A stretch of DNA of 46,124 nucleotides from a virus, in the IMG/VR virus record IMGVR_UViG_3300009194_000017, positions 1 through 46,124 of that record. One strand, written 5' to 3'. Positions 1 to 46,124 of the stretch are shown in pieces. The notes beneath the pieces were generated by a model that did no database searches, was not told the origin of the DNA, and saw only the letters and a program-made list of their open reading frames with translations. Both the position numbers and the translations under genes were made by a program. How positions within the stretch are numbered: position 1 is the first letter of the stretch; the number at the start of each line of letters is the position of its first letter.

Positions 1-115
1 AATGATTGTCGCTATTAAGTGTTAATGATTGTCGCTATTAAGTGTTAATGATTGTCGCTATTAAGTGTTAATGATTGTCGCTATTAAGTGTTAATGATTG
101 TCGCTATTAAGCGTT
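1..115. repeat. Left-end 23-bp tandem repeat array (5 copies)
   Basis: Five head-to-tail copies of a 23-bp unit beginning AATGATTGTCGC. The first four are identical and the fifth has one T-to-C change near its end; a broken sixth copy begins at 116. The same unit in the same orientation fills the right end of the window (46007-46124). The unit is AT-rich and has no strong internal dyad. It could be an iteron, partition or packaging array, or a point where a circular assembly was opened. The copy number may be under-counted if reads were short. Confidence 0.95.
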
Positions 116-550
116 AATGATTGCTATCTATCACACGTTGTCATTTACAACAAAGTCGTCGCGCTGACCTCGTCGTCCTGGATCGTCCATATCAGCACTT
201 AGACATAGCACGAAGCATTGATCGCATCGATCTCACAAAGCTGACCACGATCATTGCGCTTAGAAGCTGCCTCTCGTGCGCTCCACTAAGCGCTTAGCAT
301 AACGCGCATGATATATCGTAAGCAGCTCTAAAAGCTCACCACGATGCTCTCAGCGCTTCTCATTGCGCACTTAGTACGTCGTCCAGCATGCACGCCCCGC
401 GCGCCTACGCGCACGCAATATAAGTATGACGTAGTTACGTATCGTTACATTTCTTTACGTTTCTTTACACACTTATCTCAAATATGCAGTATAGTTCTAA
501 TTGTCGGCCGCAAACGCGGCACTTAACCAAAAACGATATAGGTGATTATT
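116..550. other. Left non-coding region upstream of the first gene
   Basis: I see no credible gene here; the one 60-codon frame (344-526) lacks a ribosome binding site and has Arg/Thr-rich composition typical of a chance frame. There is a small dyad GTTGT-ACAAC near 138-152 and repeated TTTCTTTAC words near 450-468. TATAGT at 490-495 with TTTACA at 464-469 resembles a promoter for the gene at 551, but the 20-bp spacer is too long for a confident call. A short GCCGC-GCGGC hairpin follows near 508-521. Confidence 0.6.
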
Positions 551-937
551 ATGACTAACCAAGTTGAAGTTCAAGATCAAGAAATGACCAAGACCGAAGA
601 AGTAACTCAAGAAGTCCAAGAACTTGGCATTGAATTACTTGACACTGCCAAAAAGTTGACAGTGAAAGACATTGCTGAGAAGTTGAACGAGGTCATTGAA
701 AAAGTCAACACAATGGATACAAGTCGACCACAGGGCGATACAGTCCGGGACATCAAGTCGGACCGTGCAATGAATGAGGATGACGCACGAAGTGTGCTGC
801 TCGGTGACCTTAAAGATGTCTCAACTAAGGAAGCTGCAGTCGAGCTGGGACTTTCTTATGGTCAAGTTTATTCTTGCCGCAAGGGCTTTACTTTCAAAAA
901 AGTGTTTAAGGAATTCCGCGAGCTCGAAGCCGAATAA
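551..937 (+). CDS. Small putative DNA-binding protein with C-terminal HTH-like segment
   Basis: 128 residues; family not recognised. The start at 551 is chosen because AGGTG (540-544) sits 6 nt upstream; a GTG at 542 would overlap that site. The N-terminal half is very acidic (Glu/Gln/Asp-rich), the middle is predicted helical, and the C-terminal 35 residues read like a helix-turn-helix (STKEAAVELGLSYGQVYSCR). A rho-independent terminator follows immediately, so the gene is transcribed alone. Its place at the genome end and the HTH-like segment suggest an early regulatory role, which is inference only. Confidence 0.75.
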   Translation: MTNQVEVQDQEMTKTEEVTQEVQELGIELLDTAKKLTVKDIAEKLNEVIEKVNTMDTSRPQGDTVRDIKSDRAMNEDDARSVLLGDLKDVSTKEAAVELGLSYGQVYSCRKGFTFKKVFKEFRELEAE

Positions 938-956
938 CTTTAATCCTTTTAACCAA

Positions 957-977
957 GCCGCCTTCGGGCGGCTTTTT
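957..977 (+). terminator. Rho-independent terminator
   Basis: Perfect 6-bp stem GCCGCC-TTCG-GGCGGC with a stable TTCG loop, followed by five T residues. It ends the transcript of the gene at 551-937. Confidence 0.9.
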
Positions 978-998
978 GTGTCTTTTTCACGGCAATCT

Positions 999-1007
999 TG
1001 GTATACT
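999..1007 (+). promoter_or_regulatory. Extended -10 promoter for the gene at 1035
   Basis: TGG followed directly by TATACT gives an extended -10 element (TGnTATACT). It lies between a strong terminator and the start codon at 1035, leaving a short leader. No good -35 is visible. A similar TGGTATAGT lies before the first late gene near 45468-45476 on the other strand. Confidence 0.55.
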
Positions 1008-1034
1008 TTCTAAGTCATCAATTGGGAGACTATT

Positions 1035-1217
1035 ATGATTTTAAATTCTAAGGCTTTTCATTCTAATAACCTTACCCTTCAACTCATCTACCACAATGAC
1101 TTTGACATTTACACCATTAATATCCATCGCCACAATAATAATTCAGACATTGACCTTTTCGGCATCTTCACGACTTATAACGACGCATTATTAAAATTCA
1201 ATTCTATATCACTTTAA
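1035..1217 (+). CDS. Small hypothetical protein
   Basis: 60 residues, rich in Asn, His, Asp and aromatic residues; family not recognised. Start supported by GGGAGA about 7 nt upstream. It has its own promoter-like element (999-1007) and terminator (1231-1254), a layout typical of a short early phage gene. No membrane segment or motif is visible. Confidence 0.65.
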   Translation: MILNSKAFHSNNLTLQLIYHNDFDIYTINIHRHNNNSDIDLFGIFTTYNDALLKFNSISL

Positions 1218-1230
1218 TCCTTATAACCAA

Positions 1231-1254
1231 AGCCGCAATTATGCGGCTTTTTTA
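1231..1254 (+). terminator. Rho-independent terminator
   Basis: Perfect 7-bp stem AGCCGCA-ATTA-TGCGGCT followed by T residues. It closes the one-gene transcript of 1035-1217. Confidence 0.9.
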
Positions 1255-1819
1255 TGCCTCAAATCCGGCGATCATCTGGTTCGTCCGGACACCTGCCCTG
1301 CAATCGCCCGACGTCCGCCGAACCTCTCGTCGTCTCCAGCTACAATGTCATTAAGGCCCGTAGCCAACATCGGCCTACGCCCAAAGTGCTCAGATCAGCG
1401 CTCTCAGCGCCCTGTATCAGCATCTCTGCTATGAGCTACTCAGAGCGCATCCAGCTACTTTTAATGCTAGCCAGTAGGTATACCTAGGTAAGTGCTAATA
1501 GCGCTGCTCTGAGCGCTCTGAGTAGCTAGAATAGCTACTTGAGGTATATACCTATAGCTACATATTACAAAGTGCTACCAAAGCTACCCAGGTAGCCCTA
1601 GTCAGCCAAAGTCACTTAGTGCGCAGTACCCATCGCCATAGCGCCAAAAGCTTCCCCAAGCCATTCTCAGCGCCTCCTGTAGCACTGCCAAATCCATGGC
1701 ACTAAGAACCATGATCCCAGCACAAAGTGCCAAGACCTTGGCACAAACCACTAAGATCCATGCCCTAAGCCCATGACATGTCTATACAGATTTCCATGGT
1801 CCACGTGTCCATACAGATT

Positions 1820-1930
1820 CATGACGTCCATACAGATCCTTATGGACCATGTGCCCATACAGATTCATGACGTCCATACAGATCCTTATGGACCATGTGC
1901 CCATACAGATTCATGACGTCCATACAGATT
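1820..1930. repeat. 46-bp tandem repeat, about 2.4 copies
   Basis: Identical 46-bp units at 1820-1865 and 1866-1911, then a partial third copy. Each unit contains CCATACAGAT twice, once followed by CC and once by T, so the motif recurs roughly every 20-26 bp. Related CTATACAGAT words occur at 1792-1801 and inside early genes near 6540 and 11432. Confidence 0.9.
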
Positions 1931-1962
1931 TTAGTCACAGGTATGCCCATACAAGTTGCTTG

Positions 1963-2058
1963 GACGCCAAGGACTTAGCACGGAGCGCCAAGGACTTAGC
2001 GCTAGGATCCATGGATTAGGTCATGAAGCGCCAAGGGCTTAGCACTAGGATCCATGGA
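1963..2058. repeat. Direct repeats of GCGCCAAGG-CTTAGC words
   Basis: Three related copies begin near 1963, 1984 and 2028. The last two share about 30 bp (GCGCCAAGG, CTTAGC, CTAGGATCCATGGA) with few mismatches. They are built from the same short words (CCAAG, CTTAGCAC, TCCATGGA) scattered through the genome ends and the early region. Confidence 0.8.
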
Positions 2059-2427
2059 TGCCTATACAAATGCTAAAATTATGACATTACAAATAGTTAA
2101 CGTCCTGCAGGGATCGGTGCGGCATGGACCGGGCAGCTGATGTGTGCAAAAAATAACCAAGACCTTGGATCCATGTACTAAGCGCTTTGAGCTTTGTGCT
2201 CTAAGTAGTTGAATTCATTGAAAAAGCTCCTAAGTTGTTGTTTTTATAGATACAGTTCATTTTTATTTTTAGTTTTAACCTCAGGAGCGCTTTTTATTTT
2301 TATTTTTTTGTTGCTTATGTAACTTTGTAAACTAAGTTTATAAGTTGTTGAATTCTATAGCTTAAATTCCATGAACCTGGCCATTTCCAGACTAATTTTA
2401 GCATGGACCATAATTCCTTAAATTTAT

Positions 2428-2650
2428 AAGTTGTTGTTTTTATTGATACAATTCATTTTTATTTATATTTTTATTTATGTAGCTAAGTTGAATTATAAAA
2501 TTAAGTTAGTGTACCTCCTGCAAGGGTCCCTGCACAGTGTTCTTACTCTCTCCTGTTCTCCTATACAGACACCTTATTTTATTTATATAAACTTAACTAA
2601 TAAATAAAAATATAAATAAAAATGACTTGTATCTATCATAACAACAACTT
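2428..2650. repeat. AT-rich 51-bp inverted repeat (origin candidate)
   Basis: The left arm at 2428-2478 (AAGTTGTTG, GATACAA, CATTTTTATTTATATTT) is repeated in inverted orientation at 2600-2650 with only a few mismatches. About 120 bp lie between the arms, including a C/T-rich stretch near 2545-2560 and CTATACAGA. A third, partial copy in the left-arm orientation lies at 2231-2271. Long AT-rich inverted repeats in a non-coding region are typical of phage origins, but also of other cis-acting sites. Confidence 0.75.
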
Positions 2651-2755
2651 GTGGCGCAGCGAAGTAGTTTTCATTTATACTTTTTTGTTGCTTATGTAAC
2701 AAATGCACACAAATTCTAAGGTTCTTAGCACCAAGCGCTAAGCCCGTAGCTCTTT

Positions 2756-2844
2756 GTTATAACCAAAAGTTTACCAGAGGTTCAATTGCTTATAACCAAG
2801 AACATAGCCCCAAGCTCCTAGTTATAACCAAAAGTTTACCAGAG
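2756..2844. repeat. 24-bp direct repeat pair
   Basis: A 24-bp sequence (GTTATAACCAAAAG continuing to TTACCAGAG) occurs exactly at 2756-2779 and 2821-2844, separated by 41 bp. Spaced identical direct repeats beside the AT-rich section could be initiator sites; no protein partner can be named. Confidence 0.85.
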
Positions 2845-2961
2845 ATTACAAAAGGGTTAAGTTGGCACTTTTACCCACCCCATCGACATTTAAGCTAACT
2901 TGTAATAGCAACTTGTAACTTTAAAGTAGCTATAAACAATGCGCACCAGCCTACCTCTAGT

Positions 2962-3030
2962 AGCTCTGAGCAGCTACTTACTAGGTAGCACGTAGGGTAA
3001 TATGGGTAGCTACAAAAGTAGCTCCAGAGC
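2962..3030 (+). repeat. Dispersed hairpin element, copy 1 (divergent)
   Basis: Core CGTAGGGTAATATGG at 2991-3005 matches the core of the other copies except that it lacks the leading AGCC. It is flanked by imperfect inverted arms: GCTCTG...AGCTACTT on the left and AAGTAGCT...CAGAGC on the right. It lies in non-coding DNA. Confidence 0.6.
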
Positions 3031-3123
3031 GCTCTCATTAGCTCTCTAATACCGAGTCACTAAGCACCAAGCGCAGGGATCTCAGGTCCTAGTGCCAGAT
3101 CAGTTCATGGACCACTCACGCAC

Positions 3124-3147
3124 AAAAAAGCCGGCCCATAAGCCGGC
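3124..3147 (-). terminator. Rho-independent terminator of the leftward early operon
   Basis: Read leftward: GCCGGC-TTATGG-GCCGGC followed by six T residues. It lies 25 bp beyond the stop of the last leftward early gene (3172), as expected for an operon end. Confidence 0.9.
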
Positions 3148-3171
3148 GTAAAACAGTCAAACCACTGTATC

Positions 3172-3543
3172 TCAGGGCGCGGAAGTATCCTCAGCAATAC
3201 TCAGAATTTCTTCGATAACCTCTTCGACCCATATTTTATCAATACCATTGTAGTCGTTGCTATAAGCAATACTCACTGACTGCTCAAAGTCGCCTTTGAC
3301 GAAGCCACTAAAGTGCTGATTCCTGGACTTAACGCCAAAGATACATGTCAACCTTACTTGTATATCATCGATTGAGAACACAATGGCGAATCTGTGGCAA
3401 TTATTTGTAAGGCGAATTACGTCGATGTACCCTTCATGGACGTCGTATACCCCGTCATCTAACTCGATGCGGCAGGGCTGGGCGCGATGGTCCAAGAGCA
3501 TACGTTTGCAGATTGTCTTAATAGCTTGATGTTTAAAGTTCAT
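3172..3543 (-). CDS. Hypothetical early protein, last gene of the leftward operon
   Basis: 123 residues; family not recognised. The start at 3543 is preferred over an ATG at 3552 because GAGGG then stands about 10 nt upstream, and because this ATG overlaps the end of the upstream coding frame (stop at 3533), as expected for translational coupling. Mixed polar and hydrophobic composition with predicted beta-strands (VYDVHEGYIDVIRL, HRFAIVFSIDDIQVRLTCIF) and an acidic C-terminus. No motif of known function. A terminator follows at 3124-3147. Confidence 0.7.
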   Translation of the reverse strand: MNFKHQAIKTICKRMLLDHRAQPCRIELDDGVYDVHEGYIDVIRLTNNCHRFAIVFSIDDIQVRLTCIFGVKSRNQHFSGFVKGDFEQSVSIAYSNDYNGIDKIWVEEVIEEILSIAEDTSAP

Positions 3544-3918
3544 AACCAGCATCCCTCAGCAAGTCAGCATTCTTCGGTTCAAGTTCAAAATGACCTTCAC
3601 AAACGACCCAACGATAGAGTTCTTCTTCGAGTCGACTGAGGCCCGCCTCGTCGAAAGCTTCGAATTCCATAGTCTCAAGGATAAGGTCGTAGTGCTCAGT
3701 GCCAAGCGCATCGTCCTCATCGTCCTCATCGCCTCTATAATGTCAATAAAGACGGTGAAATCATCACTATTGGTCTTGTAAGCAAAGACCTCAGCTTGGT
3801 CAAGCGTTTCATCGCTACAGTCCGCGTAACTCTTAGCGGCATCACAACCTGTGTCAATGAGCGCCTGCAACGTTGTGCGGGTGCGTGTTGATTTGAATTC
3901 ATTGAATGTGCGGTGCAT
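3533..3918 (-). CDS. Hypothetical early protein with an apparent -1 frame disruption
   Basis: The first about 60 residues (from MHRTFNEF to VFIDII) read in one frame. In that frame the rest becomes Arg/Thr/Ser-rich until a stop at 3556. In the -1 frame from about 3742 down, the same DNA encodes an acidic, protein-like tail (GDEDDEDD, then EAFDEAGLSRLEEELYR, ending RDAGYEL) that stops at 3533 and overlaps the next start codon. The two halves look like one protein of about 128 residues. The switch region (3710-3742) holds a 9-bp tandem repeat, read leftward GATGAGGAC, where an indel or sequencing error is easy; no classical slippery heptamer is visible. Family not recognised. Confidence 0.65.
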
Positions 3919-4030
3919 AATATGCTCCTGGACAAGTGGTCCGTGGTTGATTTGTCATCACGGTTATAAGTAAACACCAAAACTCATAAACAATGCGCTC
4001 AAAAGCTAACTTTGAGCTATTTGGACTAAC

Positions 4031-4121
4031 CTGCTACGCTCTGAGATCGCTCAGAAATACTTTTTAGCAGGCTAGCCCGTAGGGTAACATAGCTTAAAAG
4101 TTATAAGTTTCTGAGCGTTTT
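4031..4121 (+). repeat. Dispersed hairpin element, copy 2
   Basis: Core AGCCCGTAGGGTAACAT at 4074-4090 lies between perfect 10-bp arms CGCTCAGAAA (4048-4057) and TTTCTGAGCG (4108-4117), followed by four T residues. An outer CCTGCTA/TAGCAGG pair (4030-4036, 4065-4071) and an inner CTGAG-ATCG-CTCAG hairpin offer alternative pairings. The 3' arm overlaps the last codons of the leftward gene 4101-4406, so this copy lies antisense to local transcription and could act as a two-way terminator. Confidence 0.8.
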
Positions 4122-4406
4122 AAGTGCTTCGTCGACCTCATTAAAAGACGTCTCAACAACATACTCAAGCTTGTCTTTATCAACCACTGGGACGAACATG
4201 TTAATGTCGTACTCACTTGATTCTGGGAGGTCGACCTTTATGACGTAGATAACAGTTAAAAACGAGAAGTTATGGTCAAAAGCTTCGACCAGACTACTAA
4301 GCGCTCCGTGCGCAGTGCTTGATGTGGCCCACCCATAGACGCAGTAAGCGTAGAAGTGGTGCTCAGCACTAGGCTCTACGTTCACAGATTCAGTCTTAAT
4401 TTTCAT
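4101..4406 (-). CDS. Hypothetical early protein (paralogue of 5177-5464)
   Basis: 101 residues, family not recognised. It shares an architecture with the protein at 5177-5464: start M-IKTE-V, then FYA (FHA in the paralogue), a WAT motif, a Gly/Ala helix of about 15 residues, a hydrophobic strand, and a C-terminal V(D/E)-A-K helix. This suggests an old duplication. It overlaps the upstream gene by 11 nt, and its 3' end runs into hairpin element copy 2. Confidence 0.7.
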   Translation of the reverse strand: MKIKTESVNVEPSAEHHFYAYCVYGWATSSTAHGALSSLVEAFDHNFSFLTVIYVIKVDLPESSEYDINMFVPVVDKDKLEYVVETSFNEVDEALKTLRNL

Positions 4407-4626
4407 AGTACTCTACATCTTCAACTGTTGCGGTTTTTACTTCACAATATGCGTACGGATTTGCTTGCCAGACGAGATGCTGGATTTCTGCAAATGAGTC
4501 ATGCTCAGATGTGACACAGATATGCATACCTAAGCGATCTTGACCAATAACAAAGATGTCATTCTCAGCAAAGATCTTTGCGAGTTTTGCATGGTCAAGG
4601 TCCGTGGTAATTATCCTGTTAATCAT
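4396..4626 (-). CDS. Hypothetical early protein
   Basis: 76 residues, family not recognised. Acidic (Asp/Glu-rich) with a probable alpha/beta fold. GGAGG lies about 5 nt before the start on the leftward strand. It overlaps the following gene (4101-4406) by 11 nt and lies 20 bp after the gene at 4647-5180. No motif of known function. Confidence 0.7.
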   Translation of the reverse strand: MINRIITTDLDHAKLAKIFAENDIFVIGQDRLGMHICVTSEHDSFAEIQHLVWQANPYAYCEVKTATVEDVEYYEN

Positions 4627-4646
4627 AGGTCCTCCAGATTACAAGC

Positions 4647-5180
4647 TCATTGAACGGTGACAATCGTAGATTTTACATTGTCTGGCTTCTTTGGTACATA
4701 TGGGTCGCAAGAGGCTACGTAGTGAATATGACCGCCAAGTGGTTCACTGATAACATGTACTTCATCATTAGAGGCCTTCAGCAGATCTTGCAAACGATCC
4801 ACTGTAATGGCGTATCCAAAGTAGCCAATGGAGTCGTTCCCAGGCTGCAGCACAATATCAACGCAGTGAATGTCGTCCAATACAAGGCCATATGCTCCGC
4901 CTGACCACCAGTTGTTTGACTCCAGAACTGTACCGTCTTTGAGTGTCCTTTTGAACTCACGACCAGCGAAACCCAGGAACTTAGACTTACCCCTTGATCG
5001 TGGCTTATAGACGATATATGCGATAATGCCGTCTTGCTCAGCCCAGATATAGTTATGCTTTGTACGATTCCAGATAGGTTCATTTGCATCGAACTTTGGC
5101 ATCTCATCGACATACACAAATATCTGAGGGCTGTTACCGTAACCTTGCATCCAATCGATTTTGAGTTGAGTGATTTTCAT
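4647..5180 (-). CDS. Hypothetical early protein
   Basis: 177 residues, family not recognised by name. A central Gly/Trp-rich block (KFLGFAGREFKRTLKDGT, then NNWWSGGAYG) looks like a conserved beta-rich core; the C-terminus holds a possible metal- or substrate-binding stretch with several His residues (EVHVISEPLGGHIHYVAS). No signal peptide or membrane segment. It overlaps the upstream gene by 4 nt (ATGA), so translation is probably coupled. Confidence 0.75.
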   Translation of the reverse strand: MKITQLKIDWMQGYGNSPQIFVYVDEMPKFDANEPIWNRTKHNYIWAEQDGIIAYIVYKPRSRGKSKFLGFAGREFKRTLKDGTVLESNNWWSGGAYGLVLDDIHCVDIVLQPGNDSIGYFGYAITVDRLQDLLKASNDEVHVISEPLGGHIHYVASCDPYVPKKPDNVKSTIVTVQ

Positions 5181-5464
5181 GACATTTGCTCCTTAATAGC
5201 TTGTTCTACAGAGACGCACGTGCGGATACTAAGTGCCAAGAGCGTAGTGCCTTCGTGCTTAAAGCTAGGCACATATTCAACTGAGTAACCAGGCGCATAA
5301 GGCGCCTGGCCGTATTTAAGAGCAATCATGGGCTTAGAGCTGCATGCTAAGCACTTAGCCAATTGCTTCACTGCGCCCTCAGGGCTAGGCGCTACGGCCG
5401 TAGCCCAGAGGCATGATGCGTGGAATGTCGATCCGACTTGCTCTGTCTTGATAGTCATAGTCAT
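5177..5464 (-). CDS. Hypothetical early protein (paralogue of 4101-4406)
   Basis: 95 residues. The N-terminus (MTMTIKTEQV), the FHA and WAT motifs and the helix-strand-helix order parallel the protein at 4101-4406, so the two look like paralogues. Family and function not recognised. It is the first gene after the promoter at 5511-5539 and overlaps the next gene by ATGA. No strong ribosome binding site precedes the ATG at 5464; the second ATG, six nt in, is an alternative start. Confidence 0.7.
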   Translation of the reverse strand: MTMTIKTEQVGSTFHASCLWATAVAPSPEGAVKQLAKCLACSSKPMIALKYGQAPYAPGYSVEYVPSFKHEGTTLLALSIRTCVSVEQAIKEQMS

Positions 5465-5510
5465 AATGTACAGCTTTTATCGTTTGTGGTTAACTTCATT
5501 TCACAAGTGC

Positions 5511-5539
5511 ATCATATATCGCATAGCGAGAGTTGTAAA
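5511..5539 (-). promoter_or_regulatory. Sigma70-like early promoter
   Basis: Read leftward: TTTACA (5534-5539), a 17-bp spacer, TATGAT (5511-5516). Both boxes and the spacing are near consensus. It drives the genes from 5464 leftward. Confidence 0.75.
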
Positions 5540-5546
5540 TGATTAA

Positions 5547-5921
5547 TTACACAGACGAAGCTTTCACGAGAGACTTAGGCACCATGTCCAGGTCAAAGTT
5601 ACGTTCGCCCTTGTACCAGTCGTTGTAGACAACGTAGCGGTAGAATTCGTGACCATAGAAGTCTACAGGCTTCAATGTAATAAAGAGAGAATCACCAACT
5701 CTGTAGAAGCTCTCTATAACTGTCTCGCATTCTGCGTAGATATAGAATTGGCGAGGGTCATTTGCGTCCATATCTTTGAAGACATGAGTTTGCATTACTG
5801 CGTATACATGGTCACCAACTTTGGGCTCAGGGAGCTTAATGTCACAATAATCCTCGCCAAGATATTTGAGCGGCACGTTTGGAGCCTGGTCGTAGAGTTG
5901 AAAGATATCGAGTACGTCCAT
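5547..5921 (-). CDS. Hypothetical early protein
   Basis: 124 residues, acidic and rich in Tyr/Phe/Asp; family not recognised. Sequence suggests a beta-strand-rich small domain (GDHVYAVMQTHVF, QFYIYAECETVIESFYRV, GDSLFITLKPVDF). GGTG a few nt upstream of the ATG serves as a weak ribosome binding site. It follows the promoter at 5966-5995 and ends just before the promoter at 5511-5539, so it is probably a single-gene unit. Confidence 0.75.
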   Translation of the reverse strand: MDVLDIFQLYDQAPNVPLKYLGEDYCDIKLPEPKVGDHVYAVMQTHVFKDMDANDPRQFYIYAECETVIESFYRVGDSLFITLKPVDFYGHEFYRYVVYNDWYKGERNFDLDMVPKSLVKASSV

Positions 5922-5965
5922 ACAAGTTCACCTATGTCGTTGTGGTAAGTTGTCATCTCAAGTAC

Positions 5966-5995
5966 ACTATACAACTTCATATAGCGATAGTACAA
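5966..5995 (-). promoter_or_regulatory. Sigma70-like early promoter
   Basis: Read leftward: TTGTAC (5990-5995), an 18-bp spacer, TATAGT (5966-5971), about 45 bp before the start codon at 5921. Confidence 0.6.
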
Positions 5996-6057
5996 ATAAA
6001 AACGCTCAGACTAAGTGCTGGGCGCGTGGGTTTAAGTGCTACGATAGTGCACAGCCC

Positions 6058-6240
6058 TTAAAATACAGGCGTTGCTTTTGAGTGTTTAATGTCAGCGTCT
6101 GGAATATCTTTGAGTAAGATGGCCTTAGCTTTTGTCTTAGCAGTGCTAGCATTGTCAGCTTGAACAGTAATAAAGATTGGGCGCCTCATTCTTACGGTCT
6201 TAGCCCTAAGGACGAAGCGCACTTGATACATGTCAACCAT
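6058..6240 (-). CDS. Small basic hypothetical protein
   Basis: 60 residues, strongly basic (Lys/Arg-rich). The start MVDMYQ at 6240 is chosen because AAGGG lies 6 nt upstream; a longer reading would overlap the XRE-like gene. Core VRFVLRAKTVRMRRPIFITVQA followed by an Ala/Lys helix could be a compact beta-alpha nucleic-acid-binding domain, but the family is not recognised. It directly follows the XRE-like regulator (stop at 6242) and is likely co-translated. Confidence 0.65.
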   Translation of the reverse strand: MVDMYQVRFVLRAKTVRMRRPIFITVQADNASTAKTKAKAILLKDIPDADIKHSKATPVF

Positions 6241-6241
6241 A

Positions 6242-6478
6242 TTAACCCTTAGTCCAAGTGATTTGATAGCCAAGTGCTTCGGCTACGTTCATCAGCGTAA
6301 TAACTCGTGGCGACTTAGTCTTACCGTCACGCCAATTACGAATAGCAGAGCTACTGCACATTGCACGATCAGCAAGGTCTGCTAAGCACTCACTTTGGAG
6401 GTCGATGCAAACCTGATGAAAAAGGTCTTGCAAGTCTGAGTTAGTGCCTGATACTGGGAGAGCTATGACCTGGCCCAT
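6242..6478 (-). CDS. XRE/Cro-like HTH transcriptional regulator
   Basis: 78 residues. Start MGQVIALP at 6478 is supported by AGGGG about 8 nt upstream. Residues about 15-75 form a Cro/C1-type helix-turn-helix: a helix ending in ECLADLADRA, the turn and recognition helix CSSSAIRNWRDGKTKSPR, then a helix LMNVAEALGYQI. Such small regulators repress early phage promoters or act as Cro-like switches. The palindromes in several leftward early promoter spacers (for example 7115-7126) are candidate operators; that pairing is inference. Confidence 0.8.
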   Translation of the reverse strand: MGQVIALPVSGTNSDLQDLFHQVCIDLQSECLADLADRAMCSSSAIRNWRDGKTKSPRVITLMNVAEALGYQITWTKG

Positions 6479-6482
6479 ACAT

Positions 6483-6743
6483 TTACCCCTGCGCAAAGAA
6501 CTTGATTTCAATCGACTGAGCGTTGTTACTCATCGACGTGTCTATACAGATTGAGCCATTGACATATTTACTATGAGCTGTGAGTTTTCGAAATACATCG
6601 TTGACATACATCGTCAGCTCGTACAATGCCTCTGGTGCACTAAGCGCCAAGTACTCAGCGCTTAGGTTGATAGCCATCATGCGAGACGTAGTGGCATCAA
6701 CCACTACGTTATCGTTGTTAATTAGGACGTAGACATACCGCAT
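6483..6743 (-). CDS. Hypothetical early protein
   Basis: 86 residues, family not recognised. Starts with a beta-strand (MRYVYVLINNDNVVVDATTS) and continues with a helix rich in Ala/Leu. It ends 4 nt before the XRE-like start, and its last codons carry that gene's AGGGG ribosome binding site. The DNA around 6639-6667 contains the short words CTAAGCGCCAAG and AGCGCTTAG seen in the non-coding regions. Confidence 0.7.
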   Translation of the reverse strand: MRYVYVLINNDNVVVDATTSRMMAINLSAEYLALSAPEALYELTMYVNDVFRKLTAHSKYVNGSICIDTSMSNNAQSIEIKFFAQG

Positions 6744-6744
6744 G

Positions 6745-7074
6745 TTATTGGCCCTTATCTACGAAGTAGTCGTGGACTTTGCGACAGATTTTGTCAGCCT
6801 CGACTGTGTCTGTATGGTCGCTGATCATTTCAGAAGGCTTATTTTCATAAACCATGAATACTGCGAACTTAGCATCTTCTAAAACGCCAGCTTTCACGAA
6901 ATCTATTCTTGCAAAGTCAGTACCTGTAGCTAGCTTTACAAGCTGTGAAATAGTAAAGTTCTCATTTTTGATGATTTCTTCAGTGTCAAAGATGCTTTTG
7001 ACAACGTAGCCACTAGTCTTTGCTTCAACAATAAGACGACGAACTACTGACTCGATGATATTTTTGCGGGACAT
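6745..7074 (-). CDS. Hypothetical early protein
   Basis: 109 residues; the start MSRKNIIE at 7074 is chosen over an upstream frame start at 7119 because GAGG stands 8 nt upstream and the promoter at 7110-7137 would otherwise lie inside the gene. Charged, helical N-terminus (SRKNIIESVVRRLIVEAKTSG), acidic C-terminus ending DYFVDKGQ. Family not recognised. One base separates it from the next gene (6743), so they form one operon. Confidence 0.75.
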   Translation of the reverse strand: MSRKNIIESVVRRLIVEAKTSGYVVKSIFDTEEIIKNENFTISQLVKLATGTDFARIDFVKAGVLEDAKFAVFMVYENKPSEMISDHTDTVEADKICRKVHDYFVDKGQ

Positions 7075-7109
7075 ATTAACCTCGTTATAGTTAAGTGCAT
7101 CACATGTAT

Positions 7110-7137
7110 ATAATATCACGCGTGATGCGATAGTAAA
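7110..7137 (-). promoter_or_regulatory. Early promoter with palindromic spacer (operator candidate)
   Basis: Read leftward: TTTACT (7132-7137), a 16-bp spacer, TATTAT (7110-7115). The spacer contains the perfect 12-bp palindrome ATCACGCGTGAT (7115-7126). A related palindrome, AATCACGTGATT, lies in the divergent region at 11653-11664. A repressor could bind such a site and block polymerase. Confidence 0.6.
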
Positions 7138-7146
7138 CAGCTAAAC

Positions 7147-7314
7147 TCAACGTTCGACAGCTTCAATAGCAGCATCGGCCAAAGCTTCAAGCGCCTCGAG
7201 CTCAGGGCCAGAGAGAAGATAATTATAAGCCTTGTGACGGAGTTGATCGATTGCCTCGATGTCTTCGTCACGCATAGCTTGTGCAATATGAGAAACGAAT
7301 TCGTGATAGTACAT
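7147..7314 (-). CDS. Small hypothetical acidic protein
   Basis: 55 residues beginning MYYHEFVSHIAQAMRDEDIE and ending AALEAVER-like (ADAAIEAVER). It is strongly helical and acidic. A good ribosome binding site, GAGGTGG, lies 6 nt before the ATG at 7314. The overlapping longer frame 7116-7328 has Leu/Ser/Arg-rich random composition and is rejected in favour of this one. A promoter-like TTTACT (7372-7377) with TAGTAT (7350-7355) lies upstream. Function unknown. Confidence 0.75.
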   Translation of the reverse strand: MYYHEFVSHIAQAMRDEDIEAIDQLRHKAYNYLLSGPELEALEALADAAIEAVER

Positions 7315-7405
7315 ACTTGCCACCTCATTTATTTGATGTTACAAGTGTAATACTATCACATGAGTGGCGAGAGTAAACTGCTAAGCACTAAGATCGTAGC
7401 GCTAA

Positions 7406-7729
7406 TTATCCAGATTTTCGATATCTAGCGCATGCTATCTGACCAATGTAGCCATGAGATAGATTCAAAGGCTCAGAGAACATTCGATGAATTTCAGAAG
7501 GCGTAAAGCCACCATCAACAAGCGTATGAATCATCGAAACTTTAAGATTATCGACTTTTGCGTTCCAATGATGTTCGCCCTTGCGAAGCCCAGAAAGTCC
7601 GAGCTTTTTTATTCTATGATGAATGCCGTTCTTAGGCCTGCCTAAGACTAGACCGAGTTCTTCAGCAGTCATAATACCCGCATACTCTTTGATTACTGCG
7701 TCCTCATCCTTTGAGTATTTACGACTCAT
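7406..7729 (-). CDS. Myb/SANT-like and HTH putative DNA-binding protein
   Basis: 107 residues. Residues 1-48 (YSKDEDAVIKEYAGIMTAEE, then GRPKNGIHHRIKKLGL) look like a Myb/SANT-type three-helix DNA-binding domain as found in phage GcrA- or homing-endonuclease-associated modules. Residues 52-105 (GEHHWNAKVDNLKVSMIHTL, then GFTPSEIHRMF) look like the second HTH seen in many phage HNH-associated proteins. No nuclease residues are visible, so a transcription regulator or orphan DNA-binding remnant is likely. Confidence 0.7.
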   Translation of the reverse strand: MSRKYSKDEDAVIKEYAGIMTAEELGLVLGRPKNGIHHRIKKLGLSGLRKGEHHWNAKVDNLKVSMIHTLVDGGFTPSEIHRMFSEPLNLSHGYIGQIACARYRKSG

Positions 7730-7892
7730 CGTCTCTACCTTGACTTGACCTTTTTGCTATAATCCAAATCAAACTAATTGTGAAAGGTACGTAGAAAGGT
7801 GCAAGCACAAACCACCAAGACCAGTCAACAAGGTCAGCAAGTTTAAGTGTTGTGAATACTAGGAATAGTACGTCTAACCACCATAATTTCAT
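7719..7892 (-). CDS. Small membrane protein
   Basis: 57 residues: MKLWWLDVLFLVFTTLKLAD followed by a Trp-rich linker and a second hydrophobic segment (VPFTISLIWIIAK), then a charged tail. Two transmembrane segments are likely, both ends cytoplasmic. The ATG at 7892 overlaps the upstream stop (ATGA) with AAGGTG 8 nt before it, and its end overlaps the start of the Myb-like gene by 11 nt. It may modify host envelope functions early in infection; that is inference. Confidence 0.75.
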   Translation of the reverse strand: MKLWWLDVLFLVFTTLKLADLVDWSWWFVLAPFYVPFTISLIWIIAKRSSQGRDDES

Positions 7893-8074
7893 GCGTTTGA
7901 CACCTTAATTTCAGGTAATACTAATTTATGCCTACGTGCAAAGCGCTGAGCTGCTTCACGTGACATCCTGAGAGTTCTCATTACGCTCTGGTCAGCTATT
8001 TTAACTTCAAACGATATAGTATACGGGGCATCAAGCGTACCATTCAGAGCGATTTGCGGATTTTTAACATTCAC
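7889..8074 (-). CDS. Small hypothetical protein, GTG start
   Basis: 61 residues. The start is GTG at 8074, supported by AAGGA 7 nt upstream; the ATG at 8070 is out of frame. Sequence is a beta-strand half (APYTISFEVKIADQSVMRTL) followed by a basic helix (SREAAQRFARRHKL). Family not recognised. It overlaps the membrane-protein gene by ATGA. Upstream (8098-8135) there are two TTATCGA-type repeats that may be part of its promoter or operator. Confidence 0.7.
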   Translation of the reverse strand: MNVKNPQIALNGTLDAPYTISFEVKIADQSVMRTLRMSREAAQRFARRHKLVLPEIKVSNA

Positions 8075-8161
8075 TATTAAGTCCTTAGTTATTAATTATC
8101 GATAATCTAATTTTATCACTTATCGAATAATAGTACACGGCTAAACACATCGTCCAAGCAT

Positions 8162-8184
8162 AAAAAACCCCGGACAAGCCGGGG
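8162..8184 (-). terminator. Rho-independent terminator
   Basis: Read leftward: CCCCGG-CTTGT-CCGGGG followed by six T residues. It lies 70 bp after the stop of 8252-8788 and separates it from the next promoter. Confidence 0.92.
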
Positions 8185-8251
8185 CAGAATGGAATTAACC
8201 AATGGAGTTAACACGCCGCTGATTAAGGCTCAGCGGATCAAGCCTTGGCAA

Positions 8252-8788
8252 TTAGCCCAGCAGGTCGTCTGCGTTAGCTTCGGCTTCTTCAGCGGCCTTA
8301 GCGTCGGTGTCAGCCTGCTCTTCTTTAGCAGTCTTAGCCTTGCGACGGTTGCCACCGCCAGCGTTAGCTTTTTCGCCGTCTTTGGTCTTGGAGTTCTGAC
8401 CACGAGCAGCTTTACGAACTTCTTCGAACTTGGCTGCTTCTTCCTCAGAGGCAACTGGCAGAGCTTTCAGATAGTCAACAACTTTCTGAGCGCCTTGCTC
8501 ATTGAACTCAGGGTGATGCTCGATCCACTCAATACCGTCATCGATTTGCTCTTGAGTGAATTTAACGTCTTCAGTGACGTACGCAAAGTTACGACCTTTT
8601 TCGATGTCGTAAATCTTGCCAACAGTGGTAGCGAACAGACGCTGCTTTTCTGCAGGGCCTTCGGCCAGGTTGCCAAAGCGAACGGCGTAAACCATAGCTA
8701 CAGGCATGCGACCACGGATGATGTCAACTTTCTTCGGAGCTTCTTTCTTCGGAGCTTCAGTTTGAGTAGTAGTGTTTTCTTCAGTCAT
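8252..8788 (-). CDS. Probably abundant early protein of unknown function
   Basis: 178 residues. Low-complexity Thr/Glu/Lys N-terminus (about 1-20), a folded middle (RGRMPVAMVYAVRFGNLAEG to about residue 115) and a long charged Ala/Glu/Lys tail with a basic GGGNRRKAKTAK patch, ending DDLLG. The basic patch suggests nucleic-acid binding. It is a single-gene unit with one of the best promoters in the window (8859-8886), AGGAGAATT-type ribosome binding site and a strong terminator, which points to high expression. Family name not recognised. Confidence 0.8.
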   Translation of the reverse strand: MTEENTTTQTEAPKKEAPKKVDIIRGRMPVAMVYAVRFGNLAEGPAEKQRLFATTVGKIYDIEKGRNFAYVTEDVKFTQEQIDDGIEWIEHHPEFNEQGAQKVVDYLKALPVASEEEAAKFEEVRKAARGQNSKTKDGEKANAGGGNRRKAKTAKEEQADTDAKAAEEAEANADDLLG

Positions 8789-8858
8789 GATAATTCTCCA
8801 GGATTTCAGTTATTTGTCGCTCTTTATTGAGCGTATGTTGCGTCAACCAACAATTGCA

Positions 8859-8886
8859 ATTATATACTAGTTGGCAAGTAAGTAAA
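8859..8886 (-). promoter_or_regulatory. Strong sigma70-like early promoter
   Basis: Read leftward: TTTACT (8881-8886), a 16-bp spacer, perfect TATAAT (8859-8864). It drives the 178-residue protein at 8252-8788. Confidence 0.75.
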
Positions 8887-8954
8887 CGCTTAAAATCAAC
8901 GTCCTTGCTTGTTTTGGTATGACATCAAATCCATCGAAATGTCAATGCGTGAAT

Positions 8955-9245
8955 TTAAGCAAGCCATGACTTAGTCAGCCACTTAAATTGCACGGACTTA
9001 GAGCAACGAATAATAGACTCTATCATCGTTGCATCAAATGGCAAAAATTGAATGCCAAATTCAGTGTATGGATAGATTTTATGAATCATGAAATCTAAGC
9101 CATTAGCTTTAGCAGATTCACGTACATACTTGGGCCTAGTGCCAAGCTCGTTGCACGCATCATTAAAGTTTAAGCCTTGAGCTTTGCATGCACGCAAATG
9201 ATGCACAGTATCTAGTGTAACTTCAATCCTTTGGTAGCGACTCAT
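8955..9245 (-). CDS. Hypothetical protein with HTH-like segment
   Basis: 96 residues. The N-terminal half (LRACKAQGLNFNDACNELGT then RPKYVRESAKANGLDF) has the pattern of a helix-turn-helix; the C-terminal half is hydrophobic and aromatic. It overlaps the end of 9223-9729 by 23 nt. Family not recognised. Confidence 0.65.
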   Translation of the reverse strand: MSRYQRIEVTLDTVHHLRACKAQGLNFNDACNELGTRPKYVRESAKANGLDFMIHKIYPYTEFGIQFLPFDATMIESIIRCSKSVQFKWLTKSWLA

Positions 9246-9729
9246 TGGACGCCCTCCACTGATTCATGCATTTCTCAGTAATTCGATATGATTCATCGAG
9301 CTTTTTAAGATGCCAGTTTTCGTTATCATCAGGCGGGACAGACGTAAATGTTTCAGCCATCCAACCAATGTCATAGATGTCGTTGGTCTTGACTGGTTGC
9401 ATCAACTCTGCCCGACTGTTTTCATAAAGATCTTCAAGATCATTAAGCCTAAGACTTTTGACAATAAAAATGTCCGTGTCGACCCTGTAGTCATTGCCAT
9501 ACCTTCGTACAAGTCTCACACAGATACACCAGTTCTGAGGCTCATTAATGACACGCCCTGTCGTAGCAGGGTCTAGCCTTTTCCAGAACGCACCCATACA
9601 TTTTTCAGCGTAAGCCCACTGATCTCCACTTGGGGACAGCTCAGACTCCCATGTCCAGACTCTAGTCTTTGCGTTAAAGAACTTTTGGGCTCGACTAAAT
9701 CCACTGTGTTTCTTTTTTCTACGTTTCAT
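9223..9729 (-). CDS. Hypothetical early protein
   Basis: 168 residues with a very basic N-terminus (MKRRKKKHSGFSRAQKFF) and a Trp-rich body; the C-terminus is acidic. No known domain recognised; the basic leader suggests nucleic-acid contact. It overlaps the upstream gene by 11 nt and the downstream gene by 23 nt, so it belongs to the leftward early operon. Confidence 0.7.
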   Translation of the reverse strand: MKRRKKKHSGFSRAQKFFNAKTRVWTWESELSPSGDQWAYAEKCMGAFWKRLDPATTGRVINEPQNWCICVRLVRRYGNDYRVDTDIFIVKSLRLNDLEDLYENSRAELMQPVKTNDIYDIGWMAETFTSVPPDDNENWHLKKLDESYRITEKCMNQWRASNESLPKD

Positions 9730-10264
9730 CTATTTGCTCCAGTTCGGTGGCTCGTTGGCGGAGGCGTTGGGCATAGTCATAGGCAAACTGATCTATATCT
9801 TCTTCGTGCAAGCCTACGTTACCAAGATTTCTTAGGGCTACTCTTATTGCAGACTCCGCCGCCTCGGCTTGCTTGCGGAGAAGGTAAGCTGTGTCAGGGC
9901 TATCGTGACTGCAAATCTCGCTGGCTTTCGACGCTACCGCCCCGTGTTCGTCGCTAATACCGTCATACTCCCAACATTGCAGGCAGTGCCACAGCGACTC
10001 GTGAAGCTCAGCCACCCGCGCCTCGGCCTGTTGGAGCTGGTGGCGGAGGTTGGTGATTTCGTTAGGGTTAAACGTGCCTTCGATTACTTGTTTAATGGTC
10101 TCCCATGTGTGCTCGTAATTCGGCCAATCATGCTCAACCACAACGCACTGCTCAGTGGGAATCCAGTAGCTGTCAAGGAACTCCCGCAGGTCTTCCTCGG
10201 TTTCTTTGTCGATGCGCTTGAGCTTAACAACGATGTAGCGTTCTTCTCGCTTGAAATTACTCAC
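9719..10264 (-). CDS. Hypothetical phage protein, GC-rich, probably recently acquired
   Basis: 181 residues from a GTG at 10264, which has GGGAGG 8 nt upstream; ATG at 10270 is possible but too close to that site. N-terminus SNFKREERYIVVKLKRID is a pattern I associate with phage accessory proteins. The middle (NLRHQLQQAEARVAELHESL) is a coiled coil, and the C-terminus is helical and Ala/Arg-rich. Base composition and codon use are clearly GC-richer than the neighbouring AT-rich genes, resembling the GC-rich tail-fibre and lysis block at 28.1-30.9 kb, so it is a likely transfer from another phage. Confidence 0.75.
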   Translation of the reverse strand: MSNFKREERYIVVKLKRIDKETEEDLREFLDSYWIPTEQCVVVEHDWPNYEHTWETIKQVIEGTFNPNEITNLRHQLQQAEARVAELHESLWHCLQCWEYDGISDEHGAVASKASEICSHDSPDTAYLLRKQAEAAESAIRVALRNLGNVGLHEEDIDQFAYDYAQRLRQRATELEQIDET

Positions 10265-10313
10265 TTTCATCACCTCCCTGAATTGGCCTCAAACTCATCA
10301 CGTATACTCATAA

Positions 10314-10682
10314 TCACAATCCGTAGTCAATTGATCGATGTTCAAGCTCTTCAACAGTATCGCAACCAGACGCAATCTCTTTACAAGCGTCTTCAACCAT
10401 TTCTAGAAGTGCTTCATAGCTGTGACTACCACGCATTTTGACTGGCTTCAAGAATTCAGCTTTTAAAGCTTTATGGACGTAGTTAGTCCAGTTTTCACTT
10501 TCAACAAGACGAGTATTGATTTCTTCAACAACAGCTTGATTGCCGTCAACGTAAGCTTCAGTCATTGAATCAACGAAATTCTGAAGCTCTTGCTCAAACA
10601 TGTCTTCTGCCATATTAATTGCGTCCTGCTCACGCTCATATTGACGAAGAGCTGCAAGATTGCCGTCTGTATTATAAGTCAT
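10314..10682 (-). CDS. Hypothetical early protein
   Basis: 122 residues; start MTYNTD at 10682 has GGGAG about 8 nt upstream. Acidic, almost wholly helical (ALRQYEREQDAINMAEDMFE and similar); possibly a helical bundle. Family not recognised. It follows a predicted secreted protein by 2 bp and is in the same operon. Confidence 0.7.
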   Translation of the reverse strand: MTYNTDGNLAALRQYEREQDAINMAEDMFEQELQNFVDSMTEAYVDGNQAVVEEINTRLVESENWTNYVHKALKAEFLKPVKMRGSHSYEALLEMVEDACKEIASGCDTVEELEHRSIDYGL

Positions 10683-10684
10683 AG

Positions 10685-10852
10685 TTAACACTCCCAATCG
10701 TTATAGTTTGGATGTCCAAATTCGCCGTTTGAGTCTTTAAAAATTTGGACACTTTCACAATATCTTTCATATTGTGCTTGTTGCTCATTATAATCAGCTT
10801 GTGAAGTGATTAACACACTAAAAAGCAAAAATAGTGCGATTATTATCTTCAT
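10685..10852 (-). CDS. Small secreted (periplasmic) protein
   Basis: 55 residues with a clear signal peptide: MKIIIALFLLFSVLITSQA, with probable cleavage before DYNEQQ. The mature part of about 36 residues has two Cys (YCESVQIF and the C-terminal Cys), an arrangement I associate with small periplasmic phage proteins. The ATG at 10852 overlaps the upstream stop as ATGA. A role in superinfection exclusion or envelope protection is possible but unproven. Confidence 0.75.
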   Translation of the reverse strand: MKIIIALFLLFSVLITSQADYNEQQAQYERYCESVQIFKDSNGEFGHPNYNDWEC

Positions 10853-11001
10853 TCACCATCACCCATAGTTGAAAACCATTGAACCATTGATCCAGCAAAC
10901 CCTGTAGCAATTTCAACGCCAAGAATCAAAAAAGGCATGAACCACCAAGCTTCGTAGATCATAGCGCCGAGCATTGCAAGTCCAATAAGTCCGATAATCA
11001 T
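10849..11001 (-). CDS. Small membrane protein
   Basis: 50 residues, nearly all hydrophobic: MIIGLIGLAMLGAMIYEAWW, then FMPFLILGVEIATGFAG. Two short transmembrane segments are likely. Start at 11001 with AAGG upstream and a sigma70-like promoter at 11030-11058. It overlaps the secreted-protein gene by ATGA, forming a two-gene envelope-directed pair. Confidence 0.75.
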   Translation of the reverse strand: MIIGLIGLAMLGAMIYEAWWFMPFLILGVEIATGFAGSMVQWFSTMGDGE

Positions 11002-11029
11002 GGTAGATACCTTATGTTGATTTACTTAC

Positions 11030-11058
11030 ACTATATACCAACGCGTCGCGCGTGTACA
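11030..11058 (-). promoter_or_regulatory. Sigma70-like early promoter with dyad in spacer
   Basis: Read leftward: TGTACA (11053-11058), a 17-bp spacer, TATAGT (11030-11035). The spacer holds ACGCG-TCG-CGCGT, a dyad comparable to those in the other early promoters. Confidence 0.6.
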
Positions 11059-11063
11059 CAGCG

Positions 11064-11612
11064 TTATAGACATCTAATACGGTGATGTTCATCAACAATG
11101 TAAATCGGTTCGAAACCGCCGTCCTCAATCCTTGGTAGCCTAGAAGCAAGTCGCCAATTTATGCCTAGGGCCTTAATTGCGTCAAGCTCTTCTTTATCTA
11201 TAGGCTGCATTGGGTTGACCTCAATGCGCTCAAGATAACTTTCGAGATCTTTAAGTAACTCAGCAGGCGTTGTCTTGGTGATCTGAATAAACTTCTTAAT
11301 ATTGGACTCTGTTAACCTTAGCAAGTTACGACGCGATGTCAAGATTGAGCGGATTTTTGGAACACTTGGCTCTGTGTACATATAGTCAGCATCGAACTCA
11401 CTAAGCGCGTGGTGCAAAGTGCTTGGCACGCCTATACAGATTACAGATTGCCTAGTTGTTCCGCCAGACAATGAGCGATAGCCCCATTCATTGTCATGAG
11501 CTTGGATACGGCTGATCCATTGCTCGATGGGCGCTGTTGACTTAGAAAATATTGCGTCAGGATTATGGACGTAGCATCCAAATCGTAGAAAAATTAGAGC
11601 TTCTGTGTACAT
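11064..11612 (-). CDS. Hypothetical protein, first gene of the leftward early region
   Basis: 182 residues, family not recognised. Mixed alpha/beta N-terminal half and a helical middle (RRNLLRLTESNIKKFIQITK). Start at 11612 with AAGGAG about 9 nt upstream. The coding DNA near 11401-11440 contains CTAAGCGC, AGTGCTTGGCAC and CCTATACAGATT, the same short words that fill the non-coding ends, which suggests these words are selected at the DNA level. Confidence 0.75.
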   Translation of the reverse strand: MYTEALIFLRFGCYVHNPDAIFSKSTAPIEQWISRIQAHDNEWGYRSLSGGTTRQSVICIGVPSTLHHALSEFDADYMYTEPSVPKIRSILTSRRNLLRLTESNIKKFIQITKTTPAELLKDLESYLERIEVNPMQPIDKEELDAIKALGINWRLASRLPRIEDGGFEPIYIVDEHHRIRCL

Positions 11613-11759
11613 AATTAATCTCCTTATTTACGATTGATATTCTATTATAGTTAATCACGTGATTATACTGCTAAATGCACAAATCTTAGTGATTAGGTAT
11701 TTCATCGGAGCTTTTATGCTGTATAATGTGCCTACCACATATTGTTGAGTGTGACGGTT
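11613..11759. promoter_or_regulatory. Divergent early promoter region with operator-like palindrome
   Basis: It separates the leftward early genes from the rightward replication genes. Leftward: TATAAT-type boxes lie at 11644-11649 and 11662-11667. Rightward: a perfect TATAAT lies at 11722-11727 with a weak -35. Between them is the perfect palindrome AATCACGTGATT (11653-11664), overlapping a leftward -10. A repressor here could control both directions. Confidence 0.65.
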
Positions 11760-11966
11760 ATGGGTCAAAAGAAACGGAAAAACATAGGATCATCGATAAA
11801 ACAGCAGCTCAACGGTTCAAAACCAGTGACTGATAAAATAGATACGCAAGATAGTCTGGTCCTGGAACACCTTGAAGCTGATATAATGTATAATCCTGAT
11901 AGTTACACAACTGTTAACGTGTTAGGCGTTGACGTTATCGTGAAATTGGAGAATAACGATGAGTGA
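11760..11966 (+). CDS. Small hypothetical protein
   Basis: 68 residues from ATG 11760; a TTG at 11742 is a less likely start. Basic N-terminus (MGQKKRKNIGSSIKQQ), acidic C-terminus. First gene of the rightward region, just after the TATAAT at 11722-11727. It overlaps the next gene by 8 nt. Family not recognised. Confidence 0.65.
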   Translation: MGQKKRKNIGSSIKQQLNGSKPVTDKIDTQDSLVLEHLEADIMYNPDSYTTVNVLGVDVIVKLENNDE

Positions 11967-12201
11967 AAATAAAGACAAAGAGCATTGGATTGATAAAGCA
12001 TCTAGAAAGTTTGAGGCGTTCGCTACAGGTAGCAATTGTAAGCGTGGCAAAGCACAACGCGAAGCTTTTGATGCTTTTGGCGGATTCATGATGAGCATTG
12101 GCTCAATTGCAATTTTGCTCGGCATCGTGGTAGCTTTTGGCATTTGGGGCTTAGCGGTAATTGGAGCTATCATTGCCGTAAACGTACTGACAACTAAGTA
12201 A
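11959..12201 (+). CDS. Small membrane protein
   Basis: 80 residues: a charged N-terminal half of about 40 residues with a Lys/Arg-rich stretch, then a long hydrophobic half (FMMSIGSIAILLGIVVAFGI, then WGLAVIGAIIAVNVL) giving two transmembrane segments. GGAG 9-12 nt upstream of the ATG. Function unknown; early phage membrane proteins often affect host physiology or exclusion. Confidence 0.75.
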   Translation: MSENKDKEHWIDKASRKFEAFATGSNCKRGKAQREAFDAFGGFMMSIGSIAILLGIVVAFGIWGLAVIGAIIAVNVLTTK

Positions 12202-12210
12202 GGAGACTAC

Positions 12211-12396
12211 ATGAAATTTGAAGGACCCGACAATGAATGGCTTGTCATCGAAGCTATTCGAATCCCTGCAGCTGTACCTCTTAGCTTTACAAAAGCCAAA
12301 GAACGTATATATGTCCTACCTGGAGGTCTACGCGTAACGCCTTCATGGATCGAAAAGAATAAAAAGAAGGTAGTTCACGCGTTCAAAACACATTGA
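12211..12396 (+). CDS. Small hypothetical protein
   Basis: 61 residues, beta-rich start (EWLVIEAIRIPAAVPLSF) and a strongly basic end (WIEKNKKKVVHAFKTH). AAGGAG lies about 6 nt upstream. Family not recognised. Confidence 0.65.
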   Translation: MKFEGPDNEWLVIEAIRIPAAVPLSFTKAKERIYVLPGGLRVTPSWIEKNKKKVVHAFKTH

Positions 12397-12443
12397 CCCA
12401 AGGTTTGTGGATTTCACTGACCTTAAATCCAAGGTATAATTAA

Positions 12444-12926
12444 ATGATATACTTGCTCTCGAAAGATTTTCGCAAGAGCTGCGAAATGCTTTGCGACTTG
12501 CATCTGAACGAGTCAATCATTGACACTGCTACAACATTAAGCTACTATCTATGGACACACCATAGAGACACAGTTGCATTCGATGCGGCACACTTTTTTA
12601 GTGAAAAAAGCAGATTAGATAACATAAAGTCTGATATACCAAGGGCGTATTACCCGTTAAGAGGCACAAAGGACTTTCGTGAATGGGTCATTCAAAGTCA
12701 AAGCCACTACGCTTTTCTAATTCAGTATCTTGAATTTTTGCTTGAAGAACATGAGACACGGTTCTTTACAAGTCATAAGACATCGTACGTATTAAGCTCG
12801 ATGCCAAAATTCAGTTTCAAGAACTTAGAAGACGTAGCACAAATAGAAAAACGAATTGACGCCTGTTTAGACATGTATAATCAGCCTAGAAAATCTTGGA
12901 CGTGGACTAACCGGGATCAACCTTGA
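12444..12926 (+). CDS. Conserved phage protein, pyrimidine-dimer-glycosylase-like pattern
   Basis: 160 residues. The layout (LSKDFRKSCEMLCDLHLNES at the start, then a helix with TATTLSY, then W-x3-S-x2-HYAFL and EEHETRF with His at about 110) resembles a phage family with the pattern DKHV..K..E..Q.LS, W..S..NY.WL, EY..R...H, which is sometimes linked to pyrimidine-dimer DNA glycosylases. The match is weak and the enzymatic role unproven. TATAAT at 12435-12440 abuts the start, so any transcript from it would be nearly leaderless. It precedes the primase-helicase by 1 bp. Confidence 0.6.
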   Translation: MIYLLSKDFRKSCEMLCDLHLNESIIDTATTLSYYLWTHHRDTVAFDAAHFFSEKSRLDNIKSDIPRAYYPLRGTKDFREWVIQSQSHYAFLIQYLEFLLEEHETRFFTSHKTSYVLSSMPKFSFKNLEDVAQIEKRIDACLDMYNQPRKSWTWTNRDQP

Positions 12927-12927
12927 C

Positions 12928-15321
12928 ATGTCGTATAAAATTTACGCTCGGCTCTTTGCAGAAAATGGATTTAAAGTATTTCCATTAATAAACTCAAAAT
13001 CAGGACCTGTTAAACCTTTTGGATGGTCAGGACGTAAAGTAAAACCAGACAAAGAACACTTAGCTATACCTGCTACAGATGACGTAGAATTCATTGAGCA
13101 GTGGGACGACATAGTCCAACAGAAATATAAAACGACAGTGCATGGGTACGGGGTACTTGGCACTGGGTGCGTAGTTATTGACGTCGATACCAAAGATGAC
13201 AAAGGCGGCGTTGAGAACTTTAGTGAATTATTCGAAACTTTCGACCTTCCAAAATGTGCACTCGTTGTAAAGTCACAATCTGGCGGCTACCACTTTTACT
13301 ATGGACGGCCTAAAGGCTATGAAACGCGCCATGTAAAGTCTGTTAGTAATTTGAAAGTGCATGGCACTGAGTACACAGGCATTGACATTCGTGGAGACGG
13401 TGGCTTTGTTGTAGGCCCTCAAAAAGCTGGCGAGTGGGAGCAAGGCGTTTACACGATGATCCGTGGTGCGCCTGACGTGCAGCTTAGTAAGTTGCCTGTA
13501 AGCTTCATGGAAGCTATAAGTAACACGACAACTACTCGCAATGACCTTGACAGCATTACGGTCGTTAAAAGTGACGATGACAATGACTATCGAGCACTTT
13601 TGAAGAAAGGCGAATTGCCAGAAGTTTTGCCAAAAGGCGCCAGGAACGAAGGCTTTTTTCTCTTTATCAACGCGCTAAAGAGTAAGGGTCTAGGGCGAAG
13701 CTCAGCAAAAGCTTTGGCAAACCAACTTGCTGAACGATGCGAAGGCGATGATCTAGAAGAGTCCGTCAACATCGATGACATGCTAGATCGTGTCTTTGAG
13801 ATTGATTCTGACAATCCATACGACATTGCTTCAGACATACTGAATCGTGGCTTTTATCAAGTTATCAACTACAAGAATAGACCTGTTTACTGCCTCCCAG
13901 AAGAAAATCCATACCTGACATCCAGAAGATACCATGACTCAGCGACCATGAAGGAGCTGCTGGCTAAATATGCGCGAGTAGTTGTTACAGGGTCAGGTAA
14001 AGAGAAGCTAGTCAATCCAATAGACGTTATACTTCCGCGTATACCTGATGAGTATAAAGTTGATAGTATTGGCTTTATGCCTGGTGCTGATAACGTATTC
14101 TCTATTGGATCGGATGCCAATGCTACAACGTTCATGAATACGTATCGTGAACCTGAATGCGAGCTACCAGAGGATGAGGTTGACCATGAAATTTGGGACG
14201 ACTTTATCAAGCTTGTGACTAGGATTTTTGGAGAACCAGATACTGAGAACCACACGCTTGGTCTTGACTTTTTATCTTGGCTGATCCAAAGGCCGGGTGA
14301 AAAGATGTCAGTGACGCCTCTACTGCTATCAAGAGTTCGAGGTATTGGTAAATCACTCTATTTTAACTTGATCTATCAAATCATGGGCGTTAACAAGTTT
14401 GGTGAGGGTCAAGCTAAAATGGTAAAGCTTGACGAGATCACTGGCAGGTTCTTCGATCCAACAAACGGCTTGGTCAACATGGTCGATGAGGTACAATTCG
14501 GCATTCATCGAAATGTGAGACAGGAATTCAGTAATTTCTGGCGCCACCTTAAGAACCTTGTAACAGCTGAGGTTATACCTGTAGAGGTTAAAGGCGGTGC
14601 GACCATGCAGATGCCTAACACTGCAGCACTGATTATGGCTGGTAACACCGACGGCTTTATTCCAATGGAGGAAATGGATCGTCGAGTGTGGGTTGTTGAT
14701 ACCAATGCTCCGCCTCTTGAAGTTGGCTATGTCGACAGATTATTTGACATTGTTAAAAGCACAAATAGTTGCACGAACCCGTATGAAAGACTTAGACTAA
14801 TTAAGTCATTGCGGTACCATCTCAAGCATCGGAAAATTGAACTTGACATGTCAACGATCCGAGCTCCAATGACTGAAATCAAGCAAGAAATGGTTCGCCA
14901 GTCACTGACAGATCAGGAAGATTGGCTCATCGATTATTTTGAGCAAGGTATTAATTTGCTCGCTGTTGAACCAATTCTTTCTCATAGCTCGCTGCTCTAT
15001 ATTCTTAGAATGGGCGACAAAATTCTACATGAAAATTGGAGGGACGATGCAGAACTAATAATCCGTGATTTGAAGCGTAAAGGGCTTATCATGCCTATAA
15101 GAAAGCACGGCGCCATTAAAAAGCTAACAAATGTGCCTGTCGTGCTACCAAATGGCGAAGTGTCGATGACTAACAAAGATGAGATTCTGTACAAAATAAG
15201 CATGCTAGATGATCTAGATGATGTCACAGACGATGATCTACGTCGCATGTTTTACAGGAACTTGCAAACACTTAAACACCGTCGGTCTTCTGCCACAGAT
15301 GCACAATCACTAGTAGGATGA
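12928..15321 (+). CDS. Primase-helicase (prim-pol N-terminus, superfamily 3-like helicase C-terminus)
   Basis: 797 residues. Residues about 1-200 form a bifunctional primase-polymerase domain: catalytic DxD at D85/D87 (VVIDVDTKD), SGGYHFYY with H122, and GIDIRGDGGFVVGP at 151-164. A linker of about 200 residues follows. The C-terminal half carries a P-loop helicase: Walker A RVRGIGKS (K475) and Walker B NMVDEVQF (D520, E521). This makes RNA or DNA primers and unwinds DNA at the phage fork, as in NrS-1-like and other primase-helicase fusions. It is followed directly by the DNA polymerase gene. Confidence 0.9.
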   Translation: MSYKIYARLFAENGFKVFPLINSKSGPVKPFGWSGRKVKPDKEHLAIPATDDVEFIEQWDDIVQQKYKTTVHGYGVLGTGCVVIDVDTKDDKGGVENFSELFETFDLPKCALVVKSQSGGYHFYYGRPKGYETRHVKSVSNLKVHGTEYTGIDIRGDGGFVVGPQKAGEWEQGVYTMIRGAPDVQLSKLPVSFMEAISNTTTTRNDLDSITVVKSDDDNDYRALLKKGELPEVLPKGARNEGFFLFINALKSKGLGRSSAKALANQLAERCEGDDLEESVNIDDMLDRVFEIDSDNPYDIASDILNRGFYQVINYKNRPVYCLPEENPYLTSRRYHDSATMKELLAKYARVVVTGSGKEKLVNPIDVILPRIPDEYKVDSIGFMPGADNVFSIGSDANATTFMNTYREPECELPEDEVDHEIWDDFIKLVTRIFGEPDTENHTLGLDFLSWLIQRPGEKMSVTPLLLSRVRGIGKSLYFNLIYQIMGVNKFGEGQAKMVKLDEITGRFFDPTNGLVNMVDEVQFGIHRNVRQEFSNFWRHLKNLVTAEVIPVEVKGGATMQMPNTAALIMAGNTDGFIPMEEMDRRVWVVDTNAPPLEVGYVDRLFDIVKSTNSCTNPYERLRLIKSLRYHLKHRKIELDMSTIRAPMTEIKQEMVRQSLTDQEDWLIDYFEQGINLLAVEPILSHSSLLYILRMGDKILHENWRDDAELIIRDLKRKGLIMPIRKHGAIKKLTNVPVVLPNGEVSMTNKDEILYKISMLDDLDDVTDDDLRRMFYRNLQTLKHRRSSATDAQSLVG

Positions 15322-15325
15322 TTTT

Positions 15326-17239
15326 ATGTACACGAATGAGAAATACAACTGTTTAGACCTGGAGACTGATCCGTTGTATGAAGAGATGCGTGAGTACGCA
15401 GCTCTTGAACCATGGCGTTTACGCAATGACCAAGCCAGAATTATGTCAGCAGACCTAATTCGTGGCGATGATTCGATCGATCAAATCGTCAATGAGGGCG
15501 GTGCTAAGGACGAGGATTTCAGAGCTAAGCTTCAAAGTATGCTCGAGAGCCTTGAAGGCGAAATCGTATGGGCTCATAACGCCATCTTTGACGTAGCTTG
15601 GTGTATTGCAATGCTGCAGCCAGAGCGTGGTGGTCCTATTCCAGACTGCATTAGAAAGATCGACTGGCGTGACACTAGCTTGCTGATGAAGTGGCTTATC
15701 AACGGTCAAAAGGCAGAGAAAGCAAAAGTATCGATGTCTCTTGCAAATCTTGTCAAGACATTCATGCCTGAGCATCCTAAGGCTCAAGAGTTTATTGACT
15801 TCAAGTCACAAGGGTTTGACCAAGTTGGTAAGAACCAAGAATACTGGCTTGAGCGTGGTACTCTCGACGTTATAATGACCAAGGCACTGGCATGTAAATA
15901 CACACCTCAAGTGCCTGAATCTATGCGCCGTGGTATGCTTACAGAGTTTAAGTGCATTGTGCCACTTGCTAATGCTTGGCTCAATGGCATTCGTATTGAC
16001 CAAGACCAACTTGCTGAGTGCGAGAAGTATTATGGCAACCGTAAGAAAGACATTGCCAAAGAGCTAGGCGTATCAGAAAAACTATTTAGCTCGCCAAAAC
16101 AGTTGGTTCAATATCTGTTCACGGATTTAGAGCTTAAGCCTGTATCTCAAACTCCTTCAAGTAATCCCGGTACATCTAAAGGTGATTTGCTATGGATTCA
16201 GCGTGATCTTCTTGCCAAGGAAGGTCCAAACGGTGAACGCTATCAGAAAGTCAGCAAAATCCTTGAAGCAAAAGAATCAACAACACTCTACTCAAAATAT
16301 GTCAAAACATGCAAAGAAGCGTTGGCTCATAATGGCGACGGTTACATCTACGGTAGCCCACGACTTTTTGGTACTTACACTGGTCGGATGACTTATAGCA
16401 ATGCCACAATGCGTAAATTCAAGACAGGTATTGCCTTGCACCAAATCCCTCGTAAGGCTACAATGATTCGAGCAATGCTTGTGCCGCATGAAGGCTTTAA
16501 GATTTATGAAGCTGATGCTTCGGGCCAAGAGTCAAGGCTCATGGCTATTAGGTCTGGAGACGCCACAATGCTGAAAGTCTTCAAAGAAGGTCTGAACTTC
16601 CACTCTATGACTGGCTCTAAGATTGTTACCATGGACTATAATGAGTTCATGGAGCTTTATAAAGCCGAAGACGATGATGGCCCGTACACCGAGAAGCGCC
16701 AAATGGGTAAGCTGACCAACCTGTCTTGTAACTACAGGATTTCAGGTAGAGCTTTGGCGAAACAGTCATTTGAGAAGTACGGTGAATTCCTGGATGATGC
16801 GACTGGCAACTTCTTGGTCAAAACATTTAAAGAGTCTTATCCAGGAGTACCATTGTTCTGGAAACAGGCCGTACAAGACTCTCGTCTAAACGGCTATACT
16901 GAAGCCTTTGGTGGTCGACGCTTCAAACTTTGTAATTGGCACACCGATGCCTGGATGACAGAGTCCTCAGCTATTTCGTTCCAAATACAAGGTTCTGGGG
17001 CCTCAATGAAAGAAATTGCAATCGCAGAGCTTTACGAGAAAGTGCCAGAATTCCACTTCTCACTTGACTTGCACGATGCAACATTTGGCTATATCCCAGA
17101 AGCCAATGCAGAAGAGATTAAAGCTAAAGTCGATGAAGTTCTTGATAACATCGATTATAGCAAGCACTGGGGTTTTGAACCGCCAATCGATCTGCCGTAC
17201 GAGTCTAAAATGGGTGAATCATTTAAGGATGTGAAATGA
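15326..17239 (+). CDS. Family A DNA polymerase with 3'-5' exonuclease
   Basis: 637 residues. The exonuclease domain shows DLET (D11, E13) and AHNAIFD (N85, D89). Polymerase motif A is EADASGQESR with D397; motif B is RQMGKLTNLSCNYRISGRAL (R458, K462); motif C is LDLHDATFG with D584. The usual motif C is HDE; here the Glu is replaced by Ala, which is uncommon. Length and domain order fit phage replicative Pol A enzymes. If the adjacent modification operon makes 5-hydroxymethyl-dCTP, this is the polymerase that would incorporate it. Start has AGGATG about 6 nt upstream. Confidence 0.95.
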   Translation: MYTNEKYNCLDLETDPLYEEMREYAALEPWRLRNDQARIMSADLIRGDDSIDQIVNEGGAKDEDFRAKLQSMLESLEGEIVWAHNAIFDVAWCIAMLQPERGGPIPDCIRKIDWRDTSLLMKWLINGQKAEKAKVSMSLANLVKTFMPEHPKAQEFIDFKSQGFDQVGKNQEYWLERGTLDVIMTKALACKYTPQVPESMRRGMLTEFKCIVPLANAWLNGIRIDQDQLAECEKYYGNRKKDIAKELGVSEKLFSSPKQLVQYLFTDLELKPVSQTPSSNPGTSKGDLLWIQRDLLAKEGPNGERYQKVSKILEAKESTTLYSKYVKTCKEALAHNGDGYIYGSPRLFGTYTGRMTYSNATMRKFKTGIALHQIPRKATMIRAMLVPHEGFKIYEADASGQESRLMAIRSGDATMLKVFKEGLNFHSMTGSKIVTMDYNEFMELYKAEDDDGPYTEKRQMGKLTNLSCNYRISGRALAKQSFEKYGEFLDDATGNFLVKTFKESYPGVPLFWKQAVQDSRLNGYTEAFGGRRFKLCNWHTDAWMTESSAISFQIQGSGASMKEIAIAELYEKVPEFHFSLDLHDATFGYIPEANAEEIKAKVDEVLDNIDYSKHWGFEPPIDLPYESKMGESFKDVK

Positions 17240-17727
17240 TCACTCAAGATGAATTAAAGTCTATACTTCATTATGACCCAGAAACAGGGATTTTTAGATG
17301 GCTTACAGGTGATAATGGCCAAATAATTGGAGGCATTGCTGGATCATCGAGTGGTGGAAAAAGAATTAGAATAGGAATTAATGGTAAGCAATATAAAGCT
17401 CACAGATTAGCTTTTATGTATCAACTAGGACGATGGCCTAAAAATTTAGTCGATCATAAAAATAGAAATCCATTAGATAATGCATGGAAAAATTTAAGGG
17501 AGGCTACGTATTCTCAGAATCTTTGTAACACGCAGCGGAAATCATCTACTGGATACAAAAATGTATATCCGCAATCTAACGGCACATACTATGTAAAGAT
17601 TTGCATGCATAATAAAGCTGTGTATGAGCGAGGATTCGAAACTGTAGATGCAGCTTTTGAATATTCAAAAATACTTCGAAAACAACTTCATGGCGAATTT
17701 TCAAATCATGGCGAGGAATTATCATGA
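17236..17727 (+). CDS. HNH homing endonuclease with AP2 domain
   Basis: 163 residues. HNH motif: H56 in KAHRLAF, VDHKN (D73, H74) and N86 in NAWKNLRE, followed by an AP2-type DNA-binding domain (STGYKNVYPQSNGTYYVKI to GFETVDAAFEYSKI, ending HGEFSNHGE). This is the usual layout of free-standing phage homing endonucleases. It is inserted exactly between the polymerase and Cas4-like nuclease genes with 4-nt overlaps at both ends, and its DNA is more AT-rich than its neighbours, both signs of an invading selfish gene. Confidence 0.92.
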   Translation: MITQDELKSILHYDPETGIFRWLTGDNGQIIGGIAGSSSGGKRIRIGINGKQYKAHRLAFMYQLGRWPKNLVDHKNRNPLDNAWKNLREATYSQNLCNTQRKSSTGYKNVYPQSNGTYYVKICMHNKAVYERGFETVDAAFEYSKILRKQLHGEFSNHGEELS

Positions 17728-18443
17728 GTAAGATAATGGCACTTTCGCACTCACGCATCAACGACTTTGACCAATGCGCGTTGAAATTCAAGCTCAAGTA
17801 TATCGACAAAGCACCGGAATTCAAAATGGATAAGTCTAAGTCGCCGCATCTTATAAAGGGTGAGAAGATTCACAAATATCTTGAGGATTATGTCAATCAC
17901 AGAAAAGAAGGCCGTGATGACATTGGTGAGAATTCTCTCGATGCAGTTGAAAATGGTAAAGAGTTTGCAGACAGCATCATTGACCTGTATGGCCCTGAAA
18001 ATGTATTCGCTGAATTACAGTTGGCTATCGACAAAGATTGGCGGCCTGTAGACTGGTTTAGTCCAGATGCTTATATGCGAGCCATAGTCGACTTCTCAGC
18101 GTATGGCCATAACATCTCTGAAGCCATAGATTGGAAAAGTGGCAAGTTTACAAATTACACGCCAGATTCTGGTTTTGGCCAGCTTGAATTGACAGCTGGC
18201 TTTATCTTCGCATTGAAGCCTGAGATTGAGCGTGTACAGACACAGTATGCGTATGTTGAGCATCGTAAAGCTGTCAAGAAAGTATATACTGCTGATGACT
18301 ACATTCCAATCAGGCAATACTTTGATGCTAAGTCTGAAGAGGTAAATGCCGAAGAGAAGTTCCTCCCTAAAAAGAACCGCTTTTGCCGATGGTGCGAAGC
18401 TACAAAATCAATGTGTCCTCATGCAACAAAAGAAGACTTTTAA
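17724..18443 (+). CDS. PD-(D/E)XK exonuclease, Cas4/RecB-like with Fe-S cysteines
   Basis: 239 residues. LSHSRINDFDQCALKF at the start carries C18; then GEKIH (H50), E97, VD (D123), IDWKSGK (D136, K138), and QLELTAGFI, the RecB-type nuclease motifs. C221, C224 and C231 near the C-terminus together with C18 match the four-Cys 4Fe-4S arrangement of Cas4 and AddB nucleases. It probably resects or processes DNA ends during replication or recombination. No CRISPR array is nearby. Confidence 0.9.
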   Translation: MSKIMALSHSRINDFDQCALKFKLKYIDKAPEFKMDKSKSPHLIKGEKIHKYLEDYVNHRKEGRDDIGENSLDAVENGKEFADSIIDLYGPENVFAELQLAIDKDWRPVDWFSPDAYMRAIVDFSAYGHNISEAIDWKSGKFTNYTPDSGFGQLELTAGFIFALKPEIERVQTQYAYVEHRKAVKKVYTADDYIPIRQYFDAKSEEVNAEEKFLPKKNRFCRWCEATKSMCPHATKEDF

Positions 18444-18480
18444 GGCATCGTGTAAAGCGATCGAAGTCGGAGATGATGCC

Positions 18481-18609
18481 ATGGCTTGTAAGCGGTGTCA
18501 ATATATTTGGCGCAAGGGTATCAAGCCACCTAGGTGCAAGAATAAGATGACTAAATCCATACACAAGAAGCTTCCTGTAGTCATCTTCGGCTTAGATCGA
18601 GTAGAATAG
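18481..18609 (+). CDS. Small zinc-ribbon-like protein
   Basis: 42 residues from ATG 18481 with CGGAGA about 8 nt upstream: MACKRCQYIWRKGIKPPRCK, then a basic tail. CxxC plus a later Cys and a W-x-R-x3-PP pattern resemble short phage zinc-ribbon proteins, although the fourth Cys of a full zinc site is missing. An ATG at 18421, overlapping the nuclease gene, would give a 62-residue form with one more Cys. Probably nucleic-acid- or protein-binding; function unknown. Confidence 0.6.
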   Translation: MACKRCQYIWRKGIKPPRCKNKMTKSIHKKLPVVIFGLDRVE

Positions 18610-18615
18610 GTTGAT

Positions 18616-18696
18616 CGCTCTGAATAGCTGCTAATTCTAGCTATATTACCCTACGGGCTGACCTGCTAAAAGTTTAGTGGGAGCGCTTTCAGAGCG
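18616..18696 (-). repeat. Dispersed hairpin element, copy 3
   Basis: Read leftward, the core AGCCCGTAGGGTAATATAGC lies between perfect 9-bp arms CGCTCTGAA (18688-18696) and TTCAGAGCG (18616-18624). It fills the gap between the zinc-ribbon gene and the VRR-NUC gene and is oriented against local transcription. Confidence 0.85.
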
Positions 18697-18721
18697 GCGC
18701 ATTTTATAAGAGGTAGCTAAA

Positions 18722-19051
18722 GTGAGCACTCCTGAAAACAAGGTAAAAGAATGGGCTAAGCGTAAGTTAAAGAAAGAACTGCCAGATGTTTGGCTTTATG
18801 CGCCACCCGGCGGATTTTATGGAAAGGCGGGCGTACCCGACCAGTTAGGCGTTTGGCGTGGAGTATTCTTTGCTATTGAGTATAAGGCCGATGCCAAGAA
18901 ACACCCAACTGAAATTCAGATGGTGCAGCTAAAACACCTCGATAGACAAGGTTGTATTGCCTGTGTTTTGAAGGGCAAAAATACAGGTCGGCTAGATAAC
19001 TTAATATCGATAATTAAGGAGAAAGCCCGTGGCTTTAAAGATACCGTTTGA
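18722..19051 (+). CDS. VRR-NUC domain nuclease
   Basis: 109 residues with a GTG start and AAGAGG about 9 nt upstream. It carries the VRR-NUC (PD-D/E-XK-like) signature: GVPDQLGV (D40), FFAIEYKA (E53, K55) and TEIQ (Q66). Stand-alone VRR-NUC proteins are common in phages next to SNF2 helicases and may act as Holliday-junction or flap nucleases. It overlaps the helicase gene by 23 nt, so the two probably work together. Confidence 0.92.
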   Translation: MSTPENKVKEWAKRKLKKELPDVWLYAPPGGFYGKAGVPDQLGVWRGVFFAIEYKADAKKHPTEIQMVQLKHLDRQGCIACVLKGKNTGRLDNLISIIKEKARGFKDTV

Positions 19052-20432
19052 CCAATACGATTGGCCGATTGCAAACCCAGATTGGAAGCCCTTTAAACAC
19101 CAGGTTGAAACTACAAGGTTTTTGATCACTAATAAGCGTGGCTACGTGCTAAACGAGTTGGGCACGGGTAAAACAATGTCAGCTCTATGGGCGACAGATT
19201 TTTTGATGAAAAATAGCGTCATTAACAAAGTCCTGGTCGTTGGTCCTCTATCAACTATGGGCACAGTGTGGTATGACTCTATTCGTCAAAACCTTGGTAC
19301 TAAGTCCGTAGGCGTGGCGCATGGCCCTAAGCAAAAGCGTATTAACGTCATAAAGCAGCAATTCGAGTACACGATCATCAACCATGATGGCGTCAAGATA
19401 CTTGAAGATGAGTTGATTAATGCTAAGTACGATGTGATTATCATCGATGAGTTGACAGCTTTTAAAACCTACAGCACTGATCGCTCAAAGGCTATGCGCC
19501 GAGTGGCTAAGCATGCTAAAGCTGTATGGGGCTTAACAGGTAATGTGACGCCTAATAAGCCTACTGAGGCGTTTGGCCAAGCAAAACTTGTAAACCCTAA
19601 TCACCCTAATGTACCACGTTATTTCACGAAGTTTAGAAATCTTGTTGAGCGTGAAGTAGCTCCAAGGATTTGGGTGCCAAAAGACGGTTGTGAAAAGGAA
19701 GTCTTTAAGATTCTCCAGCCAGCAATCCGTTACAAGCGTGACGAATGTATTGACATCCCTGATCTTAATCATATCACAGTTAATGTTGATATGAGCGAGC
19801 AGCAGAAGCAAGCTTATGAAGACGTGCGCAAAGCTCTAATTCATGAGTATGAAAATGACATGATCACAGCTTCAAATGCAGGCGTCAAGCTCTTTAAGCT
19901 CTTGCAAATTGCAGCAGGGTGGGTTAAGTCAGACGAAGGCGAAGTTATTGAGCTTGATAGTCAGCCAAGACTTGATCGATTGCTCAATATCTATGAAGAG
20001 CTTGATACTAAGAAATTGGTTGTCTTTACAAGTTTTAGAGCGTCAGTTGAAGGCGTAACTAAGTTTCTGAAGAAGAAAGGCATTAAAGCTGAGTATATCC
20101 ACGGCAGCGTTAAGCAGGATGTTCGAGCCAATTTGATCAGGCAATTCCAAATGGGCGACCTTGAAGTGCTTGTCATACAACCAAGATCTGCTTCACATGG
20201 TATTACTCTGACTGCGTCAAATACCATTGTATGGCACAGCTTAGATATGAGCGGTGAAACTGTATCACAGGCTAATGGTCGTATATCACGAATTGGTCAG
20301 TCAAGGGTACAAACAATCTATAATTTCGTAGGTTGTAGCTCCGAAGCCCATGCGTTAAAAATGCTGACAGATAAGCAGTCTAGGGCCAATGATGTGCTAG
20401 ACCTGTTTAAAGAAGTTGTGTTCTCAAACTGA
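19029..20432 (+). CDS. SNF2/DEAD-type helicase
   Basis: 467 residues, GTG start with AAGGAG 7 nt upstream. Walker A LNELGTGKT (K48), Walker B VIIIDELTAFK (D140, E141), GLTGNVTPN (motif III), VVFTSFRASVEG (motif IV) and QANGRISRIGQ (motif VI) define an SF2 SNF2-family ATPase. In phages these follow VRR-NUC genes and are thought to remodel DNA or displace proteins during replication or recombination. Length is normal for the compact phage form. Confidence 0.93.
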   Translation: MALKIPFDQYDWPIANPDWKPFKHQVETTRFLITNKRGYVLNELGTGKTMSALWATDFLMKNSVINKVLVVGPLSTMGTVWYDSIRQNLGTKSVGVAHGPKQKRINVIKQQFEYTIINHDGVKILEDELINAKYDVIIIDELTAFKTYSTDRSKAMRRVAKHAKAVWGLTGNVTPNKPTEAFGQAKLVNPNHPNVPRYFTKFRNLVEREVAPRIWVPKDGCEKEVFKILQPAIRYKRDECIDIPDLNHITVNVDMSEQQKQAYEDVRKALIHEYENDMITASNAGVKLFKLLQIAAGWVKSDEGEVIELDSQPRLDRLLNIYEELDTKKLVVFTSFRASVEGVTKFLKKKGIKAEYIHGSVKQDVRANLIRQFQMGDLEVLVIQPRSASHGITLTASNTIVWHSLDMSGETVSQANGRISRIGQSRVQTIYNFVGCSSEAHALKMLTDKQSRANDVLDLFKEVVFSN

Positions 20433-20443
20433 GTGTTTTAGAG

Positions 20444-20471
20444 TTTACATTACTAGCAGCCAGTGTATAAT
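20444..20471 (+). promoter_or_regulatory. Sigma70-like promoter for the ssDNA-binding and modification operon
   Basis: TTTACA (20444-20449), a 16-bp spacer, TATAAT (20466-20471). It lies 12 bp after the helicase stop and about 34 bp before the next start. It could give extra transcription of the ssDNA-binding and cytosine-modification genes downstream. Confidence 0.75.
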
Positions 20472-20504
20472 AGCACTTGTAAATTCAAATAAGGTGATAA
20501 CTAA

Positions 20505-20894
20505 ATGGCTGACGTAGCAAGCAAAGTAAATCAGTACATTCAGATTCGAAACGACCTCGATGCTAAGCGCAAAGAGTATCAAGAAATTGAGCGAGAATTA
20601 AAAGCTCAGCTCGAAGATATTCAATTTGAGATTCTTAATATCTCAGATGAATTAGGCGTCGATAGTTTGAAAACTGAATTTGGTACAGCGTATCGGTCAG
20701 TTAAAACATCCTATCGAATCCTTGACTGGGAAGCCTATTTAGAATGGGCCGAGCAGCATGGCGCTTTGCATACATTGCAAAAGCGTGTAACAAAGTCCGC
20801 AGTGGACGAGGTAGTCAACGAAGACCTTGACGGTGACCTGCCACCTGGACTTGATCTGTATAGTGAAGTAACCATCAACATAAGGAAGGGCTAA
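20505..20894 (+). CDS. Hypothetical coiled-coil replication-region protein
   Basis: 129 residues. Residues about 1-50 are a coiled coil (IQIRNDLDAKRKEYQEIERE); the rest is a compact domain (TEFGTAYRSVKTSYRILDWE, then WAEQHGALHTLQKRV). AAGGTG stands 10 nt upstream of the ATG. It is one base before the likely ssDNA-binding gene and probably serves the same process. The family is familiar from phage replication clusters, but I cannot name its function. Confidence 0.75.
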   Translation: MADVASKVNQYIQIRNDLDAKRKEYQEIERELKAQLEDIQFEILNISDELGVDSLKTEFGTAYRSVKTSYRILDWEAYLEWAEQHGALHTLQKRVTKSAVDEVVNEDLDGDLPPGLDLYSEVTINIRKG

Positions 20895-20895
20895 T

Positions 20896-21768
20896 ATGTC
20901 TACTCCAGCTATCCCAGAACATCTCAAGAAATACCAAGAGCAAAGCGCCACGTCCTCTGAAGCTCAAAGCTTGGCTGACAGTGGTAATCCTACAATTCCT
21001 CGCCTGTCTATTAAGGGTGGCAAGTTTCGCTTTATTCAAGGCGAAGAGGAGTCAAAGAAGTTTAATTCCGTCGATGTAGTTGTTGTTGGCGTCGATCCTG
21101 AAGGCGGTCGAATGAATAAGACTTTTTACAAGTCAGCATTTGATCCGTCAAACCCTGAGCCACCTGATTGCTCATCAATTAACGGCGTAGTTCCAGATTC
21201 ATGGGTCGCAGAGCCACAAGCTTCGGCTTGTGCACGTTGTCCTATGAATGCCTTTGGCTCTGCCACTAATGCTCAAGGTCAACGCACTAAGGGCAAAGCT
21301 TGTAAAGACAGCAAGTGGCTATGGGTTGTCAAACTCGATGAGATTGATGAAGAATCTCCAACAGTTTGGTGTCTCAATGTGCCAGCATCCTCTCTCAAAG
21401 CTCTGAGCGCATTCGGCCGTCAAGTGAATAAGACTGGCTTGCCTCTACATGTTATTCATACACGTATCGAGCTTGACGATGAGTTTGATTATCCTGTGCT
21501 TGATTTGCAAATTGCGGGTTATCTCGATGAGAAACAGTGTGCAATTGCGGACGAAGTCCATGATGACAAACCTTGGCGTGATCTTGTAGGCGATACAAGT
21601 GTACCTCAGGGTGCTTTGGCTCAACAAAAAGCTGAGTCACAAGGTCTGGTAGAGCATCAGCCTGCTGAGCGCGAAGTGCAAAGCACTAAGACTGAGCAGT
21701 CTACAACTGCACAAAAACCGTCATCTGCTGACACGTCTAACCCTGACGCAGCTGTAGAGAACTGGTAA
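20896..21768 (+). CDS. Putative ssDNA-binding protein
   Basis: 290 residues. The N-terminal domain (IPRLSIKGGKFRFIQGEEE) resembles a phage family described as single-stranded DNA-binding. A Cys cluster (CARCPMNAFGS, then KACKD) may bind zinc. After about residue 235 there is a disordered Gln/Ser/Thr/Glu tail ending DAAVENW, reminiscent of the acidic-aromatic tails that let SSB proteins recruit partners. It sits between the helicase and the modification genes. Naming as SSB is from pattern and context, not a strong domain match. Confidence 0.65.
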   Translation: MSTPAIPEHLKKYQEQSATSSEAQSLADSGNPTIPRLSIKGGKFRFIQGEEESKKFNSVDVVVVGVDPEGGRMNKTFYKSAFDPSNPEPPDCSSINGVVPDSWVAEPQASACARCPMNAFGSATNAQGQRTKGKACKDSKWLWVVKLDEIDEESPTVWCLNVPASSLKALSAFGRQVNKTGLPLHVIHTRIELDDEFDYPVLDLQIAGYLDEKQCAIADEVHDDKPWRDLVGDTSVPQGALAQQKAESQGLVEHQPAEREVQSTKTEQSTTAQKPSSADTSNPDAAVENW

Positions 21769-21777
21769 CTATCCACA

Positions 21778-21799
21778 AGGCGCTACGATCGTAGCGCCT
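21778..21799. promoter_or_regulatory. Perfect 22-bp palindrome before the carbamoyltransferase gene
   Basis: Half-site AGGCGCTACGA followed directly by its complement, with no loop. No T tract follows, so it is more likely an operator or mRNA structure than a terminator. Partial relatives (AAGATCGTAGCGC at 7390-7402, GTGCTACGATAGTGC near 6037) occur in early intergenic DNA. Confidence 0.6.
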
Positions 21800-21820
21800 A
21801 ACTTCTCTTGGAGATTGTTT

Positions 21821-23497
21821 ATGTCTATAGATTTGGCTATTTCACTTGGCCATAACTCAAGCTGCGTGGCCATTGACCATGTAGATGGTAACATCTTGTG
21901 TGGATTTGAAGAAGAGCGTCTCACAGGTGTTAAGTCAGATTCTGCGTACCCTGTGCTTTCAATCGAAAAGTGTATGTCGACGCTTCAACGTCCATCTGTA
22001 AGACATATCTATATCAGCCACTGGTTTGCAGATGGTCGACTGAAGCCATGCAAATATTACGATGACTCACATATCAAGTCTCTTGGCGCGCAACTAGTGG
22101 TCAGCGTGTCAAAAGACATTACGCACCACGATGCTCATAATTACTCAGCTTTGGCTTTTGCACAAAGTAGTCCAGGCTTTGAGTCAGACTTTTTCTCACT
22201 CGTAGTCGATGGTTTTGGCACTCAAGGTGAATGCTTGTCATTGTATCAGTCAACCACTGAGTCAGCCAAGTATGCAAAGACTCGACTTCTTCACCGTGCT
22301 TTTGGCTATAACAAGTCTCTTGGCATCTTGTATCAGTATGCTACTGCTTTTCTTGGTATGAAGATGCAGCAAGACGAATACAAGTTGCTTGGCTATGAAG
22401 CGCACGCGGACGAATTGACGGAAGATCATTTCGATGTTGTAGCAGATCGAGCTTCAAAGCTGACAGCTAAGTACTTCAAAGGTATCATGAATCCAATAGA
22501 TATTGACCGTGACAAAGACCCTATTGTCAATATCAATGCCTTGAAGATGACCAAAGACGGCGTCTTTGAAGAGCTTTGGGCTTTGCTTAATGAATTCGAT
22601 ATTGATGACCGTACTGACTTCGATGCAAAAGTCCTAGTATCAATACTTGTCCAACAAGTCGTTGAAGACGTAGTTCTGCAGATTGTGCGGACTTACGGTA
22701 TTAAGAAGCTAATCTGTAGCGGCGGCGTTTTCATGAACGTCAAGCTTAATTTGAAGCTATCACAAATGGTTGAAAAGCTTTGTGTTATGCCGCTTGCAGG
22801 GGATCAGGGCGCAGCTATCGGTTTATACCATTACCACAATCAAAATCTTAAGTGGCCGAACCACTTGTACTGGGGGCATCGTCCTTGGAACAAGCTTGAC
22901 AAATTCAATGATGTAAAAGGCATTGAAGTATACGGCGATCGAGGCTCATTTATTGACGCAGTCTTGAAGGAACTCACTAAAGGCCCTGGCTATGTAAACA
23001 TTGTCACAGGTGATATGGAGTATGGGCCACGCGCTTTGTGCAACACAACTACACTAGCCATTCCAGATCGTGAGAATACTGAGGCCATTAATAAACTGAA
23101 CGATCGTACAACTGTTATGCCTATGGCACCTGTAATGACTGAAGAGATGGCTTCAAAGTACTTGCAACCGTTCTATCAAGGTGTACATAAATCTCTTGAG
23201 TATATGATTGCTGCTTGTGTGTTAAATAAAGGCGTTGATAGCTTTGATGGTGCTGCTCACAAGTATGAAGGCCCTTGGTTTGGCTGGACTTTTAAAACAT
23301 GTAGACCCCAAATCCTTAGCGCTGGGCACCCAGTTTATGATGTCCTTGAAAAGATTGGTAAGCCACTAATCAATACCAGCTTCAATTATCATGGCGTGCC
23401 AATTGTATACGATGAGAAAGACATCGTGAATTCGCATATTAAGCAAAATGAAAACGGCGTCATTAAAACCCTAATCCTGGTGGAGTCAAATCAATGA
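21821..23497 (+). CDS. Carbamoyltransferase (NodU/TobZ family), predicted DNA 5-hydroxymethylcytosine modifier
   Basis: 558 residues; start at 21821 with GGAG 7 nt upstream. N-terminal ASKHA/Kae1-like domain: ISLGHNSSCVAI, FEEERLTG, the metal-site pattern HHDAH (H102, H106) and VVDGFG (D130), then SGGVFMNVKLN and LAGDQGAAIG. C-terminal carbamoyltransferase domain: MEYGPRALCNTTTLA, NDRTTVMPMAPVM and NTSFNYHGVPI. The family uses ATP and carbamoyl phosphate to carbamoylate hydroxyl groups. Phage members next to dCMP hydroxymethylase genes carbamoylate 5-hydroxymethylcytosine in DNA, and this gene has exactly that neighbourhood. An antibiotic or Nod-factor role is unlikely here. Confidence 0.92.
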   Translation: MSIDLAISLGHNSSCVAIDHVDGNILCGFEEERLTGVKSDSAYPVLSIEKCMSTLQRPSVRHIYISHWFADGRLKPCKYYDDSHIKSLGAQLVVSVSKDITHHDAHNYSALAFAQSSPGFESDFFSLVVDGFGTQGECLSLYQSTTESAKYAKTRLLHRAFGYNKSLGILYQYATAFLGMKMQQDEYKLLGYEAHADELTEDHFDVVADRASKLTAKYFKGIMNPIDIDRDKDPIVNINALKMTKDGVFEELWALLNEFDIDDRTDFDAKVLVSILVQQVVEDVVLQIVRTYGIKKLICSGGVFMNVKLNLKLSQMVEKLCVMPLAGDQGAAIGLYHYHNQNLKWPNHLYWGHRPWNKLDKFNDVKGIEVYGDRGSFIDAVLKELTKGPGYVNIVTGDMEYGPRALCNTTTLAIPDRENTEAINKLNDRTTVMPMAPVMTEEMASKYLQPFYQGVHKSLEYMIAACVLNKGVDSFDGAAHKYEGPWFGWTFKTCRPQILSAGHPVYDVLEKIGKPLINTSFNYHGVPIVYDEKDIVNSHIKQNENGVIKTLILVESNQ

Positions 23498-23934
23498 GCA
23501 TTGTAAAAGACGTAGTATTCTTCAATCAAGAAGTACTTGGCATTGAGCAACGCACGCCTGGCATTCTGCCAACTGATGAGCATGAGATCACTATCAAATG
23601 CCTACATGAAGAGATCGATGAGTACATTGATGCTTACGACGAATGCTGTCGAGACGACGACGCTATCGCAAAAGACCATGAGCTGAAGTATGTAGCTGAC
23701 ATGGCTGATGCTATGATTGATAACATCTATTTTGCAATCGGTGCTCTCTACAAGTTGGGTTTGACAGCTGACCAAATTGAGCGTGGCTTTAGCGCGGTTC
23801 ATAATTGCAACGTCCAAAAGAAAGCTGGCCAAAATGCAAAGCGTGCTACAGGCGCTGCTGACGCTGTTAAGCCAGAAGGCTGGGTTGGCCCTGAGCAAAA
23901 ATTGCTGGAAATTATCAAGGAGCGAGTAGAATGA
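23494..23934 (+). CDS. MazG-like nucleotide pyrophosphohydrolase (candidate dCTPase)
   Basis: 146 residues, all-alpha NTP-PPase pattern: HEEIDEYID (E39, E40, E43) in helix 1, and VADMADAMIDNIYF (D69, D72, D76) in a later helix, the metal-binding ExxE...D-x2-D arrangement of MazG and dUTPase/dCTPase relatives. In a phage that replaces cytosine, a dCTP-degrading enzyme is expected so that the polymerase sees mainly the modified dCTP. The substrate cannot be read from sequence. It overlaps the genes on both sides by 4 nt. Confidence 0.8.
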   Translation: MSIVKDVVFFNQEVLGIEQRTPGILPTDEHEITIKCLHEEIDEYIDAYDECCRDDDAIAKDHELKYVADMADAMIDNIYFAIGALYKLGLTADQIERGFSAVHNCNVQKKAGQNAKRATGAADAVKPEGWVGPEQKLLEIIKERVE

Positions 23935-24479
23935 GTGTTTATGTCGTTGAAGGGCCTGACGGTGCAGGTAAAAGCACGCTTGTTAATGCTTTAAAGACTG
24001 CGGATGAGTCTATTGCAACCTTGCACCCTGGTAAACCTCCTACAAGTTATGAAGCGTTGCTTGAAATGCTCAATGAGCAGATGACGCAATTGCCAAAAGG
24101 TACTTTCGTCTATGATCGAGTATCCTGTATCTCTGAGTGGGTTTATCGCCCATTCAGGCTTGACTTGAAAGCTGATCAAGAGAACGAGGTTGCAGTTTAC
24201 TTTAGTCTGCTTGAAGCTCAGATGATGATGTCTTTACATCTTGATTGGACTATTATTTACTGTCGACCAAATCATGATGCTATCTTGCGTAACTGCACGC
24301 AGTTTACAGAGCATGATACTGATGAAACGCAAGAGGTTGTCAGAAAGCATATGTTAGAAATCATTCGGTCATATGATGCAACAATGGATCGGCTTAGAGC
24401 CTTTGGTTGCACGGTGATCAACTATGACTATGAGAATGATCTTGCAGAACAATTCATCACAGCTATGGTGTCATCATGA
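23931..24479 (+). CDS. Deoxynucleoside monophosphate kinase-like protein (dTMP kinase fold)
   Basis: 182 residues. P-loop EGPDGAGKST (K14) at the N-terminus as in thymidylate kinases; FVYDRVSCISEWVYRP corresponds to the substrate-binding DR motif; TIIYCRPNHDAI precedes the lid region. T4-type phages with hydroxymethylcytosine need a dNMP kinase for hm-dCMP, and the position next to the hydroxymethylase suggests this function. It could equally phosphorylate dTMP. ATGA overlaps on both sides. Confidence 0.82.
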   Translation: MSVYVVEGPDGAGKSTLVNALKTADESIATLHPGKPPTSYEALLEMLNEQMTQLPKGTFVYDRVSCISEWVYRPFRLDLKADQENEVAVYFSLLEAQMMMSLHLDWTIIYCRPNHDAILRNCTQFTEHDTDETQEVVRKHMLEIIRSYDATMDRLRAFGCTVINYDYENDLAEQFITAMVSS

Positions 24480-25315
24480 GTCAAGATACAACTAATCTAG
24501 CGTGGCTCAAGCAATTGCTTGACACATTGACGTATGGTCGAACAGTTGAAGTGCGTGGCTCTGAGATCAAAGAGCTTGAAAATCGTAGTTTGACAATCGA
24601 TCCATTGTGGCCTTTCATCACATTCGAAGATCGTAATTATAACTTCGATTACTGCAAGAAAGAGCTATTGTGGAAAATCAATGGCGATCCATTCGATGGG
24701 CGTATCAAGAAACATGCTAAAATGTGGTCGTCAGTACAAAATGACAATGGTTCATTCAATTCAAATTACGGTGCTTACTGGTTCAGGAATTACGGTATTC
24801 AAAAAGCCGTAGAACAATTAGAGTATGACAAGTATTCGCGTCGTGCATCCATTCCAATGCTGGCGTCTGAACATGTTGGCATGGATGTTCGTGATACAGT
24901 TTGCACTGAAGCGATGACGTTTCTTATTCGCAATGATCGCTTGAATTGTCATGTTCATATGCGATCTAGCGATCAAGTCTTTGGCCTTGGAACTGATTTG
25001 CCTTCTTTCTCGCTGGTTCAGCGCTTGGTACTTGGTCTGATTAGTAAGAAGTATCCTGAAGTTCAAATGGGCTCACTTACAGTGGTTGCTGCAAGCTCTC
25101 ATATTTATGCGCGTCATTTTGAGATGGCTGATAAATTAGCAACTGAAAATCCTGCCGTTAAGCCAATGAGTAATGATCTTTGGATGCCAATTCCAACATT
25201 CGAAGAAGCAAAATTTCTCACAGAGAGAAGCGGGCTTGGTCTGACTAGAGCTGATCTTGGCCGAACCAAAGATTGTTCATTGGCCAGATGGCTACTTTCG
25301 TCCGGAGAATTATAA
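24476..25315 (+). CDS. dCMP 5-hydroxymethylase (thymidylate synthase family)
   Basis: 279 residues, thymidylate synthase fold: SRR (R122, R123), catalytic Cys143 in DTVCTEAMTF, HMRSSD (R163, D166), GLGTDLPSFSL, and SSHIYARH (H209, Y211). Where thymidylate synthase has the Asn that reads dUMP (FNIASY), this protein has Asp174 (TDLPSF), the substitution found in dCMP hydroxymethylases such as T4 gp42. So the likely reaction is dCMP plus methylene-tetrahydrofolate to 5-hydroxymethyl-dCMP. The first half is more diverged than usual. It overlaps the kinase and deaminase genes. Confidence 0.88.
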   Translation: MSQDTTNLAWLKQLLDTLTYGRTVEVRGSEIKELENRSLTIDPLWPFITFEDRNYNFDYCKKELLWKINGDPFDGRIKKHAKMWSSVQNDNGSFNSNYGAYWFRNYGIQKAVEQLEYDKYSRRASIPMLASEHVGMDVRDTVCTEAMTFLIRNDRLNCHVHMRSSDQVFGLGTDLPSFSLVQRLVLGLISKKYPEVQMGSLTVVAASSHIYARHFEMADKLATENPAVKPMSNDLWMPIPTFEEAKFLTERSGLGLTRADLGRTKDCSLARWLLSSGEL

Positions 25316-25815
25316 TGTACAGGCCAACCGTCGATGAATACTTTATCGTTATGGCTATGCATGCAGCCACACGGGCGTCTTGCGCAAGGCGCCGTGTTGG
25401 CTGTATTCTGGTCAACGATCTGAATCACGTACTGTCAACAGGCATGAATGGTCCAGATAAAGGAGCGGTGAACTGCACCACGGTACCTTGCGCTGGGGCT
25501 GATAGCCCGTCCGGCACTAATCTTTCAGCCTGCGGTGCGATACATGCGGAAATTAATGCGCTCCTGCAATGCTCTGACGTGCAGAAAATTAAAACGGCGT
25601 ATGTTACTACTAGTCCTTGCATTGAGTGCACCAAGGCGCTCCTCAATACGTCCTGTGAGCGCATTGTGTATCTTACCAAGTATAGCGATGGTCACGATAG
25701 CGCCATTGAAAAGTGGCGAGCTAGAGGTCGCATTATTCAGCCAATAAGCGAATGCCACATAGAAAAAGGCTATGTGAATAAGTTTTGCTCAATCTACGGG
25801 ATGAAATGGTCATGA
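25315..25815 (+). CDS. dCMP deaminase
   Basis: 166 residues; the start at 25315 (TAATG overlap with the upstream stop, GGAGA 5 nt upstream) is chosen over an earlier in-frame ATG at 25273. Zinc cytidine/dCMP deaminase signature: HAE (H77, E79) and PCIEC (C102, C105). It converts dCMP to dUMP, feeding dTTP synthesis and draining unmodified dCMP in competition with the hydroxymethylase. Its DNA is somewhat GC-richer than its neighbours. Confidence 0.92.
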   Translation: MYRPTVDEYFIVMAMHAATRASCARRRVGCILVNDLNHVLSTGMNGPDKGAVNCTTVPCAGADSPSGTNLSACGAIHAEINALLQCSDVQKIKTAYVTTSPCIECTKALLNTSCERIVYLTKYSDGHDSAIEKWRARGRIIQPISECHIEKGYVNKFCSIYGMKWS

Positions 25816-26879
25816 TCACACTGTATAGAAAGAATTCGTTCGGCATAGGTCGCTGGTGTATTTGGAAAGAGAGCGATCATGTTATTAAGTTTGGCCACAG
25901 TGCATCATTGCAAGGCCATCTGATTGTTTCTGAAGAATACGTGGAAGATGGTAAAGCAGGCCGTAGTTTGGCTGAGCAAGTACAGTCTCGTATTGATTCA
26001 CGTATTAGCAAGATGCGTGACAAAGGCTATAAAGATACTGCCGATGAGGCTGCTAAAGCTCAAACTAATCAGCTTGGCCTAGTTACGCCAATGCTTGCGA
26101 AGCCATTAAAAGTCAGCAGTATTAAAGAGTCGTTCATACAGCCTAAATTGAACGGCCACAGATGTCTTATTGCAAATGTTGACGGCGACATAATTGCTTA
26201 CTCTCGTCAAGGTAAGCTGATTCACACAGTTGATCACGTGACAAATGAGTTTTTTGACATACTGCCTGAAAATACAGTTGTCGATGGTGAGCTTTATATC
26301 CATGGTGAGAAGCTTCAAACAATTGCCTCGCTTGTTAAACGTGAACAACCTCGGTCAAAAGAGATTAAGTACTTCGTATACGACTTTATTGATTTAAAAG
26401 ATAAGCATATCAAATTTAAGGATCGAGCCGAAATCCTTAGATCGCTAGTTAAAGACATGGGCCCAAGCGTTCAGTTCACAGATACAGATCTTGTGGAGAA
26501 TCTAAACGAAGCGATGGATATTTACAAGACCCATATTGAGCATGGTTTTGAAGGCTCAATTGTTCGGTCAGCTGGTGGCCTATATGAGTCAGGTAAACGT
26601 TCGTCTGGCTTGCTCAAAATTAAGCCACTATTTGATACAGAAGTTGAAGTACTTGATATTGTACCAGGCGATACAGGCTTAGGTATCTGCGTCTGTAGAA
26701 TGGACGGCCTGGATCGAAGCTTTAAGATCTTAGCACCTGGCACCCATCCTGAAAAGATTCAAGCTCTAGAGCATAAAGATAAATTGATCGGTAAGCGGCT
26801 TAAAGTTGAATATCGTGAACTTACAGCTGATGGTGTGCCATTTCATGCTGTCGCAACTGAATGGTTTACTACTATTTAG
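25812..26879 (+). CDS. ATP-dependent DNA ligase with WGR-like N-terminal domain
   Basis: 355 residues from ATG 25812 (ATGA overlap). Residues 1-60 resemble a WGR domain (GIGRWCIWKE, then DGKAGRSLAEQ). The nucleotidyltransferase domain has motif I KLNGHR with K112, DGELYI (motif III), YFVYDFID, EGSIVR (motif IV) and LLKIKP (motif V); an OB-fold follows. Motif I is KxNG rather than the more usual KxDG, which is seen in some phage ligases. It seals nicks in replicated phage DNA. Last gene of the rightward region, before two hairpin elements. Confidence 0.93.
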   Translation: MITLYRKNSFGIGRWCIWKESDHVIKFGHSASLQGHLIVSEEYVEDGKAGRSLAEQVQSRIDSRISKMRDKGYKDTADEAAKAQTNQLGLVTPMLAKPLKVSSIKESFIQPKLNGHRCLIANVDGDIIAYSRQGKLIHTVDHVTNEFFDILPENTVVDGELYIHGEKLQTIASLVKREQPRSKEIKYFVYDFIDLKDKHIKFKDRAEILRSLVKDMGPSVQFTDTDLVENLNEAMDIYKTHIEHGFEGSIVRSAGGLYESGKRSSGLLKIKPLFDTEVEVLDIVPGDTGLGICVCRMDGLDRSFKILAPGTHPEKIQALEHKDKLIGKRLKVEYRELTADGVPFHAVATEWFTTI

Positions 26880-26918
26880 CTAGTTGGCTAATTTGTAGCT
26901 AAAAGCTACGCTCTGAGA

Positions 26919-26995
26919 ACGCTCCTATAAAGTTTTTAGCAGGTCAGCCCGTAGGGTAATATGGCTTACTAAAGCTTAAAATAGGAGCGTTTTTA
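26919..26995 (+). repeat. Dispersed hairpin element, copy 4 (terminator-like)
   Basis: Core AGCCCGTAGGGTAATATGGC at 26946-26965 lies between perfect 10-bp arms ACGCTCCTAT (26919-26928) and ATAGGAGCGT (26981-26990), followed by five T residues. It stands 40 bp after the ligase stop and may terminate the rightward transcript. Confidence 0.85.
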
Positions 26996-27068
26996 ATGCT
27001 TGAACGGTTGAGAAGCTTAATGCTAATAAGTATTAGTTACTTATTGTGAGCTACTTTATGAGTAAGCT

Positions 27069-27155
27069 GTACGCTCTGAAGTCGCTCAGAATAGCTTTTT
27101 AGCAGGCCAGCCCGTAGGGTAATATAGGTAGGAAAGTTAACTATTCAGAGCGTAC
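27069..27155 (+). repeat. Dispersed hairpin element, copy 5
   Basis: Core AGCCCGTAGGGTAATATAGG lies between perfect 12-bp arms GTACGCTCTGAA (27069-27080) and TTCAGAGCGTAC (27144-27155). A second left-arm-like sequence, CGCTCAGAATAG (27083-27094), could pair with the right arm instead, giving two exclusive structures. The right arm touches the stop codon of the last late gene (27155). Confidence 0.85.
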
Positions 27156-27505
27156 TATCTATCAATTTCGAACGAGGCTACAAGGTCTTCAAGGTGACTC
27201 AGGCGGGATTCTCTGTCTAGATCACGCTTACGTAACTCAGCTATAATCTTGTCACGGTTAGCAATGCGTTCTTCATAATCCTGTTTCATGTCAAGAAAGC
27301 GCTTATCGTGATATTCACGTTCTTCTTGCAATTGATTTTCCACAATCGCAAGGCGCGCCAGTACCTGATTTGTAAATTCAGTTCTGTCTGTTGAGCGGGT
27401 TCTTTTGTTATCCGACGAAGCTTTCATGAAGCCAAGGATCAACGCACCGAGTCCACCAAGCGATGCATACAATACATTGGCCACCCATTCTGGTACGTTG
27501 TCCAT
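27155..27505 (-). CDS. Membrane-anchored coiled-coil protein, lysis cassette
   Basis: 116 residues; start MDNVPEWV at 27505 has AGGAG about 10 nt upstream, better than an ATG at 27550. One transmembrane segment (residues 9-26, ANVLYASLGGLGALILGF), then a long charged coiled coil (REYHDKRFLDMKQDYEERIA onward). Last gene of the late operon, after the spanins. It may be an accessory holin, antiholin or spanin-like protein; the family is not identified. Confidence 0.75.
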   Translation of the reverse strand: MDNVPEWVANVLYASLGGLGALILGFMKASSDNKRTRSTDRTEFTNQVLARLAIVENQLQEEREYHDKRFLDMKQDYEERIANRDKIIAELRKRDLDRESRLSHLEDLVASFEIDR

Positions 27506-27577
27506 TTTGCCTATTCTCCTAGCTCTAAACGTACGATTATACGTATTCATGTTTGAGCGCCCCGCCCAATAAATAAG

Positions 27578-27805
27578 TCAGTTAGAAACTGAATAGCCAC
27601 GTTCAAGCTCAATGATATACGTACCGAGCTTTATAGCATCTGAAGGAGAGAAACAAACTAGCTCATTTTTCTCGATCGTGTTTATCGTTGGCTTCGTCGG
27701 CATCTTTTGAGTCTGAGTTGCGCAGCCCACTAAAGTGGTTATCATACCACTCAGCAGGATCATCTTCGAGTTGGTCACGAGATTTCTGCGCATCTTTTTG
27801 CTCAC
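27578..27805 (-). CDS. Outer-membrane spanin lipoprotein (Rz1-like)
   Basis: 75 residues. A basic start, hydrophobic segment and lipobox LVGC (ILLSGMITTLVGCATQ) show a lipoprotein signal peptide; the mature part is short. The reading frame begins inside the inner-membrane spanin gene, the usual nested Rz/Rz1 arrangement. It pairs with that protein to fuse inner and outer membranes at lysis. Confidence 0.82.
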   Translation of the reverse strand: MSKKMRRNLVTNSKMILLSGMITTLVGCATQTQKMPTKPTINTIEKNELVCFSPSDAIKLGTYIIELERGYSVSN

Positions 27806-27872
27806 GTTTAGCCCTAAGCTTCTCGAGAAAATTGGCTAAAGCATATAGAATCGATACGATCTTATTGATCAT
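27663..27872 (-). CDS. Inner-membrane spanin (Rz-like)
   Basis: 69 residues from MINKIVSILYALANFLEKLR: short N-terminal membrane anchor followed by a charged helical domain (RAKREQKDAQKSRDQLEDDP, AEWYDNHFSG). Its start overlaps the end of the holin gene, and the lipoprotein spanin is nested in its 3' half. The periplasmic part is short compared with lambda Rz, so the pair is small. An ATG at 27902 would extend it by 10 residues. Confidence 0.75.
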   Translation of the reverse strand: MINKIVSILYALANFLEKLRAKREQKDAQKSRDQLEDDPAEWYDNHFSGLRNSDSKDADEANDKHDREK

Positions 27873-28056
27873 TAGATTCTTTGTTCTTTGCTTTGCCAAC
27901 ATTCAGTGCAAGGACATCAACAACTTTGCGCAACGCTTTTAGCACTGAGTCGTCTTTTGGTGTAGGCGTCATCGCCGCAAGCGCAGCTGCCGCAGCAATA
28001 AACAGACTTACAACTTCAATGATCTCAAACCAATTTGTTGCAATATAGTCAAGCAT
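27862..28056 (-). CDS. Putative holin
   Basis: 64 residues: one strong transmembrane segment (EIIEVVSLFIAAAAALAAMT) followed by TPTPKDDSVLKALRKVVDVL and ALNVGKAKNK, a pattern common in small phage membrane proteins beside endolysins. AAGGAG lies 6 nt upstream of the ATG. It sits between the endolysin and spanins, where holins usually lie. Confidence 0.8.
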   Translation of the reverse strand: MLDYIATNWFEIIEVVSLFIAAAAALAAMTPTPKDDSVLKALRKVVDVLALNVGKAKNKESNDQ

Positions 28057-28085
28057 AGATAGCTCCTTATTGACCTATAAGTTTA

Positions 28086-28526
28086 TTATACTACGACCTC
28101 GCCCGGACTAAACGGGGATGACCATGAACCATACAAGAAAACGCTCTGAGCAAGTCCAAGGTCCTTTCGTCTATCTACATGGATAAAGACATCATGCAAT
28201 CCAACTGACCATCCAAGCGACCATGCGAGCTGTGCGAATTCAAGCTTTAAGTCTTTTGACCAATTTCGCCAAAATATGTCGGCAGCCATACAACCTTCAG
28301 TTGGATGCACAGGGTTTTCAGTTAAGTGCAAGCTGCGTGGATGGCCGCCCTCAGATTCGTTGTGCTCAGGGCTTCGACATACACTCGTAGGAAATAGCGG
28401 TCGGCCCCAAGATGCGCGTAGCGCAGGCAAATGAGCTGCGAATCTAGGATCTAGCGCCACGATCCCTGAGCCTTTGCAAGCTAGCTCGTCCTCTGAAAAG
28501 TACGGTAAAGCTGTTGTCCAAGTCAT
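28086..28526 (-). CDS. Endolysin, M15-type peptidase
   Basis: 146 residues from MTWTTALPYF (28526). Zinc peptidase M15-like motifs: SLHL (H67), GCMAADI (D83) and FIHVD (H116, D118). It would cut peptide cross-links in peptidoglycan. Start overlaps the upstream stop as ATGA. Higher GC than the early genes. Confidence 0.85.
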   Translation of the reverse strand: MTWTTALPYFSEDELACKGSGIVALDPRFAAHLPALRASWGRPLFPTSVCRSPEHNESEGGHPRSLHLTENPVHPTEGCMAADIFWRNWSKDLKLEFAQLAWSLGWSVGLHDVFIHVDRRKDLGLAQSVFLYGSWSSPFSPGEVVV

Positions 28527-28936
28527 AGTGCAATCCAAAGATCTCTAGGTGTAACACGATGGCCTTTAATGCGAAACTCACGTCCGCCCGCTTCAAGCGT
28601 CGCTGCCACCAGCTCGGAGCAAAACCACTTTTTCGGGTCGTGCCAGTCGGCTCGAAACGGCATGGCAAACACGGCGCCCCAGTCGTAGCCCTTACCGAGT
28701 TGCGACTTGAGGAACGTGGTGACGGCGGTTTCTTGCAGGCCGTCAATGTCTACCGTCTCGACCTTGTAATCGGCTTGCAGGGCTTCAGTGGTCGTCACAT
28801 GGACACCTTTCCATCCGGTCGAATGGAAAATCACGCCATCAACCTCGATAGCGACGTGATTCCATCGGCTCATCGTGCCCGCCCTGATTAACCAGGCGGC
28901 GGGGAGGCTTGAGCGGCAGAAGTGGACCTTAATCAT
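28523..28936 (-). CDS. YiiX/NlpC-P60-like cysteine peptidase
   Basis: 137 residues. Permuted papain-like (YiiX/YebB-type) pattern: RWNHVAIEVDG with H27, followed by a central domain and KKWFCSELVAATLEAGG with C106. It probably cleaves peptidoglycan or a protein amide bond, either in the tail tip at entry or at lysis; the position between tail-fibre chaperone and endolysin allows both. GC-rich. ATGA overlap on both sides. Confidence 0.8.
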   Translation of the reverse strand: MIKVHFCRSSLPAAWLIRAGTMSRWNHVAIEVDGVIFHSTGWKGVHVTTTEALQADYKVETVDIDGLQETAVTTFLKSQLGKGYDWGAVFAMPFRADWHDPKKWFCSELVAATLEAGGREFRIKGHRVTPRDLWIAL

Positions 28937-29451
28937 AGCGTTGCCGCGTATATGAACAGGTCGTCAAGATCTGCCTGCGTCATATTGAGGCCAGTCTCTG
29001 CCAAGCTGTTAAGCACAGCGTTATCCCGCTTAAACTCTTTGGACTCCTGCCAGTAGTTTTGTGCGATCAGCTTTTCGGTTGGGTCAGTGATCGCATCCAG
29101 CGCATCTACGGCCTGCTGGTATTTGCCTTGGCGGATTAGCGCCTCTTTAGCTTGGCGCTTGGTGACAGAGCGGGGGATAGATGCTTGATACTGCGCGTCC
29201 AGCTCAGCTTGAGTAAAGTCCCGCACCTCCCACGTCTGATACCATTTGCCGTCTTCGCGGAGTTCCGGCTCGCCCTCTTCGGCAAACTGCATGGCTGGGT
29301 CGTGGCCTGGATCAGTTGGTACGATCAGGCGCAAGCCCTTCTCGGTTATAACTGCATCCGTCATTACAGCCGGGAAGGACACGGAGGGGAACGCTTTACG
29401 GATGGCGCTATGTGTTCTGAAAACCTGCTTGGTTTCTGGTCGGTAATACAT
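28933..29451 (-). CDS. Tail fibre assembly/chaperone-like protein
   Basis: 172 residues. N-terminal beta part (WYQTWEVRDFTQAELDAQYQ) and C-terminal helical repeat (KRQAKEALIRQGKYQQAVDA, then NMTQADLDDLFIYAATL) match the style of phage tail-fibre assembly proteins and chaperones encoded just after fibre genes. It follows the glycine-rich tip gene by 2 bp. Confidence 0.75.
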   Translation of the reverse strand: MYYRPETKQVFRTHSAIRKAFPSVSFPAVMTDAVITEKGLRLIVPTDPGHDPAMQFAEEGEPELREDGKWYQTWEVRDFTQAELDAQYQASIPRSVTKRQAKEALIRQGKYQQAVDALDAITDPTEKLIAQNYWQESKEFKRDNAVLNSLAETGLNMTQADLDDLFIYAATL

Positions 29452-29453
29452 AG

Positions 29454-30311
29454 TTATTCGTCCTCAGTACGAGTGGAAGGAAAGGCACGTTCATCGCCAG
29501 GCCAAATGATACGGACTGCGCCATTAGCCCCTGGCGATCCGGGGCGTAGATAAGGAGGGTCTTGGTAGATGGAGTACCACCCACCGCCACCACCGCCGCC
29601 GTATCGCATCCCGGTCGCACCACTACCGCCGCCGCCATTGCCACCAGCTGCGCGCGCTGCGCTGGTGCCCCCAGCGCCATTGCCCCCCATACCAAGCAGG
29701 CTAACGCCGCCGCCATTGCCACCTTTGTAATGGAAGCTGGAGTCATAGTTGGAGCCACCGCCACCGCCGCCACCGCCGCCGCCGAGGCCGGCCTCACCAG
29801 ATTCGGCTACGACCGCCGAGCTATTGGATGTCGCTGGGCTGCCACCCTTGCCGCCCTTGCCGGTATAACCACCTGCGCCCCCACCGCCGCCACCGCCATA
29901 ATAAGAGGAGCTGTAATAACCACCATCACCACCAGGCCCGCCTTGCCCCACGACTGGCCGACCGCTATTGGTTGACCACGCGGTCCCCGTTTCAATCAGT
30001 GTCACCCCGTCGAGAACTACCTTTGTATTGCCGCCTACCGACGCACCTAATTGATCTGGCCCCGCTGGGCCACCAGCCCCTACTTCGATAGTCAGGACTT
30101 GTCCCGCCTCTACAGTGATATTGTTGGCGTAGGCCAACGACCCACCGGACCCACCGGCACCCCCTCTGCCGGAGGTTCCGCCACCGCCGCCCCCACCAAC
30201 GCCAACCAGGGAAATAGACTTAACGCCCGCAGGAACCTCCCAGGAAGTGCTTGAAGTAAAAACTTCTTGACCTATGGCCTTACCACTCCCCATTAACATT
30301 GCTTCAATCAT
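29454..30311 (-). CDS. Glycine-rich tail fibre tip (adhesin-like) protein
   Basis: 285 residues from MIEAMLMGSG (30311, ATGA overlap). It opens with a beta motif (EVFTSSTSWEVPAGVKSISL) typical of fibre tip proteins and continues as a long Gly-rich region with runs of four to nine Gly, consistent with a polyglycine-II sandwich as in phage adhesins such as S16 gp38. The ending GSPGANGAVRIIWPGDERAF is characteristic. It probably contacts the host receptor. Very GC-rich. Confidence 0.85.
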   Translation of the reverse strand: MIEAMLMGSGKAIGQEVFTSSTSWEVPAGVKSISLVGVGGGGGGGTSGRGGAGGSGGSLAYANNITVEAGQVLTIEVGAGGPAGPDQLGASVGGNTKVVLDGVTLIETGTAWSTNSGRPVVGQGGPGGDGGYYSSSYYGGGGGGGAGGYTGKGGKGGSPATSNSSAVVAESGEAGLGGGGGGGGGGSNYDSSFHYKGGNGGGVSLLGMGGNGAGGTSAARAAGGNGGGGSGATGMRYGGGGGGGWYSIYQDPPYLRPGSPGANGAVRIIWPGDERAFPSTRTEDE

Positions 30312-31102
30312 GACAGCGCCCCCAGCGATCCAATCCATTCTTCGCCTGTCCAGAACAGCACGACCGTTGCTTTTGTGCCGTCCAGTGTCGGCGCTTGGCC
30401 ATCGGCCCAGTTAATTTCCGATGGCCAAGTGATCGTGCGATTTGCCAGCAGGCTGTTGTAGAGATGCACCACCACCGTCATGGCTCTCCCCGACCCCGGC
30501 GCATTGATAAACGAGATAGTGCGGTCGCTTGTCGCGGAAATGCGAAACACCTGACTGGAGGCCAAGTTGAGCGAGGCAGTGGTAAAGCCGCTGGCGAGGT
30601 CGTAGCGGCCCACCTGAAACGATGCGGCCGTAAGATCGAAACCCGCCATATCTATCGCGCCAGTTGCAGTACCCTGTAGCTTTGTTACGTTTGACCAGTC
30701 AGCAGTTACCCCTGGCTCTGAAGCAGTAACGTCGGCCAGATCATTAAGCAGGTTCCAATAAACGCCACCGTGTAATACGCTAGACGGTACGCTTATCGAA
30801 CCAGTTAATGACGACCAAGAGCCTCTAAAGTTCGCGGCCGATTGAGATATGCCGGCGCTTTGCGCAGCATCTGTCGCGCTATTGGCCGCCGCCGTGGCAC
30901 TAGATTCAGCCTCCCCGGCCAGCGTCTCCACCTCGGTAAAGACTACATCCGCCCAATCAACACTGTCTTGCAGCGTGGTTGTCAGATTTGGATACCACTG
31001 TACTAACGAATTCATTTTCGTATTAAAACTTTCAGGATTTTCGTTCCTAAAAGGTAACTCTGCAGGCGGCTGGCTAATTGCTGGTTTTGGAGGTATTGCC
31101 AT
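30308..31102 (-). CDS. Tail fibre protein
   Basis: 264 residues. The N-terminal half has an Ala/Ser-rich helical stretch (AESSATAAANSATDAAQSAG) typical of phage fibre shafts; the C-terminal half is beta-rich (SQVFRISATSDRTISFINAP, then TWPSEINWADGQAPTLDGTK) like fibre head domains. GC content rises within the gene, from AT-rich at the N-terminus to GC-rich at the C-terminus, as in recombinant fibre genes where the conserved base keeps the tail-binding part. Confidence 0.82.
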   Translation of the reverse strand: MAIPPKPAISQPPAELPFRNENPESFNTKMNSLVQWYPNLTTTLQDSVDWADVVFTEVETLAGEAESSATAAANSATDAAQSAGISQSAANFRGSWSSLTGSISVPSSVLHGGVYWNLLNDLADVTASEPGVTADWSNVTKLQGTATGAIDMAGFDLTAASFQVGRYDLASGFTTASLNLASSQVFRISATSDRTISFINAPGSGRAMTVVVHLYNSLLANRTITWPSEINWADGQAPTLDGTKATVVLFWTGEEWIGSLGALS

Positions 31103-31103
31103 G

Positions 31104-31988
31104 TTAAAATTCCTCTACTTGTAGTGACAATTCAGATATTGACGGATTTGAGATGCCTTGCACAGCTCCTCTATAAACGCCGAATGTGATAGAGCTTCGA
31201 TATTTGTCAGAGTCACCAATATACAAAGTTGGCTCAGCGGCAACATTCTCAAGCTGGTCAACTACGAAGTCTACTAGAGAACTCTCTACACTGACTTCAT
31301 AGTCTACGGTCTTAATGACTCGACGTTTAACAAGTTCCAAATTGCCAAATTGGTCTCGCTCTTTGTTACTATAATCCAAGATTTCAACGCTTGTACCGTA
31401 ATTTGTAACGCCTAAGTCTTTGTTTGGCCCAACAACGAGTCGACCACAACTTACAGGATCACCTGCACTAGACGCGGCTATGGTTATATTTATCGTTGCA
31501 TTAGGATATGGTGGAATGCCTTCAAAGACAGCGGCCTTAACGACACTGTAAGGTTCAAAGTGCCAGTTCCAAAAATCTGAGACACCGGCGCTCATTAGCT
31601 CTTTAGTTTCCTGGTGAACTACACCTTCAACGTCGTCCGTTACAGTTATTGACACAGTGGTGCCAACGACGTTGAGTACGGCCAACGTTGAAAACAGCGA
31701 TCCAGGTTTAATGTCAACACTGATTTGATCAGTTGAAGTTGATATACTATCGCGGCCTTCAGTGAACATCCGCCAGATATTTGAGTAGCCAACTTTCAGC
31801 CAGTCTTGAGCAGTATCTTTACTTGGCTCAGAAGTAACGCTGTCTTTTAAAGCCTCCCATACAAGGCGGTTGTGTACAACTCGATCGCCGGTGTTATATG
31901 TGCCGGATGCCCAGTCAGATTCGACATTAGCTACGTCGGTGCTGACCAGCTTAGCGTCATCGATAATTATAGGTTCGACTAGCTTCAT
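31104..31988 (-). CDS. Minor tail (tail tip) protein
   Basis: 294 residues. N-terminal carbohydrate-binding-like segment (SDWASGTYNTGDRVVHNRLV) then FTEGRDSISTSTDQ, a beta-rich middle (EGIPPYPNATINITI, CGRLVVGPNKDLGVTNYG) and IDYSNKERDQFG-like LDYSNKERDQFGNLELVKRR. This combination is common in a tail protein of Pseudomonas and related phages, encoded just after the tape measure gene. It likely forms the distal tail part that holds the fibre. ATGA overlap with the tape measure gene. Confidence 0.8.
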   Translation of the reverse strand: MKLVEPIIIDDAKLVSTDVANVESDWASGTYNTGDRVVHNRLVWEALKDSVTSEPSKDTAQDWLKVGYSNIWRMFTEGRDSISTSTDQISVDIKPGSLFSTLAVLNVVGTTVSITVTDDVEGVVHQETKELMSAGVSDFWNWHFEPYSVVKAAVFEGIPPYPNATINITIAASSAGDPVSCGRLVVGPNKDLGVTNYGTSVEILDYSNKERDQFGNLELVKRRVIKTVDYEVSVESSLVDFVVDQLENVAAEPTLYIGDSDKYRSSITFGVYRGAVQGISNPSISELSLQVEEF

Positions 31989-34900
31989 ACAAAGTTCCTC
32001 GCTTCAGGCATGCCAGTCTGATCCCATCGTTGTAACAGTTCACGCTGCTTTTCATTAGACTTTACAATGGCCCTATTAGCTGCTTTAAGATCTTCGCGTA
32101 GTGATCTAATTTCAGCAGATGTTTTCGATCCACTGCTCAAGGCGTTCATCAAGTCTTCATGACTTACCACTTTTGAAGGGCCAGTCATTTCGATCTCGGC
32201 GCCACGCTCACCGACCATGCGAAGGCCACCGTCATGTAAACCGCCGTTTGCGTAGCCGCTAATCTCGCCATTAGCTGTTGCGGCTTTTCTAATCTCATCC
32301 TCAAGAGCACTTGGAGTTACGTAACCCTTATTAAGCGCATCGCTCCAAAATGCCCGACCTTCAGGGTCAACATCCCGGCCAAGAACATTTTCGTAAGCTC
32401 TATCGAGCATAGACTGACGGCCTTGTTCGGCTCGACTAGTATTAGATGCGCTGATAGAACTATTAAGAGATGACATAATCGATGATAGATTACTAATAGC
32501 TTCGCGCACGGTCATTACGCTGCTGTTAACACCGTTAATCGCATCAATCTGAGCTTGCTCACGTGCGATTATCGCATCCAGCCTTGCGATCTCGGAGTTA
32601 TACTGCTCACGAATCATTTCCGTCTGTTTCTGCAAACTTTGCAGAGACTTTTCAGCTGTAGTCAGCTGACGACCACCTTCACGCTCAAGCTCTTCAAGGA
32701 TATTAAGAGTTTTACCTTGCTCACGCTCATACGCAACTCGAGTCTCGTATTGAGAATCATCTATCTGAGATGCTATTTCCGCAGCTTCGCCCGTACCAGT
32801 TAGATCTTTAGTTCTCAGCGCATCTTGAATAGTTTGCAGCGCATCGAAGCGGCGAATGTCTTGGATTGGGTCATAAGAGTTGCGCATACCAGATGCGGCA
32901 GACTCAATCGCATTCATTTCCTCTTTAATCGCTTGTAAACCTTCTCTAGCCGCGTCAATTGCAAGCTGATTAGCTTCAAGTCGAGCTTCCATAACCTTTT
33001 TGGCCGCTTCTTTTTCTGCGTCCACGGCCTTTTGAAGCTCATTCATAGCATTACTTAGAAGCTCATCATTTCGATCTTCTAGATACGTATAATACTCGTC
33101 CGCCGCGTCTTGCAACCGCAACAGTGTGGCTATATTATCACGTCCAGCATACGTATGACGATTTTGAATTGCTACCAACTCAGCAAAACCTTCGCGTGTC
33201 TCTGGTAGCGGCAGATCACCCATAGCTTCTGCCAGTCTTCTGCTGTTGTTTTTAAACTGCTCTTCTTCAGACAAGAAGTTGCCTTCGAATTCTGTAATAG
33301 CGTTAGTAAAGTTTTCAAGACCACCCATTAACTCAGCCATGAAATTCGCTGCATGAGCTTCGTATCTAGCATTCTCACGCTCAGCGGTTAGACCAAGTGA
33401 GATTATGGCTTCACGCATCACAGCTACTTGAGTTGACGCTCTAGCAAGAGTCTCGCCCATGCCTTCGCCCGCACGTTGCAATTCTGCGAGGAACGGTACG
33501 ACAGCGTCGGCCAAGTCATCGAAGATAGTGCCAAATACGGCAGCTATCTCTTCTTCCTTCTCTTCAGCATCTAGCCCTTTTAGACTAATCTTTTGTGTCT
33601 CTATTACAAACTGGTCTAAACGAGCCTGTATATCGTTTGGCAATACGCCCAAGACCTCTGCACCAGCTACGACGCTATCTTTAATGGAGCTGAACACTAG
33701 GCTAAATTGTTTCGCTGTTTGCTTTGGAAGATTTTGAAACTCATCCCACTTTTTATCTGATCCAAACCATCCGCCGTCTTCTTCAATGGTCGCGTAAGCT
33801 CTAATAAGACTGCCGTCAATTGCATCCTGTAAAGAGCCAGCGATAATTTGGACACCTCGATCTTTAACGTCTCGGTCGCCACCAACGATAGATCCAAACG
33901 CGCCAGATACCCAACCTAAAAGCATGTTAGCTAATGGGTCAAAGTTAAAGCCTAGACCATCGCCTATTTCGCCCATTATTTTTTGCAGTGGCTTTACGCC
34001 AGTCATAGTAAGAATTTCGTCTTCGAAATTCCTAAGGCCTAGCACGCCGCCTCCTTGACCAAGTGGTCCAACGTCGCCAATACCATTACGCGCAATCAAC
34101 GTGGATGCCCCGCCAATCCCTGCCTGAACGCGCTCAAGAGCCCTCAACATGCCAGTGTTAATGTTTACGAGCTTTTCGTTGGTCTCGGCAATAATATCTG
34201 TAGCATTGGCGATTGACTCAGATTTAGCCATTGGATCGCCAAGAACAGAGCCGGTGCCCTGAGTCTCTTGACGACTTTCAGATATTGACTGACCGCCACT
34301 GCCTAGAGAGCCAATCGATACGCCAAGACTTGCGACAGCTGCGGCCATTGCGGCCATACGAGGAATCGCCGTGTACGGATCGCCCATACCCTGGTTAAGC
34401 ACAGCGCCGATTGCTTGCACAACGTTAAGCGCTTGCATTGCCACGGCCATTTTCTTGTATGACTCAGAACCTTGCTCTTGAGTGTCTTGCAGGTGGCCTA
34501 CAGTTTCTTGAGCCATGCCGGCGAACTCGCCCATAGCGCCGCCGACTTTTTGCCAGCGAGTTTGAACCGTTTCGCCGGCTTCATCGCCCTTCTCGCCTAG
34601 CATTGTGAGCTTATTGATAAGCTTATCAGCTTCTTCTTCTCCGATAATACCTAGGTGGACGGCCATTTGAATATCCGCCACCATATCAGAGAAATCCATC
34701 ATATCTTGATAGACTGGATCGATCTTTGCCTTGATAGAGTCAAGAGCTTGCTCGGCTTCACTACGAGCGTATTTCCAGTGGTTTGCGAATTCTTCTACTG
34801 ATGACGAATCGCCTTCACCGTCTCCACCTAAGGTGCTAATGAATTCTTTATCAGATCTAGCGGCCTCTTGCAGTTCTTTTCGCATTTTCTTATACGCTTC

Positions 34901-36586
34901 GAACTGGTCTTTGCCTAACCCTAGTCGCTCTTCAATGCTTTCAGCTGTTTCACCATCACTTTTACCGATCGCGTCATATAGATCATCGTAGATACCTTTT
35001 ATAGATTCTAGCTTGTCACGATGGACCTTTTCCAAATTATCTAGCTCAGTCTGGATCTCGTCTGACTCGAGATTATCGGCCAATCCGCTCAGCAAATTAT
35101 TGCTGGTGTCGATGTCGATATTGAAAAAGTCTAGCACGCCCTTTCCAAGACCGTCCAAAAATCTCAGAAATTGCGCAATTTTATTTTTGGCATACTCAAA
35201 AGGTTTATTAAACGCTAGTTTAATCCTTAAGCCCATTTCTTCAAAGATCTGCATGACTTTAGTAGCCGTGTAGGTCAGCGCTAAAGCTATCCGGTTGCCT
35301 ACCTTTTTAACTACGTCGTATTCGTCATACAGCCACGACCCAATGGAATAGCCTACAAACGCTGCAGCACCAAGAGATAAAGCAGCCGTGACACCGGCAA
35401 CGGCTAATCCCAAGCCTTTAACAGCTTTGGAGGCTGTTTTAGCCTGCGCGACCATAATAGCCTGCTGGGCATTGTACAGCTTGTAAGCTGCTATAGACCC
35501 AAATACTACGCCAGCTGTTGCTTCAACCTCATTTCTATGCTCTGCAAGGAAAACAATTGTACGCCCGATCCATGCGGCGAAGTCGATAAACGCTTGGGTT
35601 ACGGTTATTACAGCGTTGAAAAATCTCTCGATATCTTCTGGTTGTATGCTTTCTACAAAGTCATACATATCCAGTGCTACCCCGGCTACTTGCTCGCCGA
35701 AAATAGCAAAATAGTCAGATGCGCTGTCTATCTTCTGCACGATAGCTGTGATCAGTTTTGCTATAGCAAAACCGGCCTCATTTTGAGACATTTCGATCAT
35801 TGACTCAGTGATCACGTTTTTGAAACGGTTGATACTAGCCTGAATTGACTTTGTAGACAGCTCTACAGCCGGTCCAAAGCGTTCAATGATGAAGCCAGAC
35901 CATTGAGACGCAAATTCTTCTGCTGATATAAGACCTTTCTGCATCTTATCCATCATTTCAGATACTGTGTAGCCCATTGCTTCAGCAGCGAGCGTAATGG
36001 CGCCTGGAACGTGCTCACCAAGTTGCTGTTTCAATTCTTCCATCATGAGCTGGCCTTTACTCATGATTTGGATCATTACGTTAAACACACGCTCTGTGTT
36101 GTATTCTGGCATGTGCAACACAGAGCTTAAGATAACTGTGGATTGGAAGAGCTCTTCGTTATACGCACGAAGATGATCGAAATCCATGGACGCTTTAAGT
36201 TTTGCGTAACCTTTCGTAATCGAGTTTAAAGGCACCGCGTAAGCTTGAGCGGTATCTTTCAAGTATTCAAATGATTCGCCAGCCTTTTCTAAGTCATTTG
36301 TCACAGTGAACATCTGCGACTTGAATGTTGTTACAACTTTATCAGCTTCTATGAGCTGTTTAATAAATCCAGATAGGAATCTTACAGGTTGTGCGCTTAT
36401 AAGCAGGGCCTGCATTCTGCTAAAGTTACGTGAGAAAGACTGGATGGCCTTTTGACTATCGCCAAGTTTACGATTTACTTGACCTGTAGCAGTCTCAATA
36501 CTGCGCAAAGATCGAACAACACTAGAGGCACCTGAACGAGCCTTAGTGGGATCGATTACAATGTATATGACTCTTTCTTCAGCCAT
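31985..36586 (-). CDS. Tape measure protein
   Basis: 1533 residues, by far the longest gene. N-terminal helical region (RSLRSIETATGQVNRKLGDS), tape-measure core about 100-260 (VFNVMIQIMSKGQLMMEELK, EHVPGAITLAAEAMG), hydrophobic segments at about 385-415 (GLGLAVAGVTAALSLGAAAF), long coiled coils around 1180-1330, and a DUF4214-like motif at about 1390-1435 (YENVLGRDVDPEGRAFWSDA). The end (GLRMVGERGAEIEMTGPSKV) is typical. It sets tail length and is ejected into the host; at about 0.15 nm per residue it predicts a tail of roughly 230 nm. Confidence 0.95.
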   Translation of the reverse strand: MAEERVIYIVIDPTKARSGASSVVRSLRSIETATGQVNRKLGDSQKAIQSFSRNFSRMQALLISAQPVRFLSGFIKQLIEADKVVTTFKSQMFTVTNDLEKAGESFEYLKDTAQAYAVPLNSITKGYAKLKASMDFDHLRAYNEELFQSTVILSSVLHMPEYNTERVFNVMIQIMSKGQLMMEELKQQLGEHVPGAITLAAEAMGYTVSEMMDKMQKGLISAEEFASQWSGFIIERFGPAVELSTKSIQASINRFKNVITESMIEMSQNEAGFAIAKLITAIVQKIDSASDYFAIFGEQVAGVALDMYDFVESIQPEDIERFFNAVITVTQAFIDFAAWIGRTIVFLAEHRNEVEATAGVVFGSIAAYKLYNAQQAIMVAQAKTASKAVKGLGLAVAGVTAALSLGAAAFVGYSIGSWLYDEYDVVKKVGNRIALALTYTATKVMQIFEEMGLRIKLAFNKPFEYAKNKIAQFLRFLDGLGKGVLDFFNIDIDTSNNLLSGLADNLESDEIQTELDNLEKVHRDKLESIKGIYDDLYDAIGKSDGETAESIEERLGLGKDQFEAYKKMRKELQEAARSDKEFISTLGGDGEGDSSSVEEFANHWKYARSEAEQALDSIKAKIDPVYQDMMDFSDMVADIQMAVHLGIIGEEEADKLINKLTMLGEKGDEAGETVQTRWQKVGGAMGEFAGMAQETVGHLQDTQEQGSESYKKMAVAMQALNVVQAIGAVLNQGMGDPYTAIPRMAAMAAAVASLGVSIGSLGSGGQSISESRQETQGTGSVLGDPMAKSESIANATDIIAETNEKLVNINTGMLRALERVQAGIGGASTLIARNGIGDVGPLGQGGGVLGLRNFEDEILTMTGVKPLQKIMGEIGDGLGFNFDPLANMLLGWVSGAFGSIVGGDRDVKDRGVQIIAGSLQDAIDGSLIRAYATIEEDGGWFGSDKKWDEFQNLPKQTAKQFSLVFSSIKDSVVAGAEVLGVLPNDIQARLDQFVIETQKISLKGLDAEEKEEEIAAVFGTIFDDLADAVVPFLAELQRAGEGMGETLARASTQVAVMREAIISLGLTAERENARYEAHAANFMAELMGGLENFTNAITEFEGNFLSEEEQFKNNSRRLAEAMGDLPLPETREGFAELVAIQNRHTYAGRDNIATLLRLQDAADEYYTYLEDRNDELLSNAMNELQKAVDAEKEAAKKVMEARLEANQLAIDAAREGLQAIKEEMNAIESAASGMRNSYDPIQDIRRFDALQTIQDALRTKDLTGTGEAAEIASQIDDSQYETRVAYEREQGKTLNILEELEREGGRQLTTAEKSLQSLQKQTEMIREQYNSEIARLDAIIAREQAQIDAINGVNSSVMTVREAISNLSSIMSSLNSSISASNTSRAEQGRQSMLDRAYENVLGRDVDPEGRAFWSDALNKGYVTPSALEDEIRKAATANGEISGYANGGLHDGGLRMVGERGAEIEMTGPSKVVSHEDLMNALSSGSKTSAEIRSLREDLKAANRAIVKSNEKQRELLQRWDQTGMPEARNFV

Positions 36587-36897
36587 TATGCCACCTGACT
36601 AAAATTGTCGATCTTTGAGCTGTGTTTAACGATTTCGATCAGTAATTCAGGGCGTTCATTAAATACTTGATATAGATAGACTCGATTGAATTCGAGTTGT
36701 TGACCATCAGGATCAAATACGTCATGCCAACCGGTAATGACTTCTTCGCAAATAAAATCGACGAAGTTTTCATCGATCTCTAAATCTGTAGCTTGACGAT
36801 ATAGCTTCAAGCCATAGTCTTTGGCTTTAACAATTAGATCTGGGTCAAACAGGTATTTGCAAAAGATCTTAGAATTACTGAGTTTAACTTCGCTCAT
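36586..36897 (-). CDS. Small tail protein, possible tail assembly chaperone
   Basis: 103 residues just upstream of the tape measure gene (TAATG overlap). The segment ICEEVITGWHDVFDPDGQQL, then FNRVYLYQVFNERPELLIEI has the W-x-D/G, DG and helical pattern of siphophage tail assembly chaperones that sit before tape measure genes. A second chaperone-like gene with a frameshift lies at 43821-44698. I cannot tell which one serves the tape measure protein. Confidence 0.6.
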   Translation of the reverse strand: MSEVKLSNSKIFCKYLFDPDLIVKAKDYGLKLYRQATDLEIDENFVDFICEEVITGWHDVFDPDGQQLEFNRVYLYQVFNERPELLIEIVKHSSKIDNFSQVA

Positions 36898-37307
36898 AGT
36901 GGAGCCTTAAATCTTGTTATAACAGACTTTGAAATCCAGTTTGGATCCGTAACAGTCTCGCCCGTAATCATTTGAGCATGATCGACAACTTGAGCTGCTT
37001 GAAACTTCAGTCCAGATGGCATTTTGACGTTGTCAAAAATAGACGCGCAAATATCCGTGAGCTCTAACAAACGACCTACGCCTTCCCCACGTCTAGCGTA
37101 TACTTCAACAGCGACGTGACCAGTCAGTAGCTTGTTTGGAATCTGGCCATGACTAAAATTAGAGGAGTCATCATTAAAGACTTGAATCCTCACGAATTCA
37201 TTTAAGTCCTTTACTTGGAGTTTAATACCTTCTTGCTCTATCTCTGTTTCCACCCAGTTATCTAGAAACAAGTTGACACAGGTTTTGTAGACTTCTAAAT
37301 ACGTCAT
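36894..37307 (-). CDS. Tail terminator protein (DUF4128-like)
   Basis: 137 residues, beta-rich: RIQVFNDDSSNFSHGQIPNK, then TGHVAVEVYARRGEGVGRLL and a helix DICASIFDN, the pattern of gpU/DUF4128 tail terminators. It caps the tail tube and joins it to the neck. Overlaps both neighbours by 4 nt. Confidence 0.75.
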   Translation of the reverse strand: MTYLEVYKTCVNLFLDNWVETEIEQEGIKLQVKDLNEFVRIQVFNDDSSNFSHGQIPNKLLTGHVAVEVYARRGEGVGRLLELTDICASIFDNVKMPSGLKFQAAQVVDHAQMITGETVTDPNWISKSVITRFKAPL

Positions 37308-37672
37308 AGAACTGCTCCAACAGCTCTATGAGCAACGTGATGAGCCGGATTTGTTGGACTACCATACTCAACAAAGTGACCGTATGGCGCACCATTAGTA
37401 ACAAAGACTTTATCCATTGCACGCCCTGCAACAGTGAAGGATGGCGCGGTAGGCGCGGGTACGCTATTTGGTTGAGAGCTGGTGTTATTGAAGGTAAAGC
37501 TTAGACCGCCAATAGATATTTGCCAAGAAGCTCTATATCGACCGGAAAATACCGGTGACAGATCGACAGCCTTTTCCCAGACTTTAACAGCTAGTTCGCC
37601 CTTTTCAGAATTTATAGCTTTGTCTATAAACTCCTTGGTATCATCGATTTCTGGGTTAAACGATGCAAACAT
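37304..37672 (-). CDS. HK97 gp10-like neck/tail completion protein
   Basis: 122 residues: KVWEKAVDLSPVFSGRYRAS followed by W and a Gly/Asn-rich beta part, and a C-terminus with GAPYGHFVEYGSPTNPAHHV, all features of HK97 gp10-type neck proteins. Its ribosome binding site AGGAG (8 nt before the ATG) is part of the 3' arm of hairpin element copy 6, so its translation may depend on that structure. Confidence 0.82.
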   Translation of the reverse strand: MFASFNPEIDDTKEFIDKAINSEKGELAVKVWEKAVDLSPVFSGRYRASWQISIGGLSFTFNNTSSQPNSVPAPTAPSFTVAGRAMDKVFVTNGAPYGHFVEYGSPTNPAHHVAHRAVGAVL

Positions 37673-37677
37673 AGCAA

Positions 37678-37760
37678 ACGCTCCTAATATTAACTTATTT
37701 TAGCTATGTTACCCTACGGGCTGGCCTAGTTAAAACTTAATGTGAGCGCTTTCAGAGCGT
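37678..37760 (-). repeat. Dispersed hairpin element, copy 6, overlapping a ribosome binding site
   Basis: Read leftward: core CCAGCCCGTAGGGTAACATAGC, with arms ACGCTCTGAA (37751-37760 region) and TTAGGAGCGT (37678-37687) that pair imperfectly (ACGCTC with GAGCGT, then mismatches, then AA with TT). The 3' arm contains the AGGAG of the gene starting at 37672. It is the only intergenic gap of note in the late head-tail gene string. Confidence 0.8.
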
Positions 37761-37765
37761 ACAAA

Positions 37766-38146
37766 TTATCTAGTAATTACAAAAGTATGTAGCGCTGCGC
37801 TTTCACCTACGTTAATTTTACGCAATTTGTCAGTTTTATAGCTTACTTCGCCTTCTGACAGCGTTAAAATCATTTCGTCAAATAAATCCACAGATTTTGA
37901 CAAATACCCAAATACATGGATTTTAGAAACAATTGAATCTGAATTTTCAGATGTCCTATATAGATCTTCGATGCTATCAAATACACATTTTACGTCTTGA
38001 TAATCTGAGATTGTATTTTCGTATTTTGCTGTATCTCGATTATAGACTTTGTCATATTTGACAAGCTTACCATGAACGATCGCATCAGGAATTACTTGCT
38101 CGATAGTTCCAAACGTTTCCTGAATCAAGCCATTAAGATCGATCAT
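37766..38146 (-). CDS. Head closure / neck protein
   Basis: 126 residues, beta-rich (GKLVKYDKVYNRDTAKYENT, KIHVFGYLSKSVDLFDEMIL). Position between the head adaptor and the HK97 gp10-like gene is that of head-closure proteins. Identification rests mainly on gene order. ATGA overlap with the adaptor gene. Confidence 0.65.
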   Translation of the reverse strand: MIDLNGLIQETFGTIEQVIPDAIVHGKLVKYDKVYNRDTAKYENTISDYQDVKCVFDSIEDLYRTSENSDSIVSKIHVFGYLSKSVDLFDEMILTLSEGEVSYKTDKLRKINVGESAALHTFVITR

Positions 38147-38652
38147 CTCAAAACCTTAGCGTTAAACGCTGCGCCAGATTTCTTGATATAGTAATCGCCA
38201 AAAATTGCTAAGCTAGAAAGATCAACGCCTTCAAAAAATCTCTCAGAGCTAGCTTGATCTAAATCCAAAGTAATTGGGCCGACCTTTACAGAGTCGACCT
38301 TTGAATTTGGCTTGGTCGTAGACCCATAAGTGAAAATGCTATATGCCAAATCGCATACAACTTCTTTCAATGCTTTTGGGATTACGTTATCTTGGATTCG
38401 CCTTCCAAACTTGTCATACTGCAACTGTTGGGGCCAATCCAAAGCTTGAAATTGGTCGGTTGACAAGCTGTACCAACTGAAAATAGAGTCAATTGTTCTG
38501 GTTGCCTCTATCAACGCTGCTTTACGAATCTCTTCGTCAGCTGTCAACCATGATTGGCGACCCACGGATTGCTCCATGTGAGCATTAGAAAAGGCGAGGC
38601 TGACGTAACTATTAGCAGAAGGGTCACCTGGAGAATCAACTAATGTTATCAT
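38143..38652 (-). CDS. Head-tail adaptor (DnaT-like) protein
   Basis: 169 residues: SANSYVSLAFSNAHMEQSVG, then RKAALIEATRTIDSIFSW and FQALDWPQQLQYDKFGRRI, KALKEVVCDLAYSIFT: the helical pattern of the phage DnaT-like/HK97 gp6-type adaptor family. It binds the portal and starts the neck. Confidence 0.82.
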   Translation of the reverse strand: MITLVDSPGDPSANSYVSLAFSNAHMEQSVGRQSWLTADEEIRKAALIEATRTIDSIFSWYSLSTDQFQALDWPQQLQYDKFGRRIQDNVIPKALKEVVCDLAYSIFTYGSTTKPNSKVDSVKVGPITLDLDQASSERFFEGVDLSSLAIFGDYYIKKSGAAFNAKVLR

Positions 38653-38674
38653 GTCGCCAACCTCGAAACCTTAA

Positions 38675-38947
38675 TTACTTGGACTTAGTGCCTTGAGTAG
38701 CTGTTTTAGCAAGGACTGCGTCGTCATCGCCGTCGTTACCTTCAGCTTGCTTTTCGCCTTCACTGCTCTCGGTAGCTTTTGCTTGAGAAACAGTGCAGCC
38801 ATGAAATTTGGTCAGAATCGGTTTGATTTTGCGAGCAACGTCTTCACTCACGGTCAGTTCGCCATCTTCAAAATTGTACTTACCTCCAACTTGCTGAACG
38901 CCTTTCTTAGTAGCAGCTTTTGGAAGTTTGAAAGTATAATTAGCCAT
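38675..38947 (-). CDS. Small head-region structural protein
   Basis: 90 residues; folded N-terminal half (ANYTFKLPKAATKKGVQQVG to VARKIKPILTKFHG) and a disordered acidic tail (EGEKQAEGNDGDDDAVLAKT). Small proteins of this kind between capsid and neck genes may be decoration or head-completion proteins. Function not known. GGAG about 9 nt upstream. Confidence 0.7.
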   Translation of the reverse strand: MANYTFKLPKAATKKGVQQVGGKYNFEDGELTVSEDVARKIKPILTKFHGCTVSQAKATESSEGEKQAEGNDGDDDAVLAKTATQGTKSK

Positions 38948-38965
38948 GATTTAATCTCCAGGTTT

Positions 38966-38988
38966 TAAGCCCCTCAACTAGAGGGGCT
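38966..38988 (-). terminator. Hairpin after the major capsid gene
   Basis: Perfect 9-bp stem AAGCCCCTC-AACTA-GAGGGGCTT between the capsid gene and the next gene. The T tract is weak on both strands, so it is probably a partial terminator or mRNA stabiliser that keeps capsid mRNA more abundant than downstream mRNA. Confidence 0.75.
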
Positions 38989-39001
38989 TTATCAGTTGCT
39001 T

Positions 39002-39919
39002 TTAGTTCTTAACACCAGGCGCGGCTGCGATGCCTAGTTCGCTGAACAGCGCCATACCACAGTACATCTTGACACGAGTGATTTCGTTATCCTTGGTCTC
39101 AGACTCGCCAATGTCCTTGACTTGCAGACCAAACTCACGAGATGCTGTCAGGCCACTAATACCGTGAGTACCTGAACCGTCATCGAAAGTGCCAGCGATA
39201 ATAGTGGTGGTGTTGGTAGAAGTGCCCTTAGTCTGGTCAGTCGGGATCCAGTCATTGCGGAACAGCGGAATGCCACGATACATCGGTACTTGACGACCAG
39301 ACGGCAGCGTCAGTACGTCATTAATACTCGCACCGCCAAGAGCACGTAGCAGGCTCATAAACGCACGCAGAGTACGAGCAGGCATCATGAAGTAATCGAC
39401 TTGGCCATCTTTGTCCTTGACCTGATCAATCAGTTCATCCAGTAGTTCAAATGACAGTACGGCACCGTCTGTACCAGTATCAACAGTTTGACCAGCTGGC
39501 AGCAGAGACAGCATGCCTTCGAAAGAATTACCTGTGCCATCACCGATGATCATGTTCTGCTGATACTTGCGGCCCAAAGACTTCGCCTTGGAAGCAATCT
39601 GGATGGCTTTTTGGTCTGTAAAGTTAGACTTGGTCGCTTGAATCAAGCCGTTAACTTCTGCGTCACCGATCAGAGTAGTCAGCTCAGAAGTTACACGGGT
39701 AAATTGCGCAGGGCTCTTAGCTGTGATGGTGTCGTCAACGCCAGCGAACTGAACATCGCCGAGAGTTGCTTCACGGTTGTAAGCGAGTGCGTTACCGTCA
39801 ATGCCCATGAAAGGCATTACTTCATAAATCGGGTTTACTTCAACGATGCTCTCGATAACGCCGGCGAGGAGCATATCGTTGGTCAGTTTTGCCGCTTGGG
39901 CTAGAGTTACTGATGACAT
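39002..39919 (-). CDS. Major capsid protein (HK97 fold)
   Basis: 305 residues: ANYNREATLGDVQFAG-like AYNREATLGDVQFAGVDDTI at about 45-64 and ELTTLIGDAEVNGLIQATKS match the HK97-fold phage capsid family common in siphophages. IGDGTGNSFEGMLSLLPAGQ and YRGIPLFRNDWIPTD are also characteristic. GGAG 7 nt upstream, and a hairpin both before and after the gene suggest strong, independent expression. Confidence 0.9.
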   Translation of the reverse strand: MSSVTLAQAAKLTNDMLLAGVIESIVEVNPIYEVMPFMGIDGNALAYNREATLGDVQFAGVDDTITAKSPAQFTRVTSELTTLIGDAEVNGLIQATKSNFTDQKAIQIASKAKSLGRKYQQNMIIGDGTGNSFEGMLSLLPAGQTVDTGTDGAVLSFELLDELIDQVKDKDGQVDYFMMPARTLRAFMSLLRALGGASINDVLTLPSGRQVPMYRGIPLFRNDWIPTDQTKGTSTNTTTIIAGTFDDGSGTHGISGLTASREFGLQVKDIGESETKDNEITRVKMYCGMALFSELGIAAAPGVKN

Positions 39920-40011
39920 TTTAAGTCTCCAAAATTAATTTTTAATTCATCGAAAAGCTCCTCACCGAGGAATTCTGTCGATCTTACTAAGACCTTATAT
40001 CCTAATTATGA

Positions 40012-40049
40012 TCCATGGCTATCGCAATTAACACCTGGATAACCATGGA
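40012..40049 (-). promoter_or_regulatory. Hairpin in the capsid gene leader
   Basis: Read leftward: TCCATGGTTATC, a 14-nt loop, GATAGCCATGGA, an almost perfect 12-bp stem with one G-T pair. It lies in the 139-bp gap between the scaffold and capsid genes. TTGCGA and GGATATAAG near 40025 and 39998 could form a weak promoter. It may be a processing or stabilising structure. Confidence 0.5.
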
Positions 40050-40058
40050 CCTTAAAGG

Positions 40059-40748
40059 TTAGCTCAAGCCTTGAGAAATCTTTTGTGAGGCAGACAGTTT
40101 AGACATGTCAACTCGAGATCCGCTGTTGTTACGAGCGCCACCGCCTTCTGAACCTTTGAACAGGTGTGGAGCTTCTTTGGCCAAACCTTTCAGCCATTCA
40201 CTCATCGGCATTGGATCAGAGCCATTACGACCATAAATCACTTGGCCTTTAGAGTCAATTGGCAGGATTTCACCGTCTACAAGTTTATAGACTTGACGAG
40301 CACGGCTCTCAATATCGTCCAGCGCGCTCTCGTACGCTCCCACTTTGATTGCTTTACCCTGCAATTCAGATGATAGCAGCGTCTTCTCAAGCTTGCTCTG
40401 AGCGTCTCCAAGCTTACTCTCATACTCTTTAATCTTTTCGTCATACTCAGATTGAAGTGTTTGAACGCGTTGCTGAACGGCCTCATCAACCTTGCCAGAT
40501 TCAACAAGTTTGGACTCATCGACTTTGCGCTTCAGATCAAGCAGCTCTTGATATTGATCCGGATCAACGCCTTTATACTGCTCCATGGTTTTCATGAGCT
40601 CAATGTTCTTGTCACGGAACTCATCGAGTCGAGCTTTTGGCACTACGCCTTCAACTTGCAGCGCGTATTTACCGTCGTCAGTTTGCTCATAGAATCCACG
40701 AGCGCTTTCATCGACATTGTTAATGTCATCTACGATATACTTCAACAT
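40059..40748 (-). CDS. Scaffolding protein
   Basis: 229 residues. Mostly charged coiled coil (YDEKIKEYESKLGDAQSKLE in the middle), GRNGSDPMPMSEWLKGLAKE near the C-terminus, then a Gly/Ser/Asn-rich end. Position between portal and capsid genes and the composition are those of phage scaffolding proteins. GGAGAG upstream. Confidence 0.88.
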   Translation of the reverse strand: MLKYIVDDINNVDESARGFYEQTDDGKYALQVEGVVPKARLDEFRDKNIELMKTMEQYKGVDPDQYQELLDLKRKVDESKLVESGKVDEAVQQRVQTLQSEYDEKIKEYESKLGDAQSKLEKTLLSSELQGKAIKVGAYESALDDIESRARQVYKLVDGEILPIDSKGQVIYGRNGSDPMPMSEWLKGLAKEAPHLFKGSEGGGARNNSGSRVDMSKLSASQKISQGLS

Positions 40749-40751
40749 AAG

Positions 40752-42083
40752 TTACTCTCCAGGTTTTTGGTTTTGCAAGATTTTACTTGCTGCTTCATCT
40801 GCGCTGGTTCCGTCTGGATAAACTTCACCAGCAAGGTAAATTTGTACAAGTGTTTCTAGATCAATTGCACCTTCACGATACAGTTCAAACCACTTTCTAG
40901 CTTCTCCAGCATCTAGTCGATCAGCTACAAATTGCTTATCGAGTGTAATTGTCGGAGCTTCTTCGTCTTGGAAGTCAGCAACAATCCAAAAGATTCGATT
41001 CAAAGCTTGCTCAACAACATCTACGATGTCACGTAGCGATGCTGACTCGGCATTAAATCTGAGCGTAATGGCTTCAGATGATTCAGAGCCATTCGGCGAC
41101 TCTTGAAGAGCCTTAGCTGAAAGACTAACCATTTGACGCTCTTTGTCATCTAGCGCCTTTTCCAACGCTTTCAAGCCTTGACCAGTAAACTCCAAGAACT
41201 TAGCATCGGTATTACGACCTGGGATAACTAGTAGCTCTGATGAGCCAAGATACAGTGTCTTGTCAGCTTCAGCATTCAGGATAACTGGCGTCGGCAAGCC
41301 TACAAAGTGGCGGCCATTCTCGAGATCAGCGCCAGTCATGTAGTGAGAATGGTTGACATTTGCAACGTCTAGCATCGCTGGCTTTGAGTCTTTAAAATTC
41401 AAGCCAAGATGTGACATAGGCACGAACGGAATATAATTAATCCTTTGGCCACGATTCGTTGGTCGAATAGTTTCTATCAACTCATCATTCGCGTCATAGA
41501 CCTTTTGAATGTATAGCATCTCGCCATCAACTTCCTCAAATCCAAGGACTCGATAGCGTACAACTTCAGCCAAATCAAATGGGTCTTCAGCGTCTACAGC
41601 TTCGAACGAAGTCTCACGCAGTGTAATCCATTCATGGCCAAAGTCGTCGCTCCAATTACGAATATCTTCAGCTTGATAGATTGTGTAATGCGGCCATCCA
41701 TCGGGGCCTTGATTTGGGTCTCTGTCAATTAACACGCCACAGCGTGTCATGAGACACATTTCAAACATGAGGCGCTTCTTAAGCTCCGTCAAGTCCATCT
41801 CAGGATTTGACTTGATAAAGTCAAGTACAGGACCTTTGTTATCAAATGATGCAGGCTTAGACATCGCCAAACCGATCATGGCTGATGTAGTCTTTGAAAT
41901 AATGGAGAAGAACAACGCTCGACGTTTATAGTCGTCATAATCAGCTTTATTCTGAGCTTTAAGTTGCTTCAGATAAAGTGGGCCTTTAGCTTTAACCACG
42001 TCTTCGCCAAAATAAAAGTCACGGATCTTTGTATACTGACTAATCCGCATATCGTAAACTGGATGTGTACTTGAAACTGGCAT
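40752..42083 (-). CDS. Portal protein (DUF4055-like)
   Basis: 443 residues. N-terminus SSTHPVYDMRISQYTKIRDF, IGLAMSKPASFDNKGP and the helical C-terminal half (SSEAITLRFNAESASLRDIV, then EEAPTITLDKQFVADRLDAG) match the DUF4055 portal family. Forms the dodecameric ring through which terminase pumps DNA. It follows the terminase gene by 3 bp. Confidence 0.9.
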   Translation of the reverse strand: MPVSSTHPVYDMRISQYTKIRDFYFGEDVVKAKGPLYLKQLKAQNKADYDDYKRRALFFSIISKTTSAMIGLAMSKPASFDNKGPVLDFIKSNPEMDLTELKKRLMFEMCLMTRCGVLIDRDPNQGPDGWPHYTIYQAEDIRNWSDDFGHEWITLRETSFEAVDAEDPFDLAEVVRYRVLGFEEVDGEMLYIQKVYDANDELIETIRPTNRGQRINYIPFVPMSHLGLNFKDSKPAMLDVANVNHSHYMTGADLENGRHFVGLPTPVILNAEADKTLYLGSSELLVIPGRNTDAKFLEFTGQGLKALEKALDDKERQMVSLSAKALQESPNGSESSEAITLRFNAESASLRDIVDVVEQALNRIFWIVADFQDEEAPTITLDKQFVADRLDAGEARKWFELYREGAIDLETLVQIYLAGEVYPDGTSADEAASKILQNQKPGE

Positions 42084-42086
42084 AAT

Positions 42087-43514
42087 TTAGGCTCCAGCCG
42101 TCTGGCCAACTTTAATTGTGTTTGAAGATCTTAGAAGTCTATAACGAATAACATCCCAGCAGTGATCTTCGCCTTTAGTGTCTACGTCTTCAGGATTCTT
42201 TTTACAAGTCTCAAGATTGGGAATTGTCCTGATACTTGCATTGCAAGTGGCAAAGAAAAATAGACCGGGTTGCTCCATTGGCCGCTTCGTAGCATTTTGT
42301 AAACGACCACGCATCAAGTCAACACCACGAATCCGTGAGCCTTGACTCTTGTCAGCTCTTACAAAATAGACACTTGAAAGTTCGATCTGTTCTGCGATAC
42401 TATCTTGACCTGGCTCTGCTGAGAAGATTGAATTATCAGCAGGGCCTGGCTTAACTCGATGATACCATGGGCGCTTTGCTTCTTGGTCATGGATCCTTTG
42501 ACCTTGCTCTGTGCCTGAAAGCCTAAGCCCTTGGTGCTGGTCATCCGCAAAATATAGTTCATCGATCGCAAATAACGTGCCTGCAGGCACCCAGCATTCT
42601 CTATTTCTATGGTCTAAGAACGTCTCCCCGTTTGACTCCGCAAACCAAATACATGCTGCAGGTGCGCTTGACCCATAGTCATAGCACCGATCAATCCGCC
42701 ATTCTTTTGGAATTGGGAATGGTTCAACTACATGAATCCGTGGATCCCATACGTCAGAGAACTTGCCACCTGAAAGAATATTCCAGTCACCATCGATCAT
42801 GGCTTGGACAAGTTTTTCGTCGCCCATACCTTTGACACGTTCGACGTAGTCAGGGTCAGTTTCCATCATGACTTTGTTATCAGTCAACTTCGATGGGATA
42901 TAAGCCCTAAGCATGCCGCCGTCATCGACGGGCGCTCTATGAACTTTATAAGGTCCATGGTCTACAAAGTTCTGCTTGAAGTAGAAGTGACCAACGCCAC
43001 CTGGGTTACTTCCGTACAAGATTCTTGGTAGCTTACCTCTAAGATGCTCAGGCACACTTAACGAGCCAAGACGTACACGTGAGCGTAAGAAGCCGACCAT
43101 ATATTTTGAAAAGTGCGTCGCCTCATCGATAATCAGCAAACCAATCTGCGCACCTTGATACTGGTGCACATCACCTTCATATTGGCTATGCGCCAACTGA
43201 ATACGGCTGCCGTTCCAAAACTCAAATGAGTTATCAGATTTTGACCACTTAACATCGCCAGCATCAATCAGTGGCTTGAGCATCTCCAAGAAGCCACCTG
43301 GCGTGTAGATATGGTTCGCCAAAATCTCCTTATAAGTCCTACGAAACAGGTAAGTAATCAGACCAGGCACTTCAATGCTGAAGTATATCGCCGCAACACG
43401 AGCTAGATAACTCTTACCGCCGCCCATGGCTCCGCCATACAGAATCTCATTGGCTTCTGTCATGAGCGTTTCGGCTTGATTCTCGTAGAGCTGAAAATTA
43501 GTCGTCTGAGTCAC
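42087..43514 (-). CDS. terL: Terminase large subunit
   Basis: 475 residues from a GTG at 43514 with AGAGG about 8 nt upstream; an in-frame TTG at 43529 is less likely. ATPase: Walker A GGAMGGGKS, Walker B LLIIDEATHF, YGSNPGG (motif III). Nuclease: RCYDYGSSAP, FAIDELYF and the late Asp in CWDVIRYR. It cuts and packages phage DNA. The packaging type cannot be read from sequence, but repeats at the window ends are of interest for it. Confidence 0.95.
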   Translation of the reverse strand: MTQTTNFQLYENQAETLMTEANEILYGGAMGGGKSYLARVAAIYFSIEVPGLITYLFRRTYKEILANHIYTPGGFLEMLKPLIDAGDVKWSKSDNSFEFWNGSRIQLAHSQYEGDVHQYQGAQIGLLIIDEATHFSKYMVGFLRSRVRLGSLSVPEHLRGKLPRILYGSNPGGVGHFYFKQNFVDHGPYKVHRAPVDDGGMLRAYIPSKLTDNKVMMETDPDYVERVKGMGDEKLVQAMIDGDWNILSGGKFSDVWDPRIHVVEPFPIPKEWRIDRCYDYGSSAPAACIWFAESNGETFLDHRNRECWVPAGTLFAIDELYFADDQHQGLRLSGTEQGQRIHDQEAKRPWYHRVKPGPADNSIFSAEPGQDSIAEQIELSSVYFVRADKSQGSRIRGVDLMRGRLQNATKRPMEQPGLFFFATCNASIRTIPNLETCKKNPEDVDTKGEDHCWDVIRYRLLRSSNTIKVGQTAGA

Positions 43515-43824
43515 GATAAGCCTCTTCAACAGCTACGTCCGTAATGTCCTCGCCTTCTAAGTACGTAGAACCACGCTCTATGCGCGAAGGCTTATCGGGG
43601 AACATTGAAATAACGACGCGGCGTTGCTCGTCACCGTCAGATTTCATCTCGACAGATTTAAGCTCAGGCTCGATAAACTTGCTGATTGTCTTGTGACATT
43701 CGAATTGTAGCTTCAAATCCGCATCTTCGTTATGCGCGATCCTAGCCATGGACACAAGAGGATGGTATTCAGGGTATTCTGCCCTGATTAGTGCCAGCAA
43801 ATGGTCCCCATTGCTTCTGCTCAT
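43498..43824 (-). CDS. Putative terminase small subunit
   Basis: 108 residues directly before terL, overlapping its start. Helical N-terminal part (DHLLALIRAEYPEYHPLVSM, then AHNEDADLKLQFECHKTISK FIEPELKSVEM) resembles small terminase or terminase-associated proteins; the C-terminus is acidic. Called mainly from position and helical pattern. It overlaps the upstream frame by ATGA. Confidence 0.65.
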   Translation of the reverse strand: MSRSNGDHLLALIRAEYPEYHPLVSMARIAHNEDADLKLQFECHKTISKFIEPELKSVEMKSDGDEQRRVVISMFPDKPSRIERGSTYLEGEDITDVAVEEAYRDSDD

Positions 43825-44698
43825 TTCTGCCTCCCACCGATCGGCGCCGAGCGTTTGTTCGCTTGCGATCGCCTTACCAGCGACTGTAGTAGCTTGGATG
43901 CGACCTCATCACGATCTCTTTGTAAGTCTTGAGATGCTGGCGGTAAGCAATCGACACCGTCGAACTCATTATAAGCTGATACATATACGTTAGACATCCG
44001 CATCAATGTCTCAGCTTCCCAGATCTCAAACTCATACTTAAAGACTTCGCTATAAGCCTTTATATCCATCGGTGACATTGTAGTCATGCCAAAACCTGTG
44101 CTCTTCGACAGACCTATACTGACACCAATGTTTAGCAAATACTGTGCGGTACAATCTGGAACAACTAGCCTGAAATCGTCAGGGTCATGGTTTGAAATCT
44201 TCTTGTACCGACTTTCTTCATTCTTCCCTTCCGATGCCTTGCTGTGAAGCCATGCAATATGTCGCACGGCTTCACAGAGTTCATCGGTTACTTCTTCAAA
44301 AAATTTGCACGGTCCTGCTGGAAGTTAGCAAGTTGCTCACGCAGCCAGCTATGCTTGTTCAGCAAATCCATGGCGTTCTGACGGTTACACTCAAGCTCTT
44401 GGCCATCCATCATGATGCCTTCCCAGGATACAATCGCATTTGCAACCTGTGAGGTCAGCCGACGATCAATGTCCTCAGGATCGAGTTGGCCACCTTTACG
44501 CTTCTTCATCGATGCACGAAGCATTTCGTTCTGATGCTTACGCACTTTGTCTGAGTCAGGACCCAAAACAGTAATCGTAACGGCTACGTCCTTGCCATCA
44601 ACTTGAACGTATGCAGGCTCTTCAGTATACGGGTCAATTACGTGGTACTTAGCGCCTTGGTTTGAGTCTTCAACAGTATTAATACTTCCAAAATCCAT
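43821..44698 (-). CDS. Tail assembly chaperone, long frameshift form (GT-like)
   Basis: Reading frame 0 from 44698 to the slippery heptamer at 44306-44300, then the -1 frame to the stop at 43821, gives 292 residues: 133 shared with the short form and 159 new (beginning FEEVTDELCEAVRHIAWLHS). The new part is helical and basic at its end (RSQANKRSAPIGGRQK). Without the shift this frame has no good start; a GTG at 44267 lacks a strong ribosome binding site. As in lambda, the long form likely recruits tail tube subunits to the tape measure protein. Confidence 0.8.
44288..44698 (-). CDS. Tail assembly chaperone, short form (G-like)
   Basis: 136 residues from MDFGSIN (44698), GAGG just upstream. 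The helical C-terminal half (AIVSWEGIMMDGQELECNRQ, then LLNKHSWLREQLANF and DRANF) is typical of siphophage tail assembly chaperones. The frame ends LKK at 44288 just after a slippery site, as for lambda gpG. A longer form is made by -1 frameshifting. Confidence 0.85.
   Translation of the reverse strand: MDFGSINTVEDSNQGAKYHVIDPYTEEPAYVQVDGKDVAVTITVLGPDSDKVRKHQNEMLRASMKKRKGGQLDPEDIDRRLTSQVANAIVSWEGIMMDGQELECNRQNAMDLLNKHSWLREQLANFQQDRANFLKK
44300..44306 (-). promoter_or_regulatory. Programmed -1 frameshift site
   Basis: Read leftward: A AAT TTT in the frame of the chaperone gene, a canonical X XXY YYZ heptamer, followed by TTG AAG AAG and the frame-0 stop. The overlap lets -1 shifted ribosomes continue into the GT frame. 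Confidence 0.8.
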
Positions 44699-44705
44699 GG
44701 TGACC

Positions 44706-44978
44706 TCACTTATCTTCGTTATATGGGACCAGCTTGTAGCCTCTGCTTTGCGCCAACTCTTCGAGTGACTTACAATCGAAAAGCGGTAGTAATCTTTCAA
44801 GCTTGGTATCCGAATGCAACGCAACTTCAATCGTAGCCGTCACAATTTCATTAGGCCGAAATTTAACATCAATTGCCATGATGTCTTCAATCTCGTGCCC
44901 AGTATCCGTAAACACTTTTAATCCATTAGCGACTGTTAATTGATGCCCTTCCTTGGGCATCACGATCTTTACTGACAT
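44706..44978 (-). CDS. Small tail-region protein
   Basis: 90 residues, beta-rich N-terminal half (MSVKIVMPKEGHQLTVANGL, then NEIVTATIEVALHSDTKL) and helix at the end. It lies between tail tube and tail chaperone genes; function unknown. It starts in the last base of the tail tube stop (overlap of 1 nt). Confidence 0.7.
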   Translation of the reverse strand: MSVKIVMPKEGHQLTVANGLKVFTDTGHEIEDIMAIDVKFRPNEIVTATIEVALHSDTKLERLLPLFDCKSLEELAQSRGYKLVPYNEDK

Positions 44979-45436
44979 TACGGAGCAGTGCCTTCGATGA
45001 TGTCGTTGTCAATTTCCAGAACAGTAGTTGCGCTGGTAATTTGATCAACAGAACCTACACTGGTTTTATACGACATGACTTGCGCGGTTGTGTAAACAGG
45101 CGTGCCGTCTTGCAGCGTAATCATAATCGAATAGCTGTTGTCATCGTCTTGCGCAGTTTGCAGCATGGTCTGACCTGCGTCTGTGACGTCACGAGCCATT
45201 TGCAGCGTGATGGAGCCATCGTTGAAAGAGCCTTTACGCTTAACAGTGCGGCGATCTTTCAACGGGTTGTGGGTTACAAGATTATACTCACGACCAAATT
45301 CGCCGAGGTCAGTAATTTCACCAACCTCTGTCCATGATATGCTTACATCTGTAAAACCAACAGCGTCGTGCGTTGGCGGAAGACTTGCCGATATAGACAA
45401 AAAGCTACCAGCTGAAGTTTGTGCATTTGAAGCCAT
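44978..45436 (-). CDS. Major tail (tube) protein
   Basis: 152 residues. LGEFGREYNLVTHNPLKDRR, KGSFNDGSITLQMARDVTDA and GTPVYTTAQVMSYKTSVGSV with DQITSATTVLEI are hallmark sequences of a siphophage tail tube protein. First gene of the late leftward operon. AGGAGA about 6 nt upstream and TATAGT near 45468. Confidence 0.9.
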   Translation of the reverse strand: MASNAQTSAGSFLSISASLPPTHDAVGFTDVSISWTEVGEITDLGEFGREYNLVTHNPLKDRRTVKRKGSFNDGSITLQMARDVTDAGQTMLQTAQDDDNSYSIMITLQDGTPVYTTAQVMSYKTSVGSVDQITSATTVLEIDNDIIEGTAP

Positions 45437-45467
45437 GATCTTCTCCTAAAATTAGCCGATGGATATA

Positions 45468-45476
45468 ACTATACCA
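45468..45476 (-). promoter_or_regulatory. Putative late promoter (extended -10)
   Basis: Read leftward: TGG followed by TATAGT (45468-45473), about 30 nt before the tail tube start. It resembles the extended -10 at 999-1007. No clear -35 box, so a phage-encoded activator may be needed. Confidence 0.5.
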
Positions 45477-46006
45477 TGCTTTGAATTCATGGATACAGCG
45501 GAATACATCGACCATGATTGGTTGACATTGAGATTCTATCTCTTTAGCATTATAACCACAAGTTAGCTCCATGGATCTAAGGATCTTCAGGGACCAAGGG
45601 CTTAGTGCTTGGCGCATCTTATTAAGATCTAGGCACTTTGCGCTTGGCACACGATCTACGCGCTTGGCACACGATCTATGCGCTTGGCACCACGCGTGCA
45701 GTAAAGTTGCCGTTCTGGAAAATTTCCCGGGCTAATAGCCGGCGCCGCTGGGAACCTGGTGGCCCCCGTTATTGATTCTCATTATCGTTTATGCCTTCAT
45801 TGTCGTTATCGCTATCATTTAACAATCACTTAGCACTCAGCACTCAGTGTCAAAGAGCAGGGCGTGTCATCAGTAAATAGTAATCACTGTCACTTAGCAC
45901 TTGGTATCGCTTAACAATCACTGCCACTTAGCACTCAGTGCCAAGTGCAAAGCACTATCATTTGCGAATGATTATCATAATCACTTAGCACCTAGTGCCA
46001 CGTGTT
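45474..46006. other. Right non-coding region
   Basis: No credible gene; the 81-codon leftward frame 45405-45650 overlaps the tail tube start and has no ribosome binding site. The region holds TCCATGGA (45571-45578), a 20-bp tandem repeat (45641-45690), a GC-rich dyad GCCGGC near 45739, and many CACTTAGCACT, AACAATCACT and CAGTGCCAAG words, with degenerate relatives of the 23-bp end repeat (for example AATGATTATC near 45967). Confidence 0.7.
45641..45690. repeat. 20-bp tandem repeat, 2.5 copies
   Basis: CGCTTGGCACACGATCTACG at 45641-45660, the same with one change at 45661-45680, and a half copy to 45690. The unit contains the CTTGGCAC word common to both genome ends. Confidence 0.9.
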
Positions 46007-46124
46007 AATGATTGTCGCTATTAAGTGTTAATGATTGTCGCTATTAAGTGTTAATGATTGTCGCTATTAAGTGTTAATGATTGTCGCTATTAAGTGTTAA
46101 TGATTGTCGCTATTAAGTGTTAAT
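46007..46124. repeat. Right-end 23-bp tandem repeat array
   Basis: Five exact copies of the unit seen at 1-92, plus AAT, the start of a sixth. The last 95 bases equal the first 95 bases, so the two ends can be joined in register, giving a single array of about ten copies in a circular or terminally redundant molecule. Confidence 0.95.

Follow-up and report, generated by a model that had tools for sequence, protein, structure and literature searches.

The DNA analysed here (the window) is the IMG/VR virus record IMGVR_UViG_3300009194_000017, 46,124 bases in length and derived from an uncultivated phage. Five plus-strand open reading frames (ORFs) lie at positions 21821-25815, the stop of each overlapping the start of its neighbour by 1-4 bases (Table 1). 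The first, that of the carbamoyltransferase (CT), starts with ATG at 21821, preceded by GGAG, and the starts of the later genes of the cassette sit in the stop codon region of the preceding gene (ATGA or TAATG). The series of overlaps is extended by the ORF of a DNA ligase, for which an ATG at 25812, overlapping the deaminase gene, is a possible start. The ligase gene is the next one in the operon and is syntenic in relatives; its product is not a modification enzyme. An earlier note on this DNA had described five overlapping operon genes of named families, and the ORFs, the Pfam matches and the PHROGs assignments, which agree with Pfam for the five-gene set, all bear out this description.

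Table 1. Genes of the operon and the adjoining ligase gene (positions in the window)
Product	Position	Strand	Basis
Predicted 5-hydroxymethylcytosine carbamoyltransferase (CT; NodU/TobZ family), 558 aa	21821..23497	+	Pfam, PHROGs, homology to assayed enzyme
MazG/PRA-PH-like NTP pyrophosphohydrolase, 146 aa; probable dCTP(/dUTP) pyrophosphatase	23494..23934	+	Pfam, phmmer, AlphaFold
P-loop kinase, deoxynucleoside/thymidylate kinase fold, 182 aa; probable 5hm-dCMP (dNMP) kinase	23931..24479	+	Pfam, PHROGs, model
TS-family dCMP hydroxymethylase (predicted), 279 aa	24476..25315	+	Pfam, PDB relatives, Asp signature
dCMP deaminase, 166 aa	25315..25815	+	Pfam, PDB relatives, zinc motif
ATP-dependent DNA ligase	25812..26879	+	DNA_ligase_A_M 5e-23 (Pfam)

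The rest of the window is made up of phage genes (Prim-Pol, PolA, helicase, portal, terminase, major head protein and tape measure). A 23-bp tandem repeat, AATGATTGTCGCTATTAAGTGTT, is present in about 5 copies at both ends of the window (1-123 and 46002-46124). This shared repeat forms a terminal direct repeat of 95 bp, which points to a genome that is probably either complete or circularly permuted, a low-complexity repeat not being proof of this. In the region 1200-3150 plausible genes are scarce, whereas short repeats are numerous, one of them with a unit of 46 bp (1796-1929). Rfam and tRNA scans gave no matches, and scans for promoters and terminators remained at chance level. NCBIfam yielded nothing but sub-threshold names; one of these matches, to an anti-phage dCTP deaminase, lay far below the cut-off and was rejected. 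Megablast of positions 12000-27000 against phage records found no match, thus relatives are visible at the protein level only.

The CT matches Carbam_trans_N (6e-20) and Carbam_trans_C (1e-18) in Pfam and phrog_1601 (4e-67) in PHROGs. It is a full-length enzyme of the NodU/TobZ type with the catalytic residues present; HHxxH, D130, D328, R404, R429 and R495 are kept in essentially all of 60 relatives. Yang et al. (2021, eLife; PMC8670742) enriched phage DNA from the environment by selection for modified cytosine and found, in MetaGPA contigs, a carbamoyltransferase clade linked to genes of the thymidylate synthase (TS) family. One member of the clade was expressed, and LC-MS showed that it produced 5-carbamoyloxymethylcytosine (5cmC) from 5-hydroxymethylcytosine (5hmC) in single-stranded DNA, in RNA and in free 5hmdCTP. 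The reaction required ATP and carbamoyl phosphate; single-stranded DNA was preferred, and about 60% of the free 5hmdCTP was converted. The sequence of the assayed enzyme, taken from that paper, where it is printed, is 38% identical to the window CT over the full length (577 columns). The window CT is predicted to be a 5hmC carbamoyltransferase, a substrate that 38% identity alone does not fix.

In the same study W408, G421 and R423 of TobZ were the positions that best separated modified from unmodified contigs. In TobZ numbering, placed via the shared EFGPRAL motif (W, G and R spaced as 408, 421 and 423) and not by alignment to TobZ, the window CT and the assayed enzyme both have I408/C421/T423. 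Thr occupies position 423 in all 60 relatives where the position is readable. In contrast, Arg423 was found in 27/27 and Thr423 in 0/27 of the outgroup CTs, of which 4 came from cyanophage-type viruses and 23 from cellular genomes; position 408 varies among them. A TS hit was near the CT at 0/27 of the outgroup loci. Three CTs from binned genomes, which belong to the clade by similarity, have both Thr423 and a TS neighbour. In a quick tree, in which long-branch outgroups make the clade support approximate, the window CT and the assayed enzyme fall in a 28-row subclade (SH-aLRT 98), apart from other CTs. The 5hmC carbamoyltransferase clade to which the earlier note had pointed does include the window CT, as judged from the identity and from this tree.

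The TS-family enzyme matches Thymidylat_synt in Pfam (5e-17). Among solved structures in PDB it is matched best by T4 dCMP hydroxymethylase (1.1e-14, against 1e-8 for the thymidylate synthases), with only about 30% shared with this T4 protein, gp42. Aligned to gp42, the window enzyme has the catalytic Cys143 and Asp174, the latter equivalent to position 177 in E. coli TS numbering, where the Asp of gp42 replaces Asn177 of TS. Cys146 and Asp177 are present in 60/60 and Thr147 in 57/60 of the TS hits across the CT loci; the profile used for finding these neighbours was built from Asp177 proteins and favours that type, but related Asn177 TS should still be detected by it. Independently, TS positions 177 and 147 were reported as the two that correlate with modification, Asp being the prevalent residue at 177 in modified contigs (PMC8670742). 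The assignment as a dCMP hydroxymethylase, with Asp177 determining the specificity for cytosine, is well supported by these comparisons. A hydroxymethyl rather than a methyl product is suggested only indirectly, by the closest similarity being to gp42 and by the partner CT, whose reaction requires a hydroxyl.

The deaminase matches dCMP_cyt_deam_1 (1e-18) in Pfam and dCMP deaminases in PDB (1.5e-15), and it has the HAE and PCxxC zinc motif. As in T4, such an enzyme draws dCMP off towards dUMP. The earlier note's view that the set looks complete is reasonable, but the deaminase should not be counted among the modification steps.

The MazG-like protein gave matches to PRA-PH (1.6e-4, Pfam) and, by phmmer, to DR2231 (1.3e-5), an all-alpha NTP pyrophosphohydrolase that was solved with dUMP and dUMPNPP. 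The clear PDB matches of its AlphaFold model (pLDDT 89) are all DR2231, with a TM of about 0.7. EExxE and D72/D76 are invariant across 17 relatives; at the DR2231 residue mutated as Glu79 the protein has Ala, with the invariant Asp72 beside it. The model indicates an all-alpha NTP-PPase fold with an acidic metal site, and by analogy with T4 the protein is probably a dCTP/dUTP pyrophosphatase. Its counterparts in the Acinetobacter phages (L003-L005) are larger, at about 224 aa against 146 aa in the window, owing to a long insertion or duplication.

The kinase was matched by dNK (1.5e-6, Pfam) and by phrog_761 (thymidylate kinase), and has the Walker A motif GPDGAGKS. Because phmmer found no match for it in PDB, its structure was predicted (pLDDT 84). 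The best PDB matches of the model are YorR, M. mycoides dAK, TMK and dCK (Z 13-15.5); T4 gp1 is absent among the fold matches listed, which does not exclude T4 gp1. Judged by the model, the protein is a deoxynucleoside or dNMP kinase, and analogy with T4 makes it a probable 5hm-dCMP (dNMP) kinase.

Conservation of the operon was studied at 59 CT loci from IMG/VR and phage records, some of which are near-duplicates, so that the counts do not represent independent events. A TS-family gene is present at 54 of these loci; of the five without one, four are cut off near the CT by the contig end. All five families occur together at 23 of the 59 loci, in identical order in all but one of the 23, and this recurrence of the same families shows that the five-gene set is not due to chance. 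Other arrangements include a TS gene directly upstream of the CT (10 loci). In the closest relative found, L007 (IMGVR_UViG_3300033553_000216), the same five-gene operon contains a CT 72% identical to that of the window. A single CT is accompanied by two different TS-family genes, both of the Asp177 type, in Bacteroides phage BF503P1 and loci related to it; the loci with two TS genes are L006 (10456-11262 and 13335-14015), L030, L034 and L050.

Xanthomonas phage Xp15 (Alachuavirus; gp35-gp39) and the Acinetobacter phages Effie, MD-2021a and HHU4 have the same order as the window (CT-MazG-kinase-TS-deaminase-...-ligase), and their cassettes lie downstream of the same replication genes. Over the matched stretches identity to the window is about 42% for the CT and 48-52% for the TS; there is no match at the DNA level. 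The cassette genes of these phages are mostly unannotated or loosely labelled, the Xp15 kinase for example as 'putative DNA polymerase subunit'. Directly upstream of the window CT, at 20896-21768, is a 290-aa gene assigned to phrog_27714 (no named function), and both Xp15 (gp40) and the Acinetobacter phages have a gene of similar size in the corresponding position.

The chemistry and nearly the same gene cluster were published in 2021 (PMC8670742), and the window is a further carrier of a known system. A literature search found nothing relevant beyond that paper, and nothing on Xp15. In the published work the contigs obtained by selection for modified cytosine contain CTs together with domains of the TS, PRA-PH and deaminase families, and the pairing of CT and TS is confined to modified contigs (PMC8670742). 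The window resembles that system in the CT clade, the residues at TobZ positions 408/421/423, the Asp177 TS partner and the PRA-PH and dCMP deaminase neighbours; it differs in being another phage, with 38% CT identity. The word 'kinase' is absent from the main text of PMC8670742, whereas a kinase is regular in the cassette described here and, as part of the full cassette at 23/59 loci, represents a component absent from that text. Few carriers of the 5cmC pathway are known, and the window adds a probably complete genome to them.

In the T-even phages the 5hmC pathway comprises gp56 dCTPase, gp42 hydroxymethylase, gp1 dNMP kinase, cd deaminase and glucosyltransferases. The predicted pathway resembles it in dCTP removal, hydroxymethylation, re-phosphorylation and capping. 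The cap is glucose there and is predicted to be carbamoyl in the window phage, where MazG-like and TMK/dNK-like proteins would fill the dCTPase and kinase roles. The O-carbamoyltransferases of the TobZ, GdmN and NovN type, which act on antibiotics, have a common fold and carbamoyl phosphate/ATP chemistry with the window CT (profile match 1e-25 to 3e-39). Unlike the window CT, TobZ, GdmN, NovN and 7xb6 show the Gly421/Arg423-type signature (TobZ residues according to PMC8670742).

Given the likeness of the CT to the assayed enzyme, Asp177 in the TS-family partner, the residue signature compared with the outgroups and the conservation of the operon, the operon very probably makes the cytosine of the phage as 5cmC. 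On the same grounds we agree with the earlier note in deriving 5cmC from a dCMP hydroxymethylase and a 5hmC carbamoyltransferase. The MazG-like enzyme would probably convert dCTP to dCMP, removing ordinary dCTP and supplying substrate; the TS-family enzyme would then form 5-hydroxymethyl-dCMP, which the kinase would probably phosphorylate, and host enzymes would complete the triphosphate. With carbamoyl phosphate and ATP, the CT would add a carbamoyl group to the hydroxymethyl group of 5hmdCTP, of nascent single-stranded DNA or of both, the order of the steps being one that we infer. The deaminase would balance the dCMP against the dUMP/dTMP supply. Where the earlier note had DNA polymerised and then carbamoylated, homology supports the carbamoylation, but this step could precede or follow polymerisation, since the assayed enzyme also takes 5hmdCTP and prefers single-stranded DNA. 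The replacement of C would be full, and it may protect the DNA from restriction, as the earlier note proposed. A dedicated 5hm-dCMP/5cm-dCMP kinase with carbamoylation at the nucleotide level and direct polymerisation of 5cm-dCTP, or processing of 5cmC to an undescribed base, is conceivable but rather unlikely.

It is very improbable that 5cmC is an intermediate, its carbamate serving as a leaving group or handle with which a further phage enzyme makes another final base. Many phage ORFs of the window have no family, and the unnamed gene directly upstream of the CT keeps its position in relatives; however, no known hypermodification enzyme, be it a glycosyltransferase, PLP enzyme, amino-acid transferase or radical SAM enzyme, was found among the scanned ORFs (some small ORFs lay outside the scan), and the neighbours common to the relatives are replication genes. 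Still less probable is a TS-family protein acting as a dCMP methylase or dUMP enzyme beside a CT that modifies a small molecule or sugar and leaves the DNA without carbamoylation. Asp177 alone is also compatible with dCMP methylation, the NodU-family CTs include antibiotic-modifying enzymes, and one cyanophage CT is located in a sugar gene cluster. Yet the best PDB match is the T4 hydroxymethylase and not a TS, the CT shares clade, signature residues and TS linkage with the assayed 5hmC enzyme, unlike all the outgroup CTs, and there is no sugar gene near it. The least probable reading, partial modification of cytosine or a decayed operon with ordinary C or plain 5hmC, is opposed by all five frames being intact and retaining their catalytic residues. 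The shared operon ties the predicted pathway to 5cmC to the isolated phages Xp15, Effie and HHU4, in which the base is directly measurable.
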